Assembly: GCA_002869695.1 (NCBI GenBank) | Contig: PKUD01000131.1 | Span: forward strand, 1-41,437 | DNA: 41,437 nucleotides | Direction: 5' to 3' | From: Desulfuromonas sp. | GTDB lineage: Bacteria > Desulfobacterota > Desulfuromonadia > Desulfuromonadales > Geopsychrobacteraceae | In this document: one piece after another, positions 1 to 41,437 of the stretch | Position numbering within the stretch: position 1 is the first letter of the stretch | Layout: every line of letters starts with the position of its first letter | Translations under genes and position numbers: made by a program | Notes under the pieces: model-generated | Databases searched by the model: none | What the model was told of the DNA's origin: nothing | Seen by the model: the letters and a program-made list of their open reading frames with translations, nothing else

Positions 1-876
<876 letters not shown>

Positions 877-897
877 TCAGGTTCTCCTCGTGGGACA

Positions 898-2046
898 TCA
901 GCTGTTGTTATCAGTCTGGGATGGTGGCTTAGGGCGATTGCGTGGCCGGCGCCGCCGCCGGCGCGGACGGTTTGATTTTCCGTCTTTCAGCTCGTCTTTG
1001 GGCGGCTGTTTTTCCTGGGCCTTCTGGTCACGGTCTTCGATCCTGCGGTCATTGCTGCGCCTCTCTTCCGGTCGGCTCGAATCGCTCCCATCGCCGGCCG
1101 GCTTGGCCGGATTTCTACGTCGTCCGTGACGGCGATTCGGTTTCTTGTCGGCGGGGGAGGCTGCATCCTTCTGCTCGGCAGCGGCCGGTTTTTTCCGCAC
1201 AGTTTTTTCCGCTGCTGGCAACTCTTTGTTGCTGGGAACCTGCTTGACTTTACCCTGGAGCTCAGAGAGCGACACCTGACGCCGCTGACCATTTTCATTG
1301 ACCGTCACCGACTGCCCGAGAATATCGACCGAGACGACCTCAGCCGGACCCGTGGGAAGTTCGATTTTCTTGCCGCTTTTCGGCAGATTTTTACGTAACT
1401 CGTTGTAGGTTTCATATTCATAGCAGAGGCAGCAGAGCAGTCGACCGCATTGTCCCGAAATTTTACTCGGATTCAGCGCCAGCCCCTGGGCCTTAGCCAT
1501 TTTTACCGAGACCGGGGCAAAGCTACGCAAGTGGGTGCAACAGCAGAGCTCCCGACCACAGACACCGAGCCCGCCAACCATCTTGGCCTCATCACGCACC
1601 CCGATCTGACGCATTTCAATCCGCGTCCGGAAATGCTGGGCCAGATCGCGAACCAACTCGCGAAAATCGATCCGGCCATCCGCCGTGAAATAGAAGACGA
1701 TTTTAGACCCGTCGAAGAGGTATTCGGCGCGGACCATTTTCATCTCCATTTTTCTTTCGTGGGCTCTGCGTTTGCAGAACTGCAGTGCTTCGTCTTCCCG
1801 CGCCGCGTTCTTTTCAGCCATTTCCAGATCAGCATCGTTCGCGAGGCGCAGCACGTTTTTCAACTTCGGTCGCGAACTGTCCGGGGCTTCTTCGCGCGGA
1901 GCGGTGACAACGGATGCCAGGGCCCGGCCACGCTCGGTCTCAACAATGACTTTATCGCCAACGGCCAGTTCCAGTTCGCAGGCATTGAAATCAAAGATTT
2001 TTCCTGCGTTTTGAAATGACACCGCGACTATTTTCAAAATATCCAT
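898..2046 (-). CDS. ricT: RicT/YaaT-like PSP1-domain protein with long basic tail
   Basis: PSP1 C-terminal domain protein of the RicT (YaaT) family. In Bacillus subtilis RicT forms an iron-sulphur complex with RicA and RicF that assists RNase Y processing and differentiation; the role in deltaproteobacteria is not settled. Residues 1-265 are the family core, with a cysteine-rich patch C163, C168-C170, C200, C205, C206 and C208 that fits metal or Fe-S binding. Residues 270-382 form a low-complexity, Lys/Arg/Pro-rich, probably disordered tail ending in an arginine run, which suggests nucleic acid contact. It sits between holB and metG on the same strand, a gene order also familiar from Firmicutes (holB near yaaT). 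The Shine-Dalgarno sequence before the ATG at 2046 is weak. Confidence 0.88.
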   Translation of the reverse strand: MDILKIVAVSFQNAGKIFDFNACELELAVGDKVIVETERGRALASVVTAPREEAPDSSRPKLKNVLRLANDADLEMAEKNAAREDEALQFCKRRAHERKMEMKMVRAEYLFDGSKIVFYFTADGRIDFRELVRDLAQHFRTRIEMRQIGVRDEAKMVGGLGVCGRELCCCTHLRSFAPVSVKMAKAQGLALNPSKISGQCGRLLCCLCYEYETYNELRKNLPKSGKKIELPTGPAEVVSVDILGQSVTVNENGQRRQVSLSELQGKVKQVPSNKELPAAEKTVRKKPAAAEQKDAASPADKKPNRRHGRRRNPAKPAGDGSDSSRPEERRSNDRRIEDRDQKAQEKQPPKDELKDGKSNRPRRRRRRPRNRPKPPSQTDNNS

Positions 2047-2077
2047 AAATGTTCTATCCCTGTTATGATGATACTGC

Positions 2078-3052
2078 TCAGGCAGCAGAGGATATTCGCA
2101 TCAGCATGACTTCCATTGCCAACTGCCGGTTGACGTTCCGGGTCAGATGCCAGCGACCTTCGCTGAGGGCCTCGAGTTTCTTCAACAGCCCGCCTACTGA
2201 TTCCCTGCGGACTTGACGGTAGAGAATCTCCCGGATGTCGAGGTTGATCAGATCATTCTCCGAGCGTCCGTGGAGCAGCAACAGCAGATCGCGAAAGAAG
2301 GCCTGATAAATTTCCAGAATTTCCGGAAGTTGTTCCTTGTCGTTCGCCAGTTCCTGGGCAAGGTCCAGCAGCGGAAATATGCTTCCGGCGGAAAGCGCGA
2401 CCAGCGATTTTATCAGTTCACGGCGGCGCTCCAGGTAGAGGGTGCGGTTGCCACCCAGGGCTTTCTTGAAACTGCCTTCGGAGAGCGCGGCCAGCACCCG
2501 GGCCTGGACCTCGTCCAACTCCAGTCTCGATTCAAGGATTTCCGCCAGACGCTGCTGTGGCAGGCGCCGAAAAGGCAACCGTTGACAGCGCGACCGGATC
2601 GTGTCGAGCAGAGTCTCCGGATGAGCCGTCAGCAGAATCATCAACGTCTTCCCCTGGGGCTCTTCGAGGGTTTTCAGCAAGGCATTGGCAGCAGCCGGAT
2701 TCAGCCACTCCGCACCATCAATCAGGCAGATCTTATATTCAGATTCCAGCGGACGCAGCGAAAGGTCTTTCTGGATCTGGCGCACCCGGTCGATTTTAAT
2801 CGTGGCCCCGTCTGCGTTGAGTTGATGCAGGTCGGGGTGAGTATTGTGATCAATCTTGCGGCACGAGGGGCAGTCTCCACAGCCTTCCCCGCTATGGCAG
2901 ACAAGAGCTCTTGCCAGCGCAAGTGCCATGAGGCGCTTGCCTATACCTTCCGGTCCTTCGAACAGGTAAGCATGGGCCAGTCGCCGGTTGCGCAGCGCCC
3001 TGCGCAATATTTCCTTCTGACGGTCATGTCCTATGATACTGGCAAATGTCAT
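2078..3052 (-). CDS. holB: DNA polymerase III delta-prime subunit
   Basis: Clamp-loader subunit of the replicative polymerase. The 324-residue protein has the AAA fold: a P-loop-like GPEGIGKR at residues 33-40, a zinc-binding cluster C58, C61, C64 (with a nearby Cys or His), the DEx-box-equivalent LIDGAEWLNPAAANALLKTLEEP around 110-132, and the SRC motif at 154-156 used to complete a neighbouring ATP site. The start codon overlaps the tmk stop as ATGA (3049-3052), so the two are translationally coupled. tmk-holB adjacency is widespread in bacteria and supports the call. The C-terminal third is the less conserved collar domain. Confidence 0.95.
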   Translation of the reverse strand: MTFASIIGHDRQKEILRRALRNRRLAHAYLFEGPEGIGKRLMALALARALVCHSGEGCGDCPSCRKIDHNTHPDLHQLNADGATIKIDRVRQIQKDLSLRPLESEYKICLIDGAEWLNPAAANALLKTLEEPQGKTLMILLTAHPETLLDTIRSRCQRLPFRRLPQQRLAEILESRLELDEVQARVLAALSEGSFKKALGGNRTLYLERRRELIKSLVALSAGSIFPLLDLAQELANDKEQLPEILEIYQAFFRDLLLLLHGRSENDLINLDIREILYRQVRRESVGGLLKKLEALSEGRWHLTRNVNRQLAMEVMLMRISSAA

Positions 3053-3699
3053 CGACTCTGTCGCTGTTGAAAGAATTGTTCTATCTGATCCAATATCTGG
3101 CGTTGGATCTCTGCCTGTGGGCGATCCGCCTTGATGACCCTGAACCGCTGAACTTCTGCGGCGGCCAAAGCCAGATAGCCGTTTCTGACTGCCTGATGGA
3201 ATGCGAAGGCCTCACGTTCAAAACGACCTTCGGTATTGTCCTGCAGGTCAACTTCCCGTTGCAGCGCTCGACCCAAACCGGTTTCTATCGGGAGGTCAAG
3301 CAGCAGGGTCAGATCGGGCCTGATCTCTTCAGAGGCCAACAGGTTCAGTTGCTTAATCAGTTCCTGATCAAGTTCACGGCCATAGCCCTGATAGGCCAGG
3401 GTCGCATCAGTAAAACGGTCACAGAGGACAATCTTGTCAGCCTTAAGTGCCGGCCGGATGACTTCACTGACATGCTGAGCGCGGGCCGCCGCATAAAGGA
3501 GGAGCTCTGCACGGGGCACCATGGCGCTGTTATCCGGATGCAGCAGTATGCCGCGAATCCGATCGGCAATTTGACATCCCCCCGGTTCCCGGGTGACAAC
3601 GACCTGATGTCCCTGGCCCCGGAGTTGTTCGTCCAAAAGCTGTATCTGGGTCGTTTTTCCGGAACCCTCTATCCCTTCGAAGGTAATAAAGCAGGCCAT
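3049..3699 (-). CDS. tmk: Thymidylate kinase
   Basis: Phosphorylates dTMP to dTDP in dTTP synthesis. The 216-residue protein starts with the P-loop FEGIEGSGKTT (residues 7-17), followed by TREPGG at 36-41 and the DRFTDATLAYQGYGR substrate segment, all diagnostic. I chose the ATG at 3697-3699 because the family begins right before the P-loop strand. In-frame starts further upstream (TTG at 3753, ATG at 3738) would add 13-18 residues without family support. It is the first gene of the leftward operon and overlaps holB by four bases. A good sigma-70 promoter lies about 85 bases upstream. Confidence 0.95.
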   Translation of the reverse strand: MACFITFEGIEGSGKTTQIQLLDEQLRGQGHQVVVTREPGGCQIADRIRGILLHPDNSAMVPRAELLLYAAARAQHVSEVIRPALKADKIVLCDRFTDATLAYQGYGRELDQELIKQLNLLASEEIRPDLTLLLDLPIETGLGRALQREVDLQDNTEGRFEREAFAFHQAVRNGYLALAAAEVQRFRVIKADRPQAEIQRQILDQIEQFFQQRQSR

Positions 3700-3784
3700 C
3701 TTGGCTCGTATCCTGTTCGTCGTAGAGAAGCCTGCCATGGTCGGGCAGTTCAAACCCTGTCAAAGTATTTTTGTTAAACATCAC

Positions 3785-3814
3785 ATTATAGGGAATCGAT
3801 CTGCAAGTAATCAA
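3785..3814 (-). promoter_or_regulatory. Sigma-70 promoter for tmk operon
   Basis: On the minus strand, TTGATT (3809-3814) is followed after 18 bases by a perfect TATAAT (3785-3790). It faces the tmk start at 3699, giving a leader of roughly 80 bases. It is divergent from the rnc promoter. Confidence 0.6.
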
Positions 3815-3873
3815 GGATAAAGGGGGCGGAGTTCTCCTGCCTGGTCCGCAAATACATATCAAAAGTAAACAAA

Positions 3874-3902
3874 TTGAACTGCTTCAAGCTTTCCGATATA
3901 CT
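3874..3902 (+). promoter_or_regulatory. Sigma-70 promoter for rnc-era-der
   Basis: TTGAAC (3874-3879), a 17-base spacer and TATACT (3897-3902) closely match the consensus and lie about 70 bases before rnc. The rest of the 272-base tmk-rnc gap shows no gene. Confidence 0.65.
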
Positions 3903-3971
3903 CCGCGGCATCTGTGGAACGGGCAGGTACTCACGGCTTTCACATCACGCACTCCAGCGCCGGAGAATTAA

Positions 3972-4697
3972 ATGGAGCAGGACAGTTTTTTTCAGGCACT
4001 TGAGCGGCAACTCGACTACCAGTTCCATGACCGGGAATTGGTGCAGCAGGCATTGACCCACAAGTCTTACAGTAATGAGCAGGTTGTCGAACCCTGTGCG
4101 CATAACGAAAGACTTGAATTCCTGGGGGACGCGGTGCTGGAACTCGCTGTCAGCCAGTGGGTATTCAGTCATTATCCGGACATCCCGGAAGGGGGGTTGA
4201 CAAGGATTCGCTCAGAGGTGGTCAGTGAAAAGGGATTGCTGCCGGTTGCCCGTCGTCTCGATCTCGGGTCCGGACTGCGTCTGGGACGCGGGGAAGAGAA
4301 GAGCGGCGGCCGGAGCAAGCCCAGCCTGCTGACCGACGCACTCGAGGCCCTGCTCGGTGCGGTTTTTTGCGATGGGGGGTATGTCGCAGCCTGTCGGACT
4401 GTTGAGCGGCTGTTTGCTGAAACCATCGAGCAGATGTCTCTCAGTCAGTATGGGACCGATCACAAAACCCGATTGCAGGAACGGCTTCAGGCCCACTTCA
4501 GTCAGTTGCCGCAGTATGAGCTTGTACAGGTGTCCGGGCCTGACCATCAACGAATTTATCGCATGGAAGTGCGTTTTAATGAAGAACTGCTTGGGTCCGG
4601 TGAGGGGTCAAGTAAGAAGCTTGCTGAGCAACGTGCTGCTGCGGCGGCGATGAATCATCCGCTGCTGAACGAAGAAAACGAGGTGACCCAAAAATGA
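3972..4697 (+). CDS. rnc: Ribonuclease III
   Basis: Double-strand-specific endoribonuclease that processes rRNA precursors and some mRNAs. The 241-residue protein carries the signature NERLEFLGDAVL at 45-56 (metal ligands E49 and D53) and the second acidic pair D122/E125 in TDALEALLGAVFCDGG. A C-terminal double-stranded RNA-binding domain spans about 160-228 and ends in the KKLAEQRAAAAAM helix. Length and domain order are normal. The stop overlaps the era start as ATGA, so rnc and era are coupled, the arrangement seen in many proteobacteria. Confidence 0.97.
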   Translation: MEQDSFFQALERQLDYQFHDRELVQQALTHKSYSNEQVVEPCAHNERLEFLGDAVLELAVSQWVFSHYPDIPEGGLTRIRSEVVSEKGLLPVARRLDLGSGLRLGRGEEKSGGRSKPSLLTDALEALLGAVFCDGGYVAACRTVERLFAETIEQMSLSQYGTDHKTRLQERLQAHFSQLPQYELVQVSGPDHQRIYRMEVRFNEELLGSGEGSSKKLAEQRAAAAAMNHPLLNEENEVTQK

Positions 4698-5593
4698 TGG
4701 AAGATGTAGAATTTCGTTCCGGATTCGTGTCGATTATCGGTCGACCGAACGTCGGCAAGTCAACATTGCTCAACCGGATGCTCGGCCAGAAGATTGCAAT
4801 CACCTCGCCAAAGCCGCAGACAACCCGTAACCGGATTCTCGGTATCCACAATTTTGCGGAAGGTCAGATCCTGTTCATCGATACCCCCGGCATTCACAAG
4901 CCGAAGGGGAAGCTGAACCGTTTCATGGTCGATCAGGCGGTTTCCGCCTGTTCCGGTATCGACCTGGTGCTGTTCCTGGTGGAGGCAGACAGCCTGCCCG
5001 GAACGGGAGACCGTTATATTCTTGACCTGCTGAAAAAGAGTGATGCCCGGGTGATTCTGGTGATCAACAAGATCGACTTGGTTGAACCGCCGCGATTACT
5101 CAGTCTGATCGAGGCATACTGTGCAGATTTCAAGTTCAGTGAAGTGGTCCCGATTTCAGCCCTGTCCGGGGACGGGGTGGAGCGCCTGCTGCATGTTGTG
5201 GAACCCTATATGCCGGTGGGTCCGCGATATTATCCGGAGGAGATGATTACCGATCAGCCTGAACGGGTTATTGTCGCTGAAATGATCCGGGAAAAAGTGA
5301 TGCGCCGGACCCATGAGGAATTGCCCTACGGGGTTGCCGTTCAGGTTGAGTCCTTTACGGAGAAACCTGACAAAAACCTGGTGGTGATCCAGGCCGTTAT
5401 CAATGTCGAACGGGACAGCCACAAGAAGATTATCGTCGGCCACCAAGGCAAGATGATAAAAACGCTGGGGCAGGATGCCCGTCGCGAAATTGAACGTTTT
5501 CTCGGGACCAGGGTGTTCCTGGAACTATTTGTCCGGGTACAGAAGGATTGGACCCAGAGCGATCGTTTCCTCCGTGAACTCGGTTACGAATAA
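4694..5593 (+). CDS. era: GTPase Era
   Basis: Ribosome-assembly GTPase that binds the 3' end of 16S rRNA during 30S maturation. The 299-residue protein shows G1 GRPNVGKS (16-23), G3 DTPG (63-66), G4 NKID (125-128) and a G5-type SALSG. A C-terminal KH domain contains the GHQG loop and the closing [19 protein letters not shown] typical of Era. The start overlaps the rnc stop by four bases. der follows 62 bases later, so all three are probably co-transcribed. Confidence 0.97.
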
Positions 5594-5655
5594 GTTCTCT
5601 GCCGCCGGCTGCTGTAGAGCACGGCGGTTTTGCCATTTGTAGAAAAGAGCCTGAT

Positions 5656-6978
5656 ATGTTGCCCGTTGTTGCTATCGTAGGTCGGCCGAATGTCGGCAAA
5701 TCGACCCTGTTCAACCGGATTCTCGGCCACCGGAAGGCAATCGTTGAGGACCTGCCCGGGGTCACCCGGGACCGTAATTATGCCGAGGTGACCCGCTACG
5801 AGCGACCGTTCCTGCTGATCGATACCGGTGGTTTCGAACCGGTGACAGAGGATCGACTGCTGATGCAGATGCGTGAACAGTCGCAACTGGCAGTAGAAGA
5901 AGCCGATGTCATCATCTTTCTGATGGATGTTCGGCAGGGGTTGACGCCATCCGACCAGGATGTTGCGGAGCAGTTGCGTCGGACCAGCAAACCAGTTTTC
6001 TATGTCGTCAATAAGGTCGATGGGAACAAGCAGGAGGAATTGGCCGCTGAATTCTATGGTTTGGGTGTCGATGAGGTTCATGCCGTGTCGGCTGAACATG
6101 GCCGGGGGATAAATGGCCTTCTGGATGCGCTGATGCCGTTACTGCCCGAATCTGAAGAAGAACCAGATACCTCCGGAGAGGTCCGGTTGTCGGTGATCGG
6201 TCGCCCCAACGTGGGAAAATCCACTCTGGTCAATAAACTTCTCGGCTTTGAACGGGTTGTCGCGAACCCGACCGCAGGGACGACAAGAGACAGCATCGAT
6301 ACTCCATTTATACACAACGACAAACGCTATGTTCTGATCGACACCGCTGGGATTCGGCGCAAGGGCAAGGTCAGCCAGGCTCTGGAGAAATTCAGTGCGA
6401 TTCAGGCGCTCAAGGCGATGGACCGGTCACATGTTGTGCTGATGATTATTGACGCCGAAGAGGGGATAACCGACCAGGATTTGTCGGTTGCAGGTTATGC
6501 CTATGAAAAGGGTCGTGCGTTGATCCTGGTGGTCAATAAGTGGGATCTGCCTGAAAAAGATGAAAAGAGCATGGGACGGTATGTCGAAGAGGTTCAGCGA
6601 CGGTTTAAATACCTGCCGTTTGTCCCGGTTCTTTTTGTTTCTGCCCTGACCGGCCAACGGGTCGGGAAAATCATGCCGCTGGTAGAAGAGGTTGCTGAGG
6701 AGTTCAATCGCCGCGTGACAACGGGACTGCTGAACAAGACTCTAGAGGATGCCGTGCAGAAACATCCCCCTGCCATGGTGCGCGGTGGCCGAACCAAGCT
6801 TTATTATGCGACTCAGGCGGCAGTTCGTCCACCGACCTTTGTTATCTTCACCAATCGCCCGGACGACATACACTTCTCCTATGAACGCTATCTGCAGAAC
6901 TGTTTCCGCGATGCGTTCGGCTTCAAGGGGGCACCGATTCGGATCCGATTTAAGGGGCGCGGCAAAAAGGAGGGGTAG
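5656..6978 (+). CDS. der: GTPase Der (EngA)
   Basis: Double-GTPase required for 50S ribosomal subunit maturation. The 440-residue protein has two tandem G domains, each with a GRPNVGKS P-loop (residues 9-16 and about 182-189), DTGG/DTAG switch motifs, and NKVD/NKWD specificity motifs. A C-terminal KH-like domain ends in the [11 protein letters not shown] signature. Length is typical. It is the last recognisable gene of the rnc-era-der group; a 223-base gap separates it from the chemosensory cluster. Confidence 0.97.
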
Positions 6979-7057
6979 TTATGCTCTGTCGATATTTTGA
7001 AAACACCCCTCTCTTTGCTGCTATTTAGTTTTCTGAGAACTTGTTCTTTACTGGATG

Positions 7058-7086
7058 TTGCTTCTTCGCTATATTAAAGATATTCT
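7058..7086 (+). promoter_or_regulatory. Candidate promoter of chemosensory cluster
   Basis: TTGCTT (7058-7063), a 17-base spacer and TATTCT (7081-7086) lie in an AT-rich stretch about 115 bases before the first gene of the cluster. Both hexamers are 4/6 matches, so this is tentative. The gap 6979-7201 otherwise holds only a 15-codon ORF (6981-7028) directly behind der. Confidence 0.35.
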
Positions 7087-7201
7087 AATTATTGATGCGC
7101 TGCTCGCGGCGCCGATGGCTTTATGATTTTTCGCGGTGGATGGAGTGTGAGTTCCGGTCCACCTGTGCCCTTCTCATAACAGGAACAGGAACGCAGGGTC
7201 T

Positions 7202-8869
7202 ATGGGGCTGGTTGGAAATCTCGAAGATCTGGGGCTTGGCGATATTCTGCAGATCGTCAGTCTCAGCAAGAAGTCAGGGGTCCTGTCGCTTGAAAGCGGC
7301 GGCCGCAATGGCGCCATTATGTTCCTCGAGGGGCAGGTGGTGCGGGCGACCTCCAGCCTGTTCAAGGAGCATCTCGGCGATATCCTGCAGAAATACCGGC
7401 TGACCAGTGCCGCCGAATTGGAAAAGGCTCTGTCCATTCAATCCGGTCTTGACCAGCACCTGCCGCTGGGTCAGATCCTTTCGCAACATTTCGGTGTCTC
7501 CCAGGAAAAAATAGAGGCGGCCATCAAGGCCAAGATTGAAAAGATTGTCTACAGTTTTTTTGCCTGGTCCGACGGGGTCTTTTCTTTTCATCTGGAAGAA
7601 CCTGAGAGCTTTGGTTCGGCCCGGTTGGACCCTCTTGATTTCATGCTTGAACAGGGGCTCAGTCCACAGTGGTTGGCCCTGGAAGGACGACGACTGGCCA
7701 ACGAGGGTCGGATTCTGCCCGATTGGCCCGGAGAAGAACGGATCGAGGACGAACTTGAAGAGCCTCCCGCTTCATTTGCGGTGCCGCATCGCGACGTTGA
7801 CGCGACTCCGGAAGAATCTGCCTCTTCGGCTGTTCCGGGGGATGCTCTGCTGCTGATTATTGATGATGATACAGCGACCTGTACCGCTCTGGAAAAAGCT
7901 TTTTCCAGGGCTGGATATGAGGTTGAAACCTGTCCACGAACTGCAGAGTATCTTGAAACGTGTGACCAGCTGGTTGCCAGGGGGAGACAACCTGCTCTGT
8001 TGATCGATCTGATCATGCCTCGCCTTGATGGACATGGTATTCTCGGCGGTCTTGAGGTGATGGAACTGGTCCGGCAGAAGTATCCGCAGTTGCCACTTCT
8101 GCTGATGACCGATCATCCGAGCACCGAGGCCGAGGAGAAGGCCCGCGAACAGGGCGCTCTTGCAGTGTTACAGAAACCCCGCAAAGAGGATGTCCGCGAG
8201 CCGGTCGGAATTGAGTTGCTGCGGGGACTTGTTCTCTCTGTCTCGTCCCTGTTGCATCCTGAACCGAATCGGATTGAGCAGAATTACAATCTGGGAGATG
8301 ACCTGCTGGAACTTGCCGGGCAGGAGAACACACAAGCCTCTGCATCCATCGAATCTCCCGGGCTCTATCTGCTGAAGGGGATGTTGCAGGAGCTGGCCAG
8401 CCCTCTGCTGGGTGGAGGGATTATCCTGTTGACATTGCGGTTTGCCAGTGAATTGATGAACCGGGCGGTTATTTTTGATGTGCGTGACAATTCTCTGGTC
8501 GGACTCGGACAGTTTGGCCTTGATTCAGTTACGGATCAGGCTGATGCCATGGTCCGAAAGATGCGATTGCAGGTCACCCCGGACTCAGTATTGCACCAGG
8601 TTCTCACCCGCAAAGTGGCGATAAAAGCGCAATTGGGATCCTGCGAGACCGACGTTCGTTTGCGTGACCAGTTGGGAGGTGCTGAGGCGAGTGAAAGTTT
8701 TTTCGGGCCCCTGGTCAGTGAAGGTAAGGTGGTCGCGATCCTTTATGGCGACAATCTGCCTCAGCACAAGCTGATCGGCGATGTCGATGCTTTTGAGGTG
8801 TTTCTCTCCCAGGCCGGTATGGCGATGGAAAAAGTTCTTCTGGAACGGCGCCTGAACAGTCAATCATAG
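7202..8869 (+). CDS. PATAN (DUF4388)-receiver-GAF-like signalling protein
   Basis: A three-module cytoplasmic signalling protein of 555 residues. Residues 1-155 are a DUF4388/PATAN domain (opening with the typical GLVGNLEDLGLGDILQIVS). Residues 215-340 are a response-regulator receiver with the acidic triad D221-D223, phospho-acceptor D269, T303 and K325. Residues 380-550 look like a GAF-type domain. Such PATAN proteins are common in Geobacter-like bacteria and are associated with two-component and chemosensory systems. It is the first gene of a 13-gene block, so it could be a sensor or adaptor acting with the downstream CheA. The start is the ATG at 7202, with only a weak upstream AGGG. No membrane segment is visible. 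The exact function is unknown. Confidence 0.85.
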   Translation: MGLVGNLEDLGLGDILQIVSLSKKSGVLSLESGGRNGAIMFLEGQVVRATSSLFKEHLGDILQKYRLTSAAELEKALSIQSGLDQHLPLGQILSQHFGVSQEKIEAAIKAKIEKIVYSFFAWSDGVFSFHLEEPESFGSARLDPLDFMLEQGLSPQWLALEGRRLANEGRILPDWPGEERIEDELEEPPASFAVPHRDVDATPEESASSAVPGDALLLIIDDDTATCTALEKAFSRAGYEVETCPRTAEYLETCDQLVARGRQPALLIDLIMPRLDGHGILGGLEVMELVRQKYPQLPLLLMTDHPSTEAEEKAREQGALAVLQKPRKEDVREPVGIELLRGLVLSVSSLLHPEPNRIEQNYNLGDDLLELAGQENTQASASIESPGLYLLKGMLQELASPLLGGGIILLTLRFASELMNRAVIFDVRDNSLVGLGQFGLDSVTDQADAMVRKMRLQVTPDSVLHQVLTRKVAIKAQLGSCETDVRLRDQLGGAEASESFFGPLVSEGKVVAILYGDNLPQHKLIGDVDAFEVFLSQAGMAMEKVLLERRLNSQS

Positions 8870-8924
8870 AACTGAGCTAAAGTGCTGTCTGTTTCGCAGT
8901 ACGGCATTTTCTGATGGAGATGTT

Positions 8925-9290
8925 TTGAGAAAAATTCTTGTGGCAGAGGATTCAGCGACCATGCGGGGGCTGATTGTTGCGACCCTGGAAGCCATGGACG
9001 ACTTTACCATCGTTGAAGTTGAAAACGGTTTCGAGGCGTTGCGTGTTCTGCCGCGTGAAAAGGTGGATATGGTGATTACTGATATCAATATGCCGGATAT
9101 CAATGGGCTTGAACTGGTCAAGTTTATCCGCAGTCAGCCTCAGTATAAGTCTACCCCGCTACTCATCATAAGCACCGAGGGGAGTGATAAGGACCGGGAG
9201 AAAGGTCTGGCACTTGGTGCGGACAGCTATCTTAACAAACCGTTTCAGCCGGAAGAACTGCAGAGGCTGGTCAGCCAGTTGCTGGACTAG
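8925..9290 (+). CDS. cheY: CheY-like single-domain response regulator (1)
   Basis: A 121-residue stand-alone receiver: acidic E8/D9, phospho-acceptor D53 in ITDINMPD, T84 and K105 are all in place, so it should accept phosphate from CheA. There is no output domain. Translation starts at TTG (8925) with GGAG five bases upstream; this start keeps the family's N-terminal beta strand. An out-of-frame ATG at 8920 would encode only two codons and overlaps the TTG. It lies directly before cheA (12 bases), so it is the most likely direct partner. It resembles the receiver at 19747 at the other end of the cluster. Confidence 0.93.
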   Translation: MRKILVAEDSATMRGLIVATLEAMDDFTIVEVENGFEALRVLPREKVDMVITDINMPDINGLELVKFIRSQPQYKSTPLLIISTEGSDKDREKGLALGADSYLNKPFQPEELQRLVSQLLD

Positions 9291-9302
9291 GGACAGAACA
9301 CC

Positions 9303-11333
9303 ATGGGTACAGGTTCACTGCAACCGGTTGCTGAGTTTTTGGCCGAAGCTGAAGATCTGTTGGGGAATCTGAGCCAGAACTTCTCCATCCTTTCAGATGG
9401 CGCCGAAACGGGTGACGTCAGTCCTGATCTGCTGAATGGGATTTTTCGTGATGCCCACTCGATAAAAGGACTGGCCGGAATGTTCGGTTTCGATGATATT
9501 GCCGAACTCTCGCACCATCTGGAAAATCTTCTCGATCGCCTGCGCTTGGGCAAACTCCCTCTGGACAATTTTCTTATTGATTGCCTATTTGATTCCCTCA
9601 GTGCCCTGATCGGACTGGTGGAAGGAAAAAGTGTAAATCCTGAGTTGACCCAAGATATCTCCTCAAGTGTCGCTCGGATTGAGGGACTCTTGTCCAGCCA
9701 GACTGGAGTTGCGGAGAACCTGTTCGCCGGTCTGCATATCGATCCTGAGCTCCTCGGGGTGCTGACCGAATATGAAGAGCACAGGTTGCAGGACAACATC
9801 CGGCAAGGGCACGCTCTGCTGCTGGTAAAAGCGGTTTTCCCGCTTGACAGTTTTGATGTGGATCTGGCGAGTTTGACAGACAATCTCAAACAGCACGGCG
9901 AGGTGGTAAGCACCCTGCCCGGGCAAAACAATGATCGTCCGGATTGTCTGGCCTTTAACGTTCTCTGCGGTACCCGCTATTCCGGCTCGGCACTCCAGGA
10001 CATACTCGATGACGGGACCATCGAAATCGAAGAGGTGGTTGCTGCCCGGGTGGAAGAGTCTTTGGAGAATGCTCCTCACGATCAACTGGCGAATGCGGCT
10101 ACCGCTTCATTGAATGACGACGGACCTGTTTCCGAGACGCTGCGTTCTTTCAGCAGTACGGTGCGGGTCGATATCGGCAAGCTTGACAACCTGTTGGATA
10201 TTGTCGGTGATCTGACCCTCGCCAAGGGGGAAATCTCCCGCATTGCAGAAGAACTCTCTGGTCAAGGGATATCGCTGGGCAAGGATCTGGGGAAAACCGC
10301 CCATCGCCTTGAGCGGCGCCTGCTGGCGTTACAATCAGCAGTCATGGATGTCCGGATGGTCCCGGTCCGACAGCTGTTTGACAAGCTGAACCGGATCGTT
10401 CGACGCATGGCACGAGACCTTGGCAAAAATGTCGAACTGGAGATTCTCGGGGGAAATACCGAACTGGATAAGTTGATCGTCGAAAAACTTGCCGATCCCT
10501 TGATGCATATCATCCGTAATGCACTTGACCATGGCATTGAAACCGGTCCGGAACGACGTGCGGCTGGAAAGTCGGAGATCGGCAGGATTACCCTGTCAGC
10601 GGCTCCGAAGGGGAGTCATGTTGCGGTCGAAATTCGAGATGATGGCCGTGGCATAGATCCGGAGGGGTTGCGCCGGGCAGCGATTGCGAAAGGTTTGATC
10701 AAGCCAGAAGCAATTATGACTGAGCAGGATCTTTTTGGACTGCTGTTTCACTCCGGCTTTTCTACGCGGACTGAGGTCAGTGAGTTTTCGGGACGGGGTG
10801 TCGGGATGGATGTGGTTAAAAACAATATTTCGGCCCTTTCCGGAATGATCGATTTGACGAGCCGACCTGGTGAAGGAACCACTCTTTCTTTGACATTGCC
10901 GGTCACTCTGGCGATTATCAAAGCCCTGGTGATTCACTCCAGCGGCCGTGATTTTGCTATTCCATTGGCTTCGGTCGTGGAGACCCTGATTCTTGATCCC
11001 GGTATGACGAGAACCATCGAAGGGCGCGAGGTGCTGGAATTGAGACACAGTACCCTGCCGCTGCTGCATCTTGACCAGGCGTTCCAGATTCGGGCTGAGA
11101 AGTCTGAATCCAAGACCCGTTTTGTGGTGGTGGTCGGATTCGCCGACCGACGTATCGGCCTTGTGGTCGATGATCTTTATGATCAGCAGGACGTGGTGAT
11201 AAAGCCACTAGGCAAAACACTCTCATTTGTTCGCGGAATTTCCGGCGCAGCGGATATGGGCAACCAGCGGACTATTCTCGTCCTTGATGTCGGTGGGATG
11301 ATTGAGGTTGCCCTGCAGGGCGGGGGGCTGTGA
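9303..11333 (+). CDS. cheA: Chemotaxis histidine kinase CheA
   Basis: Central kinase of the chemosensory array. The 676 residues run as follows: HPt domain with phospho-His H52 in AHSIKG (1-130); a P2-like middle region (about 160-250); dimerisation helices (285-360); the ATPase domain with N box around N406, G1 DDGRG (446-450), LFHSGFST (481-488) and GRGVGMD (497-503); and a C-terminal CheW-like domain (540-672). All catalytic motifs are present. The start is ATG 9303 with AGGGA upstream. The stop is followed one base later by the AAA ATPase gene, so the two are tightly coupled. The middle region is not a standard CheY-binding P2 by eye. Confidence 0.97.
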   Translation: MGTGSLQPVAEFLAEAEDLLGNLSQNFSILSDGAETGDVSPDLLNGIFRDAHSIKGLAGMFGFDDIAELSHHLENLLDRLRLGKLPLDNFLIDCLFDSLSALIGLVEGKSVNPELTQDISSSVARIEGLLSSQTGVAENLFAGLHIDPELLGVLTEYEEHRLQDNIRQGHALLLVKAVFPLDSFDVDLASLTDNLKQHGEVVSTLPGQNNDRPDCLAFNVLCGTRYSGSALQDILDDGTIEIEEVVAARVEESLENAPHDQLANAATASLNDDGPVSETLRSFSSTVRVDIGKLDNLLDIVGDLTLAKGEISRIAEELSGQGISLGKDLGKTAHRLERRLLALQSAVMDVRMVPVRQLFDKLNRIVRRMARDLGKNVELEILGGNTELDKLIVEKLADPLMHIIRNALDHGIETGPERRAAGKSEIGRITLSAAPKGSHVAVEIRDDGRGIDPEGLRRAAIAKGLIKPEAIMTEQDLFGLLFHSGFSTRTEVSEFSGRGVGMDVVKNNISALSGMIDLTSRPGEGTTLSLTLPVTLAIIKALVIHSSGRDFAIPLASVVETLILDPGMTRTIEGREVLELRHSTLPLLHLDQAFQIRAEKSESKTRFVVVVGFADRRIGLVVDDLYDQQDVVIKPLGKTLSFVRGISGAADMGNQRTILVLDVGGMIEVALQGGGL

Positions 11334-11334
11334 G

Positions 11335-12138
11335 ATGTACAAGGCGTTCTTTGGCTTGACAGAAAGGCCTTTCAGCAAAACCCCTGATCCTAAGTATCTG
11401 TACCTGTCCAAGGGGCACAGGGAGGCCCTGGCCAGGCTGCAACATGCTGTGGAAGAACGGGATATTATCCTTCTGACCGGCGCCATCGGCTGTGGCAAAA
11501 CGACCTTGTCGCGGGCACTGATGGACGAGCTTGATAGCGGGTTTCAGGTAATTCTGTTGACCAACCCCCGCTTGTCTCCGCTTGAGTTTTTACGGACCCT
11601 GGCGTTTCGATTGGATATTGTAAAACCTGCCGAATATAAATCAGAGTTGCTGGAACAGCTTGGCGAGCGTTTGTATCAGTTGTACCGGGAGTCGATACAT
11701 CCGGTTCTGATCATTGACGAAGCACAGCTGATTCCCCACAAGGACACCTTTGACGAAATTCGTCTGCTGACCAATTTTCAGCTGGACGACGGCAACCTGA
11801 TCAGTGTCGTGTTGATGGGACAACCGGAACTGCGCAGTCGTCTTGCACATCCGGTGTATGAACCTTTGCGTCAGCGCATCGGAATTCATTTCGCCCTAGG
11901 GCCCTTATCGGAATCTGAGATCGGCGCCTACCTGGAATACCGGATTCTCTGCGCGGGGGGAACAGGCGATATTTTTCAGCAGGACGCGGTCAGTGCGATT
12001 GCCCGGTTCACCGGGGGAACCCCGCGCAAGATCAACCAGGTGGCCGCCTTGGCTCTGCTGGAGGGTTTTGGCAGAGACTGCTCGCGGATCGATGCCAAGA
12101 TAGTCGCAGCGGTTGTCGAGGAATTAAGTGAGCTGTAA
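11335..12138 (+). CDS. ExeA/MshM-like AAA ATPase
   Basis: A 267-residue AAA ATPase of the ExeA/GspA family. It begins with the family signature MYKAFFGLTERPFSKTPDP, then Walker A GAIGCGKT (49-56), Walker B LIIDEAQ (125-131), a sensor segment LMGQPELRSRL and the C-terminal GGTPRKINQVAALAL helix. ExeA-type proteins help build type II secretion channels or MSHA-type pili. This copy has only the ATPase core, with no membrane segment and no peptidoglycan-binding domain, so it resembles the short MshM form. It starts one base after the cheA stop (ATG 11335), an unusual place for this family. It may link CheA signalling to a pilus or secretion machine, but that is inference from position. Confidence 0.87.
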   Translation: MYKAFFGLTERPFSKTPDPKYLYLSKGHREALARLQHAVEERDIILLTGAIGCGKTTLSRALMDELDSGFQVILLTNPRLSPLEFLRTLAFRLDIVKPAEYKSELLEQLGERLYQLYRESIHPVLIIDEAQLIPHKDTFDEIRLLTNFQLDDGNLISVVLMGQPELRSRLAHPVYEPLRQRIGIHFALGPLSESEIGAYLEYRILCAGGTGDIFQQDAVSAIARFTGGTPRKINQVAALALLEGFGRDCSRIDAKIVAAVVEELSEL

Positions 12139-12198
12139 CCCACCGGCAACCTGTGCCTGGAAATTAATTTTTTTGCTGTCGGGGGAATAAACATAATC

Positions 12199-12207
12199 TG
12201 CTATAAT
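12199..12207 (+). promoter_or_regulatory. Extended -10 promoter before cheW
   Basis: TG-C-TATAAT (12199-12207) is a perfect extended -10 element in the 114-base gap before the first cheW. No good -35 is visible, which is tolerated by extended -10 promoters. It implies that the second half of the cluster can be transcribed separately. Confidence 0.5.
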
Positions 12208-12252
12208 TGGCCAACTCCTGTTGTTTTGACAGGTGAAGACCACAGGTAACAT

Positions 12253-12915
12253 ATGGACCTTGCTGAAATCAGAAAGAAAGCCAGGCTGCAAAGTGCACCT
12301 GCTGAAAGACTTGAGCAGGACATGGCCCTCTCGAGTTCGGCAACTGAGAAGGTCAAGGCAAGCGGGTCGGAAATAAGTCCCGAAAGTGTCTGGGATAGTG
12401 AAGCCAACCTGCCACTGATAACAGAAGAGGAATATGCTCTCGCCCTGCAAAGCCACACTGCTGAGAGCGAATCAACGTCTCAGTGGCTGACTTTTGTCTG
12501 TGGCAATGAAGAATATTCCCTTGAACTGGCAAAGGTTCTGGAGCTTATTCGTCCGCGGAGCCTGACCGAGTTGCCTCAGGCCCCAGATTTTTTACTCGGA
12601 ATTGTGTCCCTGAGGGGGCAGATCATTCCTGTTGTTGATCTTGCCCGGCGGCTGAACCTGCAGCCATCTCATGACACGTCTCAGCAGAGAGTGATTGTCT
12701 GCGCTGCCGGTGACGAACGGATCGGGCTACTCGTCGATAAGGTGGTTCAGGTTGTCAGGATGAAGCCCGAACAGGTTGAGACCGCACCATTGCTTGCGGA
12801 TTCACCGACGAAAGACGTTATCTCCGCAATTGGCAGAATTCAGGGTAAGATGCTGGTCCTGTTGAATCCGGAAAGAATCCTGGACATTGAACCACAGGAC
12901 GTGTTGACCGATTGA
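12253..12915 (+). CDS. cheW: CheW adaptor with N-terminal extension
   Basis: Adaptor that couples CheA to receptors or other array parts. The CheW fold occupies residues 77-218 (QWLTFVCGNEEYSLELAKVLELI, then FLLGIVSLRGQIIPVVDLARRL and IGLLVDKVVQVV, the core family motifs). Residues 1-75 are an acidic, low-complexity extension not found in minimal CheW proteins (about 150 residues). The start is ATG 12253 with AGG upstream. It is one of two CheW genes here; the other, at 13372, lacks most of this extension. Confidence 0.93.
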   Translation: MDLAEIRKKARLQSAPAERLEQDMALSSSATEKVKASGSEISPESVWDSEANLPLITEEEYALALQSHTAESESTSQWLTFVCGNEEYSLELAKVLELIRPRSLTELPQAPDFLLGIVSLRGQIIPVVDLARRLNLQPSHDTSQQRVIVCAAGDERIGLLVDKVVQVVRMKPEQVETAPLLADSPTKDVISAIGRIQGKMLVLLNPERILDIEPQDVLTD

Positions 12916-12989
12916 TTTTTTTTGACTCGGAAGCTAGGTTTGTCCCGCCCGAGTTCAGACATGCAGCAATTTTTTGGAGGGAAGTTTGT

Positions 12990-13355
12990 ATGCAGAAAAA
13001 GATCCTGATTGTTGAAGACGAGGAGAGCTTGCTCAAGCTGGAAAGTATTCTTTTGACGACCAAAGGGTACCTGGTTCGAGGAGCAACAACCGGCCTTGCG
13101 GCGCTGGAGGCGGTAGCCGAGGAGCATCCAGATCTGATCTTGCTGGACGCGATGTTGCCGGAGATGGATGGTTTCGAGGTCTGTTCCAGGGTCAAGAGTG
13201 CTCCGGAAACAGAACATATTCCGATCGTTTTGCTGACCGCAAAAAAGACTCCAGAAGATATGGCCCACGGGAAGCAGGTCGGTGCGGATGAATATATTAC
13301 CAAGCCATTCAAATCGGCAATGGTGATAGATACTATCGAGAAACTGCTTCTTTGA
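12990..13355 (+). CDS. CheY-like single-domain response regulator (2)
   Basis: A 121-residue receiver with E9/D10, phospho-acceptor D53 (LLDAMLPEMDG), T83 and K105, all intact. It is closer to the PilH/DivK style of stand-alone receivers (DAMLPEMDGFEVC) than to the other two in the cluster. The start is ATG 12990 with a strong GGAGG nine bases upstream; reading further upstream in frame adds 26 residues without homology. It sits between the two cheW genes. It may act as an output or as a phosphate sink. Confidence 0.92.
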   Translation: MQKKILIVEDEESLLKLESILLTTKGYLVRGATTGLAALEAVAEEHPDLILLDAMLPEMDGFEVCSRVKSAPETEHIPIVLLTAKKTPEDMAHGKQVGADEYITKPFKSAMVIDTIEKLLL

Positions 13356-13371
13356 TGGACTGTTGCTGGTC

Positions 13372-13893
13372 ATGATTGAGCACCAAGGTAAGCGAGCAGG
13401 GCAGTGGAATGATGAACAGGTCAAGCTCGCATGCTTGAGGGTCGGCAATGGTTACTACGCTCTCGATATCATGTGTATCCGTGAGATTATCCGGCCATTG
13501 CCGATCACCCCGATTCCGAAAGCCCCCCCCTTCATAGACGGTATTATAAATCTGCGCGAATCTGTTATTCCGATTGTGGATTTACGGCGTCGTTTCGATC
13601 TGCCGTCTGCTGATCAGGGGACCCTGCGACGGATGGTAATCTGTGTGGTCGCTGGGCGGGTGGTCGGTCTGGTTGTCGATGAAGTCACTGAGGTGCGCAG
13701 TTATGTCCGTGATGACATTCAGCCTACCCCTTACTATCTCTCCGGAGAAAATGTCCAGTTCTTTCCCGGTGTATGCCGAAACGACGGACAGATGCTGATG
13801 CTGCTCGATTTGAAAAAGATTCTGGCCAGTGATCAGCGGATAGACGGGCAGGTTTTGTACCGACAAGTTCTGACCAATGGCGAGGGGGAGTGA
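13372..13893 (+). CDS. cheW: CheW adaptor (second copy)
   Basis: A second CheW-like protein of 173 residues. Core motifs are VKLACLRVGNGYYALDI, IREIIRP, FIDGIINLRESVIPIVDLRRRF and VVGLVVDEVTEV. ATG 13372 is preferred; an in-frame TTG at 13363 would add three residues but has its GGA too close. It lies 16 bases after the receiver gene and eight bases before the zinc-ribbon gene. Two CheW proteins beside one CheA suggest that the array joins more than one kind of sensor, or that one CheW forms CheW-only rings. Confidence 0.92.
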   Translation: MIEHQGKRAGQWNDEQVKLACLRVGNGYYALDIMCIREIIRPLPITPIPKAPPFIDGIINLRESVIPIVDLRRRFDLPSADQGTLRRMVICVVAGRVVGLVVDEVTEVRSYVRDDIQPTPYYLSGENVQFFPGVCRNDGQMLMLLDLKKILASDQRIDGQVLYRQVLTNGEGE

Positions 13894-13901
13894 GATAACT
13901 T

Positions 13902-14717
13902 ATGATTATTGAATGTCCCAGTTGTAATGCTTCTCTGCGTTTGGACAAAAGCCGCTATGCGGGCAAGCGACTGTCTCTGCGCTGCCCCTCCTGCCGGCGT
14001 TCATTTACAACCGAAATCCCCCCCGATTCAATTGCCACCGTGCTGGTTGCGCATGGCTACCCAAAATCTTTTGATGAGTTGCGGGCTGTTCTGGTTCAGG
14101 ACGATCTGACAATCCTGACCTGTAGTGAAAACGAAGAGGCGTTGAGCCTACTGCGAGACAAGCCGGTCCGGATCCTCTTACTCGATGTGGCCTTGACCGG
14201 TTCCTTTCCGTTTGAATTGATCGATGAAGCCCGAAATAAGCCGTCGGACAAACCGGTGAAAATAATTCTATTGCCGTCAGTTTACAATAAAACCGCCTAC
14301 AAGCGGCGCCCGACCTCTCTTTATGGTGCTGATGCCTACTTGGAACTGCACCACATCGGTGATCGTCTGTTGCCTCTGCTACGGGACCTTTGTCCTGATC
14401 TTGATCTCAAGGAACCTTCTGCCGGGTTCTACCGGTCTGCAAAAGGTGAGGAGCGCAGCCTGCCGGATGCCAGTGGCGCTCAAGCTGCCGAAGAGTTGGC
14501 GCGCTTACTCATCGCCGATATCGCCCTTTACCATCAGGAGCAGATCGACCAGGGAATTCGGGAAGGGGCTCCCGGCCTTTACTTGGACAATGAAATGAAC
14601 GAGGGACGGCGCCTTCTGGATGAACGGATCGCTCATGAAATTTTGGCCCAGGGGGATTTTCTGCAGCAGGCACTCGAACAATTTGCTGTGGCCCGACGGA
14701 AGGAACTCGATCTCTAG
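13902..14717 (+). CDS. Zinc-ribbon protein with degenerate receiver domain
   Basis: A 271-residue protein of unknown role. Residues 1-35 form an MJ0042-type zinc ribbon with C5, C8, C28 and C31 (CPSC...CPSC). Residues 45-165 look like a response-regulator receiver: strand-helix alternation with D95 in ILLLDVAL at the phospho-acceptor position. However, the N-terminal acidic pair is replaced by AHG and the conserved Lys by a non-basic stretch (DAYLELHH), so phosphorylation is doubtful. Residues 195-271 are helical and charged. It starts at ATG 13902, eight bases after cheW, and is probably in the same transcript. Likely a scaffold or pseudo-receiver of this system. Confidence 0.75.
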   Translation: MIIECPSCNASLRLDKSRYAGKRLSLRCPSCRRSFTTEIPPDSIATVLVAHGYPKSFDELRAVLVQDDLTILTCSENEEALSLLRDKPVRILLLDVALTGSFPFELIDEARNKPSDKPVKIILLPSVYNKTAYKRRPTSLYGADAYLELHHIGDRLLPLLRDLCPDLDLKEPSAGFYRSAKGEERSLPDASGAQAAEELARLLIADIALYHQEQIDQGIREGAPGLYLDNEMNEGRRLLDERIAHEILAQGDFLQQALEQFAVARRKELDL

Positions 14718-14792
14718 ATTGGGCTCTCAGCGTAGCTCTGAACAAAGTTGGACCAGCCTTCCCGTTGCAAACTGCTAGATCCGGAAGAAACT

Positions 14793-16802
14793 ATGGAAGA
14801 TATCTCGCTGCATTGTTCACGTATGCTCAGTTCGTCCGCTGTTGACGACCGCTTGCAAGGGGTGCGTCTGCTGGCCGATCTAAGACCGCTCAGAATGGAC
14901 CTGTATCGCTCCGCTTTTGCAGACCAGGATTGGCGGGTGCGTAAAGAAGCAGTCAGGGGTTTCCTCTCCTCACCCGGGGTTGAACAGTATTCCGGGGCTG
15001 TTATCGAACTCCTCCACGATTCTGAAAACGCCGGACTGCGCAATTCTTCTATTGAAATTCTGGTCAGTCTTGGGCCACTTGTGGTTGCTGATCTGGTCGC
15101 AGAAATTGCGTGTCCCGATGCTGATGTACGGAAGTTTGTGATCGATATTCTCGGCGAGATCGGTTCCCCTGAATGCATCGACGGGGTTCTGAATGCTCTG
15201 CAAGATGACGACACAAATGTTCTCTACGCCGCAGTAGAAACCCTGGGAAAGCTGTCCGTAGCAAGGGCTGTTGGCCCATTGCTGGACTTAATGGAGGGAG
15301 CAGACACCGGTCTTCGCTTTACGATTCTTGAAGCACTGACAGCAATTGGTCAGGATGTTTCGATTGTTCGCCTGAGTCGATATCTGGAAGACCGGGTTCT
15401 GCGCAGAGCCTTGCTTGATTGTTTCGGCCGGATTGGTGGTTCGGAGGTCCTGCCCTATCTGCTGGAGGGTCTGACGGACCCCATGCGTAAGGTCAGGGAG
15501 GTCTCTTTGAGGTCAATGGCGCATCTGGCCAAAACCATACCGAGCGAGATGAAGGCTGCATTACGGGGGGCGCCTGATGATTTGACTGCAGAGTTGATCA
15601 ATTTGCTCAACGCAGCAGATATCGACAGACAGCGTGATGCGATCAGGCTGGCCGCACTGGTTGGTGGATTGGCGCAGGCGCAGGCGTTGCTGCCGTTGAT
15701 GCAGGAAGACGGCTTGCGTGATGATGTCATAGCAGCATTCCGTAGTCAGGATGAATGCTTCTTCGACCAGTTGTTGATCGAGGATCTCTGGTCCGAGCCG
15801 ATGACCCGTCTCTATCTTGTTTATCTGGCCGGAGAATTGTCGCATCATGCCGGCCGTCAGCTTGCGATCGATTCCCTGGGTAATGCTGATCCCCAGTTAC
15901 GTTATGTCGCGGCCATTGCGCTTGGGAAAATCGGAGATGATTCGGCGGTTGAACCCCTGTGTCGGCTCTTGCAGGATGAAAATCCGGAGATTTGTGATGC
16001 CGCATCGAAAGCCTTGGAACTCCTGGGAACGACATATCCCGATGAACTCATCGCGAGACTTGAATCCCTGACCAGTGCGACTGATGCTGCCCTGAGAATG
16101 AGAGTCGTTCGTGTCCTTGGCCGCGTTGCTGATCACGGACTAGAGCTGACCCTTCTCATGGCGCTTAAGGATCCCGATCCAGCCGTCCGCTGCGAGGCCA
16201 TCAGGGCGCTGGGACGCAGTGGTGCAGGCACGCATGGCGAAGGGTTGACGCTGGCCTTGAATGACGAGGCTGCCGACGTTCGGCGACTGGATGCCGAAGC
16301 TCTGGGACGTACGCATGAGCAGGATGCTCTGCCGGCTTTGACTTTGGCTCTGGAGGATCCGGACCCCTGGGTCCGCGCAGCTGCGGTCCGTTCTCTCGAG
16401 GCTTTTGCTGCGGACCAGGTTGATCAACAGCTGACCCGAATGCTGGAGGACCAGGTTGGACTGGTCGTGATTGCTGCGTTGGAAACACTCACCCGGCGAG
16501 ACATCTCACGTTCGCGCACCTGCCTCGAGGGTGCCCTCGGTCACCCTGACGAGGAAGTCGTCAAGACGGCTGTTGATCTGTTGGTCCGGCAGGAGCGGAG
16601 AGATAGCAAGAGCGACTTTTGTGCCGAACTGCTGAACCACTCCCGTGATAAAGTCCGCATCTATGCTGTGGCGACAATTGCCAGAATTCACGGCAAGGCC
16701 GGTCTGCAATCACTTGAACAGCAGTTACGAGTTGAGGCTGAGCCCATGGTGCGTAAGGCACTTGAGGACGCTGTGAATGATCTGCAAAGGTCGGTGAGCT
16801 GA
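14793..16802 (+). CDS. HEAT-repeat scaffold protein
   Basis: A 669-residue protein made almost entirely of HEAT (PBS-lyase type) repeats of about 30 residues, for example VRKFVIDILGEIGSPECIDGV, LRYVAAIALGKIGDDSAVEPL, VRCEAIRALGRSGAGTHGEG and VRAAAVRSLEAFAADQVDQQ. No catalytic motif, signal peptide or membrane segment is seen. Repeat proteins of this kind mediate protein-protein contacts. I chose ATG 14793, which has GGAAG five bases upstream; an in-frame TTG at 14748 has no good ribosome binding site. It ends two bases before the cheR GTG, so cheR translation is probably coupled to it. A role as a scaffold between CheR/CheB and the array is inference. Confidence 0.85.
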   Translation: MEDISLHCSRMLSSSAVDDRLQGVRLLADLRPLRMDLYRSAFADQDWRVRKEAVRGFLSSPGVEQYSGAVIELLHDSENAGLRNSSIEILVSLGPLVVADLVAEIACPDADVRKFVIDILGEIGSPECIDGVLNALQDDDTNVLYAAVETLGKLSVARAVGPLLDLMEGADTGLRFTILEALTAIGQDVSIVRLSRYLEDRVLRRALLDCFGRIGGSEVLPYLLEGLTDPMRKVREVSLRSMAHLAKTIPSEMKAALRGAPDDLTAELINLLNAADIDRQRDAIRLAALVGGLAQAQALLPLMQEDGLRDDVIAAFRSQDECFFDQLLIEDLWSEPMTRLYLVYLAGELSHHAGRQLAIDSLGNADPQLRYVAAIALGKIGDDSAVEPLCRLLQDENPEICDAASKALELLGTTYPDELIARLESLTSATDAALRMRVVRVLGRVADHGLELTLLMALKDPDPAVRCEAIRALGRSGAGTHGEGLTLALNDEAADVRRLDAEALGRTHEQDALPALTLALEDPDPWVRAAAVRSLEAFAADQVDQQLTRMLEDQVGLVVIAALETLTRRDISRSRTCLEGALGHPDEEVVKTAVDLLVRQERRDSKSDFCAELLNHSRDKVRIYAVATIARIHGKAGLQSLEQQLRVEAEPMVRKALEDAVNDLQRSVS

Positions 16803-16804
16803 GC

Positions 16805-17689
16805 GTGTTTGTATTCAAGGCCGATATCCCGATGGAGGAAGACGATTTCCGTTTGCTTCGGGATTTTGTTTATCAATATTGCGGCCTTTATTTTGATAGT
16901 GACTCCAAGTATCTGTTGGAAAAACGTCTTAACAAACGCCTCAGCCACCATCGGCTGGAGACTTTCCGTGACTATTATTACCTGCTTCGTTATGGGCATG
17001 AAAAGGAGCAGGAACTTGCCGCTGTCATCGACCTGCTGACAACCAATGAAACCTATTTTTTTCGTGAAGATTTCCAGCTGAAAACATTTGTCGAAGAAAT
17101 CATCCCCGAGCTGTGCGAACAGAAACGGAAGCGGGGGGACCACACCCTGCGAATCTGGAGCGCAGGTTGTTCGAGCGGTGAGGAACCATACACCGTCGCG
17201 ATGCTCTTGCTGGAGAACCCGGATCTGAGCGGATGGGATATCAATATCGTCGGCACCGATATCTGTCAGGAGGTGTTGACGAAAGCCAGGCATGGACTGT
17301 ATGGCACGAATTCTTTCCGGGGTACGGATGATTACTATCTGCAGAAGTATTTCACTCCCTCCCCCGAAGAGGAGAATATCTGGAAAATCGATGACCGGGT
17401 CAAACAGCTGGTCACAATCAGTCGATTGAATCTTTTTGACAGCCGCCGGGTTTCCGTACTTGGCGAAGTTGACCTGATTTTCTGCCGTAACGTGATTATC
17501 TATTTCGATCTTAATTCCAAGCGCCAGGTCATAACTAACCTGCGTGATCGACTCTCCCCTGGTGGTTTTCTGCTGTTGGGGCATTCAGAATCCCTGATGA
17601 ATATCAGCACCGATTTCCAGTTGCGTCACTTCGTTAACGACATGGTTTATCAGTTGCCGCTATCACCACCCGGGGGGAAACATGACTAA
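16805..17689 (+). CDS. cheR: Chemotaxis protein methyltransferase CheR
   Basis: Uses S-adenosylmethionine to methylate glutamates of chemoreceptors. The 294-residue protein has the N-terminal helical domain (DFVYQYCGLYF...LEKRLNKRL) and the methyltransferase domain with the SAM loop SAGCSSGEEPYT (from residue 119) and FCRNVIIYFD (from residue 226). It ends in the standard HSESL segment. The start is GTG 16805, with a GGTGAG-type site inside the previous gene; ATG 16832 is an alternative. It overlaps cheB by eight bases. No receptor gene is present nearby, so its substrates must be encoded elsewhere or be unusual. Confidence 0.96.
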   Translation: MFVFKADIPMEEDDFRLLRDFVYQYCGLYFDSDSKYLLEKRLNKRLSHHRLETFRDYYYLLRYGHEKEQELAAVIDLLTTNETYFFREDFQLKTFVEEIIPELCEQKRKRGDHTLRIWSAGCSSGEEPYTVAMLLLENPDLSGWDINIVGTDICQEVLTKARHGLYGTNSFRGTDDYYLQKYFTPSPEEENIWKIDDRVKQLVTISRLNLFDSRRVSVLGEVDLIFCRNVIIYFDLNSKRQVITNLRDRLSPGGFLLLGHSESLMNISTDFQLRHFVNDMVYQLPLSPPGGKHD

Positions 17690-18743
17690 TGCGATCCGGG
17701 TGTTGGTTATCGATGATTCGGCGTATAACCGGGTCACGATCGGCAAGATGTTGGAAGGGATGCCGGGGGTTGAGGTCGTCGGCTATGCCGTTGATGGTGA
17801 AGATGGCTTGCGGAAATTGTTTGATCTGCAACCTGACGTGATCACGCTCGACTTGGAAATGCCCCGCATGGGGGGACTTCGGATGCTCCAGATCGTCATG
17901 CAGAGCCATCCGATTCCGGTCATCGTTGTCTCTTCTTTGTCTGAAGACCAGTATGTACTTAAAGCACTCGAGTTGGGTGCTGTCGATTTTGTCGCGAAGC
18001 CGGGACGACCGGTCAGCCCTGACCTCTATTCGATTGAGAAAGACCTGGAATTGAAGGTGAGGGCTGCTGCCCGAATCGATTTCAACGTTGCGCAACCCTC
18101 TGCTGCTGAGCTCACATCGATTTCCAGAACAACAGGCCGAACGGCATCCGTGGCTTTGGACGAACGGCAGGCGACGGCGGTTGTCATTGGTGCATCGACG
18201 GGTGGGCCGCCGGCCTTGAATCTCTTGTTCGGAGCCGTGCAGGCACCGATTCCTGTTGCATTTGCTGTGGTTCAGCACATGCCGCCTGGCTTTACAAAAT
18301 CTCTGGCGGCCAGGCTGAATGAGAATTCAGCCCTGGATATACGTGAAGCGTGCGAAGGTGATCGGATGTTGCCCGGACAGGTGCTAATCTGCCCCGGCGG
18401 GCGAAACCTTGAACTGCAGCAGGATCAAGACGGTGTTTTTGTCCGGGTCTTGAGTCCACCTGCGGAACAGATATACACCCCTTCGGCGGACGTCCTGTTC
18501 AAATCGGCCGCATCGGTTTATACGCGTGACCTGCTGGCTGTCGTCCTTACCGGGATGGGCAATGACGGAACCTCCGGCGTACGGAAAGTCTGTGCTTATG
18601 GAGGCAGGGTCCTTGCTGAAGCCGAGGAGAGTTGTGTCGTGTACGGGATGCCGAAAGAGGCTGTGGCAACTGGCCTGGTTGAGAAAGCTGTCCCGCTGGC
18701 GAATATGAGTCAGGAAATTATGGAACGTTGCCGATTGACTTAA
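17682..18743 (+). CDS. cheB: Protein-glutamate methylesterase CheB
   Basis: Removes methyl groups from chemoreceptors and deamidates glutamines when its receiver is phosphorylated by CheA. The 353 residues comprise a receiver (1-125; D11/D12, phospho-acceptor D57, K106) and the esterase domain with the catalytic triad S172 (GASTGG), H199 (QHMPPGF) and D295 (TGMGNDG). All required residues are present. The start is ATG 17682, inside the end of cheR. The linker between the domains (about 130-165) is of normal length. Confidence 0.96.
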   Translation: MTNAIRVLVIDDSAYNRVTIGKMLEGMPGVEVVGYAVDGEDGLRKLFDLQPDVITLDLEMPRMGGLRMLQIVMQSHPIPVIVVSSLSEDQYVLKALELGAVDFVAKPGRPVSPDLYSIEKDLELKVRAAARIDFNVAQPSAAELTSISRTTGRTASVALDERQATAVVIGASTGGPPALNLLFGAVQAPIPVAFAVVQHMPPGFTKSLAARLNENSALDIREACEGDRMLPGQVLICPGGRNLELQQDQDGVFVRVLSPPAEQIYTPSADVLFKSAASVYTRDLLAVVLTGMGNDGTSGVRKVCAYGGRVLAEAEESCVVYGMPKEAVATGLVEKAVPLANMSQEIMERCRLT

Positions 18744-18885
18744 AAACAGCTCTCCGCAGGGATCTTCGCCTGGATACTGGAAATTTTTACTTTCTCCTGC
18801 TAGTATGGCGAAGTTTTAATCTCGTCGTGGGGTTTACATTCTTCGACTGGCAGATCAGTCGGTGGCGATTTAAAAGAGGATTGGC

Positions 18886-19704
18886 ATGTCTGAAGGGGAA
18901 CAAAACAAGGGTGCACAGCAGCGCGCTGAGGAGTTTCTGCAGGTTTTCAAAAAAGGTGCGGAATTTACTCAGGACCTGCTCAAGGAGAACGAACGCCTCC
19001 GCTACCAGGTCCTTAAGCTCGAAAAAGCTCTCCCCGCCGGTGAGACTGGTGAGGTTGCTCGTCTAAAAGGTCGCATTGGTGAACTCGAGAGTGAAAAGCT
19101 GGAGATTCTCAGCCAGATAAAGACGATTGAGCAGGAGAACCAGGATTACGACAACAGATACAACGAGATTGAGGCGGAAAACAACCTGCTTGCCAACCTG
19201 TATATTTCCTCTTACCAGTTGCATTCGACCCTGGATCTTACTGAAATTATTCGTATCATCCAGGAAATCCTGTTGAATCTGGTCGGGGTGGAGCAGTTTT
19301 CCATCATGCTTCTGGATGAAACACAGAAAACCCTGCGACCGCTGGTGGTAGAAGGGGCTGATCCGCAACATGTCAGTTCAGTCCAGGTCGGAGAAGGGGT
19401 CATTGGTGCTGTTGCGCAAAGTGGTGAACGCCGTTTGCTCGGCCCCGAAGAGTCTGCGGATGTCTTCGCAGACCCGATTGCAGTGATTCCGCTGGTGGTC
19501 GGTACGGATGTGATCGGCGTTCTTAATCTTTACAGACTGCTGCAGCAGAAGGTTAATTTTACCAATATAGATGAGGAATTGTTTAATCTGCTTGGTACCC
19601 ATGCCGCGACCGCAATTTTTACTGCGATGCTGCACATGGAACGGGATAGTCGCCCAATTTTTTATGACAGTTTTTTTGCCCGGATGGCAGAAGACTTGAT
19701 CTGA
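18886..19704 (+). CDS. Coiled-coil GAF-domain sensor protein
   Basis: A 272-residue cytoplasmic protein. Residues 10-105 are a predicted coiled coil (long Glu/Lys/Leu heptads, such as ELESEKLEILSQIKTIEQENQ), and residues 115-258 are a GAF domain that could bind a small ligand. The C-terminus is short. There is no membrane segment, kinase or cyclase domain. The start is ATG 18886 with GAGGA upstream, 142 bases after cheB. A coiled coil joined to a GAF domain could stand in for a cytoplasmic receptor in a system with no MCP, but no MCP signalling hairpin motif is visible, so this is only a hypothesis. Confidence 0.8.
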   Translation: MSEGEQNKGAQQRAEEFLQVFKKGAEFTQDLLKENERLRYQVLKLEKALPAGETGEVARLKGRIGELESEKLEILSQIKTIEQENQDYDNRYNEIEAENNLLANLYISSYQLHSTLDLTEIIRIIQEILLNLVGVEQFSIMLLDETQKTLRPLVVEGADPQHVSSVQVGEGVIGAVAQSGERRLLGPEESADVFADPIAVIPLVVGTDVIGVLNLYRLLQQKVNFTNIDEELFNLLGTHAATAIFTAMLHMERDSRPIFYDSFFARMAEDLI

Positions 19705-19746
19705 TTTTACCGAGCGAGCCGCCAGATCCTCAGGAGGGATGGTGTT

Positions 19747-20127
19747 ATGGATACATTTAAAGTACTGGTAGTGGAAGATTCTCCAACCATGAGACAGTTG
19801 ATCGTGTTTGCGCTCAAGCGGATTCGCGGATTGCAGATCGCTGAGGCGAATGACGGTGTCGGTGGCCTGAAGAAATTGTCAGCGGAGAAGTTTGACCTTA
19901 TTCTGACGGATATCAACATGCCGATTATGGACGGCTTGAAACTGGTCAGCCTGATCCGCAATGACCCGCAATACAAGGACGTCCCGGTTGTGGTTATTAC
20001 CACCGAGGGAGCCCAGGAGGACCGTGATCGCGCGCTGGCGCTGGGGGCCAACGAATATATTACCAAACCGATTCAAACGGCCAAGATCATAGACGTAGTG
20101 AAGCGACTGCTGGCGGTCTCCGGTTAA
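19747..20127 (+). CDS. CheY-like single-domain response regulator (3)
   Basis: A 126-residue receiver with E10/D11, phospho-acceptor D55 (LTDINMPIMDG), T85/T86 and K107. It closely resembles the receiver at 8925 (both share EDSxTMRxLIV, TDINMP, a DPQYK/QPQYK segment and TEGxxxDR), so the two are paralogues flanking the cluster. The start is ATG 19747 with AGGAGGG nine bases upstream. It is the last gene of the chemosensory block; infA follows with its own promoter. Confidence 0.93.
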   Translation: MDTFKVLVVEDSPTMRQLIVFALKRIRGLQIAEANDGVGGLKKLSAEKFDLILTDINMPIMDGLKLVSLIRNDPQYKDVPVVVITTEGAQEDRDRALALGANEYITKPIQTAKIIDVVKRLLAVSG

Positions 20128-20154
20128 TGCTATTCACCACGAATTCTGCCGTGC

Positions 20155-20182
20155 TTGACAGGTTTGTGTGAACGTGTAATAA
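20155..20182 (+). promoter_or_regulatory. Sigma-70 promoter for infA
   Basis: A perfect TTGACA (20155-20160), a 16-base spacer and TAATAA (20177-20182) lie 50 bases before infA. This separates housekeeping transcription from the chemosensory cluster. Confidence 0.6.
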
Positions 20183-20232
20183 GTCGAATTCTAAAATTTC
20201 AGGTGTTTTTCAGTACTGTTCAGGAGGAACTT

Positions 20233-20451
20233 TTGGCTAAAGAAGAAGCAATTGAAGTAGAAGGTGTTGTGGTTGAACCGTTGCCCAACGCAATGTTCAG
20301 GGTCAAGCTGGATAACGATCATGTTGTGCTTGCTCATATCTCTGGTAAGATGCGCAAGTATTACATCCGGATTCTCCCGGGGGACCGGGTTACCGTTGAG
20401 CTGTCTCCCTACGATCTGACTCGCGGGCGGATTACCTATCGCGCAAAATAA
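20233..20451 (+). CDS. infA: Translation initiation factor IF-1
   Basis: Small OB-fold factor that occupies the A site of the 30S subunit during initiation. With the TTG start at 20233 the protein is exactly 72 residues, the usual length, and begins [11 protein letters not shown]. The conserved [33 protein letters not shown] run is complete. AGGAGG lies five bases before the TTG, which decides the start; the longer in-frame reading from 20155 is not supported. A 172-base gap with a strong hairpin follows before leuS. Confidence 0.96.
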
Positions 20452-20537
20452 CGTGTAGCGATAAACCCAGACTACAGGTGTCACTGCTGCGGCAGATCGG
20501 TCGATCAGGCCTGGTCTCGTGGCGGTGACAACATTCG

Positions 20538-20557
20538 ATACCGGCTTGTGCCGGTAT
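20538..20557 (+). other. Perfect hairpin in leuS leader
   Basis: ATACCGGC and GCCGGTAT form a perfect 8-bp stem with a TTGT loop. There is no T-run after it, so it is not a normal intrinsic terminator. It lies 66 bases before the leuS start, in the infA-leuS gap. A T-box consensus is not present. Confidence 0.6.
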
Positions 20558-20623
20558 TCGTGTTATGTGTTCCGTTCAATCCAGTGGTGGCAGCTTTGCT
20601 GGCTGAGCCTCTGTGGAGGTTTT

Positions 20624-23185
20624 ATGGAAAAACAATATAGCCCGGATCAGATCGAACAGAAATGGCAACAGGAGTGGGAGCAGCGGCAGCGTTTCCGGGT
20701 TGTCGAAGATGCCGGAAAGGAAAAATTTTACCTGCTGGAGATGTTTCCTTACCCTTCCGGCAGGATTCATATGGGGCATGTCCGCAACTACGCAATCGGC
20801 GATGTGGTCGCACGCTACAAGAGAATGCGTGGTTATAACGTCCTGCACCCGATGGGCTGGGACGCTTTCGGCATGCCAGCTGAAAACGCGGCCATCGAAC
20901 ATGGCATCCATCCGGCCAAGTGGACCTATGAGAATATCGCCAGCATGCGGGTACAGCTCCAGCGGCTCGGACTATCCTATGACTGGCAGCGTGAGTTTGC
21001 CACCTGTGATCCTGAATATTCGCGCTGGGAACAGCTGATTTTTCTCAAGATGCTGGAACAGGGACTGGCGTACAAGAAAAGCTCTTCGGTCAACTGGTGC
21101 CCGGACTGTCAGACGGTCCTGGCCAACGAGCAGGTGGAAGAGGGGTGCTGCTGGCGTTGCCATAACCAGGTTGAAGGGAAAGAACTGGAGCAGTGGTTCT
21201 TCAAGATTACCGACTACGCGGACGAATTGCTGGACTGGACCGAGCGTCTGCCCGGCTGGCCGGAACGTGTCCTTGCCATGCAACGTAACTGGATCGGTAA
21301 GAGTTATGGTTGCGAAATAGAGTTTCCGGTTGTTGCCAGTGAGCAGAAGATCAAAGTTTTTACGACCCGCCCAGATACCCTCTTTGGCGCCACCTTCATG
21401 AGCCTGGCTCCGGAACATCCTCTGGCCGCTGATTTGACGACTGCTGGGCAGCAGGCCGAAGTGCAGGCTTTTCTGGAAACGGTCGCCAAGCAGGACAAGA
21501 TCGCCCGGACCAGCGGCGAACTTGAAAAACAGGGTGTTTTTACCGGCTCCTACAGTATCAACCCGCTGACAGGACAACAGATTCCGATCTTTCTCGCTAA
21601 TTTCGTACTGATGGATTATGGCACCGGAGCCGTCATGGCAGTCCCGGCGCACGACCAGCGATACTTTGAGTTTGCCCGCAAGTATCAACTGCCAATCCGG
21701 GTCGTGATCCAGCCGGAGGGCGAAACCTTCTTGCCGGAGACAATGCTGGAAGCCTGGGTCGGCCCCGGTGTGCTGGTAAATTCTGGCCGATTTGACGGGC
21801 TGGCCAACGAAGCGGCCAAGGAGAAGATTGCCGCCTACCTGGATGAACGGAATGAAGGCCGTAAAACGGTCAATTACCGGTTGCGGGACTGGGGGGTTTC
21901 TCGCCAGCGCTACTGGGGTACTCCGATACCGGTCATTTATTGTGACTGCTGTGGTGCGGTGCCGGTTCCTGAGCAGGATCTGCCGATCCTGCTCCCGGAG
22001 GACGTTGAATTGACCGGAGAGGGGGGCAGTCCGCTGGCACGTCATCAGCAGTTTCTTGCTGTCGATTGTCCCACGTGCGGTAACCCTGCGCGCCGGGAAA
22101 GTGATACCTTCGATACCTTCGTTGAAAGTTCCTGGTACTTTGCCCGCTATGCTTGTCCCGATTTCGAGAACGGCCCACTGGACCGCGAGGCAGTCAACTA
22201 CTGGATGCCGGTCGATCAGTATATCGGTGGTATCGAACATGCGGTGATGCATCTGCTCTATGCCCGTTTCTTCACCAAGGTGCTGCGTGACCTGGGGATG
22301 CTTGACGTTGATGAACCTTTCACCAACCTGTTGACCCAGGGAATGGTCTGCATGGAAACCCAGCGCTGCCCTGAACATGGCTGGCTGTATCCTGAACAGG
22401 TGAGTGACGGGAAGTGCGGTGAGTGTGGAATCGCTGTTGAGCTCGGACGCACCGAGAAGATGAGCAAATCGAAAAAGAATGTTGTCGATCCAAATCAGCT
22501 GATAGATCTGTACGGTGCGGATACCGCCCGTCTCTTCTCGCTGTTTGCCGCACCGCCGGAAAAGGACCTGGAGTGGAATGAACAGGGGGTGGAGGGGTGT
22601 TCCAGATTTATCGGCAGAATCTGGAGGGCGGTCAGCGACAATCTTCAACTGATCGAAAATTGTGCAGAGTTGCAAGCGGTCGAAGGGGCTGCGGCAGAAC
22701 TCCACCGCAAAACCCATCAAACAATCAAAAAAGTGACAGAAGACATCGACGGACGTTTCCATTTCAATACTGCCATTGCTTCGATCATGGAGCTGGTGAA
22801 TGCCATATATGGATTCAAGGCGGAGGGTGAGTCAGATGCCCCGGTTTTACGCGAAGCGCTCGAGACCGTGGTTCGTCTGTTGGCACCATTTGTCCCTCAT
22901 CTCAGTGAGGAGCTCTGGGAACAACTTGGCTACGCTGACGGGGTGGAAGCTCCCGGCTGGCCGCAGTGGCACGATGATGCTCTGAAAACCAGTGAGATCA
23001 CTCTGGTTGTTCAGGTGAACGGAAAGGTCCGTGGCAAGGTCTCCGTGGCAACGGAAGCGGATAACCAGGCGGTCGAGGCAGCCGCCCTGGCAGATCCCAA
23101 TGTTCAGCGATTTATAGATGGCAAGCAGATCCGCAAGGTGATCTGTGTTCCGGGCCGGCTGGTCAATATTGTGGTATCCGGATGA
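20624..23185 (+). CDS. leuS: Leucyl-tRNA synthetase
   Basis: Charges tRNA-Leu and edits mischarged norvaline or isoleucine. The 853-residue protein has the HMGH form of the HIGH motif (49-52, after FPYPSGRIH), zinc-ribbon Cys clusters, the inserted CP1 editing domain (about 220-420, with the TRPDT segment of the editing site), KMSKS (612-616), an anticodon-binding domain and the C-terminal extension. The start is ATG 20624 with GGAGG upstream and the usual [15 protein letters not shown] opening; the longer reading from 20519 is rejected. Its stop overlaps lptE as ATGA. Confidence 0.97.
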
Positions 23186-23688
23186 TTCGCCTGACACTTG
23201 CCCTACTGCTCCTGCTCTGCTGCGGCTGCGGTTATCAAGTTCCGGGGCAAGGGGATGCCCTGCCGGGAGATGTTCAGGTGCTCTACCTGCCACTCTTCGT
23301 CAACGAGACCACCAAGCCGCGCCTGGAAAACGCTTTGACCGATGCTGTTGCAGAGGCCCTCGGGCGCTTGCCCGGTGTGCGGATCAGCGCGGATAAAGAT
23401 ACCTCTGATGCGGTCCTTGAGGGGCGCGTCCTGAGCTATGCGACGTCGGCCATTGCCTATGATCAGGCGGACAAAATCAGAGAATACCAGTCACGTTTAA
23501 GCACCGAGGTCAAGCTCCGCCGGGTCGAGGATGGTCGCCTGCTCTGGCAGGGGCGCCTCGAACGGAAGGAACCCTTTCTGGCCAATATTGATAAGACGGC
23601 TCAGAATGACCTTGAAGAATTGGCGATTGCCGAGATCAACCGGCGCATGGCGGATGATCTGCTGTTTCGTTTGCTGGCTGACTTTTAG
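23182..23688 (+). CDS. lptE: LPS-assembly lipoprotein LptE
   Basis: Outer-membrane lipoprotein that plugs and stabilises the LptD translocon for lipopolysaccharide export. The 168-residue protein has a short hydrophobic signal ([16 protein letters not shown]) with the probable lipidated Cys at 16, then GY, as is usual for this family. The lipobox is slightly atypical (Cys rather than Leu at -3). The remaining domain ([30 protein letters not shown], then a Y-rich strand region) matches the LptE/RlpB fold. leuS-lptE-holA order is the same as in E. coli and many other proteobacteria, which supports the call. It overlaps leuS by four bases. Confidence 0.87.
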
Positions 23689-23696
23689 GGACCGGA

Positions 23697-24701
23697 ATGA
23701 CACCTGTGCAGCTGCAACAGCTGATCCGTCAACAAAAGATCCCTGAATTGCTTTTGCTCTACGGGACTGAAGGGTTTCTGGTTGAGCGTGCAGCCCGCCA
23801 GATCCGCGCGACTGTTCTTGCCGGCGGAGGCGAAGATTTCAATTTCAACCAGTTTTACGCCAAGGAGGCACCTGCTGATGCAATTGTCGCCGCGGCCCGC
23901 ACGTTGCCGGTTTTTGCCGAGCGTCGCCTGGTATTAATCAAGGAGATACACCTGCTCCCCGCTGCGTCCCAGGATGCCTTGCAGGACTACCTCAAGGACC
24001 CTGTCCCGGAAACCTGTCTGCTCTGCATCGGCGAAAAGATCGACAGCCGCCGCAAGTTTTTTCAGCTGTTTAAGAAGATCGGAGAGGTTGTTGAATTCAA
24101 ATCTCTCTATGACAATCAGCTGCCAGCCTTTGTCCGCGAACAGCTATCGGACGACAGTTATGAAATTACCGGGGAAGCGTTGACTCTGTTCTGCTTACGA
24201 GTCGGGACCCACCTGCAGGAAGTCAGGGCGGAGTTGGCCAAGTTGCAGACCTATCTGGGGGAGCGTCGCCTGATCGATGTTGCGGATGTTCAGGCTGTCG
24301 TGTCCAGTACCCGCTCAGAAAATGTGTTTGAGATCGGTAATGCAGTGGCCCGGGGGGAAACGGGCAGGGCGTTCGCCTTAACCAGACGTCTGGTTGAGGA
24401 AGGAGAGGCTCCGTTGAAAATCCTTTCTCTGCTGGTACGGCACTATCGACACCTCTGGAAAATAAGAGAGCTGCTGGGGAAGGGTAGCGCCAGCAAGCAG
24501 ATCGCCGGCCAGGTCGGATTGCCCCCCTTTGTTATAGACGGTATGATTCGACAGGCAAAAAAGCTTTCCGGAGAGGATTGTCACCGCGCTTTTGAATTTT
24601 TTCTAGAAACCGATCTGGCCATGAAATCGAGCGGCGCGGATCCGGATGCTTTGCTGGATACACTGTTGCTGAACCTGACCGTGCGGCAGCAGGGTCACTA
24701 A
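23697..24701 (+). CDS. holA: DNA polymerase III delta subunit
   Basis: Clamp-loader wrench subunit that opens the beta clamp. The 334-residue protein shows the family's N-terminal strand ELLLLYGTEGFLVERAA, an IDSRRKFFQLFKK region, and the C-terminal collar (VFEIGNAVARGETGRAFALTRRLVEEGEAPLKILSLLVRHYRHLWKIRELL). It lacks functional Walker motifs, as expected for delta. It follows lptE by eight bases, giving the widespread leuS-lptE-holA operon. A strong bidirectional terminator ends it. Confidence 0.95.
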   Translation: MTPVQLQQLIRQQKIPELLLLYGTEGFLVERAARQIRATVLAGGGEDFNFNQFYAKEAPADAIVAAARTLPVFAERRLVLIKEIHLLPAASQDALQDYLKDPVPETCLLCIGEKIDSRRKFFQLFKKIGEVVEFKSLYDNQLPAFVREQLSDDSYEITGEALTLFCLRVGTHLQEVRAELAKLQTYLGERRLIDVADVQAVVSSTRSENVFEIGNAVARGETGRAFALTRRLVEEGEAPLKILSLLVRHYRHLWKIRELLGKGSASKQIAGQVGLPPFVIDGMIRQAKKLSGEDCHRAFEFFLETDLAMKSSGADPDALLDTLLLNLTVRQQGH

Positions 24702-24714
24702 AAAGCTAGCGATA

Positions 24715-24741
24715 AAAAAGGGGCCGTTCAGGCCCCTTTTT
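24715..24741. terminator. Bidirectional intrinsic terminator, holA/rpsT
   Basis: A perfect 11-bp stem (AAAAAGGGGCC / GGCCCCTTTTT) with a GTTCA loop lies between two convergent genes. The T-run on either strand makes it work in both directions. Confidence 0.93.
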
Positions 24742-24762
24742 CGGTCATTACTGTGCCCGCGC

Positions 24763-25026
24763 CTAAGCCAGGGTGTTGACCAGTTTGGTCAGACGTGAAA
24801 TCTTACGGCTGGCAGTCGCCTTATGGATGACGCCCTTGGTTGCGGTTTTGTCGATGTAGGGGATGGCCTTGTTCAGCGCGGCTTGCGCCGCTTCGGCTTC
24901 TCCGCTGGCAACGGCATCACGAATGTTTTTCACCAGGGTCCGCATGGTTGTCCGGATATGATTGTTGCGGGCGTTACGAATTGCGTTTTGACGGTTGCGC
25001 TTGACTGCTGATTTATGGTTTGCCAC
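24763..25026 (-). CDS. rpsT: 30S ribosomal protein S20
   Basis: Primary 16S rRNA-binding protein of the small subunit. The 87-residue, Lys/Arg/Ala-rich protein starts [21 protein letters not shown] and ends in the typical helix [19 protein letters not shown]. Translation starts at GTG (25024-25026) with AAGGAG eight bases upstream. It is transcribed toward holA from its own strong promoter. Confidence 0.97.
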
Positions 25027-25082
25027 GTGCAGATCTCCTTATTACGGATTTGTTGATATGTTGGTTTTTCGAACCGGCGCTT

Positions 25083-25111
25083 TTAATATCATTGCCGGTA
25101 TCGTCAGTCAA
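25083..25111 (-). promoter_or_regulatory. Sigma-70 promoter for rpsT
   Basis: On the minus strand, TTGACT (25106-25111), a 17-base spacer and TATTAA (25083-25088) form a strong promoter about 55 bases before the rpsT start. Confidence 0.7.
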
Positions 25112-25222
25112 GTTAAAAAACAATAATAAATAGTCGGGAAAATACGTAAAAACTGATAGTTGGGATGCATATGTTTCGGATTAATTTTATATAATGTTGG
25201 TTTTGGAGCATTCAAAACAATC

Positions 25223-26797
25223 ATGAGTCAACGTCGAAAAATAACTACAGCCACTCTTTCTATGGCGGTCGCAACCGGGTTCAGTCGTGTTGCCGGTCTG
25301 ATCCGTGATGTGGTTATTGCGCGTTTGTTCGGTGCCGGATTTGCCTCCGATGCCTTTTTTATGGCCTTTACCATTCCGAATCTGCTCCGGCGTTTTTTTG
25401 GAGAAGGTTCCTTGACTGCAGCTTTTGTTCCCGTTTTTGCCGAAGTCTATCAGCATCAGGGGGAGGAAGAGGCCCGACGACTGGCGAATCGCTGTATCAC
25501 ACTTCTGTTAGTGGTGATGCTGATCATCGTTGCCGCAGGAATCGTTGCGTCTCCCTGGCTGGTCAGGGCTATCGGTTTCGGTTATAGCGAGGTGCCGGGA
25601 AAACTGGAATTAACCGATCTTCTTAACCGGGTCATGTTTCCTTATATCGGCCTGGTCAGCCTGCTGGCCCTGCTGACCGGAATCCTCAATGTCCATGGCC
25701 ATTTTTTTCTGCCGTCACTTTCCCCGCTGTTTCTCAATCTTTCCATGATCGTCAGCGCCCTGACTCTGGGGCACCTCTTTCAACAACCGATTTTCGCTCT
25801 GGCGATCGGTGTCATTATCGGCGGAGTGGCCCAGTTGCTGTTGCAGTACCCGGTCCTGTTGAAATACCGACTCCGCATCCGGCTGAACTGGAAATTCTTC
25901 CACGACCCGTACCTGCGTCGGATCGTGCTGCTGATGTTACCCGGTATTGCCGGGGTGGCAATTTATCAGATTAACGTGGTTGTGTCCCGCTTGATGGCTT
26001 CTTTCCTCGCTGAAGGGAGTGTTTCATATCTTTATTACGGACAACGGCTGTTTGAATTCCCTCAGGGTATATTTATCGTTTCCCTGGCTCAAGCGGCACT
26101 GCCGGCGATGAGTCGACAGGTCGCCGACGAGGACTGGGCTGGTCTGCAGGAGTCGTTACGCTTTGCCCTGTCGCTGATTGCTATTTTTACCCTGCCGGCG
26201 ATCATCGGCTTGATTCTCTGTGCTAAACCAGTCTACAGCCTGTTTTTCATGGGTGGTGAATTTGATCAGATAGCATTGCATAATACAGCTTTAACCCTGG
26301 TCTGCTTCGCACCGGGACTGCTTTTTGTTGGCATGAGTCGCATCGCAGCGCAGACGTTTTACGCCATGAAAGATACCAGAACCCCGGTCTGGATCTCTTT
26401 CTGGACGCTCTTGGTGAATGCCGGGTGTGGTTTGCTGCTGATGTTTCCCCTGCAGCATTACGGTCTGGCAATCGCCCTGACCTTTGCGTCTGCGTTTAAT
26501 GCGTTGTTGTTGCTTTGGCTGTTGCGGCGCAGGGTCGGTCCGTTTTTCCGGGGAGCACTTTTCTCACCTCTGCTGAGATCTCTGCCGGCCAGCCTGATTA
26601 TGGCAGCACTTGTCTATTTTGTGCTGGGGGAGGTCGATTGGCAGCAGGGTGGAATGATGCTTCAGAAAGCGATTGTCCTGACTGCCGCGGTCACTCTGGG
26701 GTTGCTCAGTTACCTGGTGGTCTGTCTGGTGATGAGAGTGGAACAGATCCGCCAGGGATGGGCTCTGATCAGAAGGCGCAAAAGACCAGGGTCATGA
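25223..26797 (+). CDS. murJ: Lipid II flippase MurJ
   Basis: Multi-pass inner-membrane protein of the MOP superfamily that flips lipid II for peptidoglycan synthesis. The 524-residue protein has about 14 hydrophobic segments and the conserved start ATGFSRVAGLIRDVVIARLFGAGFASDAFFMAFTIPNLLRRFFGEGSLTAAFVPVF, including the arginines of the central cavity. ATG 25223 gives the usual MurJ N-terminus; the in-frame reading from 25160 adds 21 unlikely residues. The ribosome binding site (GGAG) is distant. rpsT-murJ adjacency, here divergent, is common in proteobacteria. fxsA converges 14 bases after the stop. Confidence 0.95.
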   Translation: MSQRRKITTATLSMAVATGFSRVAGLIRDVVIARLFGAGFASDAFFMAFTIPNLLRRFFGEGSLTAAFVPVFAEVYQHQGEEEARRLANRCITLLLVVMLIIVAAGIVASPWLVRAIGFGYSEVPGKLELTDLLNRVMFPYIGLVSLLALLTGILNVHGHFFLPSLSPLFLNLSMIVSALTLGHLFQQPIFALAIGVIIGGVAQLLLQYPVLLKYRLRIRLNWKFFHDPYLRRIVLLMLPGIAGVAIYQINVVVSRLMASFLAEGSVSYLYYGQRLFEFPQGIFIVSLAQAALPAMSRQVADEDWAGLQESLRFALSLIAIFTLPAIIGLILCAKPVYSLFFMGGEFDQIALHNTALTLVCFAPGLLFVGMSRIAAQTFYAMKDTRTPVWISFWTLLVNAGCGLLLMFPLQHYGLAIALTFASAFNALLLLWLLRRRVGPFFRGALFSPLLRSLPASLIMAALVYFVLGEVDWQQGGMMLQKAIVLTAAVTLGLLSYLVVCLVMRVEQIRQGWALIRRRKRPGS

Positions 26798-26811
26798 AAG
26801 GGACCCTGCGC

Positions 26812-27204
26812 CTAGTGGCGATGGATGTGGATCTGACCGCTTGCGAGTTTTTTTTCCAACCATTGAACCAGCCAGCCCTTATAGATATTTCTCGTCACCG
26901 GAATCAGCAGCGAAAAACCAAGCAGATCAGTACAAAAGCCCGGTGTCAGGAGCAGGACACCACCGACCAGGATCATCGCCCCATCAACCAGCTCACTTCT
27001 GGGCATACGTCCCTGGTTCATCTCGTTCTGGATCCTGTTAAGCAGCGAAAAACCCTGCATGCGCGCCAGGTAAGCACCGGCAATCCCAGTAAGAAATATC
27101 AAGATGATGGTCGGTAGGGTTCCGATCATCGAGCCGATTTCGATCAGGACGTAGAGTTCCACAATCGGCACTAAAGTAAACAAAATCAGTAGTCTTATAA
27201 ACAT
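26812..27204 (-). CDS. fxsA: FxsA family membrane protein
   Basis: A 130-residue inner-membrane protein of the FxsA/DUF category, named after the E. coli gene whose overproduction relieves phage T7 exclusion by the F plasmid. Hydrophobic segments lie at about 3-24, 27-47 and 75-95, with the family motif GIAGAYLARMQGFSLLNRIQ and LTPGFCTDLLGFSLLIP. The C-terminus is cytoplasmic and basic or His-rich (IHIHRH). The molecular role is unknown. It converges with murJ. The upstream gap of 261 bases carries inverted repeats. Confidence 0.88.
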   Translation of the reverse strand: MFIRLLILFTLVPIVELYVLIEIGSMIGTLPTIILIFLTGIAGAYLARMQGFSLLNRIQNEMNQGRMPRSELVDGAMILVGGVLLLTPGFCTDLLGFSLLIPVTRNIYKGWLVQWLEKKLASGQIHIHRH

Positions 27205-27277
27205 GTCTCGCCTGTTTTACGTTGTTTCATGAATGGAAGTCAATGCGGCATCTGGTATTTATTGAAAGATTCTGTTC

Positions 27278-27293
27278 GTAACTTCTAAGTTAC
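27278..27293. promoter_or_regulatory. 16-bp palindrome upstream of fxsA
   Basis: GTAACTT-CT-AAGTTAC is an inverted repeat with 7-bp arms, 74 to 89 bases upstream of the fxsA start, in AT-rich DNA. This geometry suits a dimeric regulator; no known operator was recognised. Confidence 0.4.
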
Positions 27294-27395
27294 TGAAATA
27301 TAAGATAAAAAAATAGTGGTTAAAAAATAGGCAAGGGGCTCTGAGGCACTGTTGTTGCCAGCGGTTCGTGTTGGTTAACAGGCTTGCCCACAAGA

Positions 27396-27416
27396 TTTCC
27401 ACAGAAAGTGTGGAAA
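27396..27416. repeat. Inverted repeat with DnaA-box-like arms
   Basis: TTTCCACA-GAAAG-TGTGGAAA is a perfect 8-bp inverted repeat, with TTGCCCACA nearby on the plus strand. The arms resemble degenerate DnaA boxes (TTATCCACA). No T-run follows, so it is not an ordinary terminator for mazG. The gap 27205-27465 has no gene. Confidence 0.5.
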
Positions 27417-27465
27417 AGAGCCGAATCTGCTGAAATTTCGATACTTATCCAGTTTCAGCTGCTGA

Positions 27466-28188
27466 TCACGAGACATCAGTTTGACCGGGACAACTCTTAT
27501 CATGGTATTTTATACGCTGCTCGACGGTTGTACGCAATGCTTCTTCGGCGTCAATGTCGAGACACCTGGCGAGTACGGTCATCTGGTAGAGGATATTACC
27601 GATCTGCCGTTCGGTCGACTGTGAGGGCTCTGTCGTCTGCCCGAGTTCGGCCAGGTAGCCGGTAATTCTCCGCATGGCTGATAACGGATGTGCCGATGTC
27701 TTGGTGTCACGGGCTAGACACCCGGCCAGTTTTTCGGCTCGTTTTAAAGCGGGCAGTGCTTGTGGAATGCAACTGGCCAGCGTCAAGGATTTCCCTTTCT
27801 CGGTACGCTCTTCACGTTTGATTCTGTTCCAATCCTCTTCTCTGCTTGAAGGGTCTGCATCTGCGAAAATGTGGGGGTGGCGCCGTTTCAGTTTGCTGTC
27901 AATAGAATTGGCAACCTCGGCGATGCCAAACAGCTTCATTTCCTCAAAGATCTGGGCCTGAAAAACGATCTGCAGGAGCAGATCTCCCAACTCCTCACAG
28001 ATCTCCTCTGGATCTGCGGTGTCGATGGCATGAACTAGTTCGTAGGCCTCTTCGAGAATATATTTTTTCAGGCTGTCTGGATCCTGCTGGCGGTCCCACT
28101 CGCAGCCATCAGGACTGCGCAGCGTTCGCATGGTTTGCAGCAGTTCTTCAAGGGCAACAATGGCTTGGTTTTCGATGTTTTGGTTCAT
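27466..28188 (-). CDS. mazG: Nucleoside triphosphate pyrophosphohydrolase MazG
   Basis: All-alpha NTP pyrophosphatase that hydrolyses NTPs or dNTPs to NMPs and pyrophosphate and is linked to nucleotide-pool cleaning. The 240-residue protein has two MazG domains. The first (8-130) is canonical: CEWDRQQDPDSLKKYILEEAYE and EELGDLLLQIVFQAQI supply the metal-binding EExxE and ExxD residues, followed by KLKRRHPHIF. The second (about 145-235) keeps the fold but its EELGD-equivalent reads RQIGNILYQ, so its acidic ligands look lost. The start is ATG 28188. It is divergent from yceD across a 250-base gap. Confidence 0.92.
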   Translation of the reverse strand: MNQNIENQAIVALEELLQTMRTLRSPDGCEWDRQQDPDSLKKYILEEAYELVHAIDTADPEEICEELGDLLLQIVFQAQIFEEMKLFGIAEVANSIDSKLKRRHPHIFADADPSSREEDWNRIKREERTEKGKSLTLASCIPQALPALKRAEKLAGCLARDTKTSAHPLSAMRRITGYLAELGQTTEPSQSTERQIGNILYQMTVLARCLDIDAEEALRTTVEQRIKYHDKSCPGQTDVS

Positions 28189-28219
28189 TTTAATTCCTCT
28201 GCTTCAACTTTTGATACAG

Positions 28220-28242
28220 TCGGACCTTCTAGTTGAGTCCGA
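28220..28242. promoter_or_regulatory. Inverted repeat near mazG start
   Basis: TCGGAC and GTCCGA form 6-bp arms around an 11-base centre, 32 bases upstream of the mazG start codon. It could be an operator or a leader hairpin of mazG. Confidence 0.35.
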
Positions 28243-28249
28243 AGCCCGC

Positions 28250-28277
28250 TTTAGTGCTTCCCACAGAAAGCACTAAA
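28250..28277. promoter_or_regulatory. 10-bp-arm inverted repeat in mazG-yceD gap
   Basis: TTTAGTGCTT and AAGCACTAAA are perfect 10-bp arms separated by CCCACAGA. It lies between divergent mazG and yceD, about 110 bases upstream of the yceD promoter. There is no T-run, so a regulator site is more likely than a terminator. Confidence 0.5.
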
Positions 28278-28385
28278 TGGTAAGTCCTACCAGACCTTAT
28301 TGTGCGGCAGAAAACGCTTGCAATATCAGGCATTATGGGCTAAGTAGATGCGCCGTTCAAGGTTCCTGGAAATCCCTCTTTTCCC

Positions 28386-28413
28386 TTGACAAGTTTCGGG
28401 CTGTCTTTATACT
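28386..28413 (+). promoter_or_regulatory. Sigma-70 promoter of the yceD-rpmF-fab operon
   Basis: A perfect TTGACA (28386-28391), a 16-base spacer and TATACT (28408-28413) lie about 25 bases before the yceD TTG start. Its position shows that the longer in-frame reading from ATG 28277 cannot be the normal product. Confidence 0.75.
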
Positions 28414-28438
28414 GTGCAGTTTTGCCTCGGGAGATGTT

Positions 28439-28984
28439 TTGCTGCGTCTAGAATTGGATGAAATCAGTCCCGGAGGGATCGTCAGGGAATATTCGATTCC
28501 CGCTGAAGACTTCCCGGAACTGAAGCATCTGGCTGATTCCGGGCAAATGACGTTTGTCACCCCGGTGGATTTTTCTCTCAGGCTTCAACGTCCCGGAGCG
28601 ATGGTCGAACTTGACGGGATCCTGTCAGTCACGATTCAGGAGATTTGTGGCCGTTGTCTAGCTGAGCTTGAAACCCGCATCACGTCGACCTTTTCACTGA
28701 CGTTTACTGCCAGGAAAGAAGAGGAGTATGGTGAGGAGGAAGAGGTTGAGCTGCAGGCAGAAGAACTTGGCCTGATTCCTTACGAGGGTGACTGGATTGA
28801 CTTGTCAGAGTCACTGCAGGAACAGGTGATCATCGGCCTGCCGATCAGTCCGCTCTGCAAAGAAGACTGCCTAGGTCTGTGCGCTGAGTGCGGTGCTAAT
28901 TTGAATGAAACCAGCTGCGCTTGTGAAAAAAAAGTTTTTAATAACAAGTTTGCGGCGTTGAAAAAGCTGAAAATAGATTCTTAA
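28439..28984 (+). CDS. yceD: YceD/DUF177 family protein
   Basis: A 181-residue DUF177 protein. The family is almost always encoded just before rpmF and has been linked to 23S rRNA metabolism in plants and bacteria; its exact action is not settled. Residues C70 and C73 (EICGRC) and the C-terminal cluster C140, C144, C148, C151, C160, C162 (PLCKEDCLGLCAECGANLNE) match the family's probable metal-binding sites. An acidic stretch lies at 94-110. It starts at TTG 28439 with GGGAG five bases upstream. It is the first gene of the operon that continues with rpmF and plsX. Confidence 0.9.
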   Translation: MLRLELDEISPGGIVREYSIPAEDFPELKHLADSGQMTFVTPVDFSLRLQRPGAMVELDGILSVTIQEICGRCLAELETRITSTFSLTFTARKEEEYGEEEEVELQAEELGLIPYEGDWIDLSESLQEQVIIGLPISPLCKEDCLGLCAECGANLNETSCACEKKVFNNKFAALKKLKIDS

Positions 28985-29069
28985 TTCGTAGCCTGGCAAC
29001 GGCAATGTGCCGTAGTGAGTCAGAAAATTAGAAGACCCGGAACCCTGTTTCGGCTATCAAGGAGTTAAT

Positions 29070-29252
29070 ATGGCTGTCCCGAAGAAAAAAACATCCAAAT
29101 CGAAAAAGAACATGCGCCGTGCCCACGATGCCATCAGTGCACCGAGCACTTCAACCTGTCCACAGTGTCAGGAGCCCAAACTGCCTCACCGCGCCTGTGC
29201 CAACTGTGGCACTTACAAAGGCAAGGAAGTCATCAGTAACGACGAATTTTAA
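29070..29252 (+). CDS. rpmF: 50S ribosomal protein L32
   Basis: Small large-subunit protein of 60 residues, starting [20 protein letters not shown]. It is the zinc-binding form, with a CxxC pair at positions 30/33 (CPQC) and a second pair at 43/46 (CANC). AAGGAG precedes the ATG at 29070. yceD-rpmF-plsX is a conserved gene order that joins ribosome and lipid synthesis. Confidence 0.97.
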
Positions 29253-29271
29253 TTCGACTTGTCTCTGAATC

Positions 29272-30258
29272 ATGTCGATTAGAATAGCTGTTGATGTCAT
29301 GGGAGGGGATCATGCACCGGCTGCAGAGATCGCAGGGGCGGTTCTGGCCTGCAGGCAGTGGGGGAGTGATGTCATCCTGGTCGGTGATTCAGCTCTGATC
29401 GAGAGCGAACTTGCTGCTCACCAGACCGCCGGCCTCAAGCTGGATATTCGCCATGCCAGCGAAGTGGTCGGCATGGATGATTCTCCCTCGGACGCGGTCC
29501 GCAAGAAAAAGGACTCTTCGATCCGGGTTGCTTTCGACCTGGTTAAAAGTGGCGCGGCAGGAGCTGTGGTCAGTACCGGAAATTCCGGCGCGACGATGGC
29601 GGCCGGCATGTTTGTGCTGAAGCGTGTGAAGGGCGTTGATCGACCGGCCATTGCGACGGTTATGCCGAACCAGAAGTCGGAAACTGTCGTCCTTGACATG
29701 GGGGCCAACGTCGACTGCAAGCCGCAGAACCTGCAGCAATTCGCGATCATGGGTAGCCTCTATGCTGAACATGTGCTAGGCAAGTCGGCTCCGCGAGTCG
29801 GCCTGCTGTCCAATGGTGAAGAGGAAAAAAAAGGGACAGACCTGACCCGGGAAACCCATCGTCTGCTCAAAGAGACTGATCTGAACTACGTCGGTTATGT
29901 TGAGGGAGCCGATGTCTATAATGGCTCTGCTGATGTCATTGTCTGTGACGGGTTCGTCGGCAATGTTCTCCTCAAGGTGTCAGAGGGGCTGGCTGTTGCG
30001 ATTGCCAATATGCTGAAGCAGGAGATCGAGGGTCGCTTCCTGGCCAAGCTCGGCTATCTTTTGGCTCAGCCGGCGTTTAAGGCTTTCAAGAAAAGAGTCG
30101 ATCCGGCAGAATATGGCGGTGCCCCCCTGCTGGGACTGGATGGCACCGGTGTAATCTGCCATGGCAGTTCTACCCCGGTGGCTATCAGTGTTGCAATTCG
30201 CCAGGCTGAAGAGTTTGCGCGCATCAGAATAGAAGAAAAGCTGGCACAATTTCTTTGA
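29272..30258 (+). CDS. plsX: Phosphate acyltransferase PlsX
   Basis: Converts acyl-ACP and phosphate to acyl-phosphate, the donor used by PlsY at the start of phospholipid synthesis; a peripheral membrane enzyme. The 328-residue protein begins [14 protein letters not shown] and shows the typical [25 protein letters not shown] and [11 protein letters not shown] segments, and ends with [12 protein letters not shown]-like helices. It lies 19 bases after rpmF. No clear Shine-Dalgarno sequence precedes the ATG, so translation may depend on coupling to rpmF. Confidence 0.96.
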
Positions 30259-30310
30259 TCCCTTGCCTTAGCTATGATTGTCGGCTTTGCCCGGCTGAAG
30301 GAGTTACTCC

Positions 30311-31294
30311 GTGAAAAGAGCACGTGTAATAGGGACTGGTTCTTATCTTCCGGAAAAAATCCTGACCAATTTCGACCTGGAAAAGATGGTTGATACCAAT
30401 AACGAATGGATTATCGCCCGGACAGGTATCGAGCAAAGACGTATCGCGGCAGATAGCGAAAACACTTCTGATCTGGCAACCAAGGCAGCTGAGCGTGCTC
30501 TGGAGATGGCCGGCATCGGTGCCGAAGAGATCGACCTGATTGTGGTGGGAACGATTACCGGGGATTATCCCTGGCCTGCCACCGCGTGCATTGTGCAGAA
30601 TAATCTCGGCGCAAAGAACGCTTATGCTTATGATGTCTCCGCAGCGTGCAGTGGTTTTGTCTACGCCTTGTCGAATGCGACTGATTTTCTGGAGGCGGGT
30701 CGCGGTCAAAAGGCACTGGTCATCGGTAGTGAAATCCTTTCCCGGGTTATCGACTGGTCGGATCGCAATACCTGCGTTCTGTTTGGCGATGGTGCGGGAG
30801 CTGTTGTGCTTGACCTTCAAGAGGGTGAGGCGGGAGTCCTCTCGACTCATATGCATTCTGATGGAAGTTATCTTGAACTGCTCTATCAGCCAGGGTTCAG
30901 CACTCGAAATCTGCCGACTCCTGAAGCGATCGCTGACCCGCAAAATTACACACTGAAGATGCAGGGCAACGAAGTGTTCAAGGTCGCGGTAAGATCCTTG
31001 ACCGAAGTCTCTAAAGAAGCACTGGCTGCCAATAAGCTCAGCCATAAGGATGTTGACCTGTTCATCCCCCATCAGGCGAATCGGCGCATTCTCGAGGCGA
31101 CCGCCAAACGATTGAAACTGACCGACGAGCAGTGTTTCATAAATGTCAACAAGTACGGGAATACCTCGGGTGCAACTATTCCTATTGCCATGGATGAAGC
31201 CTATCGGCAGGGCCTGTTGAAAGAGGGCAGTCTGGTCCTGATGGCGGCCTTTGGTGGCGGCTTTACCTGGGGCTCGGTTCTGCTGCGCTGGTAA
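30311..31294 (+). CDS. fabH: 3-oxoacyl-ACP synthase III
   Basis: Condenses acetyl-CoA with malonyl-ACP to begin fatty acid synthesis. The 327-residue protein has the thiolase fold with catalytic C113 (SAACSGF), H254 (FIPHQANRRI) and N284 (NKYGNTSGA), and the opening GTGSYLPEKILTN. Translation starts at GTG 30311 with AAGGAG seven bases upstream. It follows plsX by 52 bases and is followed by fabD by 19. Confidence 0.97.
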   Translation: MKRARVIGTGSYLPEKILTNFDLEKMVDTNNEWIIARTGIEQRRIAADSENTSDLATKAAERALEMAGIGAEEIDLIVVGTITGDYPWPATACIVQNNLGAKNAYAYDVSAACSGFVYALSNATDFLEAGRGQKALVIGSEILSRVIDWSDRNTCVLFGDGAGAVVLDLQEGEAGVLSTHMHSDGSYLELLYQPGFSTRNLPTPEAIADPQNYTLKMQGNEVFKVAVRSLTEVSKEALAANKLSHKDVDLFIPHQANRRILEATAKRLKLTDEQCFINVNKYGNTSGATIPIAMDEAYRQGLLKEGSLVLMAAFGGGFTWGSVLLRW

Positions 31295-31313
31295 CCGAGA
31301 GAGAGGAGTTGAG

Positions 31314-32234
31314 ATGATTGCATTTCTTTTTCCCGGTCAAGGCTCGCAGTTCTCCGGAATGGGGCAGGACCTGGCCGACAATTTTCCTGCAGCACGCCTG
31401 GTTTTCGAAGAGGCCAACGATGCTCTCGGATTCGATATAGCTGCTCTTTGCTTCGCCGGCTCCGAAGATGACCTGAAACTGACGGCCAACACGCAACCGG
31501 CAATTTTGACTACCAGTGTTGCTGCGCTACGGGTCCTTGAACAGGAAATCGACTTGCAGCCGGATTATGCCGCAGGGCATTCTCTCGGTGAATATTCGGC
31601 TCTGGTCTGTGCCGGAGCACTCTCGCTCGCCGATGCGGTTCGGACGGTCCGCCAGCGTGGAACCTTTATGCAGGAAGCTGTCCCCGTCGGGGTCGGCGCC
31701 ATGGCGGCGATTATGGGTCTTGAACGGAACGAACTGGAACAGATCTGCAAGGACGCCGCTCAGGGGGAGGTTGTCAGCCCCGCCAATTTTAATAGCCCCG
31801 GACAGATTGTTATCGCCGGCCATGCTTCGGCCGTCAACCGCGCGATGGTTCTTTGCAAAGAAAATGGTGCCAAACGGGCCTTACCTCTGCCGGTCAGCGC
31901 TCCGTTCCATTCTTCCCTGATGGAACCAGCGGCAAAGCGCCTTGCCGATGTATTAACAGGTGTTGCAATTTCTCCGATGAACTGCCCGGTGGTCGGCAAC
32001 GTAAAGGCCGAACCCTATCAGGATCCGGAAGCTGTCAAAGCTTTGTTGGTGGATCAGGTTTGTGCACCGGTCAGGTGGGATGAGTCGGTTGTCAAGATGG
32101 CGGACCTCGGGGTTGAGCGGTTTGTTGAAATCGGTCCCGGAAAAGTTCTTTCAGGACTGGTAAAGCGGATCGCCAAGGGAGCAACAGCGCAGAATATAGG
32201 AGCGGTTGCAGATCTGGAAAAATTGTCCGGCTGA
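31314..32234 (+). CDS. fabD: Malonyl-CoA:ACP transacylase
   Basis: Transfers malonyl from CoA to ACP to supply the elongation cycle. The 306-residue protein begins MIAFLFPGQGSQ and has the nucleophile S90 in GHSLGEYSAL, R115 (VRQRG) that binds the malonyl carboxylate, and H199 (APFHS). ATG 31314 with GAGGAG upstream is the right start; the longer in-frame reading from 31251 runs into fabH. Confidence 0.97.
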   Translation: MIAFLFPGQGSQFSGMGQDLADNFPAARLVFEEANDALGFDIAALCFAGSEDDLKLTANTQPAILTTSVAALRVLEQEIDLQPDYAAGHSLGEYSALVCAGALSLADAVRTVRQRGTFMQEAVPVGVGAMAAIMGLERNELEQICKDAAQGEVVSPANFNSPGQIVIAGHASAVNRAMVLCKENGAKRALPLPVSAPFHSSLMEPAAKRLADVLTGVAISPMNCPVVGNVKAEPYQDPEAVKALLVDQVCAPVRWDESVVKMADLGVERFVEIGPGKVLSGLVKRIAKGATAQNIGAVADLEKLSG

Positions 32235-32321
32235 TTCTCTCTGCCGGATTTCCATCCCGGCCGATTTGCTGATATATTAAATTTTTGAACTCAACGATGT
32301 TGATAGAAGGAGAGGAATAAC

Positions 32322-33059
32322 ATGGTTCAGGATAAAGTTGCACTCGTGACCGGCGCTTCGCGCGGTATCGGACGCAGTATCTCGCTGGCTCTGGCAGGAC
32401 AGGGAGCAAAAATTGTTGCTGTTGACGTTGATCTGCAGGCAACGGAAGAATTTGTTGCTGAACTCAAGGAGCAAGGAACAGAGGCTGTTGCTGTCCAGGG
32501 GAATGTGACGATTGCCGACGATGTCGCAGAAATGATGAAAGTAGCCGTCGATACTTTTGGTCGCATCGATATTCTGGTTAACAACGCCGGGATTACCCGT
32601 GACGCGCTGCTGCTGAGGATGAAAGACGAAGATTGGGATGCCGTCCTCAGCGTCAACCTGAAGGGAGCTTTCCTCTGCAGCCGTGCCGCGGCGAAAATCA
32701 TGTCAAAACAACGCTACGGCCGGATCGTCAACATCGCTTCGGTTGTTGGTCAGATGGGCAACGCAGGTCAGGCGAACTACTGTGCCAGTAAGGCCGGGTT
32801 GATGGGTCTGACTCGCTCCAATGCCCGGGAATTGGCCAAGCGCAATGTGACGGTGAATGCTGTTGCTCCCGGTTTTATCGCAACAGCAATGACCGAAGCT
32901 CTTCCCGAAGCAAAAAGACAGGAACTTGCGGCCCAGATCCCTCTGGAGCGACTTGGTTCTGCGGAAGATATAGCACACGCAGTCGTCTTTTTGGCGTCTG
33001 ATAATGCGGCCTACATTACTGGCCAGGTTCTCGGCGTCAATGGCGGAATGTACATGTAA
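32322..33059 (+). CDS. fabG: 3-oxoacyl-ACP reductase
   Basis: NADPH-dependent reductase of the elongation cycle. The 245-residue short-chain dehydrogenase has the cofactor loop TGASRGIG (10-17), NNAG (87-90) and the catalytic tetrad N112, S140, Y153 and K157 (YCASK), and ends [19 protein letters not shown] lies upstream of the ATG. The 87-base gap after fabD holds an AT-rich stretch but no convincing promoter. Confidence 0.97.
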
Positions 33060-33106
33060 ACAAGGATGGCTTATTTACAGCCACAACTAACACAGGAGGA
33101 AAAATA

Positions 33107-33340
33107 ATGGCTTCTATTGAAGAACGGGTAAAGCAGATTGTTGCTGAGCAACTGGGTGTAGACGAAGAGCAGGTAACTGCCGAGGCGGCTTTTATGGACG
33201 ACCTGGGTGCCGACTCCCTCGATACGGTTGAACTGGTAATGGCTCTTGAAGAGGAATTTGATATCGAAATCTCCGACGAAGATGCCGAGAAAATCCAGAA
33301 GGTTCAGGATGCTGTAGATTACATCAGCAAATCTGCATGA
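33107..33340 (+). CDS. acpP: Acyl carrier protein
   Basis: Carries growing acyl chains on a phosphopantetheine arm. The 77-residue, strongly acidic protein has the attachment Ser at S37 in [10 protein letters not shown] and the usual four-helix pattern. A strong AGGAGG precedes the ATG. A perfect 13-bp hairpin sits in the gap to fabF, which would let acpP be made in excess over fabF. Confidence 0.98.
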
Positions 33341-33346
33341 TTTTTC

Positions 33347-33376
33347 TTTGGCGGCGCCAGGAATGGCGCCGCCAAA
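33347..33376 (+). terminator. Hairpin between acpP and fabF (partial terminator)
   Basis: TTTGGCGGCGCCA and TGGCGCCGCCAAA form a perfect 13-bp stem with a GGAA loop. Only a short T-containing tail (TTCTT) follows, so it may be a partial terminator or a 3'-end stabiliser for acpP mRNA. Confidence 0.75.
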
Positions 33377-33442
33377 TTCTTAGAGACAAACCGACTGCAT
33401 GATCGCAGTCTTGTTTTTAATCCACTCAAAGGAATAATTCCT

Positions 33443-34675
33443 ATGCGCAGAGTTGTGGTTACCGGTGTTGGCGTGGTCTCCTCGCTTGGAACCGGTGTCG
33501 ACAAAAACTGGGATGCTTTGATGGCAGGACAATCCGGCATTGATCGGATTTCCAAGTTTGATCCCTCCGACCTGCCGACGCAAATTGCAGGCGAAGTTAA
33601 AGATTTCAACGCCGAAGATTATATCGATAAAAAAGAAATCAAGAAGATGGATCTCTTTATCCAGTATGGTCTGGCTGCCAGTGAAATGGCACTCAATGAT
33701 TCTGGACTGGAAATCACTGAAGAAAACGCCGAACGGGTCGGTGTTCTGGTTGGCTCCGGTCTCGGCGGTCTCCCGACAATCGAAAAATATCATTCGGCTA
33801 TGCTGGAGCGGGGCTATAAGAAGATCACTCCCTTCTTCATTCCGATGCTGATCATAAACCTTGCACCGGGACATATTTCCATGCGTTTCGGTGCCAAGGG
33901 GCCGAACATCTCACCGGTTTCTGCCTGTGCTTCAGGAACTCACTCGATCGGTGATGCTTATCACACGATTGCTCGAGGAGATGCTGATGCCATGTTTGCC
34001 GGCGGAACCGAATCAACGATTACACCACTGGGGATCGGTGGTTTCAACGTGATGAAGGCGCTCTCCACCCGCAATGATGAACCTCAGGGGGCCAGCCGTC
34101 CCTTCGAGAAAAATCGTGACGGCTTTGTCATGGCTGAGGGTGCGGGTATCATGGTCCTCGAGGAATACGAACAGGCCAAAAAGCGTGGCGCCAAGATCTA
34201 CTGTGAAGTGGTCGGTTATGGAGCCAGTGCGGATGCTTTTCATCTTACTCAGCCCGCTCCGGGTGGAGAAGGGGCGGCCCGCTGCATAAAGATGGCGATG
34301 AAAGGTGCCGGCCTTAATCCGGAAGACGTTGATTATATCAACGCTCACGGGACCTCGACCCACTTCAACGATCTCTACGAAACGATGGCGGTCAAGAGCG
34401 TGCTCGGTGACCATGCAAAGCAAATCATGATCAGTTCGACCAAGAGCATGACCGGTCATGGTCTTGGAGCCGCCGGCGGAATCGAGGCAGTTTACTGCGC
34501 ACTGGCGATGGATCGCGGGTCGGTTCCGCCGACTATTAACTATGTCGAGCCCGACCCTGAATGTGACCTTGATTACGTGCCGAACGAGGCACGTCAGGCT
34601 GAGGTCGCGGTTGCTCTGTCCAATTCGTTCGGCTTCGGTGGCACCAACGCGACCCTGGCTTTCCGTAAAGTTTGA
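33443..34675 (+). CDS. fabF: 3-oxoacyl-ACP synthase II
   Basis: Condensing enzyme that elongates acyl-ACP with malonyl-ACP. The 410-residue protein has catalytic C162 ([11 protein letters not shown]), H302 (NAHGTST) and H339 ([10 protein letters not shown]), with the standard FGFGGTN near the end. acpP-fabF adjacency is near-universal. The start is ATG 33443 with AAAGGA upstream. rpiB follows seven bases later and is probably co-transcribed. Confidence 0.97.
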
Positions 34676-34682
34676 GGTTCTG

Positions 34683-35129
34683 ATGTACGTTGTCGCTAGC
34701 GATCATGGTGGTTTCGAACTGAAGGAAGCAATTGTTGCCCTGCTCAAAGAGCGTGGTCTAGAGCACTTGGATATGGGACCGATCAACCTTGATTCGGTCG
34801 ATTATCCTGATTTTGGCGCCAAGGTGGCCGGAGCGGTCTCCAGCGGAGAAGCGGACGCGGGCATCCTGATCTGCGGCACCGGGATCGGCATGTCGATCGT
34901 CGCCAACAAGTTCCAGCAGGTACGGGCGGCACTGGTACACGACAGTTTTACCGCGCAGATGGCAAAAGAGCACAACAACGCCAATGTCCTGGTCCTCGGC
35001 GGTCGCATTCTTTCTGTCGAACAGGGTGTTGAGCTGGTCAAAATCTGGCTCGACACCGAGTACGCGGGAGGGCGACACCAAAAGCGTCTTGACAAGATTC
35101 ACCAGTATGAGCAGGAGCAGATTTCCTGA
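34683..35129 (+). CDS. rpiB: Ribose-5-phosphate isomerase B
   Basis: Interconverts ribulose 5-phosphate and ribose 5-phosphate in the pentose phosphate pathway. The 148-residue protein begins MYVVASDHGGFELK and has the catalytic C64 in ICGTGIGMSIVANK and the conserved H97 in KEHNNANVL. Its ATG 34683 lies seven bases after fabF, with GAGG overlapping the fabF stop. A terminator-like hairpin follows before glyA. Confidence 0.95.
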   Translation: MYVVASDHGGFELKEAIVALLKERGLEHLDMGPINLDSVDYPDFGAKVAGAVSSGEADAGILICGTGIGMSIVANKFQQVRAALVHDSFTAQMAKEHNNANVLVLGGRILSVEQGVELVKIWLDTEYAGGRHQKRLDKIHQYEQEQIS

Positions 35130-35151
35130 AGTTGTTAAAATTTTGATAAAT

Positions 35152-35184
35152 ACGGGGCAGGCTCTTCGGCCTGCCCCGTCCTTT
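35152..35184 (+). terminator. Intrinsic terminator after rpiB
   Basis: ACGGGGCAGGC and GCCTGCCCCGT form a perfect 11-bp stem with a TCTTCG loop, followed by CCTTTT. It probably ends the fab operon, perhaps incompletely, since glyA begins 33 bases after the T-run. Confidence 0.85.
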
Positions 35185-35217
35185 TCATATTTACGTAGAT
35201 AGAGACCGGAGGACAGC

Positions 35218-36474
35218 ATGTCGACGCAGAATAATCTTTCAACTTTTGATCCCGCCATCGCCGCAACCCTGGTTCGTGAAACGGAGCGACAGGAATATAA
35301 CCTGGAGTTTATCGCTTCGGAAAACTTCGTCAGTGAGGCGGTTCTGGAGGCCCAGGGCTCAATCATGACCAACAAGTATGCCGAAGGGTATCCCGGTAAG
35401 CGGTATTATGGTGGTTGTGAAGTGGTCGACGAGGCGGAGCAGCTGGCTATCGATCGTGCCAAAGAACTGTTCGGTGCCGAGCATGCCAATGTCCAGCCCC
35501 ACTCCGGCTCCCAGGCGAACATGGCGGTTTATATGGCCGTTTGCGAGCCCGGTGATACGGTACTCGGTATGAACCTGGCCCACGGCGGTCACCTGACCCA
35601 CGGATCGCCGGTCAATTTCTCCGGCAAGCTCTACAATATTGTTGCGTACGGTGTCAAAGAAGAGACCGGGATGATTGATTACGAGGAGGTAGAGCGACTT
35701 GCTAAAGAGCATAAGCCGAAACTGATCGTAGTCGGCGCCAGCGCTTACACCCGCACCATCGATTTTCCCGAGTTCCGCCGCATTGCAGACGAGGTCGGCG
35801 CGGTGGTCATGGTCGACATGGCGCACATCGCCGGGCTGGTTGCGGCCGGAGAACATCCTAACCCGGTCCCCTATGCCGAGTTCGTCACCACTACCACCCA
35901 CAAGACCCTGCGTGGACCACGTGGCGGCATGATCCTCTGCACCGAGGACTGGAGCAAGAAGCTCAACAGCAATATATTCCCCGGGATTCAGGGGGGGCCG
36001 TTGATGCATGTTATCGCGGCCAAGGCGGTGGCCTTCAAAGAAGCCCTGGCACCTGATTTCAAAGAGTATGCATCACAGGTGGTCAAGAATGCCAAGGCCC
36101 TGGCCGACGCACTGGTTAAGCGCGGCTTCAATCTTGTTTCCGGCGGTACCGATAATCATCTGATGTTGGTCGACTTTACCGGCACTGAGATTACCGGCAA
36201 GGTCGCTGAAGCGACTCTGGAAAAGGCCGGGATCACCGTTAACAAGAACGCCGTGCCTTTCGATACCCGTTCTCCGTTCGTCACCAGTGGCGTTCGTATT
36301 GGAACTCCCGCTACCACCACCCGCGGCTTGAAAGAGCCGGAAATGGTCAAGGTTGCCGAGTGGATAGACCGAGCTCTGCAGAATATCGACAATGACGATG
36401 AACTGGCCAAGATCAAGGCTGAGGTCAAGGAGCTTTGCACGCAGTTCCCGCTCTACGCCCACCGCTTGAAGTAG
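35218..36474 (+). CDS. glyA: Serine hydroxymethyltransferase
   Basis: PLP enzyme converting serine and tetrahydrofolate to glycine and methylene-THF, the main source of one-carbon units and of methylene-THF for dTMP. The 418-residue protein has the PLP lysine K229 in [14 protein letters not shown], plus [25 protein letters not shown] and QPHSGSQAN near the start. Length is typical. The start is ATG 35218 with GGAGG upstream. The dCMP deaminase gene follows nine bases later. Confidence 0.98.
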
Positions 36475-36483
36475 GAGAAAGAC

Positions 36484-36936
36484 GTGCGGCCATCTTGGGA
36501 TGAATATTTCATGCAGATTGCCAAACTGGTCTCCAGGCGGTCGACCTGTACCAGGCGACAGGTCGGTGCGGTGCTGGTCAAGGATAAGAATATCCTGGCC
36601 ACTGGTTACAACGGCGTGCCGAGCGGAATTACCCACTGCGAGGTGACCGGCTGTTTGCGTGAGCAGTTGAAGGTTCCTTCGGGTGAGCGGCATGAGCTCT
36701 GCCGGGGTCTGCATGCTGAACAGAACGCTATCATCCAGGCTGCCAAGCATGGAATTAACATCGATGATGCCACCCTCTACTGTACCGATTCGCCCTGCAT
36801 CATCTGTTCGAAAATGCTGATCAACGCCGGGGTGCGGCGGGTGACCTACCTGCGCGGTTATCCCGATCAGCTTTCGCTGGAAATGCTTGAAGAGGCCGGT
36901 ATTGTATCGGTCCAATTCGAAGGTGAGGTCGAATGA
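36484..36936 (+). CDS. dCMP deaminase (ComEB family)
   Basis: Zinc-dependent deaminase that makes dUMP from dCMP for dTTP synthesis. The 150-residue protein has the zinc ligands H77 and E79-flanked HAE motif (GLHAEQNAI) and C105/C108 in [10 protein letters not shown], and the opening [19 protein letters not shown] is typical. It starts at GTG 36484 with AGGAG upstream and overlaps nrdR as ATGA. Its position between glyA and nrdR fits deoxynucleotide metabolism. Confidence 0.93.
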
Positions 36937-37394
36937 ATTGTCCGTTTTGCGGCCACGATGATACCCGAGTGGTCGATTCCCGTCTGGGTAAAGAGGGGAA
37001 CAATGTCCGTCGCCGCCGGGAATGTCCAGCCTGTGAAAGACGTTTCACCACCTACGAGAGGGTCGAGGAGATTCTGCCCTGGGTCATCAAGAAGGATGGT
37101 CGCCGGGAAGCCTTCGATCGTGCCAAGATCATTTCCGGGATGCAGCGTGCCTGCGAGAAACGGCCTGTTTCCGTTGAACAGATCGAGGCGATGGTCGATC
37201 AGCTGGAGCGCTCTTTTCAGGAACAGGGGGAAAAGGAGATCGACGCCAGTCTGATCGGCAAAGCGGTGATGGAAAAACTGCACGAGGCGGACGAGGTGGC
37301 CTATGTCCGCTTTGCCTCGGTCTATCGGCAGTTCAAGGATATCAATGAGTTCATGTCGGAGCTGACGGATCTGTTGAAACATTCGAACAACTGA
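36933..37394 (+). CDS. nrdR: Transcriptional repressor NrdR
   Basis: ATP/dATP-sensing repressor of ribonucleotide reductase genes. The 153-residue protein has a zinc ribbon with C3, C6, C31 and C34, the DNA-contact segment [31 protein letters not shown], and an ATP-cone domain (49-139). No NrdR-box pair or nrd gene is visible in the window, so its targets lie elsewhere. It overlaps the deaminase gene by four bases and ends at a strong terminator. Confidence 0.97.
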
Positions 37395-37419
37395 TAACCT
37401 GAAGACACGTTTACGTAAT

Positions 37420-37456
37420 AAACAGCCAGGGGAAGATATCCTTTGGCTGTTTTTTT
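37420..37456 (+). terminator. Intrinsic terminator after nrdR
   Basis: AAACAGCC pairs with GGCTGTTT, with further pairing inside the loop, and is followed by a run of seven T. It ends the glyA-nrdR operon. Confidence 0.92.
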
Positions 37457-37522
37457 GTTCTGGTGCCGTACAGCAAGGCTTTCGTGAAAGGAGTATGGGC
37501 AAGAAGACTGTGCAAAAACACA

Positions 37523-37550
37523 TTGACGCTTAAAAAAATATTTTTAAAAT
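37523..37550 (+). promoter_or_regulatory. Sigma-70 promoter of the SUMF1-domain gene
   Basis: TTGACG (37523-37528), a 16-base A/T-rich spacer and TAAAAT (37545-37550) lie 130 bases before the gene. With the nrdR terminator upstream, the gene is its own transcription unit with a long leader. Confidence 0.6.
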
Positions 37551-37680
37551 ACAGCCGTCATCCACAAACGAACCGAAAAACTGTGGGATCACGACACCAG
37601 CGCCAGTCATTTTAAGCGCACTGCCTGTGCTCTCTCTGCAGTTGATCAGGTTCCTTAACCTTGCGGTGAGAGGTCGCATC

Positions 37681-38496
37681 ATGAAAAAGAAAATGTTGTC
37701 CTGCAAAACCATCTTTTCTATTCTTTCTTTTCTCCTTGTGTCACTTCTCAGTGGCTCGCTTCACGCAGAACTCTTCGCCAAAACCCATACAGATCCAACC
37801 ACCGGAATGGAATTTATTCATGTCCCGGGTGGCTGCTATGAAATGGGCAACAAGTGGGGTGGTGGCAGTTATACCGAGTATCCAGTCCATGAAGTCTGCC
37901 TGGGGGATTTCTATATCGGCAAGACAGAAGTGACTCAAGGGCAATGGGAAAAAATCATGGGCAGCAATCCTTCATATTTCAAGCTGGGGGATAACTATCC
38001 TGTTGAGAGTATCTCCCGCCCTGAGATCTACACGTTTTTGCACCAGATGAATCAGAAAAATGCCAAAGGATTTCGTCTGCCGACCGAAGCCGAATGGGAA
38101 TATGCCTGCCGTAGCGGTGGCAGGGACCAGGAATTCTGTGGCGGCGACTCCCCGCAAGACTTCGCCTGGTATGAAAAGAACAGTGACGATATTCCTCACC
38201 CTGTTGCGCAGAAGCAAGCGAATGGCCTGGGGCTGTTCGATATGAGCGGCAACGTTTGGGAGTTTTGTTCAGATATATTTGCCCGGGACTACTACGAGAC
38301 CGGTCCGAAGCATAATCCTATCGGAGCAAAATCAGGTCGACACCTTATGAAGCGCGGTGGTTCATGGGGGGTAAATGATAATTTTGTCCGTTCTGCAACG
38401 CGTGGCAGAGGCAGTATGGAAGAGAAACATTATTCGACCGGTTTCCGTGTCGTGTTCCCTGCGCTCTTTTTGAAACCTACCCCCGGAGGAATGTAA
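37681..38496 (+). CDS. Secreted SUMF1/FGE-fold protein without catalytic cysteines
   Basis: A 271-residue protein with a signal peptide (1-29, cleavage after SLHA) and one SUMF1 (formylglycine-generating-enzyme-like) domain. Family marks are VPGGCYEMGN, KTEVTQGQWEKIM, FRLPTEAEWEYACR, GLGLFDMSGNVWEFCSD and KRGGSW...GFRV. True formylglycine-generating enzymes carry two cysteines after RGGSF; here that stretch (RGGSWGVNDNFVRSATRG) has none, so sulfatase activation is unlikely. It may instead be a binding domain in the periplasm. The start is ATG 37681. It stands alone between nrdR and gmk. Confidence 0.88.
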   Translation: MKKKMLSCKTIFSILSFLLVSLLSGSLHAELFAKTHTDPTTGMEFIHVPGGCYEMGNKWGGGSYTEYPVHEVCLGDFYIGKTEVTQGQWEKIMGSNPSYFKLGDNYPVESISRPEIYTFLHQMNQKNAKGFRLPTEAEWEYACRSGGRDQEFCGGDSPQDFAWYEKNSDDIPHPVAQKQANGLGLFDMSGNVWEFCSDIFARDYYETGPKHNPIGAKSGRHLMKRGGSWGVNDNFVRSATRGRGSMEEKHYSTGFRVVFPALFLKPTPGGM

Positions 38497-38541
38497 GGAC
38501 CAAGCAAACTTTTATGAACTGATAAAAAAAGAATTTTATTC

Positions 38542-38570
38542 TTAACAATACGTGCCATCATGTTTATGCT
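38542..38570 (+). promoter_or_regulatory. Candidate promoter for gmk-rpoZ-rsh
   Basis: TTAACA (38542-38547), a 17-base spacer and TATGCT (38565-38570) lie about 75 bases before gmk. The 151-base gap also has a short AAGAAT/ATTCTT inverted repeat at 38530-38544. Confidence 0.45.
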
Positions 38571-38647
38571 GTCAATCCCTGCTAGGAGTAACCGTTTTTG
38601 GGGTATGAGAATATGTTTCAAAATGGTCGTGAATAAAAGGTCATAAA

Positions 38648-39274
38648 TTGCCATCACCGAACTCTGCACATCACCCATCGCACTCCACGGCTGTAAGGTC
38701 GGGACTTCTGTTCGTGGTCTCTGCACCGTCCGGGGCCGGGAAAACCTCACTCTGCCGGGAACTTATTGACAGGTTCGGCAATCTGAGGCATTCTGTGTCG
38801 TTCACCACCCGGAAGAAGCGGGTGGGGGAGATCGCGGGGGTCGATTATCATTATGTCGACCAGGCGACCTTTTCCACCATGGTTGATGATCAGCAGATGG
38901 CGGAATGGGCAGAGGTCCACGGCAACCATTACGGCACTGCACTGGACACGCTCAGTAGTGCGGCTGCTGAGGGTGTCGATCTGCTGCTCGATATCGACTA
39001 TCAGGGTGCGGCGCAGTTGAAGCGGAATTTCCCGCACGGGATTTTCATTTTTATTCTGCCCCCGAGTCTGGAAGAACTGGAGCGACGGTTGCGCGGCCGG
39101 CAAACCGACAGCGAAGGGGTAATCGAGCGGAGATTGCAGAATGCCCGTAAGGAAATGGCCGAATCAGGTTGGTATGATTACCTGGTTGTCAATGATGATT
39201 TTGATGTCGCGCTCGATGAATTGTGCGCTATTATAAAAGCTGAACGCTGTCGGACTGTTCATCGGCAGTCATGA
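38648..39274 (+). CDS. gmk: Guanylate kinase
   Basis: Phosphorylates GMP to GDP. The 208-residue protein has the P-loop SAPSGAGKTS (25-34), the GMP-binding segment HSVSFTTRKKRVGEIAGVDYHYV and DIDYQGAAQLK. It starts at TTG 38648 with AAGG upstream; about 17 residues precede the first strand. In related bacteria yicC and remA often precede gmk; neither is here, and the SUMF1 gene takes that place. rpoZ follows 33 bases later. Confidence 0.95.
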   Translation: MPSPNSAHHPSHSTAVRSGLLFVVSAPSGAGKTSLCRELIDRFGNLRHSVSFTTRKKRVGEIAGVDYHYVDQATFSTMVDDQQMAEWAEVHGNHYGTALDTLSSAAAEGVDLLLDIDYQGAAQLKRNFPHGIFIFILPPSLEELERRLRGRQTDSEGVIERRLQNARKEMAESGWYDYLVVNDDFDVALDELCAIIKAERCRTVHRQS

Positions 39275-39307
39275 CCGAAATAACCTGAATCTGTAGGAGA
39301 TATTTGC

Positions 39308-39514
39308 ATGGCTCGTGTAACCGTTGAAGATTGCCTGGAAGTGATTCCGAACCGTTTTCAGTTGGCGATGGTTGCCGCGAAACGGGCGAAGCAGTTGTAT
39401 CGTGGTGCGGAACCCCTGATCGAAAACAAAGCGGGGAACAAGAAGGTCGTTCTCGCCCTCCGTGAGATTGCCGCAGGCGAGATCGAATTTACCCTGCCTG
39501 CTGTCAAACGATAA
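39308..39514 (+). CDS. rpoZ: RNA polymerase omega subunit
   Basis: Small subunit that helps fold and attach beta-prime and forms part of a ppGpp site in proteobacteria. The 68-residue protein begins [30 protein letters not shown] and has the [16 protein letters not shown] segment. gmk-rpoZ-rsh is a conserved order that groups guanine nucleotide and ppGpp functions. TAGGAG precedes the ATG at 39308. Confidence 0.97.
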
Positions 39515-39528
39515 AGTAAAGGGTTTTT

Positions 39529-39564
39529 TACGGCGGTCGTCTCCTTGCGGGAACGACCGCCGTA
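39529..39564. repeat. Hairpin downstream of rpoZ
   Basis: TACGGCGGTCGT and ACGACCGCCGTA form a perfect 12-bp stem with a 12-base loop. No T-run follows. The right arm leads into a direct repeat GCCGTATTGCG found at 39559-39569 and 39587-39597. Confidence 0.6.
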
Positions 39565-39629
39565 TTGCGTTTCCCTCACCTCCGTTGCCGTATTGCGGTA
39601 TTGCAGCGGGCATCAAATAGTCTGTGTCT

Positions 39630-41437
39630 ATGGTGCAACTGGACGATATCCTGGAACAGATTCGTTCCTACCATCCCTCCGCCGACGTTGCTCTCATCCG
39701 TCGTGCTTACGATTTCTGTCTGCGTACTCACGAAGGGCAAAAAAGTCTTTCCGGACAGCCATATATCCATCAGTTGCTGGAATTGGCTTCAATTCTTACC
39801 CGGCTCAAGGTCGATGAAACGACACTGGCGGTTGGCCTGCTGCACGAAACGCTTGAAAAGGCCGGAGTGCCAGACCGGGAATTGCGCGACGAGTTCGGCG
39901 AAGAGATCCTTACGCTGGTCCAGGTCGGCAGTCGGATCAGCCGGATCCCCTATCGCAAGAGCAGCCAACAGCAGGTCGAAAGTTTCCGTAAGATGTTTGT
40001 CTCGATGGCTCGTGACCTGCGGGTCATCCTGGTCTGTCTGGCTGACCGGCTCTGTGAAATGAGACAGCTGACCTATCGCTCCGATCGTGAACAGATCGAT
40101 TATTCCCGTGAGACCTTGGAGATTTATGCACCGCTGGGCAACCGGCTTGGAATCAGCTGGCTGAAAAGTGAACTTGAGGATTTGTCTCTTTCGTTTCTGG
40201 AGCCGGAAAAATACCGGGAACTGGAACGTAAAATCAGTCGTCATAAGGAAGAGCAGAAGCGCTACATCGCAGATATTCGTGAGCGTATCACCAAAATGCT
40301 TCTGGATGAGGGCATCACCGGTGATATCACCGGTCGGTTTAAACATTTCTACTCTATTTACAAGAAAATGGAGCGGACCGGGGTCGAGTTGGACCAGATT
40401 TACGATCTTGCGGCTTTCCGGGTGCTGGTCGGCTCGGTACGCGAATGCTACGGGGTGCTGGGAATTATTCATGCTGCCTGGAAGCCGATACCCGGGCGTT
40501 TTAAAGACTACATCGCCATGCCTAAGACGAATCTGTATCAGTCCCTGCATTCGACGGTGATCGGTCCCTACGGTGGCCGGATTGAAATTCAGATCCGTAC
40601 TCACGACATGCACCGGATTGCCGAGGAGGGGGTTGCCGCGCACTGGAAGTACAAGGAGGGTGGCGTCATGTCGGCGAGCGGGCGGGACGACCAGCGTTTT
40701 GGCTGGTTGCGCCAGCTGCTGGAATGGCAGCAGGATGTCAGCTCATCCAATAACTATCCGGTCGCCGGGGCGGGAGATTTGTTCTCTGACGAGGTCTATG
40801 CCTTTACCCCGAACGGTGATGTCAAGGCCCTTCCGGCCGGTGCCAGCCCGATCGATTTTGCCTATGCTATCCATACCGATGTCGGCAGTCAGTGCGTTGG
40901 CGCGCGCATCAACGGTAAACTCTGCCCGCTCAAGACAGAACTGAAAAATGGCGATATCGTTGAGGTCATTACCTCGGCGAACCACAAACCGAGTAAGGAT
41001 TGGTTGACCTTCGTCAAGACCTCCAAGGCCCGCAACAAGATACGTCAGTGGATTAAGTCTGAGCAGCAGGAAAAGAGTATCGAGCTTGGCCGGGAGCTGT
41101 TGGAAAAGGAATTGCGCAAGCACCAGTACAGTTTCAAGCGGGCCCAGGGGTTGGAGACATTCGCCCAGGGGATTACCAATCTCGGTTTCAAGTCGCTCGA
41201 AGGCTTGTTGGCATCGGTCGGTTACGGCAAGCTGTCGGCGGGGCAGGCGGTTTCGCACCTGCTGCCGAAGGAGGAGCTCAAGGTTACCGGTGCCCGTCCC
41301 CCGGGACCGCTGGGCAAGGTCCTGGGCAAGCTGGGACGGCGCAAACCATCCAGCGCGATTTTGATAGATGGAATCGACGACATTATGGTTCGTTTCGCCA
41401 ACTGCTGCAACCCGGTGCAGGGCGAACCGGTGATCGG
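39630..41437 (+). CDS. RelA/SpoT homologue with degenerate hydrolase domain (cut by window edge)
   Basis: Long RSH protein controlling ppGpp; 602 residues are visible and the frame stays open to the edge. Order: HD hydrolase domain (25-170), synthetase (230-345), TGS (about 385-450), helical region, and the zinc-finger/RIS segment (FANCCNPVQGE) at the end. In the HD site H47, H72 and D139 remain, but the HDxxED motif reads HETLEK (72-77) and DRLHN reads DRLCE (139-143), so (p)ppGpp hydrolysis is doubtful. The synthetase keeps GRFKHFYSIYKKM, YDLAAFRV, RFKD (290-293, the RxKD form) and E319 in EIQIRT; NGYQSLH reads NLYQSLH. I leave the symbol open between relA and spoT. Confidence 0.93.
   Translation, partial: MVQLDDILEQIRSYHPSADVALIRRAYDFCLRTHEGQKSLSGQPYIHQLLELASILTRLKVDETTLAVGLLHETLEKAGVPDRELRDEFGEEILTLVQVGSRISRIPYRKSSQQQVESFRKMFVSMARDLRVILVCLADRLCEMRQLTYRSDREQIDYSRETLEIYAPLGNRLGISWLKSELEDLSLSFLEPEKYRELERKISRHKEEQKRYIADIRERITKMLLDEGITGDITGRFKHFYSIYKKMERTGVELDQIYDLAAFRVLVGSVRECYGVLGIIHAAWKPIPGRFKDYIAMPKTNLYQSLHSTVIGPYGGRIEIQIRTHDMHRIAEEGVAAHWKYKEGGVMSASGRDDQRFGWLRQLLEWQQDVSSSNNYPVAGAGDLFSDEVYAFTPNGDVKALPAGASPIDFAYAIHTDVGSQCVGARINGKLCPLKTELKNGDIVEVITSANHKPSKDWLTFVKTSKARNKIRQWIKSEQQEKSIELGRELLEKELRKHQYSFKRAQGLETFAQGITNLGFKSLEGLLASVGYGKLSAGQAVSHLLPKEELKVTGARPPGPLGKVLGKLGRRKPSSAILIDGIDDIMVRFANCCNPVQGEPVI

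Follow-up and report, generated by a model that had tools for sequence, protein, structure and literature searches.

An mcp-free beta-group chemosensory operon of a Desulfuromonas sp. and its probable pairing with unlinked chemoreceptors of an altered-tip class

In Pseudomonas, the Wsp system leads from a chemosensory array to a diguanylate cyclase and on to surface attachment, and its operon encodes its own receptor as well as a GGDEF regulator. The receptor WspA belongs to class 40H (PMC3945109). For Geobacter and its relatives, che clusters that include no mcp gene were described as the 'beta group', with M. xanthus listed as a carrier (Tran 2008; PMC2577667); the part of that article considered here links the G. 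sulfurreducens cluster to the extracellular matrix through unpublished preliminary data and proposes class-specific receptor pairing in general terms, naming no receptor for the beta cluster. On electrodes, G. sulfurreducens requires EsnB (CheW) and EsnC (CheA), deletion of esnA, esnB, esnC or esnD hampers electrode growth, and GSU2222, GSU2221 and GSU2220 were all hit in electrode Tn-Seq (Chan 2017; PMC5585712). EsnA is an MCP whose GAF domain is cytoplasmic and which lacks a periplasmic domain; it associates with EsnB and with EsnC in a two-hybrid assay, and EsnB and EsnC were annotated as class 40H MCP-associated (PMC5585712). EsnD is an unlinked receiver-GGDEF enzyme that synthesises cyclic di-GMP, and insertion in esnB raised a cGAMP reporter in G. 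sulfurreducens in the same way as deletion of esnD.

The window analysed here, a stretch of 41,437 nucleotides from a Desulfuromonas sp. (GCA_002869695.1, contig PKUD01000131.1), carries 13 open reading frames on the + strand between positions 7202 and 20127, and the sequence-only reading of them as a chemosensory operon was borne out by their Pfam domains and by the recurrence of the same genes in relatives. The operon lies between der (EngA; 5656..6978, +; NCBIfam TIGR03594), which holds the same position in related loci, and infA (20155-20451, +) and leuS (20519-23185, +), assigned by Pfam and NCBIfam, one or both of which are there in related loci; these border genes are outside the system. 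This placement was found in 51 spanning loci, the subset of 62 cluster loci (both numbers count the window) that shows der, CheA and infA or leuS; the diverged short cluster L050 is counted among the 51, and two of the 11 excluded loci (L073 and L210) carry an MCP gene. In 27 of the 51, the complete set of 13 genes is present in exactly this order and on a single strand; gene counts were slightly higher, with 31 loci showing all 13 genes, when no overlap filter was applied. Since identical genes and order recur across tens of genomes, the arrangement is far above chance. The Pfam scan of 20 proteins of the window identified era, der, infA, leuS, lptE, holA and murJ as neighbours and, as had been claimed, no MCP, CheC, CheD, CheZ or flagellar domain; an MCP gene was present in none of the 51 spanning loci. 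An Rfam scan of the window gave nothing at gathering score, and promoter-like sites were about as frequent as expected from shuffling (11 vs 8.6, sd 3.2).

The first gene encodes a PATAN (DUF4388) and receiver protein (7202..8869; DUF4388 87 bits, Response_reg 48.2 bits; 46/51 loci) whose receiver Asp was found in 38 of 38 covering homologues (49 aligned). A GAF domain had been proposed at its C-terminus as well, but this part of the label was dropped: Pfam recognized no GAF domain, and hhalign against the GAF family of the operon returned a probability of 0.3. The predicted model of this protein has a low pTM of 0.39, and its structural matches (VIA-align) fall mainly on the receiver, residues 213-356. 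It is followed by the CheY-like receiver Y1 (8925..9290; 98.3 bits; 49/51), with phospho-Asp and Lys in 53/53 homologues, and by CheA (9303..11333; Pfam Hpt, H-kinase_dim, HATPase_c and CheW), whose phosphorylation-site His is present in 58 of 60 homologues and falls in a gap in the remaining two. The ATPase (11302..12138; 89.2 bits; 48/51), previously labelled ExeA-like, belongs to the Pfam family AAA_22 and retains the Walker A Lys and Walker B Asp/Glu in 53/53 homologues; a PDB sequence search with it gave nothing at E<=0.001. Then come CheW 1 (12253..12915; 127.9 bits; 51/51), receiver Y2 (12912..13355; 95 bits; 44/51; phospho-Asp in 53/53 homologues) and CheW 2 (13363..13893; 134.7 bits; 47/51). 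The zinc-ribbon pseudo-receiver (13902..14717; Zn_ribbon_4 39.6 bits; 35/51) matches Pfam weakly in its receiver part (19.9 bits vs the cut-off of 30.2) and is predicted by modelling to adopt a receiver fold; the acid pair is absent in 42/42 homologues and the switch Lys is replaced by His in 41/42, with Asp retained in 39/42 and four Cys in 42/42. The remaining genes encode a HEAT-repeat protein (14748..16802; HEAT_2 207.7 bits; 48/51), CheR methyltransferase (16805..17689; 185.1 bits), CheB methylesterase with a receiver (17682..18743; 199.1 bits; catalytic Ser and His in 54/54 homologues, Asp in 53/54 with one gap), a GAF protein, earlier labelled coiled-coil (18886..19704; GAF_2 49.7 bits; 35/51), and receiver Y3 (19747..20127; 103.1 bits; 39/51; phospho-Asp in 43/43 homologues). 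Possible alternative ATG starts are present at 11335 for the ATPase, 12990 for receiver Y2 and 14793 for the HEAT-repeat protein.

This composition, which had not been recognised as a characterised class, is that of the beta group: as in the clusters of Tran 2008 (PMC2577667), insofar as the part of the article considered describes them, cheA, cheW, cheB and cheR occur without mcp in an arrangement conserved across deltaproteobacteria, and the copy in the window, which has all 13 genes, differs in nothing of kind. By gene order it also corresponds to Esn: CheA, ATPase and CheW 1 follow each other as do GSU2222, GSU2221 and GSU2220 (PMC5585712), the receptor is encoded elsewhere in both cases, and by this order and the published descriptions CheA and CheW of the operon are EsnC and EsnB. 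The genome of the window differs in having no EsnA-type MCP at E<=1e-40 and two other long-hairpin MCPs instead; without an EsnA-type MCP, other receptors must serve here, in a pathway that would otherwise operate as Esn does. Within the operon, Pfam recognized no receiver-GGDEF diguanylate cyclase. Wsp works alike, with the difference that the operon of the window has neither receptor nor GGDEF regulator. The M. xanthus Che8 locus, compared by order only, reads CheY8a-CheB8-CheR8-(two tags)-CheW8a-CheW8b-CheA8-CheY8b in locus tags and likewise has no mcp listed; it differs in its longer CheA8 (862 aa) and in the orphan receiver MXAN_4468 reported as target (PMC3945109). Che7 of M. xanthus can be likened by description, as the HEAT protein Cpc7 partners CheY7 according to the part of the source considered (PMC11514114) and a HEAT protein stands alongside CheY here; unlike the present operon, Che7 has its own MCP, Mcp7.

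The missing receptor becomes a question of gene location. A whole-genome search of the window's organism gave 10 match places belonging to nine MCP genes, and the contig of the window (C205) carries none of them. Two of the nine are long-hairpin MCPs with an altered tip and are candidate receptors, one C212-type (G000:C212:607-2301) and one C85-type (G000:C85:54419-56866): the tip reads NAAI-I/L-AA-Q/K-AG vs the usual NAAIEAARAG, i.e., Glu is changed to Ile or Leu and Arg to Gln or Lys. The idea of cytoplasmic sensing was thus half right, in that EsnA carries a cytoplasmic GAF domain and one of the two candidates lacks a large periplasmic domain in a simple hydropathy scan; the same scan shows such a domain in the other. 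Among 200 genomes of the class, 162 have a CheA of the operon type (E<=1e-120), and hairpin-level matches occur in 160 of these 162 as compared to 4 of the 38 others (both/CheA only/MCP only/neither, 160/2/4/34); in the genome searches for CheA and receptors, scoring was confined to the 5 to 12 best candidates of each genome, and score thresholds were fixed after the lists had been inspected. In the same order of counts, the EsnA-type MCP gave 152/10/3/35 over the 200 genomes (E<=1e-100, six genomes with matches of 1e-42 to 1e-47 being dropped), and within the order of the window (88 genomes) the C212-type gave 49/3/1/35 and the C85-type 51/1/1/35. Wherever a tally at an identical cut-off was available, the sizes of the genome sets compared (162, 161, 164 and 134) agreed with it. 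Two genomes, G131 and G142, contain receptors of this class without a CheA match at E<=1e-120. An MCP just outside the cluster in relatives, which had been named beforehand as evidence against the sequence-only reading, was found in part: Geobacter and family f19 have one near holA, just beyond leuS-lptE-holA, and no MCP tip was found beyond these genes in 20 other genomes. Every MCP inspected in or beside such a cluster has the altered tip, namely two inside the operon of the distant relative L103 and those of L073, L210 and G107. Genome G107 carries five CheA genes; the stretches around the four not of the operon type contain six MCP genes, of which five have the ordinary Glu tip, and the five altered-tip MCPs all lie outside these stretches; the sixth MCP, L149 (a weak 47-bit match), shows a third tip, NAIIKAAQAG, partly like the altered one. 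Since one L103 receptor has just 178 residues beyond its tip, the long hairpin is not universal, and because this shorter receptor and L149 fit the rule of tip and hairpin poorly, they slightly lower the probability of the pairing and that of a receptor class dedicated to beta-group CheA.

Following this, we propose that the 13 genes specify the core components of a beta-group (Esn-type) pathway with unlinked altered-tip receptors and a non-flagellar surface output, which we regard as probable. CheA and the two CheW would form arrays with receptors encoded elsewhere, the separate class of long-hairpin, altered-tip MCPs, to which the two candidates of the window's organism would belong, and CheR and CheB would adjust these receptors. 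CheA would phosphorylate the receivers of the operon and, as was proposed for G. sulfurreducens, signal to an unlinked receiver-GGDEF enzyme, EsnD, leading to cyclic di-GMP, which would also be the output in the window's organism. The PATAN, HEAT, ATPase and pseudo-receiver proteins would take part in this pathway, and its function would lie not in flagellar rotation but in surface attachment, in the matrix and perhaps in the activity of type IV pili. The altered tip would hold the surface arrays apart from the other chemosensory arrays of the cell. The stronger proposal, that the altered-tip class is dedicated to beta-group CheA and that a single cell assembles ordinary arrays and, insulated from them, 'surface' arrays with an altered receptor-CheW/CheA contact, is one that we consider neither likely nor unlikely.

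The operon might instead work independently of MCPs, with the GAF and PATAN proteins that it encodes feeding CheA and no chemoreceptor array being formed, as the complete lack of mcp genes from the spanning loci and the GAF protein encoded in the operon could suggest. This appears very improbable: CheR and CheB, present in 46 and 49 of the 51 loci and the latter with intact catalytic residues, would have hardly any purpose if no receptors were methylated, 16 of the 51 lack the GAF gene, the MCP EsnA is required in G. sulfurreducens and was seen to associate with both EsnB and EsnC (PMC5585712), and long-hairpin receptors co-occur with CheA. A truly receptor-free pathway was rejected on the strength of this co-occurrence, the altered tips and the MCPs beside clusters. 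The co-occurrence could itself reflect shared ancestry only, with lineages having lost many signalling genes jointly, which we consider unlikely. Carriers and non-carriers are split mostly by family and genus, and an ordinary control receptor of the window's genome was also associated with CheA over all 200 genomes (119/43/15/23, p 0.0002). All co-occurrence p-values overstate independence because the genomes share ancestry. Within the order, however, the control showed no association (26/26/14/22, p 0.38). Moreover, the split runs inside the window's family, where 12 of 26 genomes carry CheA and the hairpin class is present in 11 of the 12 carriers vs 1 of the 14 others, and the uniformly altered tips of the MCPs inspected in or beside clusters also argue against mere co-inheritance.

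As to the output of the beta-group pathway, it might be asked whether the operon encodes an additional pathway for flagellar chemotaxis, with receptors that are simply encoded elsewhere, given that 115 of the 162 CheA genomes have a strong FliG match. FliG was, however, not matched in the window's own genome and is absent from 42 to 47 of the 162 carriers, i.e., 47 with weak matches excluded, 44 at the curated cut-off and 42 with any match counted, whereas it is present in 35 of the 38 genomes lacking the operon CheA; the operon thus occurs without flagella. These counts rest on FliG_C matches at E<=0.001 in 155 of the 200 genomes, 153 of them passing the curated cut-off. Of the 155, 150 were used: five weak genomes, all CheA carriers, were set aside (G013, G041, G090, G100 and G108; E 1.4e-4 to 7.8e-4), and the remaining matches had E 1.9e-37 or better. 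Furthermore, in a tree of 53 hand-chosen sequences, with cluster labels assigned from neighbouring genes, operon-type CheA and the CheA of E. coli and Pseudomonas formed separate 20-row clades, each with support 100/99, so that the placement inside a flagellar class that would have told against the sequence-only reading was not recovered. The FliG absences and this position of CheA support the non-flagellar output that had been suggested from the sequence, and make a flagellar class, which was rejected on the same two grounds, extremely improbable. Dif-like CheA, labelled by neighbours and including the C48 CheA of the same genome, formed another clade; a Dif-like system was rejected, the operon CheA lying outside that clade and mcp being absent from the cluster, as was a Frz-like one, the operon CheA ending in a CheW domain with no fused receiver. 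It is conceivable, if rather doubtful, that the pathway acts mainly through direct control that the PATAN-receiver protein exerts on the type IV pilus motor, rather than through cyclic di-GMP. In Synechocystis, PATAN-receiver proteins bind the pilus motor PilB1 according to the part of the source considered (PMC9090330), the PATAN gene is present in most of the loci, and pilB insertions raised the cGAMP reporter as did the esnB insertion; on the other hand, the genetic support sits with the link from EsnB via EsnD to cyclic di-GMP, 5 of the 51 loci have no PATAN match, and both outputs can coexist.

The receptor-less operon as originally posed is not new, since it is already described (Tran 2008; Chan 2017). 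What looks new here, judged from sequence comparisons, is the link between beta-group CheA and a receptor class with an altered tip, which looks dedicated to it. Esn is required for electrode colonisation by G. sulfurreducens, and EsnA is the only receptor named in the Esn literature considered here; the tip rule combined with co-occurrence yields a short list of further candidate receptors for each genome, whereby the signal triggering electrode or surface life becomes testable. It also provides a possible rule for how receptors are kept apart in cells with several chemosensory systems. In the operon of L103, one receptor bears two haem-binding motifs, which suggests redox state as one ancestral input.

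The 13-gene che operon (7202 to 20127, all on the plus strand) is a well-preserved example of an already known type of chemosensory cluster. Pfam gives its order as PATAN-receiver, receiver, CheA, AAA_22 ATPase, CheW, receiver, CheW, zinc-ribbon pseudo-receiver, HEAT, CheR, CheB, GAF and receiver, in agreement with the gene list of the sequence-only reading, save that the C-terminal end of the PATAN protein, labelled GAF there, was not recognisable as such by Pfam or profile comparison. That reading had also not recognised the composition as a characterised class, but the class has been characterised, in part by experiment (PMC2577667; PMC5585712; PMC8835794; PMC6456294; PMC8235581; as far as the consulted portions of these sources go). 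Tran et al. (2008) described two groups of che clusters that lack mcp genes. One of them, the beta group, shows conservation across the deltaproteobacteria, Myxococcus xanthus among them, and for this group preliminary, unpublished knock-outs in Geobacter sulfurreducens pointed to extracellular matrix (PMC2577667). Beta-group clusters were also reported for five Desulfuromonas strains (PMC8235581).

The CheA-ATPase-CheW order of the operon equals GSU2222-GSU2221-GSU2220 of the electrode sensing network (Esn) of G. sulfurreducens. An electrode Tn-Seq screen found GSU2220 (CheW, EsnB), GSU2221 (ATPase) and GSU2222 (CheA, EsnC); the annotation given for EsnB and EsnC links them to class 40H MCPs (Chan et al., 2017; PMC5585712). 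Deletion of esnA, esnB, esnC or esnD gave a common electrode phenotype, harming growth on electrodes and not Fe(III) oxide reduction, and EsnA, a GAF-MCP whose gene lies elsewhere, showed association with both EsnB and EsnC in a two-hybrid assay (PMC5585712). EsnD makes cyclic di-GMP and is required for robust electrode growth (PMC6456294), and a cGAMP reporter was raised by esnB insertion as by esnD deletion (PMC8835794); this esnB result supports the hypothesis that EsnC would signal to EsnD. By locus tag, the che genes of the operon also stand in the order of M. xanthus Che8 (PMC3945109). On groESL transcription, deletion of the Che8 CheA and loss of the orphan receiver MXAN_4468 have similar effects (PMC9040617), and all M. 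xanthus cheA deletions were reported to be defective in fruiting body formation (PMC3945109).

The cluster was searched for in 200 genomes of the class with the pseudo-receiver as first marker; 40 loci were fetched by the pseudo-receiver, 21 more by CheA and 41 by a contig scan with CheA, in which the closest relative with a named record was Desulfuromonas sp. BM508 (69% CheA identity). Among the 62 cluster loci, window included, 51 had der, CheA and infA or leuS in view. The gene set recurs without a receptor: all 13 genes were present in 27 of the 51 spanning loci, in exact order and on one strand in 27/27, and an MCP in 0/51, window included. Counts per gene over these 51 loci were 51 for CheA and CheW1, 49 for Y1 and CheB, 48 for the AAA ATPase and HEAT, 47 for CheW2, 46 for CheR and PATAN, 44 for Y2, 39 for Y3 and 35 for the pseudo-receiver and GAF, the last three named (Y3, pseudo-receiver, GAF) being missing mainly from the same loci. 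Conservation of the HEAT protein and the ATPase is as strict as that of CheR and CheB, which marks both as parts of the signalling machine. Family f19 has a reduced cluster, without der next to it in the stretch seen (L073, L209–L211). A short, strongly diverged cluster occupies the same der-infA site in L050 (G047:C246), with PATAN, CheA, CheW, Y2, pseudo-receiver, GAF and Y3.

The phosphorylated Asp is kept in the aligned homologues of Y1 (53/53), Y2 (53/53) and Y3 (43/43), and in all 38 homologues of the PATAN receiver that cover the site (49 aligned); the Walker motifs of the ATPase (53/53) and the catalytic Ser and His of CheB (54/54) are intact. In the pseudo-receiver the acid pair is gone from 42/42 homologues and His stands in place of the switch Lys in 41/42, yet the Asp is retained in 39/42 and the four zinc Cys in 42/42, a residue pattern of a conserved receiver that is probably incapable of phosphorylation. 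Its predicted model (pLDDT 82.8) matches receiver domains. The protein (13902–14717) is well conserved and combines zinc ribbon and pseudo-receiver with a C-terminal helical domain, in which the stretch DIALYHQEQID is conserved. The operon is preceded by era and der and followed by infA, leuS, lptE, holA and murJ; infA (from 20155) stands closely downstream, and, of the terminator-like sites, the one that forms most pairs (20537–20558) lies past infA, near the leuS start, which suggests that infA may be co-transcribed with the che genes.

In a CheA tree (53 sequences, IQ-TREE), beta CheA formed one 20-row clade (100/99), which includes the CheA of L103, a beta-like operon from an unclassified bacterium. 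A second 20-row clade (100/99) holds E. coli, two Pseudomonas and others, so that the operon CheA lies outside this clade, in line with the non-flagellar output proposed earlier. Dif-like, CheR-TPR-type and alpha CheA, labels assigned from neighbouring genes, also stood apart from the beta clade, alpha joining it weakly (54/16); of four rows on long branches, two (L050, L209) were beta. FliG_C was found in 155/200 genomes at E<=0.001, in 153 above the curated cut-off and in 150 once five weak matches are left out, and by these three rules 42, 44 or 47 of the 162 beta-CheA genomes were without FliG; FliG was present in 35 of the 38 genomes without beta CheA. The FliG_C search matched nothing in the window's own genome (completeness 96.84%), and its CheB, CheR, CheW, CheA, CheY cluster on contig C44 (L130) has a CheA in the E. 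coli clade despite this.

In this genome CheW domains lie on contigs C205 (that of the window), C139, C44 and C48, and a whole-genome search gave 10 MCP match places, which belong to nine genes, all on contigs other than the window's. The operon's missing receptors are probably MCPs with an altered tip and a long hairpin. The tip NA[AS]IIAA[QK]AG is common to the receptors on contigs C212 and C85, the EsnA-type MCP and four other MCPs of the Geobacter-like genome G107, and NA[AT][IV]EAAR[AV]G is found in E. coli Tar and the remaining seven own-genome MCPs. Tip to C-terminus measures 193–232 residues in the seven altered-tip receptors and elsewhere mostly 140–184, exceptions being three G107 MCPs at 254 and one own-genome MCP at 344. 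In G107, which has five CheA genes, 12 MCP genes were found at 13 places; six of these MCPs lie in the stretches that surround the other four CheA genes (Glu tip in L138, L139, L143, L147 and L148; a third kind, NAIIKAAQAG, in L149, a weak MCP match), and all five altered-tip MCPs lie outside these stretches. On own-genome contig C53 (L128:1636–3528), an MCP has, after its signalling domain, about 230 residues that match nothing in Pfam. Long receptors are called 40+24H or 64H in the literature, and in Pelobacter carbinolicus, where one chemosensory system is complete and two are rudimentary, 40H and 40+24H receptors are noted as few or absent (PMC3543383; PMC8235581); the portions consulted of these two papers do not state a pairing of 40+24H or 64H receptors with the beta cluster.

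Co-occurrence points to the same receptors, with genomes treated as independent in all counts and p-values despite shared ancestry. The EsnA-type query was the GAF-MCP of G107 (L145, 696 aa; N-terminal hydrophobic stretches by eye, GAF, MCP). At E<=1e-100 it matched 155/200 genomes (with beta CheA 152, MCP only 3, CheA only 10, neither 35) and was absent from the own genome, where 0/9 scanned MCPs had a Pfam GAF match. Within the order (88 genomes), the C212 type (564 aa, no large periplasmic domain by hydropathy scan) gave both 49, CheA only 3, MCP only 1 and neither 35, and the C85 type (816 aa, large periplasmic domain present) 51, 1, 1 and 35; in G063, the sole MCP-only genome, the cluster is cut by a contig end (L213). 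Hairpin-level matches over 200 genomes (C85 query, E<=1e-40; tips partly inspected) gave both 160, CheA only 2, MCP only 4, among them G047 with its diverged cluster and G063, and neither 34. A control, the own-genome MCP with CZB domain, gave both 26, CheA only 26, MCP only 14 and neither 22 within the order (p 0.38); its association over all 200 genomes (119, 43, 15 and 23; p 0.0002) arises from its higher frequency outside the order, among genomes that almost all have the beta CheA. The C212 and C85 receptors would be those feeding the operon CheA.

An MCP just outside the cluster, which the sequence-only reading had named as an observation that would refute it, does occur in some relatives: beside holA on the opposite strand in G107 and G105, about 5 kb further in G106, and directly after holA, with altered tip, in f19 (G088, G091), the MCP tip pattern not being found past holA in 20 other genomes. 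The altered tip was seen in the G107 copy, to which the G105 and G106 copies are 81% and 91% identical. Genus g51 among the compared genomes is presumably Geobacter. In L103, a beta-type CheA comes after PATAN and has two CheW, two MCPs and CheB behind it on the same strand; the MCP tips are NAAILAAQAG and NAAIIAAQAG, with 178 and 231 residues, respectively, from tip to C-terminus. The second MCP (L103:14427–16544, plus strand, 705 aa) carries two N-terminal CxxCH haem-binding motifs (residues 110 and 147) before the signalling domain and is a possible redox receptor.

On the output side, cyanobacterial PATAN-receiver proteins bind the pilus motor (PMC9090330), by analogy with which the operon's PATAN protein may act on pili, and an M. 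xanthus HEAT protein binds CheY7 (PMC11514114), which suggests that the operon's HEAT protein may be a receiver's partner. KN400_2162, a HEAT-like repeat protein listed in a table among genes changed in two of the anode-evolved G. sulfurreducens strains (PMC13194489), might by its number be the HEAT gene of the beta cluster.
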